Shown: positions 1-47,885 of the stretch, in pieces
How the letters are laid out: every line of letters starts with the position of its first letter
Position numbering within the stretch: position 1 is the stretch's first letter
NCBI GenBank assembly: GCA_903830945.1
Contig: CAIKVT010000045.1
Span: 1-47,885, forward strand
From: an uncultured Elusimicrobia bacterium
GTDB lineage: Bacteria; Elusimicrobiota; Elusimicrobia; UBA1565; UBA9628
Direction: 5' to 3'
Length of the DNA: 47,885 nt
The notes under the pieces: generated by a model
The model's input: the letters and a program-made list of their open reading frames with translations, nothing else
Told to the model about the DNA's origin: nothing
Databases searched by the model: none
Made by a program: the position numbers and the translations under genes

Positions 1-192
1 ATTGATCGTCACGCCTCGTGCCTTCTCTTCCGGCGCGTTGTCGATCTCGTCGTAGCGCTTGGCCTGCGCCAGTCCCTTCTTGGACAGATAGAGCGTGATG
101 GCCGCGGTCAAGGTCGTCTTGCCATGGTCTACGTGACCGATCGTACCGATGTTGACATGCGGCTTGGTGCGTTCGAATTTCGCCTTGGCCAT
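1..192 (-). CDS. tuf: Elongation factor Tu, N-terminal part (runs off window)
   Basis: EF-Tu is the GTPase that carries aminoacyl-tRNA to the ribosome. The 64 visible residues begin [20 protein letters not shown] and contain the P-loop GHVDHGKTT, followed by the run into switch I ([17 protein letters not shown]). The gene is cut by the window edge, so roughly the last five sixths are missing. The ATG at 192 follows a GGAGAG Shine-Dalgarno sequence. It sits 67 bases downstream of tRNA-Thr, and the tRNA-Gly/tRNA-Thr/tuf order matches the tRNA-tufB operon of enterobacteria, so co-transcription from the promoter at 506-535 is likely. Identification is secure. Confidence 0.97.
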
Positions 193-259
193 ATTCAATC
201 TCTCCTTGACATTATGCGGCGACTGCCCGTCTCGGGACGGCGTATTCTAACATAAAATC

Positions 260-332
260 AGCTGGGAATGGGATTTGAACCCACGACCTTCTCCTTACCA
301 TGGAGATGCTCTACCAACTGAGCTATCCCAGC
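260..332 (-). tRNA. tRNA-Thr(GGT)
   Basis: The reverse complement folds as a cloverleaf. The acceptor is GCTGGGA paired with TCCCAGC with discriminator T, the D arm is GCTC/GAGC, and the anticodon stem TCTCC/GGAGA carries loop ATGGTAA with anticodon GGT. The T loop is TTCAAAT. The CCA end is not encoded. It lies between tRNA-Gly and tuf and is probably processed from the same transcript. Confidence 0.95.
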
Positions 333-352
333 GTCACTGTGCGAATACGGAC

Positions 353-426
353 TGGAGCGGGCGATGGGAATCGAACCCACGTAACGAGCTTGGAAGACTC
401 GTGTTCTACCATTGAACTACGCCCGC
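353..426 (-). tRNA. tRNA-Gly(TCC)
   Basis: The reverse complement folds as a cloverleaf with acceptor GCGGGCG/CGCCCGC and D arm GTTC/GAAC. The anticodon stem CGAGT/GCTCG carries loop CTTCCAA with anticodon TCC. The T arm is GTGGG/CCCAT around TTCGATT. Unlike the neighbouring tRNA-Thr it ends in an encoded TCCA. It is the first gene of the tRNA-Gly/tRNA-Thr/tuf unit. Confidence 0.96.
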
Positions 427-505
427 GTCCCAGCCTGCCGGCCCATAAACATTCCGTTCTTGTGCCGGAAAATCTTGGGGATTTGCGGCGGCTGGACTGA
501 TGATG

Positions 506-535
506 AGTATAGCGATTTTTCTAAAAGACTGTCAA
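506..535 (-). promoter_or_regulatory. Strong sigma-70-type promoter for tRNA-Gly/tRNA-Thr/tuf
   Basis: On the minus strand a perfect -35 box TTGACA (530-535) is followed after 18 bases by TATACT (506-511). The expected start is near 499, about 73 bases before the tRNA-Gly gene. The same -10 hexamer TATACT and a long spacer occur in the rRNA promoter at 47392-47422, which suggests a shared stable-RNA promoter class. Confidence 0.8.
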
Positions 536-562
536 CGGCCTGGCTCTCGACGATAGAGGAAT

Positions 563-1009
563 TCATTTCCCGATGTCCTCGTTCCAAAGCTCGGGCCGGC
601 GGCGGATGAATTCCGTCATCATCTCCCGGCATTCGGCCAGATCGAGGTTGACCAGCTCGGTGCGGCGGCGTGATCGGTTTTCGGGTCCCTTGAAGGTGCG
701 GTTTTCGCCGATGACAACCCGGGGGATCTTGTAGAGCAGAATGGCGCCGGTACACATCTCGCAAGGCGAGAGGGTCGAGTAGATGGTGCAGCGCCGGTAG
801 TCCTGGGTTTTGAGCCGGCCGGCGTCCTCCAGGCAGTCCATCTCCGCGTGCAGGATGGCGGATTTTTTTTGCACTCGGCGGTTATGGCCGCGGCCGATGA
901 TGCGGCCGTCCTTGACCAGTACCGCGCCGATGGGGATACCGCCTTCGCGCAGGCCTTTGCGGGCTTCTTGGATGGCGGCTTTCATTAACTTAAGATCGTT
1001 CTTGCGCAT
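563..1009 (-). CDS. Cytosine deaminase, fungal (Fcy1) type zinc enzyme
   Basis: Predicted zinc-dependent cytidine-deaminase-fold enzyme of 148 residues. The zinc site is visible as HAEM (His and the catalytic Glu) near residues 54-57 and PCEMC near 82-86. The resemblance is closest to yeast cytosine deaminase: the segments EGGIPIGAVLV, GRGHN, SPCEMCTGAI, YKIPRVVIGEN and the C-terminal RRPELWNEDIG match Fcy1 block by block. TadA, the tRNA adenosine deaminase of the same fold, lacks that C-terminal block. The likely reaction is cytosine to uracil for pyrimidine salvage, though related guanine or other nucleobase deaminases cannot be excluded. A GGGAGG sequence lies just before the ATG. It stands next to the small gene at 1076 and adenosine deaminase but on the opposite strand. 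Confidence 0.88.
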   Translation of the reverse strand: MRKNDLKLMKAAIQEARKGLREGGIPIGAVLVKDGRIIGRGHNRRVQKKSAILHAEMDCLEDAGRLKTQDYRRCTIYSTLSPCEMCTGAILLYKIPRVVIGENRTFKGPENRSRRRTELVNLDLAECREMMTEFIRRRPELWNEDIGK

Positions 1010-1075
1010 GGGGCCTCCCAGGGACAGAGGGATGATACCAAATCCCCCTCAAAATAGTTATCATCATCCAAGCGC

Positions 1076-1216
1076 ATGGAAAATTTCAAGATAAAATCGG
1101 TCCTGCTTAGCCTGTTGACGTTGGCTTGCTCGCTGGTCGGGCTTTACGCGGCCCGGCACTCCCTGCAGCAGAACCAGGCGCGCGAGCGGGCCGCGCAGTC
1201 AGTTCAGGCTCGGTAG
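1076..1216 (+). CDS. Small single-pass membrane or exported peptide, 46 residues
   Basis: An open frame of 46 codons starting MENFKIKSVLLSLLTL. It has a lysine-containing N-terminus, one hydrophobic segment at about residues 8-25, and a polar Gln/Arg-rich tail (SLQQNQARERAAQ) that could be a short helix. The pattern fits a small membrane-anchored protein. The cysteine at residue 18 is preceded by LTLA, a poor lipobox, so a lipoprotein is possible but unsupported. The gene lies 54 bases upstream of adenosine deaminase on the same strand. No Shine-Dalgarno sequence is evident; a TATCAT hexamer lies 11 bases before the ATG. I do not recognise a family. Confidence 0.5.
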   Translation: MENFKIKSVLLSLLTLACSLVGLYAARHSLQQNQARERAAQSVQAR

Positions 1217-1270
1217 CGCCGCCCTGCCGCCACTTTTGGTCGGCTAAATTTCGTAGGATAGGACTCCATT

Positions 1271-2485
1271 ATGAAAGATAGGATCACCACTGAATTCATC
1301 CACCGCATTCCCAAGTCCGATTTGCATCTGCATCTCGATGGTTCGTTGCGGCTCAAGACCCTCATTGAGCTGGCCCGCCAGGAGAAGGTGAAGCTGCCCT
1401 CCACCAGCGAATCCGGCATGCGCAAACTCATCTTTAAGGACTCTTATCGCGACCTGTCGGAGTACCTCCATGGTTTTGCCTACACCTGCGCGGTGCTGCG
1501 TCGGCCCGAGAACCTCGAGCGCGTGGCGCGTGAACTCGTGGAGGACAACGCGGCCGAGGGCGTGCGCTACATCGAGGTGCGTTTCGCCCCACAGCTGCAC
1601 GTCTGCGACGGGCAGACCGCTACGGACGCGGTGCGTGCCGTGGCCAGGGGGCTCTGGGCCGGTGCCAAGGCCCACAACCGGCGTCCCGCCGTGCGTTCCG
1701 GCGCGGACCTGCCGTTCCATTACGGCATCATCGTGTGCGGCATGCGCAAGTTCAAGAAGGGCATGTCGCCGTATTTCGCGAGCCTACTGAGCATCATGGA
1801 GTACGCGGATAAGGATGACGTCTATGCCGCAGCCTCCCTGGAGCTGGCGCGCTCGGCCGTGGCCTGGGCGCGAGAAGGCATGCCGGTCGTGGGTTTCGAC
1901 TTGGCCGGAGAGGAGGCGGGCTACCCGCCCGAGGACCATCGGGAGGCTTACCAGTACGCGCACGATAATTTCATCCGCAAAACAGTGCACGCGGGCGAAG
2001 CCTACGGCCCGGAATCCATCTGGCAGGCCATCACCCAGTGCCACGCCAACCGCATCGGGCACGGCACCTTCCTGTTCGCGCATGAGATGATCAAGGCTCA
2101 GGACATCCCGGACCACCGCCGCTATGTCGAGGACTTGGCCAGCTACATCGCCAGTCAGCGCATCGGCATCGAGGCTTGCGTTACCAGCAATCTGCAGACC
2201 ACCCCTAACATTAAGACCATCGCGACTCACCCCATCAAGAGGATGATCGATTACGGCCTCTCGGTGAGCATCTGCACGGATAACCGCCTCGTCTCCAACA
2301 CCACGGTGTCGCGGGAACTGGAGTTGGTGACCCGCCACGTCGGGCTGACGCGCCACCAACTGCGCAACCTGGTGATCGCGGGCTTTAAGGGAAGCTTCTT
2401 CCCGGGCTCTTACAACGCCAAGCGTGAGTTCGTGGCCGCGGTCGTCGCGCACTACCGGCGCATCGAGACCGAGCTTTTGGGCTGA
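1271..2485 (+). CDS. add: Adenosine deaminase family enzyme
   Basis: Metal-dependent hydrolase of the adenosine/AMP deaminase family, converting adenosine (or a related nucleoside) to inosine. Zinc-site and active-site elements are in order: HLHLDGS (H19, H21), VHAGE (H240, E243), RIGHG, and TDNRLVS with metal-ligand Asp337. The residue after that Asp is Asn338, where the best-known enzymes have a second Asp. I recall the TDNRL form from some other bacterial homologues, so it probably marks a subgroup. At 404 residues it is longer than the usual 330-350. The extra length includes a Tyr-rich segment around residues 155-185 (YFASLLSIMEYADKDDVY). Signal peptidase I follows after 33 bases, probably in the same transcript. 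Confidence 0.9.
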   Translation: MKDRITTEFIHRIPKSDLHLHLDGSLRLKTLIELARQEKVKLPSTSESGMRKLIFKDSYRDLSEYLHGFAYTCAVLRRPENLERVARELVEDNAAEGVRYIEVRFAPQLHVCDGQTATDAVRAVARGLWAGAKAHNRRPAVRSGADLPFHYGIIVCGMRKFKKGMSPYFASLLSIMEYADKDDVYAAASLELARSAVAWAREGMPVVGFDLAGEEAGYPPEDHREAYQYAHDNFIRKTVHAGEAYGPESIWQAITQCHANRIGHGTFLFAHEMIKAQDIPDHRRYVEDLASYIASQRIGIEACVTSNLQTTPNIKTIATHPIKRMIDYGLSVSICTDNRLVSNTTVSRELELVTRHVGLTRHQLRNLVIAGFKGSFFPGSYNAKREFVAAVVAHYRRIETELLG

Positions 2486-2518
2486 TCTTCCGGCCTGAGC
2501 CAGGATGGGGGATCCTCC

Positions 2519-3031
2519 GTGAAGTTCTCCCGGCTGTTGTTCTTGGTTTGCGTGGCCGTGTCCATTGCGTTGGCCCTGCGCCTCTGGGTCTGTGAGGCTA
2601 TATTTGTGGCTTCGGGCTCCATGGAGCCGACGTTGCCAGTCGGCACGCATCTCTTCGTAGACAAGGTCACTCTGCGTCTGCGGCTTCCACAGCGGGGCGA
2701 CATTGTGGTCTTCCATTCCCCGACCGGCCAGGACCGCGATTTGGCCAAGCGGATCATCGCCTTGCCGGGGGAGACCGTGGCGCTGCGTGCAAAAATGGTC
2801 TTCATCGACGGCCGAGAGCTCGATGAGCCCTATGCCGTGCACAAGCGGGCCGGGGAGCGGTTGGATGGCGATGAATTGGGGCCGATGGCCGTGCCGCCGG
2901 GAGAGCTATTTGTGCTCGGCGATAACCGCGATGAGTCCGATGATGCGACCGTGTGGAAGGACGCCGTGGGCAGACCTATTCATTTCATTCCCAGCGTCGG
3001 GCTCAAGGGGCTGGTGCGCGGCGCATACTGA
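2519..3031 (+). CDS. lepB: Signal peptidase I
   Basis: Membrane-bound serine protease that removes signal peptides from exported proteins. The N-terminal hydrophobic anchor spans residues 4-22. Box B, ASGSMEPTLP, holds the nucleophile Ser34. Box D, DLAKRIIALPGE, holds the general base Lys77. Box E is VLGDNRDESDD. The Ser/Lys dyad and all signature boxes are intact. At 170 residues it is a short form with a single membrane segment. The start is GTG at 2519, 33 bases after the adenosine deaminase stop. It converges with the methyltransferase ending at 3070. Confidence 0.95.
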   Translation: MKFSRLLFLVCVAVSIALALRLWVCEAIFVASGSMEPTLPVGTHLFVDKVTLRLRLPQRGDIVVFHSPTGQDRDLAKRIIALPGETVALRAKMVFIDGRELDEPYAVHKRAGERLDGDELGPMAVPPGELFVLGDNRDESDDATVWKDAVGRPIHFIPSVGLKGLVRGAY

Positions 3032-3069
3032 GGATTGGACAGGTCTATCGCGGCATGATGCGGGATGTT

Positions 3070-3870
3070 TCAGTGTGGCCTTTGAAAGAGGTATGAGGAA
3101 CATCCCGTCTCGCAATTTGGGGAGCAGCGGATCAGCCGGAGCCCCAGTTTTCCGAGGAACCCAGTTGTTTCCGCAACGGAGGCGTATTCATACGGGTAGC
3201 CTCCCAGCCAGTCCCTCAAATCGTTCCACCAGAGCATCCCGCGAGATTGCGGATAGTCTCGGATGACGCGCCAAGGATTTTGCCGTTCTTTTAGCAAGAG
3301 ACGCAAGATATCTTTGCCGGCATAGGCCGCCAGCATCAGGTTCTGGATCCATCGGGGCGAACCGCAATAGAATTTCTTGATCGCCTTCCAGAAGGGCGAG
3401 GTCCAATGGCGGTTATAGATGGCCAGGTGCAGGAAGCCGCCGTCCTTGACGAGTCGAGCGGCGTTCTCGACGGCTTTCCATAGATGGCCTGTATGATGAA
3501 GCACGCCCCAAGCGTAGACTAAGTCATACCGGCTGAGTTGCTGGGTGAAGCCCTCGGCGAGGATGTCTCCTTGTTGAATATGCCAGTGGCCGGCCTCGGG
3601 GGCTTTTCTCGCCTTGAGCCTGCGGCACGCCTCCACGCTGTCGGCGTCATAATCGAAGCTGAACACTTGGGACGCGCCGAGAGCGACGGCCGCATAGGAG
3701 TGGATACCGCTCCCGCAGCCGACGTCCAGGACGGCCCAACCCTTTAAATCATGACGTTCGTGGAATTCCAGGAGGGCTCTTTTCGCCCTTTCAACGTGGA
3801 GGTCGCCTGCGTTTTTTAGATAACTTTGCCAGTTTTGGCCGAAGGCGAAGCGATCGGTTGGCTGGGTCAT
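3070..3870 (-). CDS. Class I SAM-dependent methyltransferase (UbiG-like fold)
   Basis: A 266-residue protein with a Rossmann methyltransferase core. Motif I is VLDVGCGSGIHS (about residues 47-58), the acidic end of strand 2 is FSFDYD, and the motif near strand 4 is DLVYAWGVLHHTGH. The C-terminal 100 residues, rich in Trp and Lys (HWTSPFWKAIKKFY), form a substrate-specific region I cannot match. It is the last gene of the minus-strand glycan cluster, after a family 2 glycosyltransferase, so methylation of a sugar or lipid intermediate is the reasonable guess. The 69-base gap to the glycosyltransferase is longer than typical in the cluster. Confidence 0.85.
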   Translation of the reverse strand: MTQPTDRFAFGQNWQSYLKNAGDLHVERAKRALLEFHERHDLKGWAVLDVGCGSGIHSYAAVALGASQVFSFDYDADSVEACRRLKARKAPEAGHWHIQQGDILAEGFTQQLSRYDLVYAWGVLHHTGHLWKAVENAARLVKDGGFLHLAIYNRHWTSPFWKAIKKFYCGSPRWIQNLMLAAYAGKDILRLLLKERQNPWRVIRDYPQSRGMLWWNDLRDWLGGYPYEYASVAETTGFLGKLGLRLIRCSPNCETGCSSYLFQRPH

Positions 3871-3939
3871 GAGGAGATCATTTCAGTCGTTTTGGGAGAG
3901 GGGGGGATATGGATCAGGATTTTCTTGGCGCGGTCCCTT

Positions 3940-4944
3940 TTATAAACTGATCTTGAATTTTCGTTTAAGAATCTCCCATTGCATGGAAAATCGCAGTCTG
4001 GAAAATAGATAGATTTTGATGATCCCATAATCGATCCATCGGAGAACGATCATCCAATTGAAAAAAACACGGTCGACTATCGTCGGAGAAGGCAGCCTTG
4101 TGCGCAGCCCGGCGATGCCGGCTCTTTGGGAGCGGGCCCAGGCGTCAAAAAAGTCAAAAAACAGTCTCCGTTGGCACTGCAGTGCGTACTCGGCGGGGAA
4201 AATGTCCTTATAAACAGTCTCCATCAAGTGCTCCGCGTGGTCTATGATGCTCAGCGCCATCTTTGTATTTACGGCCGTTTGTGATGAGTAGCCGCCCCCC
4301 ATCCGTCTCCATGCGGCTAAGGGTTCTGGGATGAAACAAACGCCATGTTTTAATGCAATGACCAGGGAGATGAAGCCGTCGGAGAATGAGTGGAGTTCCG
4401 GGATGAAGCCGCCTGCATCCAAGAAAGCCTGGCGTCTGTAAATCGTCGTGTTCCCCATGAACCAGCCGCCATGCCGCTTTAAAAGCTTAATAGCATTCTC
4501 CGGGGATATGAAACATGCTGTATCAGAGATATCGGGCAAATGAAAAGATCCTTTGTCTTCGCCGTGCTCTCCGATGAGAAGAGAGCCTGTTGAGCACAGT
4601 CCGGCTTGCGGATATTGTGCTAATAGAGCTATTGATTTCTCAAGAAGTCCCGGGAGGATTATGTCGTCGGCGGCCGAGGATAGAACGTAGTCTCCGGATG
4701 CCATCCGGATGCCCCGATTGCAGGAGTAAACCACCCCCGCATTCTTGGGATTCTGGACTAATTTTACAAAGGGCCAGTGCATTGCGAATCCTTGTATGAC
4801 TTCGACGCTATTGTCCGTCGAGGCATCATCGATGACAATCACTTCGTGCGGCTTCAGGGATTGTCCTGTGATCGCCTTCAGCGCTTCGCCGATAAAACGC
4901 GCGTGGTTGAAGTTGGGTAAGACCACGGACAATGTCGGGCTCAT
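3940..4944 (-). CDS. Family 2 glycosyltransferase (GT-A)
   Basis: A 334-residue inverting-type glycosyltransferase. It has the family start SVVLPNFNHARFIGEAL, the nucleotide-binding VIVIDDASTDNS, and an acidic metal site in LSSAADDIILPGLLE. A Trp-rich acceptor region (LAAWRRMGGGYSS) follows at about residues 215-230. The C-terminal hundred residues are basic and aromatic and may lie against the membrane. It should add one sugar to the surface glycan or to a lipid carrier. On the minus strand TACAAT lies 7 bases before the ATG, so it may also have its own promoter in the 18-base gap after the carrier protein gene. Confidence 0.9.
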   Translation of the reverse strand: MSPTLSVVLPNFNHARFIGEALKAITGQSLKPHEVIVIDDASTDNSVEVIQGFAMHWPFVKLVQNPKNAGVVYSCNRGIRMASGDYVLSSAADDIILPGLLEKSIALLAQYPQAGLCSTGSLLIGEHGEDKGSFHLPDISDTACFISPENAIKLLKRHGGWFMGNTTIYRRQAFLDAGGFIPELHSFSDGFISLVIALKHGVCFIPEPLAAWRRMGGGYSSQTAVNTKMALSIIDHAEHLMETVYKDIFPAEYALQCQRRLFFDFFDAWARSQRAGIAGLRTRLPSPTIVDRVFFNWMIVLRWIDYGIIKIYLFSRLRFSMQWEILKRKFKISL

Positions 4945-4962
4945 GGCGCTGATTGTATCTTT

Positions 4963-5205
4963 TTATTCCAGTCGAGATGAGGCCCTGGCGTCAATGAGTT
5001 TTTGGAGCTCGCCTAAATTCTTCAGTCTCAATATTTCCTGCATTTTAAAACGGACATTGAAGGTTTTTTCAATTTCGACGATGACGCTGATATGGGTGAG
5101 CGAGTCCCATCCGGGCACCTGGCTGGCCAGCGTCTCATTCTTGAAGTCAAACTTGTCAAGTTTCAGTTTCCTGAGTATTACCTTTTGGAGTCTTTCTGAA
5201 ATCAT
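4963..5205 (-). CDS. Acyl carrier protein-like phosphopantetheine carrier
   Basis: An 80-residue carrier protein. The attachment site is GWDSLTH, with Ser35 as the predicted phosphopantetheine serine, followed by an acidic helix (ISVIVEIEKTF) typical of carrier proteins. The stop of the upstream acyl-AMP ligase gene is 10 bases away, and GAGGA precedes the ATG. The context (ligase, SGNH protein and MBOAT directly upstream) suggests that it carries the activated acid from ligase to MBOAT, as DltC does in D-alanylation. It is not the housekeeping AcpP, whose usual site motif is GADSLD. Confidence 0.9.
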   Translation of the reverse strand: MISERLQKVILRKLKLDKFDFKNETLASQVPGWDSLTHISVIVEIEKTFNVRFKMQEILRLKNLGELQKLIDARASSRLE

Positions 5206-5215
5206 TCGGTCCTCG

Positions 5216-6952
5216 TCACTGTGGTTCTAACTGCAGAATGCGTTCCTTATTTATTTTTCTGCTTGGTTTCCCTGAAGAGCTTTTGATGAGCCAGCGCGGC
5301 GGAACTAGATATATTTTTGTTATGGTAAGGTCCATTGCCAGTCCCGCAGAATAAATTAGTTTCTTCAATTCGTTCTTGTCGGTTTGGACTGCGGGTTTGA
5401 TCTCCGCGATCACGCCGATCCGCTCAGTTCCCATTTCGGAATCTTCTTCTCCAAAGGCTACGACCCTTCCGGGAGCAACCCCCGGGACCCTGCTGATCGC
5501 GTCTTCAATGTCTTCAGGATAGATATTCTTGCCTGCGACTATGATGATGTCCTTCTTTCGCCCGACCATGAAGTATTCGTCTTTGTGGCGGAACCCGTAG
5601 TCTCCGCTGCAGTACCAGCCGTCTTTAAATACCATGGCTGTCATCTTTGGATTGTTCTTGTACCCGTTAAAAAGGGAGGCAGAACGGATGACGATCTCTC
5701 CTACGGTATCATCTTCAAGATCCGAGCCGTCCTGGCCGATGATTCTGAGCAGGACGCCGGCGATGGGCTGGCCTGATGAAACGCACCGTCTGACAGGTCC
5801 GGCAAAGGAAGCCTCGGCTAATTTGATGGTCCCTTTCGCCAGCGCATCCCTGTCGACTACAACAACAGCGGCGGGTTCGCCGGGCGTGGTCTGAGTGACG
5901 GCAAAGGTCGTTTCAGCCATAGCGTAGCAGGCGGTCAGCGACCTGCGCTTGAGACCGCATTTTGAGAATCTTCTGAAGAAAATTTCGTGGCTTTCGGCTC
6001 TGACGGGCTCACTGCAGTTGATCAGCATTCTGATTGAACCGAGGTCGATATGCGCGAGAGCGTCCTCATGGATTTTTTCAGCCATGAGGTTGTATGCGAA
6101 ATTGGGCAGCCATGCCAGAGTGCCCTTTTCTTTAGTGATGGCCTCCAGGAGCAGCAACGGGTAAAGGACCCACTCGAATGGATCGATTTGAACTGTCGTA
6201 ATCCCGAAAGCAAGAGGGAGTTGGAATGCGGCGATGAGGCCCATATCATGATACAAAGGCAGCCAGTTGATGATCTTGTCATTTTTCGTCAAATTAAGCG
6301 CTATCCCGTAATAGGTCACATGGTCGAGTATCGCTTGATGGGACAGCATAACTCCCTTCTGAAGCCCCGTAGTGCCTGAAGAATGCTGGAGAAGGACCGG
6401 ATCGGATGGTCTCATCGAACCGCGGAGTTCTTCGATCTCCTTGAGTTCGTCGATATAGTTCTGGTCCTTATGTGACTCCTTTTTAAGCCATTCAAGCGGG
6501 AAGTGTAGTCCTCTGATCGTGCTTTTATCGTGGAATACGAGCGGCGTTATGGTCTCTTCCAGCGCGCGTTCGGTAAAAATCCAATCAAGACCTGAGTGTT
6601 GGGACATCCCCGCAAGGCTTTGTCTGAATTTGTCCGGATGAAGCCTGGCATTCGGGTAGGCCAGAACGGCCGGAATCGCTCCGATGGCGCTGACAGCAAG
6701 ATAAAGCGGATAAAAATAGGGATTGTGCTTGATGATGATGGCGCAGACTTCTCCGTTCCTGACGCCATTCCTCCTCAAGAGAGCGGCGATTGCGGCGGAT
6801 GTGTGCAGCAGCCGCTTAAATGTCCAGCGGTATGGCTTTTCGCCGGCCACCCAATGCACGATCGCGTCCTTATTGGGATATTTTTCAGCGTTTGAGCACC
6901 ATCGCTCCCATACCAGCGAATCTGATTTTCGCTTATCGAATGGAAGCATCAT
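5216..6952 (-). CDS. Fatty-acyl-AMP ligase (AMP-forming)
   Basis: A 578-residue adenylate-forming enzyme. The P-loop is HSSGTTGLQKGVMLSH (about residues 190-205). The motif NWLPLYHDMGLIAAFQ is typical of fatty-acyl-AMP ligases, which pass the adenylate to a carrier protein rather than to CoA. Further elements are CYAMAETTFAVTQ, the hinge motif SGDYGFRHKDEYFMVGRKKD, and a C-terminal lysine in LIKSSSGKPSRKIN. Whether the FAAL-specific insertion that blocks CoA use is present should be checked in an alignment. The likely partner is the carrier protein 10 bases downstream. Its start overlaps the SGNH gene's stop (ATGATG), so translation is coupled. The natural acid cannot be read from the sequence. 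Confidence 0.92.
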   Translation of the reverse strand: MMLPFDKRKSDSLVWERWCSNAEKYPNKDAIVHWVAGEKPYRWTFKRLLHTSAAIAALLRRNGVRNGEVCAIIIKHNPYFYPLYLAVSAIGAIPAVLAYPNARLHPDKFRQSLAGMSQHSGLDWIFTERALEETITPLVFHDKSTIRGLHFPLEWLKKESHKDQNYIDELKEIEELRGSMRPSDPVLLQHSSGTTGLQKGVMLSHQAILDHVTYYGIALNLTKNDKIINWLPLYHDMGLIAAFQLPLAFGITTVQIDPFEWVLYPLLLLEAITKEKGTLAWLPNFAYNLMAEKIHEDALAHIDLGSIRMLINCSEPVRAESHEIFFRRFSKCGLKRRSLTACYAMAETTFAVTQTTPGEPAAVVVVDRDALAKGTIKLAEASFAGPVRRCVSSGQPIAGVLLRIIGQDGSDLEDDTVGEIVIRSASLFNGYKNNPKMTAMVFKDGWYCSGDYGFRHKDEYFMVGRKKDIIIVAGKNIYPEDIEDAISRVPGVAPGRVVAFGEEDSEMGTERIGVIAEIKPAVQTDKNELKKLIYSAGLAMDLTITKIYLVPPRWLIKSSSGKPSRKINKERILQLEPQ

Positions 6953-8607
6953 AATCTCTGGAAACTGCGAGTGGTTATGTTATAGGTGATCCCGAGCGAC
7001 TCCAAAAGGTGTCCGGTGGTTTCGCCGTTTCCCATGTCCGTGATCCATTGCGATACTACATATTCTGGTTGCACATGGAGCGCTTCATTGAGGAGGCCGA
7101 CGACTCTTCGGGATGAGCGGTTGCGAGCCGCTTCGATCAAAGCCTCTCCGAAAAGAAATTTTACCTCCGACTCGGGCTTGGCAGACGCAGCCGCCCGATA
7201 GTCTTGGAGTCGAGCTTCGGCCATGGCCAGGAAGTCTTGGGGATAGGCTGAGAGGCTTCTCATCCGGTAATGCCATGCGGCCTCGGCCCATGCCACTTCT
7301 GACTCCTCATCTTTGGTCACTCCAAGCTCCCGATGGTAGCGCATCGCCAGGGCCTGCGGGTCGGCCGTCCGCCAGTCTAAGCAATCGTGCCTTTGGGCGG
7401 GGCCAAGCGGCGGCAATTCTTCCAGCGCACAAAGGAAGTTTTGGGCGAGGAAAGCGTGTCCCATCAGGTTGGGGTGCTCCATGTCACTGAAAAATTTCCG
7501 GTAACCGAAACCTCGATCCACCAGGGAGTTCAGTCCGGGGGTGGTGTCGAGGTAACGAAAATAACCACCTCTTGTGGCGGCGGCTTTCGTCAATAGGTTC
7601 AATCGCGCGGCGTAACGGAGAGGTAGCCCATCCTGGACTATGCTTTTGATGAAGAATACGTGCGCGGCGTCATGCTCTCCGTTCGCCCAGTGGGCTTGAC
7701 CGATGCGGTAATTTAGGATGGCGACATCCGGGTCGATACTGCTTGCCCGCCTCAGGATAGCAAGGGCTTTCCGGTAGTCTCCCTGCACAAGCCGGGCCGT
7801 GCCTTGCGCCAGGAGGGCGCGGAACCGGTCCCGTTGCGGCACGGAGAGGCCGGGGCGCTGGGTCGAGACAAAAGGCCTCCAGGTGTCATCCAATATCGCG
7901 CCGGCTGCCAGGATGTATTTCCCGGACTTCTGGGCCAGGGATGCGACGGCGTTGATGTCGGCGCCGAAATCGTTTATCATGCGTTCCTCTATGAGCGCCG
8001 GAACGAGCGGGGGCTGGATTTCCGCGGGTATTATCTGTTGCCGGTTAACGATGAATAGGGGCTGTGGCGGCGCCAGGTTCTTGTACCGCCATTTGCGTAA
8101 GCGGGCGTAGACATGACTTTTTGTGATGAGCGCTTCATGCCATTCGTCCATTGTAAATGAGAGTCCAAAATCGTAATTTTTCTTTTGTGCTGCCAGCCGG
8201 AACCTGCCTTGGTCGTCGATGTAAGGCGCATGTTCATTCATGCCCGAGTATATGAGGATGTAGTCGTAATGCCCGAGGAGTCGTTTGATCAAGGGGGCTT
8301 GGTAGCCATGGAAAGGCCCGCCGTTGATGCCGTAGTTCTTGATGAAAAACAGCTTGTTGGGATGTCGGTTCCGCAGTTCGTGGCGCAGGATGTCTACGAA
8401 CGTCCTGGTCGTGCCGAAGCCTGCGACCGGCGATTCGCCGAAGACGGCGATTTTGATGTATCGCTTCGGGTTAGCCGGATAGCTTTCTGCGGCGCGAGGC
8501 GCGGCGACGAGGCCCGTGCGTTCTAGCACGCGTAGGCCCACCTCTACAGCCGACAGCATGAGCACGCCGGCTGCGACGAAGGCCAATGGCCAGGAATGGG
8601 GCCGCAT
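6949..8607 (-). CDS. SGNH/GDSL-fold protein with internal TPR repeats, MBOAT partner
   Basis: A 552-residue protein with an N-terminal membrane anchor (residues 8-24) and a probable periplasmic domain. Block I, FGESPVAGFG, holds Ser59. Block III, YSGMNEHAP, holds Asn124. Block V, SDMEHPNLMGH, holds Asp375 and His378, so the Ser/Asp/His triad is complete. Between blocks III and V lie TPR-like helices (about 262-330: ARLVQGDYRKALAILRRASS and the following pair), and the C-terminal 150 residues are again helical and Ala-rich. Such proteins (DltD, AlgJ/AlgX class) act with MBOAT transferases in moving acyl groups to polysaccharides. The MBOAT gene ends one base before this one starts. Confidence 0.85.
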   Translation of the reverse strand: MRPHSWPLAFVAAGVLMLSAVEVGLRVLERTGLVAAPRAAESYPANPKRYIKIAVFGESPVAGFGTTRTFVDILRHELRNRHPNKLFFIKNYGINGGPFHGYQAPLIKRLLGHYDYILIYSGMNEHAPYIDDQGRFRLAAQKKNYDFGLSFTMDEWHEALITKSHVYARLRKWRYKNLAPPQPLFIVNRQQIIPAEIQPPLVPALIEERMINDFGADINAVASLAQKSGKYILAAGAILDDTWRPFVSTQRPGLSVPQRDRFRALLAQGTARLVQGDYRKALAILRRASSIDPDVAILNYRIGQAHWANGEHDAAHVFFIKSIVQDGLPLRYAARLNLLTKAAATRGGYFRYLDTTPGLNSLVDRGFGYRKFFSDMEHPNLMGHAFLAQNFLCALEELPPLGPAQRHDCLDWRTADPQALAMRYHRELGVTKDEESEVAWAEAAWHYRMRSLSAYPQDFLAMAEARLQDYRAAASAKPESEVKFLFGEALIEAARNRSSRRVVGLLNEALHVQPEYVVSQWITDMGNGETTGHLLESLGITYNITTRSFQRL

Positions 8608-8608
8608 C

Positions 8609-10075
8609 TTAGAATTGGAAATAGACGAATGTCTTGCGGGTGATGGTGCTGAAGGATATGACGGTGGCGATGCCGGCGTAGTACAGCGGCCAGCGCAGCC
8701 AGACCGGTTGTGCGGACAAGCGCTGGCGCAGGGAGCCGGGGCCTTGGTCGAGGTGCGCGCCGAGCAGGATTAGCAGGGCCGCGACGCTGATGAGTACATC
8801 CCACCGGGTCAGCCCGAGATAGAAAATCCAATGCCAGGGAGGCGTGCCCAAGGGAGCGGCCCAGCCGCCCGGGAGGCAGCGGATGAGGGTGAATGCATCC
8901 TGGAGAGAATCGGCCCTGAAGAATATCCAGCTGAAGCATACGATATGGAAAGTTATGAATACGTTCAATAGCCGCAGCAGGGATGGAAAATGATTCAATT
9001 TTAAAGCTGCGACGGCCGCGCGCCGCACGTCAGTCAGCCAGAGCCCCAGGACGATGCACATCCCATGGATTCCGCCCCAGATGACGTACGTCCAATTGGC
9101 TCCATGCCATAAGCCGGTGGCTAGGAAGGTGATCGTCAGGGCACAGGTGACGCCCCAGTTCCCCCAGTTTCTCTTGAGGAATGTGATTGGCTGAAAAAGA
9201 TAGTCCCGGAACCAGCTCGACAAGGATATATGCCACCTGCGCCAGAATTCTGAAATGGATTGCGAAAAGTAGGGCCGATCGAAATTGGCCATCAGATTGA
9301 ATCCCATGACCTGTCCCGCGCCGATGGCGATATCCGAGTACCCGGAGAAATCGCAATAGATCTGGAACGCGAAGGCGTATGTAGCCAGAAGGACGGGCAG
9401 CCCGGTGTAGGTTCCCGGGTGATTGTAGACCTGATCGACCATGGCGGACAATCGGTCGGCAATGACGATCTTCTGGAAAAACCCCCAGAGCATCAGCTGC
9501 AGACCGCGGCCGATGCGCCCCCAGTCGACTTGCTGCTCCGCGTGCAATTGCGGCAGAAGGTCGTACGGCCTTTCGATGGGTCCGGCTATCAATTGTGGAT
9601 AGAACATGACGTAGAGCGCATAGATGCCGAGATGTCTCTCGGCCGCAATCCGGCCGTAATAAACCTCGAAGGTGTAGCTCATGGCCTTGAAGGTTTGGAA
9701 CGAAAGACCGAGGGGGAGGATGATGTTGAGAGCGCCGAGGGGATAGTTCCAGTGGATAAGGCGGGCTAGGGCATCCATGTTCTCGTTGAAGAAGTTGAAG
9801 TATTTGAAGATAAAGAGGACGCCGATATTGGCGGCGAGGCCCAGCCAGAGATAATGCGTCCGCCGCGGACCTTGAGCCCGCTCGATCGCTATTCCCGCGA
9901 CGTAGTCCGCGACGATTATGAAGGCGAGGATGAGAATGTAGACGGGAATAAAGGCCATGTAGAAAAAGCAGCTGGCGCTGAGCAGGAGCAGCCACCGCCA
10001 GCGGCAGGGGAGGAGGAAAAAAGCGGTCGTAACGATTGGGAAGAATATGAGGAAGCGCAACGAGTTGAAGAGCAT
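8609..10075 (-). CDS. MBOAT-family membrane O-acyltransferase (DltB/AlgI type)
   Basis: A 488-residue polytopic membrane protein of the membrane-bound O-acyltransferase family. Diagnostic segments are YPQLIAGPIERPYDLLPQL (159-177), FSGYSDIAIG (243-252), FWRRWHISLSSWFRDYLF (277-294) and GLWHGANWTYVIWGGIHG (321-338). The conserved histidines H324 and H337 are present. DltB moves D-alanine from a carrier protein across the membrane, and AlgI acetylates alginate. The gene abuts the C-methyltransferase stop (TAA then ATG). With the downstream SGNH, ligase and carrier genes it forms a complete acyl-transfer set. The substrate glycan is inferred from the cluster. Confidence 0.93.
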   Translation of the reverse strand: MLFNSLRFLIFFPIVTTAFFLLPCRWRWLLLLSASCFFYMAFIPVYILILAFIIVADYVAGIAIERAQGPRRTHYLWLGLAANIGVLFIFKYFNFFNENMDALARLIHWNYPLGALNIILPLGLSFQTFKAMSYTFEVYYGRIAAERHLGIYALYVMFYPQLIAGPIERPYDLLPQLHAEQQVDWGRIGRGLQLMLWGFFQKIVIADRLSAMVDQVYNHPGTYTGLPVLLATYAFAFQIYCDFSGYSDIAIGAGQVMGFNLMANFDRPYFSQSISEFWRRWHISLSSWFRDYLFQPITFLKRNWGNWGVTCALTITFLATGLWHGANWTYVIWGGIHGMCIVLGLWLTDVRRAAVAALKLNHFPSLLRLLNVFITFHIVCFSWIFFRADSLQDAFTLIRCLPGGWAAPLGTPPWHWIFYLGLTRWDVLISVAALLILLGAHLDQGPGSLRQRLSAQPVWLRWPLYYAGIATVISFSTITRKTFVYFQF

Positions 10076-11323
10076 TTAGGCGTGAACGATGCGGAGCTTC
10101 GGAAGAGGGATGATGAAGCGCCCGCCCTGGTGCATGAACGCCGGGTGCCCCTGCATGATGGGCTCTGCGAACCTCCATGCCAGGATGAGCACGCAGTCGG
10201 GTTTCTTTTTGTAGATGGCCGCGGGAGGCAGGATGGGGATATGGAGGCCTGGACTGTAAAGGTTCTGCCGCTGCACGTTATCGTCGACGATGAAATCCAG
10301 CATGCCGCCGATCTGGAAGTGGTGGATCAGCGTCGTCGCGGTCGCGCAGGCCCCGTAGCCCGCGATCGTCTTCCCTGCGGCTTTGAGTTCGCGCAGGGAT
10401 TGCCGGGTTTCTGATTTCGCGCACTCCACCCGGGCCGCGAAATCTTTGAAAACGTCGGTGCGGTCCAGACCTATCTTGGCTTCCAGCGTGAGCAGCTTCG
10501 CAACAGCGGGCTCCACGCGGCGCGGGCCGCCGACAAGCTGCGCGGTCCCGCGCAGGGAGCCGCCCTTGGTCGGTACGCGTTCCGCATTGATCAGCTCCAG
10601 CCCATGCCGGAGCAGGAACGCTTGGAGAGGCTTGACCGAGTGATAGCAGAGATGTTCGTGGTAGATGAAATCGAATACCATGCCCTCGATCACGTCCATA
10701 AGATAGGAAACCTCAAAAACGAACACTCCATCGGGGGCCAGCAAGGTCTGGATTCCTTCGGCCATGTCTGCCAAGCCGTCGGAATGGGCGAACACGTTGT
10801 TGGCCGTGACGATCGCCGCGGGTCCGCGTTCGGCGCGCAGCTGGCGCGCGAGATGGGAGGAGAAGAAGGCGGGAATCGTCTCGATGCCGCTTCGTGTCGC
10901 CTGCCCCGCGATTTCCCGGGCCGGATCCACCCCCAGAACCTTGAGCCCCTGTTGCTTGAATAGCTTTAGGAGGATGCCGTTGTTGCTGCCGATATCGAGA
11001 GCCAGGGCTCCTGCCGGCGGCTTTGCGTAAGCCAGCACCTGATCTGAGTATGACTGGAAATGATCTTCTAGTCCGGGCGAGCTGGATGAGATATAGAGGT
11101 AGTCTTGAAAGAGCACCTTCGGATCGACGACGTCCAATAATTGGGCGTGCCCGCAGCGGCGGCAAAAGAATAGATCCAAAGGATAGGAGTCCTGGGGCTC
11201 CTTGAGACGATCGGCGGGCACATAGGCGTCCGCGGGCGGAGTCGGCTGTAGGTGCAGCACGAGTTCTACATCCGGGGCTTCGCACAGGCGGCAAGTTGTG
11301 CGCCGAGAAACGCGCGAGCTCAT
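10076..11323 (-). CDS. Sugar C-methyltransferase-like SAM enzyme with zinc N-terminus
   Basis: A 415-residue three-part methyltransferase. An N-terminal zinc-binding segment has paired cysteines (CRLC near residues 10-13 and CRRCGHAQL near 52-60). The SAM domain contains ALDIGSNNGILLKLF and VLGVDPARE. The C-terminal domain contains GYGACATATTLIHHF and DDNVQRQNLYSPG. This order is that of the TylC3/CloU-type NDP-sugar C-methyltransferases. The start at 11323 is chosen because ATGA overlaps the stop of the upstream SDR gene; a longer frame begins at 11428 but would run 109 bases into that gene. The likely role is adding a methyl branch to an activated keto sugar. Confidence 0.87.
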   Translation of the reverse strand: MSSRVSRRTTCRLCEAPDVELVLHLQPTPPADAYVPADRLKEPQDSYPLDLFFCRRCGHAQLLDVVDPKVLFQDYLYISSSSPGLEDHFQSYSDQVLAYAKPPAGALALDIGSNNGILLKLFKQQGLKVLGVDPAREIAGQATRSGIETIPAFFSSHLARQLRAERGPAAIVTANNVFAHSDGLADMAEGIQTLLAPDGVFVFEVSYLMDVIEGMVFDFIYHEHLCYHSVKPLQAFLLRHGLELINAERVPTKGGSLRGTAQLVGGPRRVEPAVAKLLTLEAKIGLDRTDVFKDFAARVECAKSETRQSLRELKAAGKTIAGYGACATATTLIHHFQIGGMLDFIVDDNVQRQNLYSPGLHIPILPPAAIYKKKPDCVLILAWRFAEPIMQGHPAFMHQGGRFIIPLPKLRIVHA

Positions 11324-12075
11324 TTTGGCGGCGCGTGCTTCCGCACGATTGATTCCTGCCATAGCAGGGAAAGTCCTCCATCCACGAAGATGTTCTGTCC
11401 CGTGATGAACGCCGCTTTGGGGCCGCAAAGGAACGCGATGGTTTCGGCTACATCTTCGGCAGTTCCCATGCGCCCCAACGGCGTGATGCGGCGATAGAAA
11501 TCGCGAAGCCGCCTGTTCTTGGCATAAAAGGATTTTGACTCTTCCTTAAGCACGGTGGCAGGCGAAACTCCGTTGACCCGGATCCCATAGGGCGCCAGAA
11601 CTGCCGCATAATACCGCATGAGCTGATTCTGTCCCGCTTTTGCCACATGATACCCCAAGTCGCGCTCACTCGCTATGAAATCTCCAGCCGGGGAGCCGAC
11701 GATGACGATGGCTCTCTCGGCGCTCTCATCAAAATGCGGGATCAGACGCTCGATGATATTCTTCGTCGCCGTAAGGGCCAGTTCGATCTCCCCAGCCCAA
11801 GCGTCTTCCCCATCTCCGCCCCGATATCTTTGCAGGAAAACCAAGCGGCTTAACTTCCCCCGCCGGCGGATGATATCCTTCAACGCCGCGCCCAGCCGTC
11901 GCTCATCGCGCATATCCACCGTCCAATGCCGGGCTCCGGGAAGGACCTGATCCGCGCTGTCCGGTTGATGGCGTCCAATCACCGATACGAGATGACCTTC
12001 CGAGCAGAATAACCTCACTAAGGCGCGTCCGATGCCGCGCGTCCCGCCGACGACAAGGGTGTGGATCCGATTCAT
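11320..12075 (-). CDS. Short-chain dehydrogenase/reductase
   Basis: A 251-residue classical SDR. The cofactor motif VVGGTRGIGRAL is near the N-terminus, SPAGDF sits in the usual serine position, and the catalytic pair is YHVAK. The C-terminal VDGGLSLLWQ matches the family's conserved DGG. An unusual feature is the VVGG start in place of the commoner VTGG. The ATG at 12075 overlaps the stop of the cupin gene (ATGA), and its own stop overlaps the next ATG, so it is translationally coupled on both sides. It could reduce a keto sugar, but the substrate is unknown. Confidence 0.9.
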   Translation of the reverse strand: MNRIHTLVVGGTRGIGRALVRLFCSEGHLVSVIGRHQPDSADQVLPGARHWTVDMRDERRLGAALKDIIRRRGKLSRLVFLQRYRGGDGEDAWAGEIELALTATKNIIERLIPHFDESAERAIVIVGSPAGDFIASERDLGYHVAKAGQNQLMRYYAAVLAPYGIRVNGVSPATVLKEESKSFYAKNRRLRDFYRRITPLGRMGTAEDVAETIAFLCGPKAAFITGQNIFVDGGLSLLWQESIVRKHAPPK

Positions 12076-12608
12076 GCCTGCTTGCCCGTCAAGGATCTCG
12101 CCGTTCGAGCGACCCTTTTCATGAATATCCTTCCGGCGGCCTGGTCTTGGTCGTCCGGGGCCCACGGCGCCGCGATGGAATCCTTTTGGTTGAATGGGCC
12201 ATTCGTCGTTTCGTGGAACACCAGAAAATCTGATCGAACCAGCAACGTGTGGTAGCCGGAGCTGGAGGTTCTGTAATAGAATGCATGCCCCGACCCGTGA
12301 TCGCCCAAGCGGACCGTCTCGGTGACGCATCCGGCGTCGTCGAATCCAATAAGATCGGCAAGACCTTCAATGACATGGTAGGATTCAACTTTCGTCAAGT
12401 GCTTATGGGGGCGTATGTAAGCGTCTTTGGTCAGTACGATTAACATCTCATGAAGGTTATCATCGACGTCGCGATGCATGCAGAGTCGGATGCGCTTCCT
12501 TTTGTTGTGGACGACCTTCGTTTTCAATGATTTCAGTTCCCGCGGCCCCACCGCCGAGTTGGCTTCTGCAGCGAAGAGGACTTCGTTATTGAATGCCTTG
12601 ATCTTCAT
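12072..12608 (-). CDS. WbuC-like cupin-fold metalloprotein
   Basis: A 178-residue protein. The central cupin motif IRPHKHLTKVESYHVIEG supplies two His and a Glu, and a second part (GHAFYYRTSSSGYHTLLV) supplies a later His. This layout is that of the WbuC family found in O-antigen and capsule clusters, whose reaction is not well defined. The N-terminal 40 residues carry a basic patch (KTKVVHNKRKRIRLC). The ATG at 12608 is favoured over earlier in-frame starts because it lies 14 bases after the preceding methyltransferase stop. It overlaps the SDR start by 4 bases. Confidence 0.8.
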   Translation of the reverse strand: MKIKAFNNEVLFAAEANSAVGPRELKSLKTKVVHNKRKRIRLCMHRDVDDNLHEMLIVLTKDAYIRPHKHLTKVESYHVIEGLADLIGFDDAGCVTETVRLGDHGSGHAFYYRTSSSGYHTLLVRSDFLVFHETTNGPFNQKDSIAAPWAPDDQDQAAGRIFMKRVARTARSLTGKQA

Positions 12609-12622
12609 CGTGCGCCGCCGCT

Positions 12623-13285
12623 TTACTGGAAGAGAATATAAGAATAGTCTCCCGTGTAGCCGGCCTGCCGGAAAAACCATTCCCATTCTTTGGGAGAGTA
12701 GAAGGAACGGCAGGTCAACTGCCAATAAAGGAGATTCATCTTTTCGCGTTCGTTGAGATAGGATTCGATGACGATGTGTTTCGGGCCTCGCGAGACGCGT
12801 TCGATCTCTTTCACGGCTTCCCAGAGCTCATAGTTGTAGAGGTTGTGAAGGGCATTGACCGAGAAGACGAAATCGAAGCTCTTATCAGGATAGGGGAGCT
12901 TGGCCGCAGTCCCTACGGTCAAAAACGGCCGGACCTCTTCTTTGGCGTGTTCTATGCCGTAGCGGGAAATGTCGATGCCGGCCACCCGGGAGCCCGGCAC
13001 AACCTGCGTGAACTCGTAGAGCAAAAACGCCTTGCCGCAGCCCACGTCCAGGATGGTCGCTCCAGGCTTGAGGCCGTAGTGCTTGGCCATGTCCTCGGCC
13101 ACTGGCCGCCAACGGCCATCGTAGCGGTAGCCGCCGTAGCCGTAGCGGCGGTCGCCGTCCCAGTAATCTTTATCCCAGCGCAGGGCGACCTCGGCGCACT
13201 CGGCCTTGTCGGCTTCGTTGACGCGGCCGACGTAATCGCGTTTTGTAGACTTGTGGATCTTTTGGATAAAGTCGACGTAGGCCAT
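12623..13285 (-). CDS. Class I SAM-dependent methyltransferase
   Basis: A 220-residue methyltransferase. The SAM motif ILDVGCGKAFLLYEF is near residues 78-92, followed by VAGIDISRYGIEHAKEEV and the post-motif segment FDFVFSVNALHNLYNYELW. An N-terminal region rich in Tyr, Gly and Arg (WDGDRRYGYGGYRYDGRW, about 41-58) is unusual and may bind the substrate. The start at 13285 is 7 bases after the preceding epimerase stop. It sits among sugar-modifying genes, so a sugar or lipid intermediate is the likely target. Confidence 0.85.
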   Translation of the reverse strand: MAYVDFIQKIHKSTKRDYVGRVNEADKAECAEVALRWDKDYWDGDRRYGYGGYRYDGRWRPVAEDMAKHYGLKPGATILDVGCGKAFLLYEFTQVVPGSRVAGIDISRYGIEHAKEEVRPFLTVGTAAKLPYPDKSFDFVFSVNALHNLYNYELWEAVKEIERVSRGPKHIVIESYLNEREKMNLLYWQLTCRSFYSPKEWEWFFRQAGYTGDYSYILFQ

Positions 13286-13292
13286 GATGCTC

Positions 13293-14285
13293 CTAGGGCT
13301 TATGCTGGTATTCGAGCGGCTGCCGGGATATCTCCTCCCAGTTCCTTTCAACCCATTCTACGACTTCGGTCAAACCCGCGTCCAGCGCGACTCGAGGGCA
13401 CCAGCCGAGCTCAGCCCTCGCTTTGCGCGAATCGAGAAGATAAGCCTGGTCCTGGCCCGGTCGCTCGGCGACCGCGCGCGCGGCCGAGGCGAAGTCTTTG
13501 CCCATGAGAGCGCAGAGCAACCTAACCAAATCATTCACCGCGATGCCGGCTTCCGGCGAGAGATGGTAGACTTCTCCGAGCCGCCCGCGCTCAAGGATGG
13601 CCAGCTCGCCGCGTGAGACGTCGCGCACGTGGATGTAGGATTTTACGGCGACGCCGCTTCCGTGCAGCTCGATGGTCCGTCCGAGCTTAAGGTAGATGGC
13701 CGTGCGTGGGATGATCTTGAAGAGCTGCTGGCGCGCGCCATAGACGTTGGTGGCCCGCACGGTCAGCAAGGGTAGGCCAAACTGTCGGAAGTAGACGGAC
13801 AGGAGCATGTCGGCCGCGGCTTTGGAGGCCGCATAGGGAGTGCTCGGGGCGAAGGACTTCGACTCGTCGACCAAGCCCGCGCAGGTCCCGTAGGCCTCGG
13901 GCGAGGAGATGTGCAGATAGCGCTTGAGATAATCTCGCCGGCGCAGGTGGTTGACCAGGCGTGCCAGGGCGACTGTGTTGGTCTCGAACCAGTGCTCAGG
14001 ATGCTCCCAACTCGGGGCCACCTCGCTTTGCGCCGCGAAGTTGACGATCTCCTCCGGTCGCTCGCGGTCAAGAAGTGCCAAGAGCGCGTCCATGTTGCGG
14101 TTCAAATCTAGGGCGAAGTAGCGGTAGCGTGAGAGGTCTTCTCGTGCTTTATAGTGCAAAAAGAGTGCTCCTCGCTCGGGCGAACGGCTGACCCCGATCA
14201 CCTCGCGGCTGGGATCGCCCAGCAGGAGGTCCACGAAGTCTTGCCCGGAGAATGAGTTTGCACCCAGGACCAGTGTCTTCTTCAT
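13293..14285 (-). CDS. Extended SDR: NDP-sugar dehydratase/epimerase
   Basis: A 330-residue enzyme with the start VLGANSFSGQDFVDLLL, a variant of the usual GxxGxxG with Asn and Ser. Further signs are the active-site segment ISSPEAYG, the catalytic YAASK, RATNVYGARQQLFKIIPR and YIHVRDVSRG. The last two resemble dTDP-glucose and GDP-mannose 4,6-dehydratases. The ATG overlaps the stop of the HAD-kinase gene by 4 bases. It is one of three extended SDRs in the cluster; exact chemistry (4,6-dehydration or epimerisation) cannot be fixed from sequence. Confidence 0.88.
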   Translation of the reverse strand: MKKTLVLGANSFSGQDFVDLLLGDPSREVIGVSRSPERGALFLHYKAREDLSRYRYFALDLNRNMDALLALLDRERPEEIVNFAAQSEVAPSWEHPEHWFETNTVALARLVNHLRRRDYLKRYLHISSPEAYGTCAGLVDESKSFAPSTPYAASKAAADMLLSVYFRQFGLPLLTVRATNVYGARQQLFKIIPRTAIYLKLGRTIELHGSGVAVKSYIHVRDVSRGELAILERGRLGEVYHLSPEAGIAVNDLVRLLCALMGKDFASAARAVAERPGQDQAYLLDSRKARAELGWCPRVALDAGLTEVVEWVERNWEEISRQPLEYQHKP

Positions 14286-15880
14286 CGCGCCTGCGCCTCC
14301 TGGCGCAGCTTCACGCGCGCCTTTCTCAGCTGCAGACGCCGCCGTTCGGATAGCCCCGCACCCCCGAGAGCGAAGCGCCGCCGTTCTGCCGCCGTCGGTA
14401 GAAAATCATTGAGCAGGATGCAGGCCCACTTGATCCTATAGACGCTGTGTAGGAGCTCCGCGCGCTCGATAAGGCCAGGGGGGCCGCCCAGGGCGGCGCT
14501 TACTCCCTCGGCGAATCGCGACCGGGACGCCTCCGGCGCGGGCAGAGCCGGCTGTTCGAAAAAGTCGCAGATGGTCTTGGCCGGGTCGTCCCAGCCCGCG
14601 TACTCGAAGTCCAGGAAGCGCAGGCGGCCGTCCTCTTCCAGCAGCGCGTTGTGAAATCCAAAATCGGAGGGGGAGATGCACCGCTCGGACTCGGGGAGGA
14701 CCCGGCCTGGATCAATACCAATCCGGCGGGCATGGCTTGAGACGGAGGCGCGGGTTCGAGTCCAGGCTGGAGCCAACTCGTCCCGCACAAAATCGGAGAC
14801 CTCGACTTCGAGAGCGGAGTCGGACGGGGGTAGGCTTAAGAGCGCTCCCATGCGGTTGTCCACTAAAGCCAGATGCTCAGCCAAAGAGAAGCAGGCCTCG
14901 GAGGCGCCGGGCAAAGACGAAGCGCGTGGAGATCGGCGATGACGGTTGATCTCGGTAAAGAATCCTAAAGCCTGGCCCAGGGCGTTCTCGTCGACTTCTT
15001 CGGGAGAGAGACTGCGCCCTTCGATCAGTTCAAAGAGGCTCAAGTGCCCGCCAGGGTCGCAGGCCAGGGGTTGGGGGAGTTGCCGTAAGCCGCAGTCCCA
15101 GGCAAAGCGCGAGAAGGCGGCCTCTGCGCCGGAACGGTCGCGCGGGTCGCCCGGATGGGAGAAGTAGGCTTTGAGTAAAGCCCGAAATCCGGCACCTTTC
15201 AGGTGGAAAGTCCGGTTGTTGGCCGCGCCGGGTGCGGGGAAGAGGCGGCAATCCCTCGCTAGCCCGGCAAGGCCCAGCAGGTCCGCTACGCCCAGGGTCA
15301 GGGTCTCGATCTCGGCCCAGGACCGGGCTTGCGCGAAGGGGCTCTCGTGCGTGCCGCTCGGATCGAAGAGAATGCGTCCGACGCTCTCGGGGAATCCCGG
15401 TTCGACGAGGAACTCCGGAAGGTCGTCGATGAACAGCGTGCAGCCCTGCTCCGCTATGCGCGCAAGTTTGGCCGTCTTCGTCTCCTCGAAGAAAACGTGC
15501 TCGGGACTGAGCCCCGTGTCCTCGAAGAAGTGGTTGCGCAAAAGCCATCTGCGCGCCCAATCGTGGAGATCGTGTTCCGGCCCCATGAAGGGTTTCATCG
15601 TGCGGTGGCTGATCACGCGTACCGGAACGCGGCGCTCTCGGCAGAGGCGGAGGAAGTTCACGACGCCTGGGAAAGGGCGCGCTCTCTCCATGCCTGGGCC
15701 GTAGACATGACCCTGCAGCAGGGTCCATTCGTCCTCGCGGCCCGTGCGGCGCATGGCGTCGCGCACGGCATTTTTAACCATGGGGGTTCCGGCGGCGATT
15801 AGGCCCCGCTCCACCGCGATGGCATGGAAGGCATCATCGTATGAAACGATCGTATTGTCGAAGTCGATCCCGATGAGCAT
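14282..15880 (-). CDS. HAD phosphatase-like domain fused to APH/choline-kinase-like kinase
   Basis: A 532-residue two-domain protein. Residues 1-200 are HAD-like: motif I IDFDNT (D6, D8), a Lys in the FFEETKTAKL segment, and motif FIDDLPE (D152, D153). Residues 210-532 resemble aminoglycoside phosphotransferases and LicA-type kinases: SPSDFGFHN with the presumed catalytic D406, then LDFEYAGWDDPAKTICDFF with metal-binding D424. The usual HGD of the kinase catalytic loop is replaced by PSD. A longer frame starts at 16063, but its N-terminus overlaps the dehydrogenase gene and looks non-native. The ATG at 15880 overlaps that gene's stop (TGATG). A role in phosphorylating and dephosphorylating a cluster metabolite is inferred. 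Confidence 0.8.
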   Translation of the reverse strand: MLIGIDFDNTIVSYDDAFHAIAVERGLIAAGTPMVKNAVRDAMRRTGREDEWTLLQGHVYGPGMERARPFPGVVNFLRLCRERRVPVRVISHRTMKPFMGPEHDLHDWARRWLLRNHFFEDTGLSPEHVFFEETKTAKLARIAEQGCTLFIDDLPEFLVEPGFPESVGRILFDPSGTHESPFAQARSWAEIETLTLGVADLLGLAGLARDCRLFPAPGAANNRTFHLKGAGFRALLKAYFSHPGDPRDRSGAEAAFSRFAWDCGLRQLPQPLACDPGGHLSLFELIEGRSLSPEEVDENALGQALGFFTEINRHRRSPRASSLPGASEACFSLAEHLALVDNRMGALLSLPPSDSALEVEVSDFVRDELAPAWTRTRASVSSHARRIGIDPGRVLPESERCISPSDFGFHNALLEEDGRLRFLDFEYAGWDDPAKTICDFFEQPALPAPEASRSRFAEGVSAALGGPPGLIERAELLHSVYRIKWACILLNDFLPTAAERRRFALGGAGLSERRRLQLRKARVKLRQEAQAR

Positions 15881-16920
15881 CAACGGAGGGAAAGGTCGAG
15901 CAAAGGCCTCACACAGCGGCCGCTTTCGAGATCGTTCAAGGCTTCGTTGACGCGTGTGAGCGGATAGGGGTCCGACAAGAGCGGCGAGAGGTCCAGGCGC
16001 CCGGACGAGAGGAAGGAAAACCAACGCGGGAAATCGCGGTCCGGCTCGTTGTCCCCGCCCCAAGTCCCGAGCAGTCGCTTCCCCTGGTTGAGCTCGCGCG
16101 GATCGATATTGAGAGTCTCCCCGTGCCGCGCGTTGCCTGCCACGACTGCGCTTCCGCCGCGCGCTCGCACACAGGACAAGGCCTGGCGCATGGCCTCTGG
16201 GCGGCCGCTGGCCTCTATCGCCGCGTCAAAGCCTCCGGGGATGAGGACGCGTAGGGACTCGAGAATTTTTTCTCCGGCCGAAAACACGTGCGTCGCGCCT
16301 AAGCGCCGCGCCGCCTCCAGTCGCTCGTCCCGGCTGTCCACGGCGACGATTGGCGCGCAGCCGGCCAGGCGCGCGGCCGCCACGGCGCTCAGGCCTACGC
16401 CCCCCACGCCGAAGACCGCGAGGCTTTGGCCCGGCTGGGCCCGCAGGGCGTTGAAGATCATGCCAAAGCCCGTTGGCACGGCGCAGCCGAAGAGAGCAGC
16501 CTCTCGCAAAGGGAATGCCGCAGGCAGTATGGTGAGGCGGTTCTCGCTGACCACCACGGCCCGGGCGAAGGTGATGATCGCCCCGGAGTTGACCTTGCGT
16601 CCGCCCCATTGATAGACGGTCCCGGGCACGTCCGCGCCGGAGGCTTTCATCCAAGAAAGCAGCACCGGATCGCCGGCCCTGACCTTATTGACGCCCGGTC
16701 CTGTCTCAAGAACACGGCCGGAGCCCTCGTGGCCGAGTCCATGGGGTAGGAAGGCGTCTGGCCCGCGCAGACCGCGCGCTTCCAAAAGCTGGGTGTGGCA
16801 GACGCCGCTGAAGGCGACCTCGACGAGGACTTGACCGGGTTTCAAGGCCGGGATGTCGAGCTCGGCCAGTTCAAGGGCTCGGCCCGTTTCAACGAGGATG
16901 GCGGCGATGGTTTTGCTCAT
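15880..16920 (-). CDS. Zinc-type alcohol dehydrogenase (MDR family)
   Basis: A 346-residue medium-chain dehydrogenase. Catalytic zinc ligands are Cys41 (GVCHTQ) and His64/Glu65 (GHEGSG), with a further Cys in the FGCAVPTGFG segment. The cofactor motif is VFGVGGVGLSAVAAARLAG, followed by VAVDSRDERLE with the Asp expected for NAD. The four-cysteine structural zinc lobe of classical alcohol dehydrogenases is absent. It lies between the split transketolase and the HAD-kinase with 4-base and 1-base overlaps, so it likely acts on the same metabolite, perhaps an aldose/polyol or ketose interconversion. Confidence 0.9.
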   Translation of the reverse strand: MSKTIAAILVETGRALELAELDIPALKPGQVLVEVAFSGVCHTQLLEARGLRGPDAFLPHGLGHEGSGRVLETGPGVNKVRAGDPVLLSWMKASGADVPGTVYQWGGRKVNSGAIITFARAVVVSENRLTILPAAFPLREAALFGCAVPTGFGMIFNALRAQPGQSLAVFGVGGVGLSAVAAARLAGCAPIVAVDSRDERLEAARRLGATHVFSAGEKILESLRVLIPGGFDAAIEASGRPEAMRQALSCVRARGGSAVVAGNARHGETLNIDPRELNQGKRLLGTWGGDNEPDRDFPRWFSFLSSGRLDLSPLLSDPYPLTRVNEALNDLESGRCVRPLLDLSLR

Positions 16921-17840
16921 TGGTTTAAGCTCCTCAGCACGCGCGCGGCTATGCCCTCCGCGTCAAGCCCCAGACGCTTCCGGGCGTATTCTTGTCCGCC
17001 GGCCTCGCTTAGGAATGCGTCTGGGCCGCCGATGCGGCAGAGGCGAGCCTTCTGAGGCTTCCGGTCGCAGAGCCATTCCGCGATCGCGCCGCCCAGGCCC
17101 CCGATGAGGCCGTGCTCCTCGATGGTGACGACGAGCTCGAAGCGGGAAAAGACGTCACAGAGCAGGGCGTCGTCCAAAGGCTTGACGGTATGAAAGCTGA
17201 CGAGTCCGGTTGTCAGGCCGCTGCGATCGAGCTCGTCGACTGCAGACATGGACTCCGGCAACAGGGTCCCGGTCGAGAGCAGACAAACCCGCGTGCCGGA
17301 TTTTAGGACGATGCCGCGGCCGATGGTGAAATCAGGGGGAGCTTTGTGCACCACGGGCTCGCCTTTTTTGCCCAGGCGCAGGTACACTGGGCCCGGAGAC
17401 TTGAGCGCGGCGCGCAGGGCCAGGCGCGTCTCCACCGGATCGCCGGGACAGACCACGCTCATGCCGGGCAAAGAGCGCAGGCAGGCGACGTCCTCCATCG
17501 AGTGATGGGTGGCGCCCAGGGAGGCATAAGAGAGCCCCGCTCCGATACCGACGATGACGACCGGCAGACCGTGGTAGCAGACGTCGACGCGGATCTGCTC
17601 CAGGCAGCGCATCGTGACGAAAGGGGTGATCGTGTAGGCGATGGGTCTCAGACCGCAGGAGGCTAAGGCGGCGGCGACGCTCATCATATTCTGCTCGGCC
17701 ACGCCGCAGTTGTAGAAGCGCTCCGGGAAGGCGGCCTTGAACTTATCGAAGAGCCGGTTGCCGATGTCTCCCGAAAGCATCATCACCCGCGGGTCCTCCG
17801 AGGCGATGGCCGTCAGCTCCGCGGCGAAGGCGTTCCTCAT
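16917..17840 (-). CDS. Transketolase-like protein, C-terminal subunit
   Basis: A 307-residue protein matching the pyrimidine-binding and C-terminal domains of transketolase. It includes DPRVMMLSGDIGNRLF, CGVAEQNMMSVAAALA (with the catalytic Glu), and GATHHSMEDVACLRSLPG. The C-terminal domain carries ITVEEHG-like VVTIEEHGLIGGLGGAIAEW. The ATG at 17840 overlaps the N-subunit stop (ATGA), which explains why the longer frame beginning at 18065 is not used. It must pair with the next gene to bind thiamine diphosphate. Its place in a glycan cluster argues for a specialised two-carbon transfer rather than the pentose phosphate pathway. Confidence 0.92.
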   Translation of the reverse strand: MRNAFAAELTAIASEDPRVMMLSGDIGNRLFDKFKAAFPERFYNCGVAEQNMMSVAAALASCGLRPIAYTITPFVTMRCLEQIRVDVCYHGLPVVIVGIGAGLSYASLGATHHSMEDVACLRSLPGMSVVCPGDPVETRLALRAALKSPGPVYLRLGKKGEPVVHKAPPDFTIGRGIVLKSGTRVCLLSTGTLLPESMSAVDELDRSGLTTGLVSFHTVKPLDDALLCDVFSRFELVVTIEEHGLIGGLGGAIAEWLCDRKPQKARLCRIGGPDAFLSEAGGQEYARKRLGLDAEGIAARVLRSLNQ

Positions 17841-18664
17841 GCGAGGCCCAGCTCCCGGAGGGCGGCCGCGAGCTCCTCGTCGCTGGGGCTGCGGTAGTGC
17901 CAGTTGTTGTCGTCTTGCATGAAGGATACGCCCTTGCCCTTGACCGTGTGGGCGATGATCGCGCGGGGGCGCCCTCGGGGGTCTTGCGGCGCAGCCAACT
18001 CGGCGGAGAGAGCCCTGAGGTCGTGGCCGTCCACCTCGCGCGCCTCCCAGCCGAAGGACTCCCATTTCCGGGCCAGGGGCTCTAAGGCCATGATCTCATT
18101 GCTGCGTCCCGTGGCCTGCCATTTGTTATAGTCGATCACGGCCGTGATGGCGGAGAGCTTGTGGGCCGGGGCCATGAGCGCGGCCTCCCAGGTCGAGCCC
18201 TCCTCGCATTCCCCGTCGCTCATGATGACGAGGACCCGGGATTCTCTTTTGAGAAGACGTGCGGCCAGGGCCAGCCCCACGGCCCACGACAAGCCGTGGC
18301 CAAGGGAGCCCGTGGCCACCTCCAGGCCCGGCACGCAGCCGGGGCTGGGGTGCTCGGCGAGCTTGCCGCCGTCGACGCAGTATGCGTCAAGGACTTCCGG
18401 GGGGACAAAGCCCCGTTCGGCCAATACCGCGTAGAGGGCCATGGCGGCGTGCCCCTTGCTGAAGATGAGGCGGTCGCGGCCGGGATCGTCGGGCTTCTTG
18501 GGGTCTACGCGCAGGGCCGTCCAGTAGGCGGCCACGAGAATATCCACGCAGGACAAGGACGAGGCCAGATGCGGCGTGCCGGCCCGGTGCGACAGCTCCA
18601 GGATCTTGCCGCGCACGCGGCGCGTGACGGCGTCAAGTTCGGAGAGTTCCGTCTGCTTCATCAT
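17837..18664 (-). CDS. Transketolase-like protein, N-terminal subunit
   Basis: A 275-residue protein with the diphosphate-binding domain of transketolase. It shows FSKGHAAMALYAVLAERG, TGSLGHGLSWAVGLALA, and the thiamine diphosphate/magnesium motif beginning SDGECEEGSTWEA and ending with DYNKWQATG. HTVKGKGVSFM is the usual C-terminal segment. Starts at 18664 and 18661 are both possible (MM). The stop overlaps the C-subunit start. Split transketolases occur in archaea and in several surface-polysaccharide clusters; the sugar formed here is unknown. Confidence 0.92.
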   Translation of the reverse strand: MMKQTELSELDAVTRRVRGKILELSHRAGTPHLASSLSCVDILVAAYWTALRVDPKKPDDPGRDRLIFSKGHAAMALYAVLAERGFVPPEVLDAYCVDGGKLAEHPSPGCVPGLEVATGSLGHGLSWAVGLALAARLLKRESRVLVIMSDGECEEGSTWEAALMAPAHKLSAITAVIDYNKWQATGRSNEIMALEPLARKWESFGWEAREVDGHDLRALSAELAAPQDPRGRPRAIIAHTVKGKGVSFMQDDNNWHYRSPSDEELAAALRELGLA

Positions 18665-18675
18665 GAGGTGACCCT

Positions 18676-19692
18676 TTATTGGAGGTGGACCATCTGCATG
18701 GTGCGGATGTTGTGGTAGCGGGGGTCTTGCGGGTCGGTCACTTTGCCGGTCTGGAAGGCCGCGACGAGGCTTTCCATGGCTTGAGAGATGGTCCGCTTGG
18801 TCTTAAAACCCAGCTGGCGCAGGATGCGGCCCGACGATATCCTGTAGGAGCGTTTGTCGTCGCTGGGCACCACGGCCAGGTCGACAGGGCTGCGTTTGGA
18901 ATCCATGTGAGAGACCACGCCGCGAGAGAGCTCCGCGAGCTCCGCGACCGTGCGATTCTCGTCGCCCACGTTGAATATCTCGCCGGAGACCTCGCGGTCT
19001 GGCAGGCGCAGGAGGAGCCGGTAAGCGTCCACCATGTCGGAGATGTTGATGTTTGGGCGCATCTGGGCGCCGCCAAAGACCTTTATCCTGCGGTCGAAGT
19101 AGGCATGGCTGGTGAGGATGTTGACCACGAGGTCCAAGCGCAGGCGCTCGGCCCAGCCGCAGACGGTGGCGGGCCGGACGATGACCGGCGCGAAGGAGTG
19201 AGTCGCGAGCTTGAGGAGGATCGGTTCGCAGAGGGCCTTGTACTTGCTGTAGTCGGTCATGGGCCGGAGCGGGTGTCCCTCTGTGACCTCGGGGGCGTCA
19301 CTGACGCCGTAGACGCTGGAGGTCGAGGCGTAGATGAAGCGCCGCGCCCCCGCCTCGCGCGAGAGGCGCGCCAGGGGCTCAAAGGCGTCGAAATTGATGG
19401 ACCGGCCCAGAGCGGGGTTGAGCTCGAAGCTGGGGTCGTTGGAGATGCAGGCCAGGTGAACGACGGCGTCGACGCCTGCCAGCGCCCGCTTGAGCAAGTC
19501 TTGATCTCGCAGGTCGCCCTTGATCTCTTCAAGGCCCTTCTGCCAGCGGACCGGCGCGAGCGCCTGCTCGCCGTAGAGGTAGAGGTCCAGCACGCGCACG
19601 CGATATCCGTCTTCCAGGAGCTTCGGGACCAGCGCCGAACCTACATAGCCGGCCCCTCCCGTGACCAAAACGCGTCCGAGTCCTTCGTTCAC
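18676..19692 (-). CDS. Extended SDR: NAD-dependent sugar epimerase/dehydratase
   Basis: A 338-residue enzyme with VLVTGGAGYVGSALVPKLL, LYLYGEQ, VVHLACISNDPSFELN, YASTSSVYG and the catalytic YSKYK. The motif PATVCGWAERLRLD and the C-terminal DDKRSYRIS resemble a family of NDP-sugar epimerases common in surface-glycan clusters. The start is GTG at 19692, whose GTGA overlaps the stop of the nucleotidyltransferase-kinase gene. The downstream gap to the transketolase N-subunit is 11 bases. Substrate not known. Confidence 0.9.
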   Translation of the reverse strand: MNEGLGRVLVTGGAGYVGSALVPKLLEDGYRVRVLDLYLYGEQALAPVRWQKGLEEIKGDLRDQDLLKRALAGVDAVVHLACISNDPSFELNPALGRSINFDAFEPLARLSREAGARRFIYASTSSVYGVSDAPEVTEGHPLRPMTDYSKYKALCEPILLKLATHSFAPVIVRPATVCGWAERLRLDLVVNILTSHAYFDRRIKVFGGAQMRPNINISDMVDAYRLLLRLPDREVSGEIFNVGDENRTVAELAELSRGVVSHMDSKRSPVDLAVVPSDDKRSYRISSGRILRQLGFKTKRTISQAMESLVAAFQTGKVTDPQDPRYHNIRTMQMVHLQ

Positions 19693-21236
19693 TTGAGCAG
19701 CGACTCCACGTGCTTGAGCAAAGTCGCTTTGTCCAGGAAGTCGCGATGGCCGACCGTGGCCACGGCCTGGGCGCCGGCGGCGTTGCCAATGAACCCCGTG
19801 ACCTCGAGCGGCGCTCCCAGGCGGTCGTAGAGCGCGGCCATGGAGAGAAAGGCATCGCCCGCACCGACGCGGTCCTGGACATGGCCGGCGAAGGCGGGAA
19901 TCTCAACGAAGCCCTCGCGACGGTCGTAGGCCAGGCAGCCGTTGTTGCCGCGTGTGACGATGAGGCGCTTGAATCCCGTGCGCCGCGAGAAAGCGGGGAT
20001 GAGGCGCCGCAGGTCGCCACGGCGGTCGCGTGCTTCCATGCGCAGTTCGTTTTCGGTGAGGCATGCCAAGTCCGCTCGGCGGTAGCGGTCGATGGTGTGA
20101 TAGCCGATGTTGCCTGCATTGGACTGGGCGTTGACCGCTAAGTAGCGCGCTTTGCGGCATATGAGTTCGATCGTTTTGTCTTCGAGCATGCCGTGCCCGT
20201 AGTCAACGACGATCACCGCGTCGTGGCGCGGCAGTTCTCGCTCCAGCACCGCGCGCAGCGCCCGTCCGTCGCGCTCATCCATCAGGGCGTCGTTTATTTC
20301 GTAGACCTCGAGAAGCTTGGTGAAATGGTACTGTTCGACATAGCGCCTCTTGACGATGGTCGGTGAGTCGGCGCGATAGAGAAAGCAAGGTCGAACGTTG
20401 GGGCGGAGTTTGTCCTGGATGAACCCGAGGCGCGAGTTGCGCTCTCCAAGGAAGCTGACGAGGCGCACCTTGGCTCCCAAGCCTGCGACGTGGTTGGCGA
20501 CGGCGAGGATGCCTCCCGCGAAAGGCTCCCGGTGCAGTTGGCGCACGACGAGGGTGGGCTCCTTGGAGGATTTTCCGATGGCGGCGCAGTAGACGTACTC
20601 GTCTACGATCGCTTCGCCCACGACCAGGACCTTGAGTTGCCGCGCTTCCTCAAGCGGCTTAAGCGCCGCGGATAGCCCGCGCCTGCGGCGGAAGCCCTCG
20701 AGGTATTCCTGCACGGCCGGAGGAAAAAGAGGCAGGTTCTTGTTTATAAGGCTTGAGGAACTGAAGACCAGGTCGTCGGTGAAGGCCAAGCGCCCTCCTG
20801 CCGAGCGCACGGCCTCTTTTTCGCGGCGGATGCCTCCGGTGGCGTCGTCTTTGGCGCGCCGATAGTCCGAGCCCTTGACATAGAGGTCGGGTCGGATCAT
20901 GCGGATGGCCTCCACCGCGGTGGGCCAGCGGTTGACGGCCGCGAAGTCTACGCAATCGAGCGCCGCCACCGCCTCAGCACGCAAGTCCTCGTTGAAGCAG
21001 GGTCGGTGCGGCCCCTTATGGACGAAGCGGTCCGGTGACACGGTGACCAGGAGCAGGTCTCCCATAGCCCGGGCGGCTTGGAAGTGGCGGATGTGCCCGA
21101 TATGCAGGAGGTCGAAGACCCCGTGGCAGTGCACGACACGATGCCCGGCCGCGCGGGCCTTGGCCGCGGCGGCGGAGAGCTCATCGAGACTCAAGACTTT
21201 GCCGCGCGCGCTCTTCAGCCGAGATATTGGAACCAC
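19689..21236 (-). CDS. Nucleotidyltransferase-PfkB kinase fusion (HldE-like, reversed order)
   Basis: A 515-residue bifunctional protein. Residues 30-165 form a cytidylyl/adenylyl-transferase domain with HGVFDLLHIGHIRHF (H45, H48) and LYVKGSDY. Residues 205-515 form a PfkB-type sugar kinase with AGGILAVANHVAGLG, NENELRMEA-like LTENELRMEA and DRVGAGDAF with catalytic Asp461. HldE, which makes ADP-heptose, has the kinase first; here the order is inverted. The start is GTG at 21236, supported by AGGAGG ten bases upstream, and it overlaps the epimerase gene by 22 bases. It probably phosphorylates and nucleotidylates a sugar or polyol phosphate for the glycan. True heptose activation remains possible. 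Confidence 0.88.
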   Translation of the reverse strand: MVPISRLKSARGKVLSLDELSAAAAKARAAGHRVVHCHGVFDLLHIGHIRHFQAARAMGDLLLVTVSPDRFVHKGPHRPCFNEDLRAEAVAALDCVDFAAVNRWPTAVEAIRMIRPDLYVKGSDYRRAKDDATGGIRREKEAVRSAGGRLAFTDDLVFSSSSLINKNLPLFPPAVQEYLEGFRRRRGLSAALKPLEEARQLKVLVVGEAIVDEYVYCAAIGKSSKEPTLVVRQLHREPFAGGILAVANHVAGLGAKVRLVSFLGERNSRLGFIQDKLRPNVRPCFLYRADSPTIVKRRYVEQYHFTKLLEVYEINDALMDERDGRALRAVLERELPRHDAVIVVDYGHGMLEDKTIELICRKARYLAVNAQSNAGNIGYHTIDRYRRADLACLTENELRMEARDRRGDLRRLIPAFSRRTGFKRLIVTRGNNGCLAYDRREGFVEIPAFAGHVQDRVGAGDAFLSMAALYDRLGAPLEVTGFIGNAAGAQAVATVGHRDFLDKATLLKHVESLLK

Positions 21237-22213
21237 TGCTTGGTCGCCTCCTGGATCGATGCTTCATCCCAGACCGGAGCCTCGCGCCACGCCTCGATTC
21301 CCTTCAGCAGCGTACCCACTCCGTCTTCGAAGCGTACTTTTGGGCGCCACCCGATGGCTTTTCTGATCTTGCTGATATCGGCGAAGGTGCGGCCTGGTTC
21401 GCCTGGCCGCTTCGGGATATGGACCGACGGCCCACCTCCCAGGAGGTCAACCAATCGGTTGATGGGGTAGGTCCCTCCTGAGCCGACGTTGAAGGTTTCC
21501 ACCGTCAAGTCCGACTGTGCGGCCAGGACAAAGGCCTCGACAACGTCGGTTACATAAGTGAAATCCCGTGTCTGCGCACCGTCGCCGACGATGGTGTAGG
21601 GCTGCCCCGCCAGTTTTTGGGCCAGGAAGACGCCGAACACGGCGCCGTAGGTCCCGGAGGTCCTGGACCTCGGTCCGTAAACGTTAAAAAGCCGGAGCGA
21701 TAGGCACGGCAGGCCGTAGACTTTGGCCCAATGCAGGACGTACTGCTCCGCCGTCCACTTGGTCAAAGCGTAGGGATACATGGGCTTTATTGGTGCCGTT
21801 TCCGGGGTGGGGAATTCGTCCGGGAGGCCGTAGCACGACGACGAGGCGGCATATATGAATCGCTTGACTCGAGCCGCGCGGGCCGCCTCCAGGACGGCCG
21901 CGGTTGAATCGACGTTGGCGACGTGGTACTTTAGGGGCTCGACGATGGAGGGGACGATATCGGCCAAGGCGGCCAGGTGGAAGACCCAGTCGGCGTTCGA
22001 AAAAAGAGGTTTGACCTTCTCATGGTCGGCGACGGAGGCGCGTTCGAAAGCGAATGCGGGGTTTCCCTGGACGGCGGCCAGGTTTTCAAGCCGTCCGTTG
22101 GAGAGGTCGTCGATGACCAGGACGCGATGCCCGTCGCGGATGAGCCGTTCCACCAGGTGGCTGCCGATAAAGCCCGCCCCGCCGGTGACGACGGCCTTCA
22201 GGGAATGCCCCAT
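21215..22213 (-). CDS. Extended SDR: UDP-glucose 4-epimerase-like
   Basis: A 332-residue enzyme with AVVTGGAGFIGSHLVERLI, VLVIDDLSNGR, WVFHLAALADIVPSI, YAASSSCYG and the catalytic YALTK. LRLFNVYGPRSR and VTDVVEAFVLA are typical of the GalE/WbpP group. It is the second gene of the cluster after the flippase, with a 12-base gap. UDP-sugar 4-epimerisation is the likely reaction. Confidence 0.92.
   Translation of the reverse strand: MGHSLKAVVTGGAGFIGSHLVERLIRDGHRVLVIDDLSNGRLENLAAVQGNPAFAFERASVADHEKVKPLFSNADWVFHLAALADIVPSIVEPLKYHVANVDSTAAVLEAARAARVKRFIYAASSSCYGLPDEFPTPETAPIKPMYPYALTKWTAEQYVLHWAKVYGLPCLSLRLFNVYGPRSRTSGTYGAVFGVFLAQKLAGQPYTIVGDGAQTRDFTYVTDVVEAFVLAAQSDLTVETFNVGSGGTYPINRLVDLLGGGPSVHIPKRPGEPGRTFADISKIRKAIGWRPKVRFEDGVGTLLKGIEAWREAPVWDEASIQEATKQWFQYLG
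21247..21252 (-). promoter_or_regulatory. Ribosome binding site deciding a GTG start
   Basis: AGGAGG on the minus strand, ten bases before the GTG at 21236. It lies inside the end of the epimerase gene and supports GTG at 21236 as the real start of the nucleotidyltransferase-kinase fusion. Confidence 0.7.
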
Positions 22214-22225
22214 ATCATTATCCTA

Positions 22226-23785
22226 CTAATTAATCCACGCGAGTTTTAGGGCCAGGCCCTTCCTGAAAGCGGACAGGACATCTTTTAGGCTCTCATGGCT
22301 GTCGTGGTCGAGAAGAAGGAGGCTCAGGCTGAAGTAGACCGCGGCGGAGAGTCCTCCGACCAACACGAAGGAGGCCCACGTGTGGATTCGGAAGTGAGCC
22401 GCCCATACGATCGCGAGAAGGACGGCGCCGGCTAAGAAGGGCCTCAAGCAGACGTCTTTAAGGTATTCCAGCCAGGACATGCGGAAGAAGTCGCGGTTGA
22501 CGAAAAAAAGGAACGGGAGAAAGGCGGCGGCGAAAGCGATGAGGAATCCCAATGCGGCGCCTACGATCCCGAGCCGCGGGATGAAGAATCGCCAGAAGAG
22601 CAGGCAGCATGCCGCGAGCGCGATGTTGGCCCAGACCGCGTAGCGCATCCGGCCCAGGCCGCCCGCGGCGACGCCTGGCATGGAACCCATGAAATAGATG
22701 AAATAGCCCATGGTCAGCAGGCGCAGCGGCCAAGTCCCATAGTGAGAGAATTCTTCGCCAAGCCATAGGGTCAAGAATTGGGGAGCCAGCACCATCAGCA
22801 TCACGAAGCCGGGCACGACGATCCAGAGCACGAGCTGGGAGCACTTTCGGTAGAAGCGCTTGACGCCCGCTTGATCCCCCGCGCCGTGGAGCTCGCTGAG
22901 CATGGGGAAGGCTGCCGTGATGATGGTCCATGGGATCAGCCAGAATTTTTGGAGAATCGCCGATGGGATGAGGTAGTAGGTCAGCTGGGAGAGGGGGAGC
23001 ATGTGGCCGATGAACATTTTGTCCCATTGAAAGGCGACCGACCATGCCACCTGGCCGATGACGCCACTGACGCTGAAAGTGAGGAAATCCCGTACGGTTT
23101 GCGAGCGAGCCTCCCGCCAAAAGCGCCAGGATGGGGGGACTGGCGCGAGACGTGCTGCCGTGGTAAGGACGGCGAAACAGACCAGGGCGGAGACGACGAT
23201 GAAGAGTGTTCCTATGGCATGGATGCCGTGCCCCAGCCACAGAAGAATCGCCACGCCGCCCAGGAAGACGCCGGATTGCAGCAGGGAGAAGGCGTTGGAG
23301 AGGTCATAGCGCTGCAGGCCTTGCAGGATGGATTGCCCATATTGCCCAAGGGCGAAGAACACAGCGCCCCCCGCCGAGCAGGCCACGACCCAGGCCGCCG
23401 CTTCAAGCGATGACGGTTCGACCTTGAAGAATTGCCCGGAGAGCTCGTGTCTGAAGGCGAAGACCGCCGCGGCTCCTAAGGCGACGCCGAGCCCGTGCAG
23501 CCAGAAAGAGGCGCCGAGGATCGTCCTCAGCGCTCCCTGGCGCCCTGCTGCTGCATGCTCCGAGACGTACTTGATCGTGGCTGTCCCGGCGCCCAGTGCC
23601 AGGAGCATCAGATAGCCCGACAGGATGCCTAGGAGGCTGTAGAGAGCGTAGCCTTCCGGGCCCAGCTTCCTGATGATGAAGGGGATGAGCCAGAAACCCA
23701 GAGCGGCGAGTCCAGTCTGCCCCGCCATGTTCCACCCGGCGTTCCAGGCGAGGCGGACGGCGCGGGAAGGCACGGGGGCGTTCAT
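22226..23785 (-). CDS. Wzx-type polysaccharide flippase (MATE/MOP superfamily)
   Basis: A 519-residue integral membrane protein with about 12-14 hydrophobic segments. The start, RLAWNAGWNMAGQTGLAALGFWLIPFIIRK split over residues 11-40, and the motif RKLGPEGYALYSLLG match O-antigen and teichuronic acid flippases of the Wzx/RfbX class. It would move a lipid-linked glycan unit across the inner membrane. It is the promoter-proximal gene of the minus-strand cluster, 157 bases from the divergent permease. No polymerase (Wzy) is obvious in the window. Confidence 0.92.
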   Translation of the reverse strand: MNAPVPSRAVRLAWNAGWNMAGQTGLAALGFWLIPFIIRKLGPEGYALYSLLGILSGYLMLLALGAGTATIKYVSEHAAAGRQGALRTILGASFWLHGLGVALGAAAVFAFRHELSGQFFKVEPSSLEAAAWVVACSAGGAVFFALGQYGQSILQGLQRYDLSNAFSLLQSGVFLGGVAILLWLGHGIHAIGTLFIVVSALVCFAVLTTAARLAPVPPSWRFWREARSQTVRDFLTFSVSGVIGQVAWSVAFQWDKMFIGHMLPLSQLTYYLIPSAILQKFWLIPWTIITAAFPMLSELHGAGDQAGVKRFYRKCSQLVLWIVVPGFVMLMVLAPQFLTLWLGEEFSHYGTWPLRLLTMGYFIYFMGSMPGVAAGGLGRMRYAVWANIALAACCLLFWRFFIPRLGIVGAALGFLIAFAAAFLPFLFFVNRDFFRMSWLEYLKDVCLRPFLAGAVLLAIVWAAHFRIHTWASFVLVGGLSAAVYFSLSLLLLDHDSHESLKDVLSAFRKGLALKLAWIN

Positions 23786-23942
23786 GGGCTGTTGGGAGCC
23801 GGTGCGGAGATGTTAGCACCTTTGGGGTCGTCAGAGACAGGTCCAGAGTGGTCAGCTGTATTATGGCAGAGGCGAAGGTCTGTTTTTTGGTAGGATTTGG
23901 CGGTACCATTCCCCAAATCCAGCTTCAGCAAGGATATCAGCC

Positions 23943-25472
23943 ATGTTCGAGAATCTGTTCGCCCGCAAGCCGCTGAGTCTGCTTTTGGAGGAGATGGAAG
24001 GCGAGCATCGGCTGCGGCGCGTCCTTGGCCCGGTCCAGCTGACTTCGCTGGGAGTGGGCTGCATCATCGGCACCGGCATCTTCGTTTTAACTGGCGTGGC
24101 CGCGCATGACAAGGCGGGCCCGGCGCTTATCCTTTCTTTCGTGGTAGCCGGTCTGGCATGCATCTGCTCAGCCCTGTGCTACGCAGAGTTCGCGGCTATG
24201 GCGCCGGTGGCCGGTTCGGCCTACACCTATGCCTACGCCACTTTGGGCGAGCTTTTCGCCTGGATCATCGGGTGGGATCTCGTCCTCGAATACACTGTGG
24301 CTTCCGCCACTGTGGCCCACGGCTGGTCGCACTACTTCCAGAATTTCATCGGGATATTCGGACTATCGATCCCCCTATCTATTTCCAGAGCGCCATTCGA
24401 CATCATTCCCGAATTGGGCCGACTAGGGCCAACGGGTTCAGTCTTGGATGTCCCGGCCATCATTATCGCCTGCATCGTCACCTGCATCTTGGTAGTCGGC
24501 ATCAAGGAGAGTGCCTCGTTCAACACCGTTATGGTGGGAATCAAAGTGGCGGTGGTTTTTTTCGTCATCATCGTAGGCGCCTTCTACGTGCATCCCGCCA
24601 ACTGGATACCCTTCGCGCCTTATGGCCTCACGGGAATAAGTCTCTTTGGGCACACTTTGGTTGGTCAGACCGGACATGGAGGCGAACCTTTGGGCATGCT
24701 TGCCGGCGCGGCCATGATCTTCTTCGCTTATATTGGTTTCGATTCGGTCTCCACCCACTCGGAAGAGGCCAAGAACCCTCAGCGGGACGTGCCTATCGGC
24801 ATCATCGTCTCGCTGCTTTTGTGCACCGTGCTCTACATTGCGGTCTCCGCCATCCTGACCGGCATGGTTCCTTATAACAAGATCGACATTGACGCCCCGG
24901 TCGCCGACGCCTTTCGTCAGGCCGGCCTGCCGGGGGCCCAATTCGTCATCGCTTTAGGCGCTTTGGCCGGCATCACTTCGGTGTTGTTGGTCCTTATGCT
25001 TAGTCAGCCGCGGGTATTTTTGGCCATGGCGCGCGATGGTATGGTTCCTGAGAGCTTCTTTGGCGCCGTGCACCCAAAATTCCGCACACCTTACAAGTCC
25101 ACTATTCTGACCGGTTGCGTGGTGGGGGTTCTGGCCGCCTTCGTGCCGTTGCGCATACTGGCCGAACTGGTCAACATCGGAACGCTCTTGGCTTTCGTCA
25201 TCGTGTGCGCGGCCGTGCTCATCATGCGCAAAACCGAGCCCAACGCCAAGCGGCCCTTCGTCTGCCCGATGGCGCCGTTCGTCCCCATCTCGGGGATACT
25301 TTTGTGCGCGCTGCTCATGTTCTCCTTGCCTGCTGAGAACTGGCTGCGGCTCATCGTGTGGCTGCTGCTGGGCTTCTTCATCTACTTCTTCTACGGCCGC
25401 CACCACAGCGTGATGGCGCGGCGCCGTCAGAAGGCTCAAGCCGACCTGCCCGCACCGGTCAGTCTAAACTAG
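23943..25472 (+). CDS. Amino acid permease (APC superfamily, cationic amino acid transporter type)
   Basis: A 509-residue permease with 12 or more hydrophobic segments. The first helix motif is GVGCIIGTGIFVLTG, typical of APC transporters. FFAYIGFDSVSTHSEEAKNPQRDVP is the conserved loop of the CAT/YfnA branch (about residues 260-284), and LSQPRVFLAMARDGM lies later. It should import an amino acid by proton or cation symport; the substrate is not readable. AAGGA precedes the ATG. Its stop overlaps the convergent glycogen phosphorylase stop by 4 bases. Confidence 0.93.
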   Translation: MFENLFARKPLSLLLEEMEGEHRLRRVLGPVQLTSLGVGCIIGTGIFVLTGVAAHDKAGPALILSFVVAGLACICSALCYAEFAAMAPVAGSAYTYAYATLGELFAWIIGWDLVLEYTVASATVAHGWSHYFQNFIGIFGLSIPLSISRAPFDIIPELGRLGPTGSVLDVPAIIIACIVTCILVVGIKESASFNTVMVGIKVAVVFFVIIVGAFYVHPANWIPFAPYGLTGISLFGHTLVGQTGHGGEPLGMLAGAAMIFFAYIGFDSVSTHSEEAKNPQRDVPIGIIVSLLLCTVLYIAVSAILTGMVPYNKIDIDAPVADAFRQAGLPGAQFVIALGALAGITSVLLVLMLSQPRVFLAMARDGMVPESFFGAVHPKFRTPYKSTILTGCVVGVLAAFVPLRILAELVNIGTLLAFVIVCAAVLIMRKTEPNAKRPFVCPMAPFVPISGILLCALLMFSLPAENWLRLIVWLLLGFFIYFFYGRHHSVMARRRQKAQADLPAPVSLN

Positions 25473-27979
25473 CGGCTGCCGCCGTTGGCCTTGGCCAGCC
25501 CGCGGCAGGGCGCATGCCAGATATCGCGCGCGTAGTCCGTGATGCTGCGGTCGCTGGAGAAGCGGCCGGACTGGGCCACGTTGATGATGGATGAGCGGGT
25601 CCAGGCCTTGCGGTCGAGGTAGCGCCGTTCCGCCTCCTGCTGGGCGCGTAGGTAGTCCCCGAAATCAGCCAGCACCAGGAAGGGGTCGTCTTTAAGCAGG
25701 TAGTCCACCAGCGGCCGGAACAGCCCCGCCTCGCCGTGGGAGAAGTGGTCGTTGGCTACCAGCTCGATGGACTCGCGCAGGCCCGACACGCGGTCAAGCC
25801 AAGCCTCGGGCCGATATCCCGAGGCCTTGAGCGTCGCCACCTCGTCGGCCTTGAGGCCGAAGATGAAAATATGGTCCGCTCCGACCTCTTCGGCGATCTC
25901 GATGTTGGCTCCGTCCAGGGTCCCGATGGTCAGGGCTCCGTTCATCATGAACTTCATGTTGCCCGTGCCTGAGGCCTCGGTGCCGGCCGTGGAGATCTGC
26001 TCAGAGAGGTCGGCGGCCGGGATGATCTTCTGGGCCAGGCTGACGCGGTAGTCCTCCAAGAACACCACCTTGAGGCGATCCGTTACCGTGCGGTCCGCGT
26101 TGATGACCTCGGCTACGTGGTTGATGAACTGGATGATGTGCTTGGCCATCCAGTAACCGGGTGCGGCCTTGCCGCCGATTAAGGCCGTGCGCGGCACGAA
26201 ATCCGCGTTCGGGTTGGCCTTGATGAGCAGGTAGCGATGGATGAGGAAGAGCGCGAACATAAGTTGGCGTTTGTATTCGTGGATGCGTTTGACCTGCACG
26301 TCGAATAGGGATTCCGGGTCCACTGCAACACCCGCGGTCTTGCGAATGAAGGCGGAGAGGTCGTGCTTGTTGGCGAGCTTGACGCGGCGCCAGCTTTCCT
26401 GGAAGCCGCGGTCGTCCTGGCGCGAGCGCAGCTCGCGCAGGCGCGACAGGTCGGTCGTCCAGTCTGCGCCCACGGCTTCGGTGACGAGCCCGGAGAGCCG
26501 CGGGTTGGACTCCAGCAGCCAACGACGGGGGCTGACCCCGTTGGTCTTGTTGTTGAACTTGCTGGGGAACATCTCATGGAAATCCCGGAACAGGGTCTGC
26601 TTGAGGAGCTCCGAGTGCAATGCCGAGACGCCGTTGATCGAGTGGCTGGCCAGCACGCAGAGGTAGGCCATGCGCACTTTCTTGGGCTCGCCCTCTTCGA
26701 TCAAGGACATGCGGCGCAGGCGCTCCGCGTCGCCAGGCCAGCGCCGGGAGACCTCGCGCAGGAAGCGCGCATTGATCTCGTAGATGATCTCCAGGTGCCG
26801 CGGCAGGAGGTGGCCCATGAGGGGCGCGGCCCAGGTCTCCAGGGCCTCGGGCATGAGGGTGTGGTTGGTGTAGGCGAAGGTCCGCTGCGTGATGCTCCAG
26901 GCCCGCTCCCACTCCAGGCGCTCCTCGTCGAGCAGGATGCGCATGAACTCGACGACCGCGATGGCGGGGTGGGTGTCGTTGAGCTGGATGGCGACCTTCT
27001 TCGGGAAGTCCTTGAAGTCTTCATTGTGCGCGCTGAAGCGGCGCACGATGTCGGCCAAAGACGCCGCGGCGAAGAAGTACTCCTGCTTAAGGCGCAGCTC
27101 CACACCGGCCGAGACCTTGTCGTTGGGGTAGAGGACCTTGGAGATGTTTTCGGAGGCGATCTTGCGGTCGTAGGCCTTGAAGTAGTCGCCGCGGGTGAAG
27201 TATTCGAGGTCGAAATCCTGGGTGCCCTTAGCCGACCAGAGGCGCAGGGTGTTGACCACATCGTTCTGAAAGCCCGGGATGGGGACGTCGCAGGGCATGG
27301 CCAGCACGTCCTCGGTGTCGAGCCACATCGTGTTCATGCGGCCATCCCCGGCCCAGTGCTGCTGGGTGCGGCCGTAGAAGCGGACCCGGATGGTATATTC
27401 GGGGCGTTCGATGGCCCAGGGTGTGCCCAACTGCAGCCAGTTATCCGGAGCCTCGATCTGGCAGCCGTTGATGATCTTCTGCTGGAAGATGCCGTAGTTG
27501 AACATGATGCCATAGCCGATGGCGGGCACGCCTAGAGTGGCCATGGAGTCCATGTAGCAGGCGGCCAGGCGGCCCAGGCCGCCGTTGCCTAGGCCGGCGT
27601 CGGCCTCCTCCTCGCAGAGCTCTTCGAGTTTGAGGCCGTAGGCTTGCAGGGCTTTCTTGATCTCCTTCTCGACGCCCAGGTTGAGCACGGCGTGCATCAG
27701 CAGGCGGCCGATGAGGAACTCCATGGAGAGGTAATAGACGCGCTTGACGTTCTGCTTGTGGTAGCGTTGCTGGGTCTTGATCCAGCGCTCCATCATGCGG
27801 TCGCGGATGGTATAGGCCGCGGTCATGAAATTGTCGTGGGGGGTGGCGGTGTACTCGTCCTTGGCTTGACGGAAAGTGCGGCGTTCGAGGAAGGACTGCT
27901 CCAGCGAGCCGACGCTGAGGCCGTCGCGCACGCGGGTGCCGGCGGGCAGCGGGGCGGCGGGTGACTTGGCCTTGGCCAT
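25469..27979 (-). CDS. glgP: Glycogen/maltodextrin phosphorylase
   Basis: An 836-residue enzyme that releases glucose-1-phosphate from alpha-glucans with pyridoxal phosphate. The cofactor lysine is Lys676 in GTGNMKFMMNG. Other hallmarks are VYYLSMEFLIGR, EEADAGLGNGGLGRLAACY, NDTHPAIAVVEFMR, NGVSPRRWL and QVKRIHEYKRQLM. The length and motifs match full-length GT35 phosphorylases. The start is ATG at 27979 (MAKAKSP); an in-frame ATG at 27991 and a frame extending to 28459 through the divergent EamA gene are less likely. TATGAT lies 7 bases before the ATG, which suggests a leaderless message. Confidence 0.96.
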   Translation of the reverse strand: MAKAKSPAAPLPAGTRVRDGLSVGSLEQSFLERRTFRQAKDEYTATPHDNFMTAAYTIRDRMMERWIKTQQRYHKQNVKRVYYLSMEFLIGRLLMHAVLNLGVEKEIKKALQAYGLKLEELCEEEADAGLGNGGLGRLAACYMDSMATLGVPAIGYGIMFNYGIFQQKIINGCQIEAPDNWLQLGTPWAIERPEYTIRVRFYGRTQQHWAGDGRMNTMWLDTEDVLAMPCDVPIPGFQNDVVNTLRLWSAKGTQDFDLEYFTRGDYFKAYDRKIASENISKVLYPNDKVSAGVELRLKQEYFFAAASLADIVRRFSAHNEDFKDFPKKVAIQLNDTHPAIAVVEFMRILLDEERLEWERAWSITQRTFAYTNHTLMPEALETWAAPLMGHLLPRHLEIIYEINARFLREVSRRWPGDAERLRRMSLIEEGEPKKVRMAYLCVLASHSINGVSALHSELLKQTLFRDFHEMFPSKFNNKTNGVSPRRWLLESNPRLSGLVTEAVGADWTTDLSRLRELRSRQDDRGFQESWRRVKLANKHDLSAFIRKTAGVAVDPESLFDVQVKRIHEYKRQLMFALFLIHRYLLIKANPNADFVPRTALIGGKAAPGYWMAKHIIQFINHVAEVINADRTVTDRLKVVFLEDYRVSLAQKIIPAADLSEQISTAGTEASGTGNMKFMMNGALTIGTLDGANIEIAEEVGADHIFIFGLKADEVATLKASGYRPEAWLDRVSGLRESIELVANDHFSHGEAGLFRPLVDYLLKDDPFLVLADFGDYLRAQQEAERRYLDRKAWTRSSIINVAQSGRFSSDRSITDYARDIWHAPCRGLAKANGGSR

Positions 27980-27986
27980 ATTAGGT

Positions 27987-27992
27987 ATCATA
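27987..27992 (-). promoter_or_regulatory. -10 box next to the glycogen phosphorylase start
   Basis: TATGAT on the minus strand with a 7-base gap (ACCTAAT) to the ATG at 27979. This places the expected transcription start at or next to the start codon. No Shine-Dalgarno sequence is seen. Confidence 0.5.
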
Positions 27993-28016
27993 CATTTTTC
28001 AAGGAAAAACAAAGCC

Positions 28017-28916
28017 ATGATACGACTCAAGGTGCTCTTTGCTGTGCTTATCTGGGGGGCGTCTTTCGCCATCACGAAGCGGGCCTTGGCCGAAGTCTCA
28101 CCGCAGGCCTTGGTCCTGACGCGCTGCGGCTTGGGCAGCCTTTTTATGCTGGTCGTGGCCCGGGTCCCCGGGTTGTTCCGGGGATTGAGTATCAAGGAGT
28201 GGATCCAGGTCCTGGCCATCAGCTTTTCGGGTGTGGTGGGGCAGCAGACGCTCCAGGCCTTCGCTCTGCGCCGCACCAGTGCCAACCATGCCGGCTGGAT
28301 CCTGGCCGCCACGCCCATCGCCGTGGCCCTCGTCATGGCTCTCTTCTTCCGCGAGCGCATGGGCTTGCGCCGTTGGTCCGGCTTCGGCTTGGGCGCGGCC
28401 GGCACTCTCCTCGTGGTCCTCTCCCGCCAGCTCGTGGCAGGGGCGGGGCTCATCCCCACCGGCAGGGGCGACTTCCTTGTCCTGATCAGCTGCTTTAACT
28501 GGGCCTTCTATGTGGTCATGATGGACCGCTGGCTCAAGTCCCGGTCCCAGCGAGCCGTCACGGTCATGAGCATGGTTACGGGCTTTGCGGTCATGGTAGC
28601 CGTGACGTTCACGGGTGGGCAGGCTCACGAACTCCTGTGCGTCAGTGCTCAAGGCTGGGTCTGCCTGGGCTATCTTGGCCTGCTTTCCTCCGGGCTAGGC
28701 TATCTTTTCTGGAACGCCGGGGTCGAGGAGATCGGCCCCTCGGCATCCGCCGCTTTCCTTTATTTAGAGCCCCTGGCCGCTTTGGCTGCGGGCCGGCTTA
28801 TGCTGGGGGAGGGCGTCGCGGCCACCGCAGTGTCGGGCGGGGCCCTTATCTTCGCCGGAGTCTATTGGGTCAACGCCGGGCACCGGCTCCCGGAGTCTCC
28901 CGCAGAGGCGGCCTGA
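28017..28916 (+). CDS. EamA/DMT-family transporter
   Basis: A 299-residue protein with about ten hydrophobic helices in two EamA repeats. It begins MIRLKVLFAVLIWGASFAIT, with the family signature WGASFAITKRAL, and has the second-repeat ending SGGALIFAGVYWVN. Drug/metabolite transporters of this type export small metabolites; the substrate is unknown. The ATG at 28017 follows AAGGA, and an earlier frame start at 27876 lies inside the divergent phosphorylase gene. The stop codon sits in the loop of a 10-bp hairpin. Confidence 0.9.
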   Translation: MIRLKVLFAVLIWGASFAITKRALAEVSPQALVLTRCGLGSLFMLVVARVPGLFRGLSIKEWIQVLAISFSGVVGQQTLQAFALRRTSANHAGWILAATPIAVALVMALFFRERMGLRRWSGFGLGAAGTLLVVLSRQLVAGAGLIPTGRGDFLVLISCFNWAFYVVMMDRWLKSRSQRAVTVMSMVTGFAVMVAVTFTGGQAHELLCVSAQGWVCLGYLGLLSSGLGYLFWNAGVEEIGPSASAAFLYLEPLAALAAGRLMLGEGVAATAVSGGALIFAGVYWVNAGHRLPESPAEAA

Positions 28917-28926
28917 GGCCGCCTCT
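28904..28926 (+). terminator. Hairpin with the EamA stop codon as its loop
   Basis: AGAGGCGGCC pairs perfectly with GGCCGCCTCT over 10 bp, and the 3-base loop is TGA, the stop codon of the EamA gene. There is no following T run, so intrinsic termination is uncertain; it may protect the 3' end or pause polymerase. It shares the core GGCGGC...TGAG...GCCGCC with the hairpin at the metK stop. Confidence 0.6.
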
Positions 28927-28963
28927 CAGAGCCTGACTTCACCCTGCGTCGCGCCGGGAAATA

Positions 28964-28969
28964 TATAAT
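28964..28969 (+). promoter_or_regulatory. -10 box next to the DUF2079 gene start
   Basis: A perfect TATAAT lies 6 bases before the ATG at 28976, predicting that transcription starts at about the first base of the start codon. No clear -35 box and no Shine-Dalgarno sequence are seen. Confidence 0.6.
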
Positions 28970-28975
28970 ACCCTG

Positions 28976-30529
28976 ATGCCCCGGCCGCTCAAGACCTGTC
29001 TCTGGTTAGTCTGGGTCCTGGCCGTGGCCTGGCCCTGGACTGGCCTGCCTTGGCGAGCCTTCAGCATTCCTGCTGGAGCGTTGCTCATCCTGTTGTCCGT
29101 CGTGTTGGCGCTCTCGTCTGCGGGTCAGCGTGCGGTTGAGGGGGTGGCCCAGGGCCTTGACTCGCTGGATTTGGAGTGCTCAGCTTGGCGGCTGGCCGCG
29201 CTCTTCTTTTTGTGGCTGGCCAGTCTCAAGCTCTGCCAATACGCCTCGTTTCAGTCTCATTACGGCGACTTGGGCCAGGACGCTAACATCTGTTGGAACA
29301 CCTTGCACGGTCGGCCGTTCTTCGACTCCATGACGGGCGCGAACTTCATGGGGGATCATTTCGAGCCGGTCTTGGCCCTCTGCGCTTTTTCCTTTCAGAT
29401 TTTGCCCAGCGCCGCGGCCCTGCTCCTTATCCAATGCTTGGCCTTGGCTCTAGCCGTAGTCCCTCTGCTCGCGTTGGCGCGGAGGCATTGCAGGCATAAC
29501 GCCGTGGTGCTGGCTGTAGCGGCCCTTTTTATCCTCAATCCCTACCTTCACTTGGTCAGCGAGTTCGATTTCCATCCTGAGGCTCTTTTTATACCAGCCG
29601 CGCTCTGGGCCCTGTTCTTCTGGGAGCAGGGCCGGCCTGGGCTGGCCGGCCTCGTGGCCCTGCTCTGCCTGGGCCTTAAGGAAGACGTGCCGTTGGCTCT
29701 AGCCGGTTTTGGGTTGTATGCGGCTTGGTTTAGAGGGAAAAAATCGGGCTGGTTTTTGGCTGCGGTCTCGGTCGCGGCTTTCGCCATGATCGCTCTTTGG
29801 GCCATTCCGCATTTCGCAGGAAGCCGAATCTCGGCGCATCACGACCGCTACGCGAGTCTGGGGGCCAGCACGGCAGAGATGATCCAGAACATCGCCTTGC
29901 ATCCTTGGGTGGTGCCGCTGCGGCTGTTGCGGCCCCACGTTCTGTTGACATTGGCGGCTGTGTTGGCAAGCGTAGGTTTCCTGCCTCTGGCCGCGCCCGC
30001 GGTGTTGGTGCCTGTTTTGGGGGCCTGCCTGCACCACTTGCTCTCGGACTATCGCTCGCAGTATGGTTTAGTCTCGCAGTATTCGGCGCAGACCGTGCCA
30101 TTTCTGTTTTACGCTGCGCTCAAGGGCTTGGCCGTCAGCGAGGAACGGTTGTGGGTCAGGAGGGTGCGCTTGGCCGCGGGTTTCGTATTCCTCTGCGGCG
30201 CGGCCATCGCTTGCCAGCCTTTTTATACGGGGTCCTTCAGGTGGAGCGATGTGATCGAAGCTGTCCGACTGGTCCGGCAAGTCCCGGACCAGGCCTCCTT
30301 GGGCACGGACGGCAGCCGCGGACGAGGCGGCGAGGAGTTGTTGCCGCATCTGGCTCTGCGCGGCGAGCTGTTCCGGCTCGACATGTCCGAGCCCTTCCAG
30401 GAACCGTCCGCGGAGTATGTGCTTTTTGACCCTCAGCACTCGATCGGATTCTCCGCCTTCTTGGCCAGGACCGGGAGGTTCGCCTGGAGGGGCGCTGGCG
30501 ACGGCCTCGAGCTATGGTGCCGGCGGTGA
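28976..30529 (+). CDS. DUF2079 polytopic membrane protein (glycosyltransferase-like)
   Basis: A 517-residue protein with about 11-12 hydrophobic segments. The DUF2079 signature is present: YGDLGQDANICWNTLHGRPF and FMGDHFEPVLALCAF at about residues 90-142, then LVSEFDFHPEALFIPA. The family resembles GT-C lipid-sugar-dependent glycosyltransferases, with acidic residues in the first large loop, but its reaction is not established. The C-terminal 100 residues are soluble. TATAAT is 6 bases before the ATG. The stop overlaps the convergent PrcB-like gene by 18 bases. Confidence 0.85.
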   Translation: MPRPLKTCLWLVWVLAVAWPWTGLPWRAFSIPAGALLILLSVVLALSSAGQRAVEGVAQGLDSLDLECSAWRLAALFFLWLASLKLCQYASFQSHYGDLGQDANICWNTLHGRPFFDSMTGANFMGDHFEPVLALCAFSFQILPSAAALLLIQCLALALAVVPLLALARRHCRHNAVVLAVAALFILNPYLHLVSEFDFHPEALFIPAALWALFFWEQGRPGLAGLVALLCLGLKEDVPLALAGFGLYAAWFRGKKSGWFLAAVSVAAFAMIALWAIPHFAGSRISAHHDRYASLGASTAEMIQNIALHPWVVPLRLLRPHVLLTLAAVLASVGFLPLAAPAVLVPVLGACLHHLLSDYRSQYGLVSQYSAQTVPFLFYAALKGLAVSEERLWVRRVRLAAGFVFLCGAAIACQPFYTGSFRWSDVIEAVRLVRQVPDQASLGTDGSRGRGGEELLPHLALRGELFRLDMSEPFQEPSAEYVLFDPQHSIGFSAFLARTGRFAWRGAGDGLELWCRR

Positions 30530-31447
30530 GAAAGTCCGTCTCGCCGGTACCTGCGGAACTTCCGATACCGCAGGCACCGGCTGGAAGACCACGGGCAGGT
30601 CGCGGCGCGGGATGACGCGCCAGCGCTGCTGCGGTGCTGAGTCCTGAAGCCGGTAGTTGACCACGATGCGGTTGGTGGTTGTGGCCATGGATTCGATGGT
30701 GGCTCGGCCGAAGACCGCCACAAGCATCTTCTGGGAGAAATCTACGCTCGGCGCGGAGTCGGTGAATCCTTGCTCGCGCCAGAGTCGGGCAGTCTCCTCC
30801 ATGGAGTAGATTGCCCGACCGACTTCCTCGGTCACAGGGGCCGCGGGCAGGGGCTCGCCGAGATCTTTTCTGTGTGTCGCCCGGAAGCCGGAACCATTCG
30901 CGCCGCCGCTGAAATCCTCTGGCGGCACCAGAGCGCCCTCGGCAGCGATGCGGCTGGCGCCTGTCGGCTGGGACAGGAGCGTCGTGGTTTTTCCGCCGAC
31001 TGGCGAGGGGACGGAGTCTTGGTCGAAGCTCTGTCCTGCGGCGGGCGCGAGGTCGCGCGCCGCTGCCCTGAGACTGCGCACTACGGAATTCGGGGTGATG
31101 ATGCGGCGTATGCCCATGGCGGCCTGTTGCCGCTCGATGTTTTTCTGCAGTTTTTCGTTGGTGTAAGCCGGCTTCGCGGAGGGAACTTCCCCGATGGCTG
31201 ATCCGCCGAAGCCCCTGGGCGCTGTCGGGGTTGTGAGTCCCATCGCCGGAGGCGCTGCAGCGGGATATTCGTCCTTGAGGCCGGCGGAAGGCCTGATCGG
31301 CAGCGGATCGTAGAGGTGCAAGGTCTTGTGGGTCGCGAAGATCATGGTCACGGCGCAGGCTGCCCAGGCCGCGTTACGCGGGGAACACAGCGACGCCCAG
31401 CCTTCGGTTTTGGTTTCCTGCCTGCGGTGATTCTCCAGGCGCGGCAA
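30512..31447 (-). CDS. PrcB-like protein with N-terminal membrane anchor
   Basis: A 311-residue protein in three parts. A basic N-terminus and one hydrophobic segment (about residues 26-40, NAAWAACAVTMIFATH) come first. A long Ala/Pro/Gly-rich linker follows, with a predicted helix ENHRR-independent stretch NEKLQKNIERQQAAMG. The C-terminal domain (about 215-290) contains DFSQKMLVAVFGRATIES and ends RRDLPVVFQPV, like the C-terminal domain of PrcB, a protease-complex subunit of treponemes. The start appears to be TTG at 31447; an ATG 34 codons later would cut the membrane segment. It lies downstream of metK with a 70-base gap rich in hairpins. Confidence 0.6.
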   Translation of the reverse strand: MPRLENHRRQETKTEGWASLCSPRNAAWAACAVTMIFATHKTLHLYDPLPIRPSAGLKDEYPAAAPPAMGLTTPTAPRGFGGSAIGEVPSAKPAYTNEKLQKNIERQQAAMGIRRIITPNSVVRSLRAAARDLAPAAGQSFDQDSVPSPVGGKTTTLLSQPTGASRIAAEGALVPPEDFSGGANGSGFRATHRKDLGEPLPAAPVTEEVGRAIYSMEETARLWREQGFTDSAPSVDFSQKMLVAVFGRATIESMATTTNRIVVNYRLQDSAPQQRWRVIPRRDLPVVFQPVPAVSEVPQVPARRTFSPPAP

Positions 31448-31507
31448 TGACCGTTTGGACGGTCCCGTGGGGGGGTAGCCGTCATTCCCCCCACCGGCCG
31501 TGTTCTC

Positions 31508-31530
31508 GATGGCGGCCTCAAGCCGCCATC
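31508..31530 (-). terminator. Hairpin enclosing the metK stop codon
   Basis: A 9-bp perfect stem (GATGGCGGC with GCCGCCATC) whose 5-base loop overlaps the metK TGA at 31518-31520. There is no T run after it on the minus strand. Two more hairpins follow downstream: 31467-31494 (8-bp G/C-rich) and 31449-31464 (6-bp). Confidence 0.6.
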
Positions 31531-32735
31531 AGGACCTTGCGGCCCGATTTGGCGGACGACTTGCCCAACAACTCCTCGCGCAGGGTGTCGGCCCGGTCGG
31601 TTTTCTCCCATTCAAATCCCTTCTCCTCCCGGCCGAAGTGGCCGAAGGCGGCGGTGGCGCGGAAGATGGGCCGGCGCAGTTTCAGGGTCTCGATGATGCC
31701 GCGTGGGTTCAGCGGGAAGTGCTTGCGCACCGCCGCTTCGATCCGGCTCTCGTCCACCTGGCCCGTGCCGTGGGTGTCGAAGTAGACTCCCACCGGGTCG
31801 GCCACGCCGATGGCGTAGGCAAGCTGCACGGTGCATTCGTCGGCCAGGCCGGCAGCCACGACGTTCTTGGCGATGTAGCGGGCCATGTAGCAGGCGGAGC
31901 GGTCGACCTTCGTTGGATCCTTGCCGGAGAAGGCGCCGCCGCCGTGCGGGGCGCGTCCGCCGTAGGTGTCCACGATGATCTTTCGGCCGGTCACGCCCGT
32001 GTCGGAGACCGGGCCGCCGACGACGAATTTGCCCGTGGGGTTGATGAGGACCTTAGTCTTGCGGTCCATGAGGCGCTTGCCCAGGACCGGTTTGATGATG
32101 GCCTCGGTGATTTCGGCGCGGGCCTTGTCCGTAATCTGCTTACCGGAGCGGTCGAGGATCTCGGTGGTGTGCTGGGTGGAGACGACCACGGTGTCGACGC
32201 GCAGGGCGCGGCCGTCCATGTACTCCACGGTCACTTGGGATTTTCCGTCCGGGCCGAGGTACTTGAGATCTTCGGCGCGGCGCACATCGGAGAGCTTGCG
32301 GCAGAGCTTGTGGGCCAGCATGATGGGCAGAGGCATGAGTTCGGGCGTCTCGCGACAGGCATAGCCGAACATGATGCCCTGGTCTCCGGCTCCGCCGGTG
32401 TCCACGCCTTGGGCTATGTCCGGGGATTGGCGGCCGATGCAGTTGACCACGGCGCAGGTGGCGGCCTCGAATCCATATTTGTGATGGTTGTAGCCGATCT
32501 CGTCTATGACCTGGCGGGCGAGGGCATCGATGTCTACGAAGGTCTTGGTGGTGATCTCGCCGCCTACGATGACCATGCCGCGGGTCACGAAGGACTCGCA
32601 GGCTACGCGTCCGGTCGGGTCATCCTTCATGACCGCGTCGAGGACGCCATCCGATATCTGGTCGCAGACTTTGTCTGGGTGGCCTTCGGTGACTGATTCT
32701 GAAGTAAAAAAATACTTGCCATTGTTGCGTTGCAT
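31518..32735 (-). CDS. metK: S-adenosylmethionine synthetase
   Basis: A 405-residue enzyme that makes SAM from ATP and methionine. It begins [26 protein letters not shown] in two parts, with the N-terminal signature [12 protein letters not shown]. It includes the hexapeptide-like [12 protein letters not shown] and the glycine-rich nonapeptide GGGAFSGKD. It is a full-length member. AGGAGGGAGC precedes the ATG at 32735, a strong ribosome binding site, so the longer frame from 32777 is rejected. It follows the nucleotidyltransferase gene by 102 bases on the same strand. It supplies the methyl donor used by the four methyltransferases of the glycan cluster. I see no SAM riboswitch upstream. Confidence 0.97.
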
Positions 32736-32755
32736 GCTCCCTCCTAGGACGCTAT

Positions 32756-32772
32756 GCGGCGCATTGCGCCGC
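32756..32772. repeat. GC-rich inverted repeat upstream of metK
   Basis: GCGGCG and CGCCGC flank a 5-base loop CATTG, giving a 6-bp hairpin on either strand. It lies between the sugar nucleotidyltransferase stop and the metK ribosome binding site. It could end the upstream transcript or sit in the metK leader. No T run follows. Confidence 0.4.
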
Positions 32773-32837
32773 TGCATCTTGCATGGAATGAGAAATAATA
32801 TTAAATTTTCCCCTGGGGGCTCAATGGCCAGAACGAG

Positions 32838-33875
32838 TTAGGCGCGGATGTTGAGGACCGCGGCTTCGTAGACCGTGATGCTTTCCCTGACTTGGCCGTT
32901 GGCGCCCAGGATGCAGTTTGACAGATGCACGTCCTTGCCTACGGTCACGTTGTCGAAGAGGATGCAGTGGTCGAGCTTGGCCTGGGCGCAGATCACGGCC
33001 CGGTCTCCCACCACGGTGTAGGGTCCGATCTGGGCTCCGGCAGCGATGCGGCAGCCTTTGCCGATGAGACAGGGGGGGCGCAGGATCGCCTTGGGGTCGA
33101 TGACGCTGCCGCCTTCGACCCAGACGCCTTTGCGCGTTTCGGTGCCTGGGATGTTGATATGGATGTCACGGTTCAAGGCGTCGATCTGGCAGCGGCGGTA
33201 CTCGGAGAGGTTCCCCACGTCGGTCCAGTAGCTCTTGCACTCATAGGCGTAGATGGGCTTGTTCAATCTTAGGAGCTTGGGCCAAAGCTCGTGGCCGAAA
33301 TCGTAGACTTTATTGCGGGGGATGTAGCGCAGTATTTCCGGTTCGAAGAGGTAGATGCCCGTGTTGACCATGTTGGAGAACACGTCGCTCCAGCTCGGCT
33401 TCTCCTTGAAGCCCTGGATGCGGCCGGAAGCGTTCAGCAGGGTCACGCCGTACTCGAGGCGGGAGTCCACGGCCTTGACTGCCATAGTGGCCAAGGCCCG
33501 GTGCTTGCGGTGGAAGGCGAGCATGGTCGAGAGGTCGATGTCCGAGAGGCCGTCTCCCGACATCACGAAGAACGGGCCGCCTTTGAGGAAACCTTCCACC
33601 TTTTTGACTGCCCCGGCTGTGCCCATGAGCTTGGGCTCTGAGGAGTAGCGGATCTTAAGGCTCCAGCGCGAGCCGTCGCCGCAGTAGCCGCGCACCTGAT
33701 CGGCGTGGGCGAAGAGGTTGACTGCCACCTCCTTGATGCCATGGCGCAGGAGGTTGTCGAGCACGTGGTGGATGACTGGCCGGTTGACCACCGGGACCAT
33801 GGGCTTTGGGGTCTCATAGGTCAGGGGGCGCAGGCGCGTGCCCGCGCCGGCTGCTAACACGATGGCTTTGACCAT
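32838..33875 (-). CDS. Sugar-phosphate nucleotidyltransferase with hexapeptide repeats (ManC/GlmU-like)
   Basis: A 345-residue enzyme. The nucleotidyltransferase signature AAGAGTRLRPLTYETPKPM occupies residues 7-25. The lysine motif FKEKPSW and the Tyr/Trp segment YWTDVGNLSEY follow. The C-terminal quarter is left-handed beta-helix repeats (LIGKGCRIAAGAQIGPYTVV). Such proteins couple NTP to a sugar-1-phosphate; mannose-1-phosphate guanylyltransferase is the best guess because the next gene upstream is a phosphomannomutase type. The ATG at 33875 lies 4 bases after that gene's stop. Confidence 0.88.
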   Translation of the reverse strand: MVKAIVLAAGAGTRLRPLTYETPKPMVPVVNRPVIHHVLDNLLRHGIKEVAVNLFAHADQVRGYCGDGSRWSLKIRYSSEPKLMGTAGAVKKVEGFLKGGPFFVMSGDGLSDIDLSTMLAFHRKHRALATMAVKAVDSRLEYGVTLLNASGRIQGFKEKPSWSDVFSNMVNTGIYLFEPEILRYIPRNKVYDFGHELWPKLLRLNKPIYAYECKSYWTDVGNLSEYRRCQIDALNRDIHINIPGTETRKGVWVEGGSVIDPKAILRPPCLIGKGCRIAAGAQIGPYTVVGDRAVICAQAKLDHCILFDNVTVGKDVHLSNCILGANGQVRESITVYEAAVLNIRA

Positions 33876-33879
33876 GATG

Positions 33880-35298
33880 CTAAGCGAGGGTGGGGCCCAC
33901 CCACTTGCGGGCCAGCTCCAGGAGCTCTCCCGTGCGCTTGGCGGAATCCGTCTCCGCATAGACGCGCATAAGCGGCTCGGTGCCTGAGGGCCGCATGAGC
34001 AGCCAATAGTCGCCCGCCAGGACTATCTTCAATCCATCGATCTGGGACAAGGACTGGATCTCTGTGCCTAGGATCTTCTTGGGCAGCTTTTTGATAAGCT
34101 TGGCCGCGAAGGCCGCCTTGTCCGTCACCGGCTTGTGCAGGCGCAGGTCCAGGCGCTTGAAGTGCGAGGCCCCGTACTTGGACTCGGTTTCCTTCCAGAG
34201 CTGGGAAGGCGTGCGGCCCTCCAGCGCGAGCATCTCCAGAAGCAGCAGCGCGCTGCGCAGGCCGTCGCGCTCGGCGATGCCGCCTTTCCAGGCATAGCCT
34301 CCTGACTCCTCGCCGCCGATGACCGCGTCGCCTGAGGTCAGGCGCTCGGCCACGTGCTTGAAGCCCACGGGCAATTCCTCGAACGGCAGGCCGTGGGCCT
34401 TAGCGACACGCGCCGCGACGTAGCCTAGGGAGACCGCTTGCACGATCTTGCCCTTGAGTTTTTTGCGCTCGATGAGATGGCGCACAATCATGGGGAAGAC
34501 CTGGCAGGGGGTGAGATAGGTCCCGTTTTCGTCTACTACGCCTACGCGGTCCGCGTCTCCGTCCAGGGCGATGCCGATGACGGCCTTCTCAGCCTTGACG
34601 CGGGCGCAGAGCTCCTTGAGGTTGTCGGCTACGGGTTCCGGGGAGAGTCCCCCGAAGAGCGGGTCGTGCGTGCGGTGCATGGCGATCAGGCGCGATGAGG
34701 GTAATAACTCCTCCAAGAGTCCCGCGGCCGAGCCGTGGAGATAGTCGATGATGAATGGTTTCTTGAGTCGCGCCTGGATGGCTCTGATGTCCGACTTAGC
34801 ACGCAGATATTGCAGGTAGGTGTCCCGGCCGGATTTGGTTTTGATTCCGGCTGCGCGCGTGGGTTGATTGCGGTCCAGACAGGCTTCGATGGCCGCGGTC
34901 AGAGCATCGGGGGCCGGCTGGCCTGCGAACTTGATCTTGATCCCGTTGTAGGCGGGTGGGTTGTGGCTGGCCGTCACCACAATGCCCAGGCCCTTGCTGC
35001 GATGGGTCAGCAGGCTTACGGCGGGGGTGGGTAAAGATTCGGCCAGGCACAGGGCCCCCAGCTTGTTGCCCTCCAGGACCTTGGCGATCTCGCGGGCGAA
35101 GGCCTCGGACTGGAAGCGCCGGTCGTAGCCTACGACTACGGGTGCGGCCCAAGGGGTCTTCTGGCGGTTGGGAGCCTTGATGATTTCATCATGTAGGTGG
35201 TCGGCGATGGCCTGCGCCACGCGGCGCACGTTCTCAAAAGTGAAGTCACGCGCCATGATCCCCCGCCAGCCGTCCGTCCCGAACCTAATGGTATCCAT
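33880..35298 (-). CDS. Phosphomannomutase/phosphoglucomutase
   Basis: A 472-residue alpha-D-phosphohexomutase that interconverts 6- and 1-phosphates of mannose or glucose. The phosphoserine is Ser111 in VTASHNPP. The metal loop is ALDGDADRVGVV, the sugar-binding loop GGEESGGYAW, and the phosphate-binding loop RPSGTEPLMRVYAE. N-terminal RFGTDGWRG is typical of the family. GGGAGG lies before the ATG at 35298. It is flanked on both sides by sugar nucleotidyltransferases, a supply unit for GDP- or NDP-sugars. Confidence 0.94.
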   Translation of the reverse strand: MDTIRFGTDGWRGIMARDFTFENVRRVAQAIADHLHDEIIKAPNRQKTPWAAPVVVGYDRRFQSEAFAREIAKVLEGNKLGALCLAESLPTPAVSLLTHRSKGLGIVVTASHNPPAYNGIKIKFAGQPAPDALTAAIEACLDRNQPTRAAGIKTKSGRDTYLQYLRAKSDIRAIQARLKKPFIIDYLHGSAAGLLEELLPSSRLIAMHRTHDPLFGGLSPEPVADNLKELCARVKAEKAVIGIALDGDADRVGVVDENGTYLTPCQVFPMIVRHLIERKKLKGKIVQAVSLGYVAARVAKAHGLPFEELPVGFKHVAERLTSGDAVIGGEESGGYAWKGGIAERDGLRSALLLLEMLALEGRTPSQLWKETESKYGASHFKRLDLRLHKPVTDKAAFAAKLIKKLPKKILGTEIQSLSQIDGLKIVLAGDYWLLMRPSGTEPLMRVYAETDSAKRTGELLELARKWVGPTLA

Positions 35299-35311
35299 GG
35301 ATCCTCCCGGA

Positions 35312-36373
35312 TCAGAATTGACTGAACGGCCGTAAGGTCGAGCCACCCGCCAGGGCCGTGCCTGCGGACATCACGGCGTGGTGGCCAATGAGGCAACGGG
35401 GGCCGATCACGCAACCCTTGAGGACCGCGCCGTCGCCGATGCGTGCACCCGCCAGAACCACGCAGTCCTCTAGAGCCGCTCCCTTGCCGATCTCGCAGTC
35501 CGCACCTACGCAGACGTTTCGGGAGAAGCGAGCGAAGTCGGCCACGCGCACTCGGTCGCCCAGCACAGCGCAGCCTTCGTGGTCGAAGGTCAGTTCTCGC
35601 CCTAGATGTACGCTGCTGCCCGCGCGCAGGCCCGGACGCCGAGGCCCGGGCGGCAGGGGCAGGCGTGTCGCGCCGCCCAGGATGTCCAGGTGGACTTGGA
35701 GGTATTTATCCACGGCCCCGATGTCCATCCAATAACCGCGGGAGACGTAGCCGAAAAGTCGGGCGCCATCCTCGAGCATGTGCGGAAATAGCGCACGCTC
35801 CAAGGAATGGTGGACTCCCGGCGGGATGCGCGCCACAACGGAGGGCTCGAAGAGATAGGCTCCTGCGTTGATGGTATTGGTCACGATCTCGTCCCAGGAG
35901 GGCTTTTCCAGGAAGCGGCGCACGCGCCCCGAGGGTTCGGTCTCGACTAAGCCGTAGAGAGTGGGGTCCTTGACACGGGTCAGCGCGATGGAGAGATCGG
36001 CGCGGTTGCGGCGGTGGAAGCGCAGGAAGGCGGTCACGTCGAGCGTGTGGAGAACGTCTCCATTGAGGATCAGGACGGTCTGCTGGATGTGCCGCTGGGC
36101 GTTCTTGATCGCGCCGCCTGTGCCTAGGGGCCTGCGCTCGTGGACGTAGCGCAGGCGCAGGCCCCGCCCGCGGCCGTCGCCAAGCATGCGATGGAACACG
36201 GCTGGTTTGTAAGCGGTGCACAATACGATGTCGCGCACGCCGTGACGCTTAAGCACATCGAATTGGTACTCAAGGAACGGGCGGTTGACCACGGGCAAGA
36301 GCGGCTTGGGGAAATCGCAGGTGAACGGCCGCAGCCGCGTCCCGGTCCCTCCGATGAGGATCAATGCAATCAT
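35312..36373 (-). CDS. Sugar-phosphate nucleotidyltransferase with hexapeptide repeats
   Basis: A 353-residue relative of the enzyme at 32838. It has GGTGTRLRPFTCDFPKPLLP, the GTGGAIKNA motif, LNGDVLHTLD, the lysine motif FLEKPSW and GYWMDIGAVDKY. The C-terminal hexapeptide repeats run CVGADCEIGKGAALEDC onward. The final residues GSTLRPFSQF form a short tail. The substrate is a hexose-1-phosphate, perhaps mannose or glucose. It heads the minus-strand nucleotide-sugar operon and is divergent from the GT-C-like gene. The start at 36373 is preferred to an upstream frame start at 36400, which would cross the divergent promoter region. Confidence 0.88.
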   Translation of the reverse strand: MIALILIGGTGTRLRPFTCDFPKPLLPVVNRPFLEYQFDVLKRHGVRDIVLCTAYKPAVFHRMLGDGRGRGLRLRYVHERRPLGTGGAIKNAQRHIQQTVLILNGDVLHTLDVTAFLRFHRRNRADLSIALTRVKDPTLYGLVETEPSGRVRRFLEKPSWDEIVTNTINAGAYLFEPSVVARIPPGVHHSLERALFPHMLEDGARLFGYVSRGYWMDIGAVDKYLQVHLDILGGATRLPLPPGPRRPGLRAGSSVHLGRELTFDHEGCAVLGDRVRVADFARFSRNVCVGADCEIGKGAALEDCVVLAGARIGDGAVLKGCVIGPRCLIGHHAVMSAGTALAGGSTLRPFSQF

Positions 36374-36406
36374 GGCAGTCTCAGTTTGCGAATTGTACAA
36401 AAAATA

Positions 36407-36412
36407 TATACT
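36407..36412 (+). promoter_or_regulatory. -10 box next to the GT-C/DUF2993 gene start
   Basis: TATACT lies 8 bases before the ATG at 36421. A weak TTGCGA sits 15 bases further upstream. No ribosome binding site fits in the space, so a leaderless message is predicted. Confidence 0.5.
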
Positions 36413-36420
36413 ACGGGCCT

Positions 36421-38544
36421 ATGGATGAGGGGCGCCCGTCTCCCCGGGTACTGGCTCTGAGCCTGGTCGGCTTGGCTATCTTCCTGTCCTGCCAGGCCCT
36501 GGCTTTGCGCTCGTACCTGCGGGCCGATTCTCGCCCGCCCACGTTGGAGTCGGCGGCCAACCTGCAGGCTGCTCTGGACTGGCACGCCGCTCTGGCGGAG
36601 GGTTGGGGCGTTTTGAACCCTGCGGCGCCCGGGCCGCGGACGGTTGTCGCGCTGCCGTTTTATCCTATGCTGCTCGGGCGAGCTTGTGGCGGAGCCGACC
36701 TCGCCGGCACCGGACTCTGGCTTAACTGGTTCTATCTGGCGTTGCTGAGCCTTGCGGTCTTCGGCCTGGCCTGGCATTTCCGTCCCGATGAGACGGCGCT
36801 GCTTTCTGTGATCATCCTTGTGGGGTCTCCGGCCTTGCAGGAGTTGTTCCATACGCAGACCGTGGACTTGGCGCTCACGGCTTTGGTTGCGGCGGGCTAT
36901 TGGGCGCTGCTGCGCAGCGACGAGTTCCGCAAGTGGCCCGCCTCCCTGGTTTTTGGGGCTATTTTCGCGGTAGGCATGCTGCACGGCTGGAGTTTCGCCA
37001 CTTATTTTTTGCCGGTCCTTTACATGGGCATCCTGGCTCTATCCCGGTCGAACAGTCGGCTCAAGATCCTAGTCGCGGTTGCGGGGGCTTTGGCTGGGGC
37101 TTGGCCCTGGTATGCGGCGCGCTTGCCGGTCCTTCTGGCGCGGCTGTTGCAGGCTCCGGGGATTTCCGTTAGTACGCTGTGGCAGGACTGGGCCATCCTG
37201 AGCTATTTTGGCCCGATGGTCAACGGCCTGGGGGCGCCGTTTTTCGCTCTCGCCCTGGTGGGCCTGTGCGTCCCGCAGTTTCGGCGCAACTGGCACCGCG
37301 GCTGGGTGCTGGTGGCGTGGTTCGTCTCTTCCTACGTGCTCTGGTCCCTGGCGCCGACTCCCCAACTGCGCTACCTTATCCCCTGTCTGCCGGCCCTGGT
37401 TGTAGCGGGCCTGGGCGCCTGGCCGAGAGGCCTGGTCTGGGTCTTGGCACTGACGCAGCTTCTTGTCATGGTCAATTTTTCTTCAGGGGCAATCTCGCCG
37501 ATCACCATCCCATGGCCTACTGGCAGGGCGGTGCTCTTTCCGAGTCAGCCCCCGGCCCGACAGGACTGGCATCTCGCCGACATCCTGCGCCAGGCTCAGG
37601 TCCGGCGCGATCCTCAGCGGCCTTTTATCAACGTGACCCTGGTGGCCAACGACGAGCGCTTCAATCGGTCTAATTTTGAGCTGACCGCCCGCTGGCTTGG
37701 TATTAAGGACGTGCGCCTGGTCCCGCCCGGCGGCCGGCTCTGCGAGTTTTCCCAGTTCGTGGTGTTTAAGGACGGATGGCTGGATCCCGCCCGCATGATC
37801 GGTCAGATGCCGGAGGCGGCCAAGATCATCAAGGACCCCAATAGCTGGTTTTCGGCGGCTTATGAGGAAGCTGGGCGCTGGCCCCTGTCCGACGATTCCA
37901 CGGCCGTGCTCTACCAGCAGAGGCGCTTCATGGCGCCTCCGGTGAGGGGGGGGGTGTACCATTATCAGTTTTACTCATCGGGCCAGTTCGAGGCTACGGA
38001 TCTAGTCATCGAGTTCGGAGGCTGGGACGCGCAGCGGCTCGTGTACCGTTGGGGCAAGGTTTCGGCCGCGGAGGTCCGCGCGGGTGGCCTGCGCCTGGTG
38101 GGCCTGCAGGTGGAATTGGAGGATCTGTTGTTTCAGCCGCTCTACGAGCATGGGTCAAATACTTGGGGAGATGCTCGCGTCTTGAAGCTGGGTAAGTTGA
38201 GAATCAAATCCTTGCGGGCCGACCGTGACTCCGTGCGGGCTTTTTTAGAGGGAAAGATCCCGGGATTGCGTATCTCGGGGGTGGAACTGGACAAGACGGC
38301 GAAGCTGCGCGGCCGGATGGGCGGCCTACAGTTCTCCTCGGAGGTCGCGGCGCGAATCGAGGTCTTGCCGCCCGCGTTGTGCATCGAGATCGTCAACGTC
38401 CAGCTGGGAGAGAGCCGGCTGCCGGATTTTTTTCTGGCCCCCTTCCGGACCTTTCTGAGGCCGTTGACTCCAATGACGGAGACCCCCTTCGCCATCGAGG
38501 CGCCGGGGCTGACGCTCTCCGGCGGCTGGCTGTCGATACCATAG
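36421..38544 (+). CDS. GT-C-like membrane protein fused to DUF2993/LmeA-like domain
   Basis: A 707-residue protein. Residues 10-380 contain about 10-11 hydrophobic segments with the layout of GT-C (PMT/ArnT-like) lipid-linked sugar transferases, including AALAEGWGVLNPAAPG and LFHTQTVDLALTALVAAGYW. Residues 380-540 form a soluble region. Residues 540-707 resemble the LmeA/DUF2993 lipid-binding family: LRLVGLQVELEDLLFQPLY, LKLGKLRIKSLRADRDSVR and the closing LPDFFLAPFRTFLRPL. The assignment of both parts is by pattern only. The gene lies just before htrA and lptFG on the same strand, so an envelope role is likely. Confidence 0.7.
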   Translation: MDEGRPSPRVLALSLVGLAIFLSCQALALRSYLRADSRPPTLESAANLQAALDWHAALAEGWGVLNPAAPGPRTVVALPFYPMLLGRACGGADLAGTGLWLNWFYLALLSLAVFGLAWHFRPDETALLSVIILVGSPALQELFHTQTVDLALTALVAAGYWALLRSDEFRKWPASLVFGAIFAVGMLHGWSFATYFLPVLYMGILALSRSNSRLKILVAVAGALAGAWPWYAARLPVLLARLLQAPGISVSTLWQDWAILSYFGPMVNGLGAPFFALALVGLCVPQFRRNWHRGWVLVAWFVSSYVLWSLAPTPQLRYLIPCLPALVVAGLGAWPRGLVWVLALTQLLVMVNFSSGAISPITIPWPTGRAVLFPSQPPARQDWHLADILRQAQVRRDPQRPFINVTLVANDERFNRSNFELTARWLGIKDVRLVPPGGRLCEFSQFVVFKDGWLDPARMIGQMPEAAKIIKDPNSWFSAAYEEAGRWPLSDDSTAVLYQQRRFMAPPVRGGVYHYQFYSSGQFEATDLVIEFGGWDAQRLVYRWGKVSAAEVRAGGLRLVGLQVELEDLLFQPLYEHGSNTWGDARVLKLGKLRIKSLRADRDSVRAFLEGKIPGLRISGVELDKTAKLRGRMGGLQFSSEVAARIEVLPPALCIEIVNVQLGESRLPDFFLAPFRTFLRPLTPMTETPFAIEAPGLTLSGGWLSIP

Positions 38545-38553
38545 TTGGAATTT

Positions 38554-38559
38554 TATAAG
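38554..38559 (+). promoter_or_regulatory. -10 box next to the htrA start
   Basis: TATAAG lies 8 bases before the ATG at 38568, in the 23-base gap after the previous gene. It predicts a separate, near-leaderless transcript for htrA-lptFG. No clear -35 box is seen. Confidence 0.45.
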
Positions 38560-38567
38560 ATTGCTCC

Positions 38568-39599
38568 ATGAGACGATCCCTGGTTCTGGGCGCCATTCTG
38601 GCCTTGGCGGCTTCGCCGTTGGGCGCGGCGCTCCTGCCTGACGAAGAGAATACAATCGCGGTCTTCAAGGCGGCCGCACCATCGGTGGTCTTCGTCACCA
38701 ACATCGCGGTGCGCCAAGACTTTTACATGGACGAGTTCGCCATCCCTCAGGGCAGCGGCTCGGGCTTCGTTTGGGACCGCGAAGGGCATATCGTCACTAA
38801 CTACCATGTGGTGGCCGGCGGGGACGTATTTTTGGTGACGCTCAATGACCACACTGAGCTGCAGGCCGAGTTGGTGGGTGTGGAGAAGCGAAAAGACATC
38901 GCGGTCCTGCGTGTGAAAGCGAGCCTGGACAAGCTCAAGTCCCTGGGACTGGGTGATTCCAGCCATCTTCAGGTCGGGCAGAAGACACTCGCCATCGGCA
39001 ACCCTTTCGGTCTGGACCATACCTTGACCACGGGCATCGTCAGCGCTTTGGGTCGTCAGGTGCGCAGCGTCGCGGGCGTTCCCATCCGCGATATGATCCA
39101 GACTGATGCGGCCATTAACCCGGGCAACTCGGGCGGGCCGCTGCTGGATTCGGACGGCCGGCTCATTGGCATGAATATGATGATCTATTCTCCCAGCGGG
39201 GCCAGCGTCGGCATCGGCTTTGCCGTGCCGGTCGACATCATTAAGAAGATCGTGCCCCAGCTTATCGAGCACGGCCGTGCAGCGCAGCCCGGCATCGGGA
39301 TTTCGGTGCTGCGCGATGATCAGAGGCTCCGGCTTCTGGGCGAGGCCGCCGGCGTGGTCGTGCGCGATGTGGAGGGTGGCTCGCCCGCGGACCAGGCCGG
39401 GGTGCGCGGTTTGCGCGTCTCCCGGGGGAGGCTTGCGCTCGGCGACATCATCGTGGGCATGGACGATCGAGCGGTCAAGGGTTACGACGATCTTTACAGC
39501 GCCTTCGACCGGCATAAGGTCGGAGATGTGGTCGAGTTCACATTTCTGCGCGGCGGGGGAAAGCGCAAAGTCCGCATCGAGCTGGTCGACGTGTTCTAG
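38568..39599 (+). CDS. HtrA/DegP-family periplasmic serine protease, one PDZ domain
   Basis: A 343-residue protease that degrades or remodels misfolded envelope proteins. A signal peptide covers residues 1-21 (LVLGAILALAASPLGA). The trypsin-like triad is His80 (TNYHVV), Asp110 (KDIAVL) and Ser188 (GNSGGP). A single PDZ domain spans about 250-343 (GVVVRDVEGGSPADQAGV). The PDZ carries a short insert, RGLRVSRGRLALGD, also seen in some HtrA relatives. It sits directly upstream of lptF with 1 base or 25 bases between, depending on the chosen start. Confidence 0.95.
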   Translation: MRRSLVLGAILALAASPLGAALLPDEENTIAVFKAAAPSVVFVTNIAVRQDFYMDEFAIPQGSGSGFVWDREGHIVTNYHVVAGGDVFLVTLNDHTELQAELVGVEKRKDIAVLRVKASLDKLKSLGLGDSSHLQVGQKTLAIGNPFGLDHTLTTGIVSALGRQVRSVAGVPIRDMIQTDAAINPGNSGGPLLDSDGRLIGMNMMIYSPSGASVGIGFAVPVDIIKKIVPQLIEHGRAAQPGIGISVLRDDQRLRLLGEAAGVVVRDVEGGSPADQAGVRGLRVSRGRLALGDIIVGMDDRAVKGYDDLYSAFDRHKVGDVVEFTFLRGGGKRKVRIELVDVF

Positions 39600-39600
39600 C

Positions 39601-40713
39601 GTGTTTGGGACCCTTGAAGCCCCCGTGCGCATCCTGCCCCGCTACTGCCTGCGGCTTTTTGCACCGGTCTTTTTATTGTGCCTGGGGGTGTTCACGGGCG
39701 TTCTATTCATGAACAACTTCCTGCGGCTTTTTAACATGGCTCTGCTTAAAGGCATCTCCCTGTTCTGGATCGCGGGTTGCTTCTTCCGTCTTCTGCCTTA
39801 TTTTTTAAGCCTAGCCCTGCCCATGTCATTCATGGTGGCCACGATGGTGACCTTGGGTCAGCTCAGCGAGCAGGGCGAGGTTACGGCATTGCGCGCCTCT
39901 GGGTTCTCGTTCTTGGATCTGACCTGGCCATTCCTGGCCATGGCCGCGGCCTGCAGCGCGGCGCTTCTATTGCTCAATCATAAGACCGCCCCTGATGGTT
40001 TTCATTCTTTTCGCAAGCAGTACGCGGTCGCCGCTCAGCAGGTCTCGAAGGTCGAGCTGCAGCCGGGCTCGTTCTTGCGTCTGGGCCCCTGGAAGCTTTA
40101 CGCGCGTAAGGCCGATCCCGACACCGGGCGCCTGGAGGGCGTTTACTTGGTGCGCGCCAACGCCCGGGACTCGGGCCTGCGCGTAAGCGCCCGTGATGGC
40201 CGTCTCACCATCACGCCTGGCAAGTCTCTGGACCTAGAGCTTGAGCAGGGCGGCCTGCAGTTGCCCAACAAGGAGCCGGAGCGGTTTACCGCGGGCCGAT
40301 TCAGCCGCTACCGCCTCAGCATGCCCGTGGCGGGAGCCCCGGAGGGGCGGGAATCGCTCGAGATCCCGGAAATCACGTCCGCGCAGCTGCGCGAGCGCAT
40401 CGCCGTGCCTGACCTCAACGCGCAGTCCCGCAACGAATATCGGGTGGAGTTGGCCATGCGCAGTGCCGTGGCCCTGGCCCCTTTCATATTCTTTTGGATC
40501 GCAGCGCCTTTGGGTCTGCGCCTTAATCGCCACAGCCGCGGTCTGGGATTTGCGGCGAGCCTGCTGGTATTGATGGTCTATTATGGACTTGTGGCGGTGG
40601 GTGTAGGCATCGGGCGCCGCAGTGATCGGTTCTCCCGGTCTGCGCCTTGGCTGGCCGATGCCGCAGCCTTGGCTTTGGGCGCGGTCTTGACTCGGAGAGC
40701 GGTGGCGCGATGA
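39601..40713 (+). CDS. lptF: LPS export permease LptF (YjgP/YjgQ family)
   Basis: A membrane permease of about 370 residues that, with LptG and LptB, extracts lipopolysaccharide from the inner membrane. Three N-terminal and three C-terminal hydrophobic segments flank a periplasmic beta-jellyroll region at about residues 125-260. The typical early motif is YFLSLALPMSFMVATMVTLGQLS with EVTALRASG following. GTG codons at 39601 and 39625 are both possible starts; the second gives VRILPRYCLRLF, closer to the family's usual start. The stop overlaps the lptG start (ATGA). No lptB or lptC is in the window. Confidence 0.88.
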   Translation: MFGTLEAPVRILPRYCLRLFAPVFLLCLGVFTGVLFMNNFLRLFNMALLKGISLFWIAGCFFRLLPYFLSLALPMSFMVATMVTLGQLSEQGEVTALRASGFSFLDLTWPFLAMAAACSAALLLLNHKTAPDGFHSFRKQYAVAAQQVSKVELQPGSFLRLGPWKLYARKADPDTGRLEGVYLVRANARDSGLRVSARDGRLTITPGKSLDLELEQGGLQLPNKEPERFTAGRFSRYRLSMPVAGAPEGRESLEIPEITSAQLRERIAVPDLNAQSRNEYRVELAMRSAVALAPFIFFWIAAPLGLRLNRHSRGLGFAASLLVLMVYYGLVAVGVGIGRRSDRFSRSAPWLADAAALALGAVLTRRAVAR

Positions 40714-41780
40714 GCATATTTTCCTGGTACATGGTGCGGCGGTTCGTCAATCCGTTCCTCTTTGGCCTGGGGCTCTTCGCGGTGCTCATCTTCCTGGGCG
40801 ACCTGTTCGATAAGATGCACCTACTCATGAGGAGTCGGGCGCCGCTCTGGATCATCCTGCAGTATCTTTGGCTTGACGTGCCCTATTGGGGTGTGCGTAC
40901 CATCCCGATGTCGACGTTGCTGGCGACCTTGGTGGCCATCTCGGGCTTCATCCAGAGCGGGGAGTGGCTGGCGGGACAGGCCTGCGGCTTTGAGTCGCGG
41001 ACTTTTTGGAAGCCTTTGCTGGGATGCGCGCTGGCCGTCACGGTCTTGTGCTTCGCGGCGCAGGAGACCATCCTGCCCGCCTGCTATCATCGCGCCCGCC
41101 AGCTTTGGCAGGAGCGCATCTGTCCGGACGGAGGGTGGGACGTGTTCCAGGGCGTGGCTTTCGTGGTCGGGCCGGAGCGCTTCGTCTCGGCCCAGACGCT
41201 GGCCGTCACGGCGGGCCGGCTGGATCGTCCGGTGCTTGAGGAGGTGGGGCCCGACGGCGTGGCTCGCCAGCTCGATGCTTTGCAGGCGTCCTGGGACGAT
41301 GCGCTCGGGCGCTGGGTGTTCTATAACGGCGTGGAGCGCACGTTCGATAAGGGCGTGATGCGGGAGACGTCTTTCTTGCGCAAGGTTTCGGAGTTGGACT
41401 TGGCGCCGCGCACCCTGATTCCCAGGACCGTGGATCCAGACGAGATGTCGTTGCTGGAGCTGGTGAGATATAGCCGGCGCATGCGCCGGTTGGGCGTGCC
41501 GGTGACTCAACTGCGAGTGGCGGCTCACGCCAAGCTGGCCTATCCTTTTACCAACGTGATCCTTTGCGCGCTGGGTATCCCGATCGCCTTGCGTCTGCGT
41601 CGTAGTCCCAAGGTCGTGAATTTCTGCGTAGCCATGGCCCTGTCCTTTCTTTTTTTGTGGGTCATGGAGCTGGGTAAGGCCTTGGGTGGGGGCGGCTATT
41701 TGCCGCCTATAGCCGCGGCCTGGACCCCGAACCTGCTGTTTGCGGGACTGTCGGCTTGGTTCATCCGGCGCTGGGCCTGA
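40710..41780 (+). CDS. lptG: LPS export permease LptG (YjgP/YjgQ family)
   Basis: A 356-residue partner of LptF with the same layout of six membrane segments and a central periplasmic domain. The start is MSIFSWYMVRRFVNPFLFGL. The segment WGVRTIPMSTLLATLVAISGF is the conserved second helix region, followed by EWLAGQACGF. YSRRMRRLGVPVTQLRVAAHAKLAYPF precedes the last membrane segments. Assignment as LptG rather than a second LptF is by gene order. GGAGAG precedes the ATG at 40710. Its stop lies in a GC-rich hairpin. Confidence 0.88.
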   Translation: MSIFSWYMVRRFVNPFLFGLGLFAVLIFLGDLFDKMHLLMRSRAPLWIILQYLWLDVPYWGVRTIPMSTLLATLVAISGFIQSGEWLAGQACGFESRTFWKPLLGCALAVTVLCFAAQETILPACYHRARQLWQERICPDGGWDVFQGVAFVVGPERFVSAQTLAVTAGRLDRPVLEEVGPDGVARQLDALQASWDDALGRWVFYNGVERTFDKGVMRETSFLRKVSELDLAPRTLIPRTVDPDEMSLLELVRYSRRMRRLGVPVTQLRVAAHAKLAYPFTNVILCALGIPIALRLRRSPKVVNFCVAMALSFLFLWVMELGKALGGGGYLPPIAAAWTPNLLFAGLSAWFIRRWA

Positions 41781-41794
41781 CGGACGGCCGCGCC
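41767..41794 (+). terminator. Hairpin enclosing the lptG stop codon
   Basis: GGCGC-TG-GGCC pairs with GGCCGCGCC, a 9-bp stem with a 2-base bulge, around a loop holding the TGA at 41778-41780. It is the third gene end of this kind in the window. Confidence 0.45.
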
Positions 41795-41802
41795 TAATAG
41801 AA

Positions 41803-41831
41803 CCGGCGGTCCCCTCACAGGGGACCGCCGG
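41803..41831. terminator. Strong hairpin between convergent lptG and outer membrane protein genes
   Basis: A perfect 12-bp stem, CCGGCGGTCCCC with GGGGACCGCCGG, around a 5-base loop TCACA. It lies in the gap between two convergent genes and can serve both. No T run follows on the plus strand; on the minus strand the following bases are TTCTATTAGG. Confidence 0.75.
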
Positions 41832-41871
41832 GACTCGTCGCTTTCGGCGCCGAGTTCTGCAACGACGAAGA

Positions 41872-43143
41872 CTACTGGGCCTTCTTGTCTTCTTGTGTGC
41901 CGCCACCGAAGAGCATGCCTAGCTGCACCGCGCCCGAGATGTTCGCGGGGATCTTTTGAGATTCCTTGTCGGACTTGATTTGTACCGTGGCTGGCGAGAC
42001 CATGGCCGAGGCGTCGACAATGAAGTGCAGGAAGTTGAGGCCGAAGCCGCCGGTCAAGGATGTCTTGGAGCCTGCCTGCGCCATGTTGCGAGCCAGGCCC
42101 GCGCGCAGAGGGATGTTGAGCCAGTTGCGGTTGAAGACGTTGATTTCCGTGCCCACACCCATATATTGGCTGGCCGCTCCTCTCACCGAGGTCAGGTTAC
42201 GGGTGAGGTCAGCGTCAAGCGCAAGGTTCCAGAAGTTTAGAGGGCTCAGGGCCAGTCCTAGGCGCGTGTTTCCATGCAGAGAGTAGTAAGAAGATACCCC
42301 CGCGGCTTTGGCCTGGTCCGGGTTGGAGAACTGCGGGTCGTTGATATTTCGTGAGGTGATGCCGACGCGGGGATGGAGGGGTACCGTTTCGAATGTGCGG
42401 TGCACGTCCCAGAGCGCTCCCAGGTCCACACCAGGTTGGATGCTGGTCTTAGCGTTGTTGAGGAATTTATTCAAGCCGCCGCCGCCGGCGGAATTCTGGT
42501 TCAGGAAGAGGTCGTAGTAGCCGGCTTTACCCACGAGCATCTTGAGGTTTCCGCCTACGAAGAGGCCTGGTACCCAAGGCAGTTCGTGGCCGTAGCCCGC
42601 GCCGATCTCGGTTACATTGAGGCCCCTGAGGACCAACTCTGAAGTGTTGAGGCTGTTTTTGAAATTAAGCATCGACGCATTTGTTAGATCGGCCTTGGGA
42701 ACGCCAGAGACGTAGGCCATGTTGTTTACGAATATGGCCAGCCGTTTGATCTTTATCTGTGTGCCTACGGCTGCGTCAGCGCGGATGCCGTTGGTTGGAT
42801 CGTTGAGTTTGGCTAAGGCCGCGTCGATGTTGGCTATCTGGCAAAGGCCGTTGGTCGGCCCTAGGTTTTTGCAGTCGCTGGCGATGTCATGTATATCGTT
42901 TGCGCCTTCCAAGAACTGCCCGGTAATCTCCGCATGTACGTCAGCTGGCACCTGCACGCCGGAAGGGCTTTCGGCGCGGCCCAGGGAGGCCGGGTTCCAG
43001 TACGCGCCGACCGGGCCTTCGGATGAGGCGACACCGGTCCCGCCCATGCCCATGGCCCGCGCTCCCAGGATGTGCCATTCAGTGGCAAATCTTGCCGGGG
43101 CAAAAATCAATGACATCGCGACGACGAAGAGTGCTCGTTTCAT
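41872..43143 (-). CDS. Outer membrane beta-barrel protein (TraF/PorV-like)
   Basis: A 423-residue protein with a signal peptide (residues 1-19) and the motif ARAMGMGGTGVASSEGPVGAYWNPASLG. That motif, close to the mature N-terminus, marks FadL-like/PorV/TraF-type barrels. The rest is alternating polar and hydrophobic strands such as LRLG-like TRLGLALSPLNFWNLALDAD, and it ends AVQLGMLFGG before a short charged tail. The database label may be conjugal transfer protein TraF, but nothing here suggests conjugation. A promoter with its -10 box 7 bases from the ATG precedes it, divergent from ychF. Confidence 0.8.
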   Translation of the reverse strand: MKRALFVVAMSLIFAPARFATEWHILGARAMGMGGTGVASSEGPVGAYWNPASLGRAESPSGVQVPADVHAEITGQFLEGANDIHDIASDCKNLGPTNGLCQIANIDAALAKLNDPTNGIRADAAVGTQIKIKRLAIFVNNMAYVSGVPKADLTNASMLNFKNSLNTSELVLRGLNVTEIGAGYGHELPWVPGLFVGGNLKMLVGKAGYYDLFLNQNSAGGGGLNKFLNNAKTSIQPGVDLGALWDVHRTFETVPLHPRVGITSRNINDPQFSNPDQAKAAGVSSYYSLHGNTRLGLALSPLNFWNLALDADLTRNLTSVRGAASQYMGVGTEINVFNRNWLNIPLRAGLARNMAQAGSKTSLTGGFGLNFLHFIVDASAMVSPATVQIKSDKESQKIPANISGAVQLGMLFGGGTQEDKKAQ

Positions 43144-43150
43144 AGGTCTA

Positions 43151-43180
43151 AGTATAGAAGAAGTCCGTCAGACGATGCAA
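43151..43180 (-). promoter_or_regulatory. Promoter next to the outer membrane protein gene
   Basis: On the minus strand TTGCAT (43175-43180) and TATACT (43151-43156) are spaced by 18 bases. The -10 box ends 7 bases before the ATG at 43143, so the transcript should begin at the start codon. Confidence 0.6.
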
Positions 43181-43186
43181 CTTTGA

Positions 43187-43192
43187 TAAAAT
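43187..43192 (+). promoter_or_regulatory. -10 box next to the ychF start
   Basis: TAAAAT lies 9 bases before the ATG at 43202 and only 7 bases from the -35 box of the divergent promoter. A short AGG could serve as a weak ribosome binding site. Confidence 0.4.
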
Positions 43193-43201
43193 AGTTAGGT
43201 T

Positions 43202-44281
43202 ATGGAGATCGGCATCGTCGGCCTGCCCAATGTCGGAAAATCAACCATATTCAACGCCCTGACGTCGGGTCACGCGGCGGCCTCCAACTACCCCTTCACC
43301 ACCATCGAGCCCAACTTGGGCGTAGTCGCCGTGCCGGACGCCCGCCTGGATCGCCTGAGCGCGCTTTTTAAGCCCAAGTCCAAGTTGCCAGCCACGGTCC
43401 GCTTCGTGGATATCGCGGGCCTCGTCAAGGGCGCGGCAGCAGGCGAAGGCTTGGGAAATAAATTTCTCTCGCACATCCGAGAGGTCGACGCGGTCATGAT
43501 GCTGGTGCGGCTCTTCAAGGACCCGGACGTGGTCCATACCATGGGCGGGGTGGACCCCAAGCGTGACGTGGAGATCATTGAGACCGAACTCATCTTGGCG
43601 GACCTGGCTAGCGTGGACAAGCAGCTCGAAAAAACCGAGCCCAAGGCCCGCTGCGGGGACAAGGAGGCCAAGGCTCTGCTGGCGGTGTTGCAGCAAGTCA
43701 AGGCTAGCCTGGAGGCGGGCAAGACGGTTCGCCAGATGGGCCTCCCCCCGGAATCAGTCAAAGAGCTCTTCTTTCTTACGGCCAAGCCCGTGCTCTTCGT
43801 GGGAAACACGGATGAAAGTCCAGACCCGGCCCTGGTCGCGACTCTCGAGACTTTGGCCAAGGAGCGGGGCGCCGGCTGCATCGCCTTGTCCGGCAAGATC
43901 GAGGCTGAGATCGCCCAGCTCGCGGCCGATGAGCGCAAGGCCTTCCTTGCCGACCTGGGGCTTTCCGTTCCAGGCTTGGAGCGAGTCATCGTGGCGGCTT
44001 ATGATCTCCTCAGTCAAGCGAGCTTCTTCACCGCGGGCGAGGATGAGGTGAGGGCCTGGACCATCACGCGCGGCTGGAAGGCCCCGCAGGCCGCGGGCGT
44101 CATCCATACTGATTTCGAGAAAGGATTCATTAAGGCTGATGTGTACTCTTATGCCCATATCGACCAGTACGAGAAGGAGTCGGGGCTGAGGGAGAAGGGG
44201 CTCATTCGTTCCGAGGGAAAGGACTATGTGGTCAAGGACGGCGATGTCTGCTTCTTTAAATTCTCCCCGCCTTCCAAGTGA
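43202..44281 (+). CDS. ychF: Obg-family GTPase/ATPase YchF
   Basis: A 359-residue ribosome-associated P-loop protein that prefers ATP in studied homologues. Walker A is GLPNVGKS (residues 6-13), the switch region FVDIAGLVKGAA is typical, and the usual NKxD motif is replaced (FVGNTDES). A coiled-coil insert lies at about 130-190. The TGS domain near the C-terminus has GVIHTDFEKGFIKADV. Full length for the family (about 360). It overlaps or closely precedes the RNA methyltransferase gene and is probably co-transcribed with it. Confidence 0.97.
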   Translation: MEIGIVGLPNVGKSTIFNALTSGHAAASNYPFTTIEPNLGVVAVPDARLDRLSALFKPKSKLPATVRFVDIAGLVKGAAAGEGLGNKFLSHIREVDAVMMLVRLFKDPDVVHTMGGVDPKRDVEIIETELILADLASVDKQLEKTEPKARCGDKEAKALLAVLQQVKASLEAGKTVRQMGLPPESVKELFFLTAKPVLFVGNTDESPDPALVATLETLAKERGAGCIALSGKIEAEIAQLAADERKAFLADLGLSVPGLERVIVAAYDLLSQASFFTAGEDEVRAWTITRGWKAPQAAGVIHTDFEKGFIKADVYSYAHIDQYEKESGLREKGLIRSEGKDYVVKDGDVCFFKFSPPSK

Positions 44282-44285
44282 GCCT

Positions 44286-45458
44286 GTGAATCCGCCCCCG
44301 GCCCGCTGCTCCCATTTCGGGACCTGCGGCGGCTGCGCCAGCCAGAACCTGCCCTATGAGGAACAGTTCCGGCTTAAGACAGAGAAGGTCCGTTCGGCCC
44401 TGGCCTTTATAAAGGAAGTCCCGGAGATCCGGACCCACGGCTCGCCGGATATTTGGTTCTACCGCAATAAGATGGAGTTCAGCTTCGGGGATGTCTATCC
44501 GCCTCAGGAGGGCGGGCCCACGGTGAAGCTGGGCATGAAGCCCAAGGGCCGCTGGTACGAGGTCCTAGACCTGCGGGAATGCTTCCTGTTGTCTCCGGAG
44601 ACGGCGCCGCTTCTGGCGCGCGTCCGCGCCTGGGCGGAGTCCGAAAAAATCGCTCCATACAACAGCCACAAGAAGACGGGCTTCTTGCGCCACCTGGTGC
44701 TGCGCGAGGGCAAGAACACGGGCGAGCGCATGGTCAACCTGGTGACGGCTCCGGGGGATTTTCCAGCCGACTCTTTCGCGGCGGCCGTGCGCGGGGTCTA
44801 CCCTGCCACCACCATCCTGCGCGGGATCAACGACAAGGTTTCGGACGTGGCGGTCAGCGACAAGCTGCAGGTGCTCTTCGGCTCCGGCTGCATCTCGGAG
44901 GCCTTGCGCTTCGGCGACCAGGAGCTCGAGTTACGTATCTCGCCGCATTCCTTCTTCCAGACCAACACGGGAGCCGCTAACCTTCTTTACGGCCTGTTGC
45001 GCGACTGGGTGAAGGAAGAGGCGGCCGACACGGTGCTGGACCTTTATTGCGGCGGAGGGGGGATAACGCTTTCCGTGGCGGATTGCTGCCGCAAGGCCGT
45101 GGGGGTGGAATCAAACGAGGCTGCGGTCGAAGATGCCCAGGCCAACGCCGCCTACAATCGCTTGAGGAACGCCGAGTTTTATTGCGGCGCCACGGAGTTT
45201 CTTTTGCCCGCGCTGCTGGCTTTGGGGCCGCAGGTGCTCATCTGCGACCCGCCCCGGGCCGGGATGCACGCGACGGCTCGCGCGGTATTGGCTGCCCAGG
45301 GGCCCGGCACTATCATCTGCGTCTCATGCAATCCGGCGTCCTTGGCCCGGGACCTGGAGGTGTTGTGTGCCGCGTACCGTATGGAGCGTCTTGAGATCTT
45401 CGACTTATTCCCACACACGGAGCATGTTGAGACCGTGGTTCTGCTGCGGCGCAAATAA
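44286..45458 (+). CDS. 23S rRNA (uracil-5-)-methyltransferase, RlmD/RumA family
   Basis: A 390-residue SAM-dependent RNA methyltransferase. An N-terminal cysteine cluster CSHFGTCGGC (C8, C14, C17) would bind a [4Fe-4S] cluster with one later Cys. The SAM motif is LDLYCGGGGITL, DPPRAGMH is the RNA-methyltransferase motif, and VSCNPASLARDL holds the nucleophilic cysteine. The TRAM domain of RlmD is missing, as in shorter relatives. The start is uncertain: GTG at 44286 begins VNPPPARC, while ATG at 44244 has AAGGA upstream but overlaps ychF by 38 bases. Which uracil it modifies is not known. Confidence 0.9.
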   Translation: MNPPPARCSHFGTCGGCASQNLPYEEQFRLKTEKVRSALAFIKEVPEIRTHGSPDIWFYRNKMEFSFGDVYPPQEGGPTVKLGMKPKGRWYEVLDLRECFLLSPETAPLLARVRAWAESEKIAPYNSHKKTGFLRHLVLREGKNTGERMVNLVTAPGDFPADSFAAAVRGVYPATTILRGINDKVSDVAVSDKLQVLFGSGCISEALRFGDQELELRISPHSFFQTNTGAANLLYGLLRDWVKEEAADTVLDLYCGGGGITLSVADCCRKAVGVESNEAAVEDAQANAAYNRLRNAEFYCGATEFLLPALLALGPQVLICDPPRAGMHATARAVLAAQGPGTIICVSCNPASLARDLEVLCAAYRMERLEIFDLFPHTEHVETVVLLRRK

Positions 45459-45460
45459 GT

Positions 45461-45466
45461 TATAAT
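45461..45466 (+). promoter_or_regulatory. -10 box for tRNA-Arg
   Basis: TATAAT lies two bases after the methyltransferase stop and 22 bases before the mature tRNA-Arg 5' end. No good -35 box is seen at the usual distance. Confidence 0.45.
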
Positions 45467-45488
45467 TTGGGTCTTCGGCACACATCCT

Positions 45489-45563
45489 GCGCTCGTAACA
45501 CAATGGATAGTGTCCAAGCCTGCGAAGCTTGGTATATAGGTTCGATTCCTATCGAGCGCACCA
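45489..45563 (+). tRNA. tRNA-Arg(GCG)
   Basis: A cloverleaf with acceptor GCGCTCG/CGAGCGC, discriminator A and an encoded CCA. The D arm is ACAC/GTGT, the anticodon stem CAAGC/GCTTG carries loop CTGCGAA with anticodon GCG, and the T arm is ATAGG/CCTAT with loop TTCGATT. Most bacteria read CGC with an A34 (inosine) anticodon ACG; here the gene encodes G34. Confidence 0.93.
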
Positions 45564-46025
45564 CTTTCCGACGGGAAACCAGCAGTTTTCATGGCCGTTA
45601 GGCCGCAATCCCTGGTTAAAACAGCCTGCTAGATTGCAAGCCTTCAGCCTTCTAAAGAATAAAGGCCTTGGTGGCTATCGCGAGATCGAATGCTTGGCTT
45701 CTTGCGCCAGGAGAGCCTTATCAGGCCTCCGGGTTTGCCTGTGGGCGGGGTGAAAGGGTGATACCAGTTCCCTGATCGTGCAGCCTTCGGCCGGACTAGG
45801 AATGGTTTGAACTCCTGCGGCCGATGCACTGGGCATACCCTCCCCGATGCCTACGCAATCCTGGCGCATGCGAAGAGTGTTTCATACATGGAGCCCTCCA
45901 TTCCAGCGCAGGTATCCGTGGAGCTGCGCCTATTAGTCTGTCATCAGCAGAATCGCCGGGCACGCAGCTTGACAGCGCCAAATTTCTGACCCTCTTATGC
46001 CAGAGTACCGAAAACCGATCCACCA
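45564..46025. other. Gene-poor stretch between tRNA-Arg and the ATPase gene
   Basis: I see no convincing gene, RNA fold, repeat array or clear promoter in these 462 bases. Short open frames on both strands have no recognisable protein pattern. It may be decayed sequence or a regulatory or integration-scar region next to the tRNA. I found no copy of the tRNA 3' end here. Confidence 0.5.
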
Positions 46026-47252
46026 TCACGGCAATCCAGCCAAAAATGCTGCCGCCGGCAATATCCTAATCCCAGCCTCCTCCCCTAGCGTCTTTCTTCC
46101 CAGGGCCACCAGCACACCCGGTATTTTGAGTTTCTCCGAAAAATATTTCAAGTGCTTCATCGGCCCCGCCTCACCGAGAGCTGACCCAACTAATATCCGC
46201 GGCTTGCCACCCAACGTCAGAAGGAACGGAACTGAACGTCTTTCTTTATCTCTGATAAATCGCAGTTCTAGATTTTCTTCGCCCCAATCCTGAGCGAAAT
46301 GACACCATCGCAGAAGGGCGCTTGCCACCAGATTTTCAAAGCGCAGCTCTGCATCGCTCACCGCCGACCAATCCCACAGGTACAGTTTGCCTGCATGCCG
46401 CAGGGCACGCGGCAGCTTCCCAGAAAACGGCTTTACCTGGAAACAATAATGGAGACGCTCTAGGTGCCCAAGCCAAAGACGAACTGTTGCGCCATTCACA
46501 CCCAGCTTAACTTTCATGTTATTAAGGAACAGAAGCGACCCAGGCAGGATCATATCCATCAGACTCTCGACGCCAGGCAACTGTTGGAGCCGAGTCATTT
46601 CGCGCAAATCCTCTCGAATCAATCGATCCCGTCTCTCTTTAATGAGCGCGGAGTGCTTTTTCTCGCTTTGGCTTGCAAAAGACATTGGAAAACCGCCTAA
46701 TTTAAATAATAAATTCAGTGCATTCTGACCTCTACGGCCAGGGGTTGGTGTGGTTTTTAGAATTGAATCAAAAATCTTTTCACATTTATCCCTGCTCGGA
46801 AAAAATCCCACTTTTAGTATTTCTGATAAGGAAAGAGGGTGAATGCGATATGAACTGCACTTTGATCTTATAAAGCTATTATTATTTAACGATAATTTAG
46901 ATAAATAGCTTGAGGTGGCGATGAAATCTATTTTTTCGCTATGGGCGTTAAAAAAATCAGCCATAAGTTCCCAACATCTTGGCGATTTTATAAATTCATC
47001 AATCAATGCAAGAACTTTTTTAAAAAGCAGAGGCTGATGCTGCTCAAAAATCGCATAAGGTGATGACTGCGCATTCTTGCGGAACTCCCAATTATCCCAT
47101 AAGGCAGCTACGCCTGGACTTCCGCGCCGCGCCTGAAGCTCTTGTGCTAGAAAAGATTTTCCGACACCCCGCGGACCCCAAAGTATCGCGATTCTCGGCC
47201 GTGCCACTCGAAAATGCACCGATTCCAGCAGCGCCCCCGCAAGCCTTTCCAT
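46026..47252 (-). CDS. AAA-type ATPase of the DUF4143/archaeal-type ATPase class
   Basis: A 408-residue protein. Walker A is GPRGVGKS (residues 26-33) and Walker B ALIDEF (Asp85, Glu86). A sensor-like segment IDFIATSSYLSKL and PLSLSEIL follow, and the C-terminal half (about 240-400) resembles DUF4143, including VNGATVRLWLGHLERL and KLYLWDWSAV. Such ATPases are widespread accessory genes, sometimes paired with toxins or mobile regions; their job is unclear. The N-terminal half of the gene is richer in A and T than its neighbours, with lysine- and asparagine-rich codons. A perfect -10 box lies 6 bases from the ATG. Confidence 0.8.
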   Translation of the reverse strand: MERLAGALLESVHFRVARPRIAILWGPRGVGKSFLAQELQARRGSPGVAALWDNWEFRKNAQSSPYAIFEQHQPLLFKKVLALIDEFIKSPRCWELMADFFNAHSEKIDFIATSSYLSKLSLNNNSFIRSKCSSYRIHPLSLSEILKVGFFPSRDKCEKIFDSILKTTPTPGRRGQNALNLLFKLGGFPMSFASQSEKKHSALIKERRDRLIREDLREMTRLQQLPGVESLMDMILPGSLLFLNNMKVKLGVNGATVRLWLGHLERLHYCFQVKPFSGKLPRALRHAGKLYLWDWSAVSDAELRFENLVASALLRWCHFAQDWGEENLELRFIRDKERRSVPFLLTLGGKPRILVGSALGEAGPMKHLKYFSEKLKIPGVLVALGRKTLGEEAGIRILPAAAFLAGLP

Positions 47253-47258
47253 GTGACC

Positions 47259-47287
47259 ATTATATCATATATATGTAAAAAAGTCAT
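47259..47287 (-). promoter_or_regulatory. Promoter next to the ATPase start
   Basis: On the minus strand ATGACT (47282-47287) and TATAAT (47259-47264) are spaced by 17 bases. The -10 box ends 6 bases before the ATG at 47252, predicting a leaderless transcript. Confidence 0.6.
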
Positions 47288-47391
47288 ACCATGTCGAAGT
47301 CGCGAGCTCCTACCTTAGCATGGTCCGATACGGTGGCGCTACATGTCTGTCAAGCGATTGTTGCGCGATTCTCAGACGGGAAAAATAATGC

Positions 47392-47422
47392 TTGACACAG
47401 GGTGGGAGTTCTGTGCTATACT
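47392..47422 (+). promoter_or_regulatory. rRNA operon promoter
   Basis: A perfect TTGACA (47392-47397), a 19-base spacer and an extended -10 element TGC-TATACT (47417-47422). It lies about 325 bases before the 16S gene. Confidence 0.75.
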
Positions 47423-47747
47423 GTTCAGGTCAGCTTGTGAAGTCAAGCGGACGGCAAAGTAATTTGCCGCTAGCGGCTTCCCGAAGTTGCGGGAGACCGT
47501 TAGGGCAGATTTCGTTCTTTGAAAATCGGGTTTGACAGCAAATAGGCGCTCTGTCCTCCATGCAGCATCTATAAGGATGCGAACGGGGCGAGAGCGCTAA
47601 GGTATAATTGGTGTGTTTCGCTGTGGATGCGTTCCATGGGGGACGCGGAAGCGGCGGAAACAAGGAAGAGCTTATAAGTCAATTCACTCCATTTGGGGAA
47701 AAACGGAAGTACTGGGGCCCTTAGCCCTTGGAAAACGTCCAGACCAT
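47423..47747 (+). other. rRNA operon leader with hairpins and a boxA-like element
   Basis: The leader holds a 7-bp hairpin (CGGCAAA/TTTGCCG, 47452-47469), the palindrome CCGCTAGCGG (47467-47476), a 5-bp hairpin TCCCG/CGGGA (47479-47494), and GCATC/GATGC (47565-47580). A boxA-like GTTCTTTGAAAAT lies at 47514-47526, as in antitermination leaders of rRNA operons. A TATAAT at 47603-47608 could be a second promoter but has no good -35 box. No protein gene is seen. Confidence 0.6.
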
Positions 47748-47885
47748 TTAATGGAGAGTTTGATCCTGGCTCAGAATTAACGCTGGCAGAGTGCATAACA
47801 CATGCAAGTCGAGCGGGGTTTGCAGCGTATCGCAGATCTAGCGGCAGACGAGTGAGTAACACGTAAGCAACCTACCCCTGAAAGG
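47748..47885 (+). rRNA. 16S ribosomal RNA, 5' end (runs off window)
   Basis: The universal 16S start AGAGTTTGATCCTGGCTCAG is at 47756-47775. GCATAACACATGCAAGTCGA and the GTGAGTAACACGTA segment follow in the correct order. About 138 of roughly 1500 bases are present. The mature 5' end is estimated by comparison and may be off by a few bases. Confidence 0.97.

Follow-up and report, generated by a model that had tools for sequence, protein, structure and literature searches.

The Dlt system (DltA, DltB, DltC, DltD and DltX), which D-alanylates teichoic acids, is one of the known systems closest to the locus considered here. The PatA/PatB and AlgI/AlgJ/AlgX-type pathways are described as having no carrier protein and using an acyl-CoA donor (PMC12148441), and the current account is that MBOAT–SGNH pathways other than Dlt lack both a carrier and a DltX-like peptide owing to their use of acyl-CoA (PMC12148441). 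An FXYXXF sequence is the acyl-shuttle motif of both DltX and PatA (PMC12148441). Fatty-acyl-AMP ligases (FAALs) are defined by a FAAL-specific helix, a blocked CoA pocket and rejection of CoA (PMC8460268); a 2025 review of these enzymes mentions neither MBOATs nor polysaccharides (PMC11837247). Literature searches found nothing linking an MBOAT with a fatty acyl-AMP ligase, nothing on the combination of MBOAT, SGNH protein, acyl carrier protein (ACP) and AMP ligase, and nothing on an MBOAT and acyl carrier protein with a lipopolysaccharide gene cluster. For FkbH with an MBOAT, the only literature concerned cyanobacterial peptides, for which the MBOAT has been proposed to act in tailoring.

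An uncultured Elusimicrobia bacterium carries a four-gene locus that likely encodes a carrier-fed module for O-acylation of the cell envelope. Gene content, family membership, motifs, recurrence and correlated changes are shown; there is no biochemistry, and the catalytic steps, the acid and the acceptor are inferred. The window, meaning the whole 47,885-nucleotide stretch of DNA analyzed, includes the following features, all on the minus strand:

3070-3870, minus strand: methyltransferase following the GT2 gene on the same strand (gap 69)
3940..4944, minus strand: GT2 glycosyltransferase, the next operon gene after the carrier (gap 18), homologous to the GT2 of the module-free G068 cluster
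4963..5205, minus strand: dedicated acyl carrier protein, 80 aa (PF00550, 25.2 bits)
5101..5103, minus strand: codon of carrier Ser35 (sequence and alignment)
5216..6952, minus strand: FAAL, 578 aa (PF00501, PDB matches and tree)
5768..5905, minus strand: FAAL-specific insertion region, about residues 350-395 (motif spacing and structure alignment)
6949..8607, minus strand: SGNH/GDSL-fold transferase (or esterase), 552 aa, with an N-terminal membrane helix (motifs and fold)
7576..7842, minus strand: TPR insertion in the SGNH domain, residues about 256-344 (TPR profile matches and helices)
8609..10075, minus strand: MBOAT, 488 aa, putative catalytic His324 (PF03062; DltB-like core plus two extra C-terminal helices)
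8612..8629, minus strand: putative C-terminal acyl-shuttle hexapeptide FVYFQF, with Tyr485 (FXYXXF motif)
9167..9196, minus strand: segment aligned to the DltC-docking helix HC of DltB, MBOAT residues 294-303, FQPITFLKRN, without [LMI]GG
10076..22213, minus strand: upstream sugar-biosynthesis genes (profile matches and synteny with G068)
22226..23785, minus strand: Wzx-type flippase (PF01943/PF13440)

The four module genes (4963-5205, 5216-6952, 6949-8607 and 8609-10075) form one operon. Their intergenic gaps, in coordinate order from carrier to MBOAT, are 10, -4 and 1 bases, and their Pfam domains are PP-binding, AMP-binding, TPR repeats and MBOAT. An earlier note, made from the sequence alone, had claimed these genes, positions, gaps and order, and the ORF calls bear it out. 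It was also right that the cluster contains a flippase, which lies 12 kb upstream of the module, but wrong that the module ends the glycan cluster, since it is followed, on the same strand, by a GT2 and a methyltransferase gene. The upstream region encodes a C-methyltransferase, an SDR, a WbuC cupin, a methyltransferase, GDP-mannose 4,6-dehydratase-like and kinase-like proteins, an ADH, a two-part transketolase, epimerases and an HldE-like protein. These likely make the acceptor glycan, although that role is inferred. An LptF/LptG permease gene in the window suggests an LPS-type diderm. The module sits between the CMT and GT2 genes, which belong together in a syntenic, module-free cluster in G068; that cluster has a related TPR-SGNH homologue, whereas the 38 kb read contain no MBOAT. 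The module is an insertion into a conserved glycan cluster, inside the operon.

By tree position, PDB matches and insertion spacing, the ligase falls with FAALs and with neither DltA nor the CoA ligases; its catalysis, including any rejection of CoA, is inferred. It has WLPLYHDMGLIA, as previously claimed, at residues 230-241, and a conserved lysine, K562. Its closest PDB matches are all FAALs, ahead of every CoA ligase, and its top NCBIfam match is NF006624, fatty acyl-AMP ligase, although below that model's cut-off. The YAMAE-GEIVI spacing at the insertion is 70 residues, versus 33-44 in DltA and FACL-like enzymes (37 and 44 in the two DltA rows), and the insertion region aligns with 3kxw and 7r7g with no sizeable gap. 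The tree places the ligase in a FAAL clade, nearest to Ignavibacteria FAALs, and its separation from both DltA rows is fully supported. Clustering with CoA ligases or DltA, which would have counted against the earlier note, was looked for and did not occur. D-alanine was rejected as the substrate on the NCBIfam result, the tree and the insertion spacing. Characterized FAALs near this ligase use fatty acids. Nevertheless, “fatty” is only a family-level inference because FAALs can be promiscuous. FAALs load varied chain lengths (PMC11837247).

The carrier's Ser35, named in the earlier note, is indeed the serine of a GWDSL sequence. By motif it is the phosphopantetheine serine, with modification itself inferred, and PGWDS[LM] is kept in the alignment of carriers from the FAAL clade. 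The carrier is distinct from a stronger ACP on C81 and from the other PP-binding proteins of the genome, which also encodes PPTase-family proteins. In the SGNH protein, a Pfam search matched TPR repeats only, with no match for the SGNH fold itself. The SGNH blocks I, III and V are nonetheless present as G57E58S59, G122xN124E125 and D375xxH378 (Ser, Asn and Asp-His), and TPR structures match residues 255-328. The AlphaFold model (pLDDT 61.7) is poor overall and good only for the core; its fold matches include GDSL esterases (Z 15-16) and PatB (Z 13.9).

DltB is the top PDB match of the MBOAT both by sequence and by fold, although a TIGR04091 score of 176.6 bits, against a cut-off of 375, places the protein outside the DltB equivalog family. 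Its model (pLDDT 90.5) predicts two extra helices, at 424-442 and 458-475, and the last six residues, on these helices, are FVYFQF. An FXYXXF ending arises by chance in 0.2% of shuffled C-termini. F483, Y485 and F488 are invariant across 31 aligned MBOATs, as is H324, whose catalytic role is inferred. The claim that Dlt uses the same four parts held only partly: Dlt has a fifth part, DltX, whose FXYXXF motif is found here at the end of the MBOAT.

The MBOAT segment that aligns with the DltC-docking helix of DltB, located using published interface residues (PMC11035591), varies with carrier linkage. Specifically, [LMI]GG occurs there in 0 of 47 ACP-linked MBOATs versus 42 of 59 with no nearby ACP. 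Among sequences added once the motif had been spotted, the counts were 0/5 for ACP-linked MBOATs and 18/27 for the others (p 0.01). In nine supported independent pairs, motif and ACP linkage change together in four or five and never in the opposite way. The docking segment has changed on the branch leading to the window MBOAT, and the genome's second MBOAT, which is 53% identical to it and has no ACP, has PLGGNR. There are several caveats. The motif was noticed post hoc, and the later set is small. Of the five carriers in it, two are weak: one has no Pfam match, and the other is several kb away. The initial definition, P[LM]GG, missed SLGG, MGG and IGG forms and was widened for the final count; because the later loci were already known by then, the later test is not fully blind. 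Seventeen MBOATs have neither the motif nor an adjacent ACP; five are in genomes or records with a FAAL elsewhere, and 12 are unexplained. The comparison also lacks the sequence of any proven acetyl-CoA user. Finally, the window MBOAT falls in a starred clade of eight in the MBOAT tree, six of which have no adjacent ACP, so its subfamily is not characterized by carrier use. With donor use still inferred, the docking segment supports the earlier claim that this is not the acetyl-CoA route.

The four genes co-occur in several other phyla, and a chance neighborhood was rejected on this recurrence; a lack of co-occurrence in other genomes would have counted against the earlier note. The window ligase belongs to a starred clade of 13 FAALs from Elusimicrobiota, Ignavibacteria, Lindowbacteria and Nannocystis. 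An ACP adjoins the FAAL in every member whose contig runs past the FAAL, and an MBOAT is in the locus for 11 of the 13. The exceptions are L022, with no ACP or MBOAT on a 4.7-kb contig, and L016 from G093, where the MBOAT is on another contig (L164). The MBOATs of this FAAL clade are scattered over several lineages of the MBOAT tree, whose supported branches force at least seven changes of ACP linkage. Acidobacteria repeat the TPR-SGNH, MBOAT, FAAL and ACP together. In Chloroflexota sets of FAAL, ACP, MBOAT and SGNH protein, all 13 of the MBOATs without a hexapeptide are accompanied by a separate DltX-like microprotein ending WIYQGF; the scan also listed in-frame C-termini of hexapeptide MBOATs, so microproteins were counted only for MBOATs without their own motif. 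No MBOAT was found near any of the FAAL loci L076-L100, which are mostly large fused enzymes. In related genomes, other loaders accompany ACP-MBOAT, among them FkbH (glyceryl-type) and ligases nearer to acetate-CoA or FadD7-like enzymes, which suggests that this kind of set tolerates many acids. The survey beyond the phylum of the window was a single FAAL scan.

How might the module work? A phosphopantetheinyl transferase would arm Ser35 of the carrier. The FAAL would then adenylate a carboxylic acid, for which a fatty acid is the likeliest candidate, and load it as a thioester on the carrier, which would dock at the cytoplasmic face of the MBOAT, at a site equivalent to that of DltC on DltB. 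Using His324, the MBOAT would acylate Tyr485 in its own FVYFQF at the outer face of the inner membrane. From this tyrosine, Ser59 of the SGNH protein would pick up the acyl group and transfer it to a hydroxyl on the glycan that the other operon genes produce. That the target is the glycan of the module's own cluster is likely, although the acceptor is inferred. The earlier proposal of carrier-dependent O-acylation of a surface glycan is thus supported on its main point, with the fatty acid and the glycan acceptor still inferred.

It is possible that the MBOAT and SGNH protein form a conventional acetyl-CoA O-acetyltransferase pair of the AlgIJ/PatAB type, with the FAAL and carrier making, say, a lipid or sugar amide, but we consider this unlikely. 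In its favor, the nearest MBOATs in the tree come from simple MBOAT-SGNH pairs that have no ACP, and GT2 and methyltransferase genes come after the carrier. Against it, the recurring neighbor of FAAL-ACP in other phyla is an MBOAT, of several lineages; the docking segment is altered on this MBOAT's branch; and the FAAL-linked Chloroflexota sets have the full Dlt-like parts list, including the DltX-like peptide. A less drastic alternative, which remains possible, keeps the carrier-fed scheme with a non-fatty acid (e.g., short branched, hydroxy or aromatic). FkbH and other loaders beside ACP-MBOAT in related genomes, and the varied chain lengths that FAALs load, are consistent with this; the position of the ligase among FAALs whose characterized members use fatty acids speaks against it.

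Two further explanations apply to individual parts of the module. The SGNH protein might strip acyl groups, with the MBOAT acylating the acceptor directly. The closest solved structures are mostly esterases, and the TPR-SGNH homologue in G068 has no nearby MBOAT. Nonetheless, this reading is improbable: the transferase PatB is nearly as good a match, the fused FXYXXF implies a second transferase (PMC12148441), the gene lies between those for the MBOAT and the FAAL with a 4-base overlap, and Acidobacteria repeat all four parts. Alternatively, the ligase and carrier could be chance passengers or an artefact of MAG misassembly. The GC content of the ACP (0.44), FAAL (0.51) and GT2 (0.51) genes is lower than that of the window (0.61), and the nearest relatives of the FAAL are from Ignavibacteria. 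However, the genes abut or overlap, the flanking CMT and GT2 genes are one cluster in G068, and the FAAL-ACP-MBOAT neighborhood recurs in other phyla, all but excluding this explanation.

What would carrier-fed acylation by such a module mean? The window locus and its relatives are exceptions to the current account (PMC12148441) on both the carrier and the DltX-like peptide. The carrier-docking segment is a sequence mark that may reveal the donor of an MBOAT from its genome. If the proposed mechanism is correct, acyl-shuttle chemistry would no longer be confined to acetyl and D-alanyl groups but would include fatty and other acyl groups attached to surface glycans, and FAALs would gain a role beyond polyketides and lipopeptides. 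A bolder reading treats carrier-fed MBOAT-SGNH acylation of the envelope as a broad class that extends beyond Dlt. It would have two builds, with the shuttle motif fused to the MBOAT or on a separate DltX-like microprotein (Chloroflexota); it would have arisen repeatedly from CoA-type MBOATs through change of the docking segment; and interchangeable loaders (FAAL, CoA-ligase-like and FkbH) would supply fatty, glyceryl and other acyl groups for the surface glycans of bacteria. Taking all of these elements jointly, we lean towards this reading, but only slightly.

The module resembles several known systems in part. Like the FAAL-ACP pairs of polyketide, lipopeptide and olefin pathways, it has a stand-alone FAAL with its own ACP, but the partner is an MBOAT/SGNH pair rather than a PKS or NRPS. 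AlmEFG of Vibrio cholerae is likewise a Gram-negative system that acylates an envelope molecule by way of a carrier, but AlmG does not belong to the MBOATs, and the substrate is glycine, on lipid A. With PatA/PatB and AlgI/AlgJ/AlgX acetylation, the module shares an MBOAT-fused hexapeptide, a separate SGNH protein and an envelope glycan context, whereas its operon holds a ligase and carrier and its docking segment differs. With Dlt it shares an AMP-forming ligase, a carrier with a DSL serine, an MBOAT without [LMI]GG at the carrier-docking helix, an SGNH protein and the FXYXXF acyl-shuttle motif. It differs from Dlt in that the ligase is a FAAL and not the D-alanine-specific DltA, the shuttle motif is part of the MBOAT itself, on two additional helices, rather than carried by a separate DltX, the SGNH protein has TPR repeats, and the context, in place of teichoic acid, appears to be a glycan cluster of an LPS-type diderm.

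The best reading of the four-gene module, and a likely one, is a carrier-fed O-acylation system with a fused acyl shuttle, in which the acid, the acceptor and the catalysis are inferred. The genome is 3.24 Mb in 84 contigs, and the window is its complete contig C45. The module lies in a minus-strand run of genes, overlapping or abutting almost throughout, that extends from a Wzx-type flippase to a GT2 glycosyltransferase. The coordinates that the earlier note gave for the MBOAT, the SGNH protein, the fatty-acyl-AMP ligase (FAAL) and the carrier held exactly, and all four fall within this run. Its placing of the module at the cluster end failed; GT2 and a methyltransferase come after.

22226-23785, minus strand, Wzx-type flippase
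8609-10075, minus strand, MBOAT
6949-8607, minus strand, SGNH protein
5216-6952, minus strand, FAAL
4963-5205, minus strand, carrier
3940-4944, minus strand, GT2 glycosyltransferase
3070-3870, methyltransferase, 69 bases beyond GT2

Another gene of the window codes for an LptF/LptG permease, consistent with an LPS-type outer membrane. Separately, 10076-22213 holds an unusual sugar cluster, conserved in G068, a genome of another family; it includes a two-part transketolase, ADH, an HldE-like bifunctional enzyme, an HAD-like/kinase-like protein and a C-methyltransferase (CMT). Its sugar is possibly branched or heptose-type.

What kind of ligase would load the carrier? By Pfam it is an AMP-binding protein, and its top NCBIfam model is fatty acyl-AMP ligase, with a score below that model's cut-off. 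FAALs are its best solved-structure matches, above all CoA ligases, with single-sequence and four-member-profile queries alike. The spacing containing the FAAL-specific insertion is 70 residues, unlike that of DltA (37, 44) or of the FACL-like ligases from related genomes (33, 36). A tree of 58 ligases places the window ligase far from DltA, inside a fully supported clade of 13; the measured spacings of this clade are 67-70, apart from one member with 56. Ignavibacteria are the nearest relatives of the window ligase. The carrier (80 residues, PF00550) has Ser35 within PGWDSL, and PGWDS[LM] is conserved among carriers adjoining FAALs of this clade. Contig C81 encodes another ACP with a much stronger match, and the module's carrier therefore appears to be a dedicated one. 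Three proteins of the genome belong to the PPTase family. A 1141-aa frame on another contig (G000:C66:43179-43910) has three tandem PP-binding domains, as in PUFA-type synthases, and could conceivably be the source of an unusual acid.

DltB is the best solved match of the MBOAT, both by sequence and by fold (model pLDDT 90.5). His324 is invariant among 31 aligned MBOATs, as are F483, Y485 and F488 of its C-terminal F-V-Y-F-Q-F. FXYXXF is an acyl-shuttle motif whose Tyr bears the acyl group; Dlt has it on the microprotein DltX, and in PatA it is part of the MBOAT itself, borne by two additional helices (PMC12148441). The window MBOAT model has two extra helices at its C-terminal end (424-442 and 458-475). 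The SGNH protein shares GES59, GxN124E and DxxH378 with four relatives at ~23% identity, and TPR repeats are inserted at ~256-344. Its model is reliable only in the core, where the match has Z 15-16 for GDSL esterases and Z 13.9 for the transferase PatB. Motifs and fold matches do not discriminate between transferase and esterase.

Recurrence was surveyed by a FAAL-profile scan of 84,980 species' genomes plus related genomes. Within the window FAAL's clade, FAAL-ACP-MBOAT genes are adjacent on six contigs labelled Ignavibacteria/Bacteroidota and on one from Lindowbacteria; Nannocystis has the order MBOAT-FAAL-ACP, and two members belong to the window's class but to a different family. The MBOATs at these loci end in FXYXXF, and SGNH genes immediately precede the FAAL in four Ignavibacteria contigs. 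Acidobacteria have the window's complete part list grouped together: TPR-SGNH, MBOAT, FAAL and ACP. Anaerolineae (Chloroflexota) have sets of MBOAT, SGNH, ACP and FAAL in which the MBOAT lacks the hexapeptide; directly before 13/13 such MBOATs is a one-helix ORF of 34-44 residues ending WIYQGF (L028:5830-5949, L032:6927-7058, L035:4829-4954, L176:5298-5414 and nine more loci, before FAAL-linked MBOATs). The microprotein scan also detects S. aureus DltX, its positive control. Most of the WIYQGF ORFs are unannotated; one, on Leptolinea plasmid AP024711, falls where the record lists a hypothetical protein. They are DltX look-alikes and likely act as acyl shuttles outside Dlt. Two other arrangements were seen. 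A Bryobacteraceae contig (L067:9962-13040) has FAAL, ACP, an AlgJ/AlgX-looking protein and GT2, with no MBOAT nearby. A Sinorhizobium meliloti plasmid (L175:5635-8908) has an MBOAT ending FLYQGF, for which no neighboring ligase was found; an annotated acyl carrier protein lies two genes further along.

ACP-linked MBOATs, those with an adjacent ACP gene, are scattered in a tree of 74 MBOATs, with at least seven changes forced by supported branches; therefore, a single FAAL lineage has joined with MBOATs of several lineages. No MBOAT lies near any of the FAAL loci L076-L100, most of which encode large fused enzymes. In the window's phylum, ACP-linked MBOATs also stand beside FkbH (290 bits), acetate-CoA-ligase-like and FadD7-like ligases. 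In the literature searched, 1,3-bisphosphoglycerate is the source of the glycerate that the FkbH family loads. One locus from the window genome's family (L134:5731-10442, genome G020) reads FkbH, ACP, MBOAT (ending FVYFQF) and AlgX-like SGNH; its MBOAT is ~48% identical to that of the window, and the set may be a glyceryl-transfer module. Further ACP-MBOAT sets of the window's phylum, with other AMP ligases, are found at L135:1-4448, L136:655-3708, L143:4139-9060, L224:6799-10294 and L240:4613-7939. At L143, a B12/radical-SAM gene lies between ligase and ACP.

Carrier docking on S. thermophilus DltB involves Met302, Val305, Ile306 and Met309 of helix HC (PMC11035591). At the aligned position, carrier-less MBOATs usually have YIPLGGNR, and the window MBOAT has FQPITFLKRN. 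Counted by alignment, [LMI]GG occurs in 0/47 MBOATs with an adjacent ACP versus 42/59 without. Among loci fetched after the pattern was noticed, the counts are 0/5 and 18/27 (p 0.01); two of those five carriers are weak, and the comparison is qualified by the widening of the motif after these loci were seen. A tree built without the docking segment gives nine supported independent pairs, in which motif and ACP linkage co-vary in 4-5 and never oppositely (p ~0.06). Five of the 17 unlinked MBOATs lacking [LMI]GG come from genomes or records with the FAAL elsewhere (G074 twice, G091, G093 and the Leptolinea plasmid). The window genome has both kinds: the module MBOAT, without the motif, and a 53% identical MBOAT on contig C26 with PLGGNR and no ACP. 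The docking segment may mark the donor type, an inference from sequence in which no biochemically proven CoA user was compared for [LMI]GG.

How did the module arise? G068 keeps the glycan cluster EPI2-HldE-EPI-TKn-TKc-ADH-KIN-GMD-MT2-SGNH-WbuC-SDR-CMT-flippase-GT2, mostly 36-74% identical to that of the window (SGNH, 24%), with no MBOAT, FAAL or ACP in the 38 kb read. In the window, the module is located between CMT and GT2. GC is 0.44-0.51 across ACP, FAAL and GT2 versus 0.61 for the window, and the MBOAT belongs to the phylum's own kind in the MBOAT tree. On the basis of synteny, GC and the two trees, a FAAL-ACP pair may have been grafted next to a resident-type MBOAT within a glycan cluster. 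The G068 cluster includes a TPR-SGNH homologue (L153:7811-9304).

Could the module be Dlt proper? It would work like Dlt, by carrier-fed acyl transfer, but we reject this identity because the ligase is not DltA, the MBOAT falls below the DltB equivalog cut-off and there is no separate DltX. No description of a carrier-fed MBOAT-SGNH acyl-shuttle variant was found in the open literature searched. Carrier-fed O-acylation with a fused shuttle remains the preferred reading, and the module belongs to the acyl-shuttle MBOAT-SGNH kind, likely as a carrier-fed variant. While Dlt has FXYXXF on a separate protein, the window has it fused to the MBOAT C-terminus and, as in PatA, preceded in the model by two extra helices.
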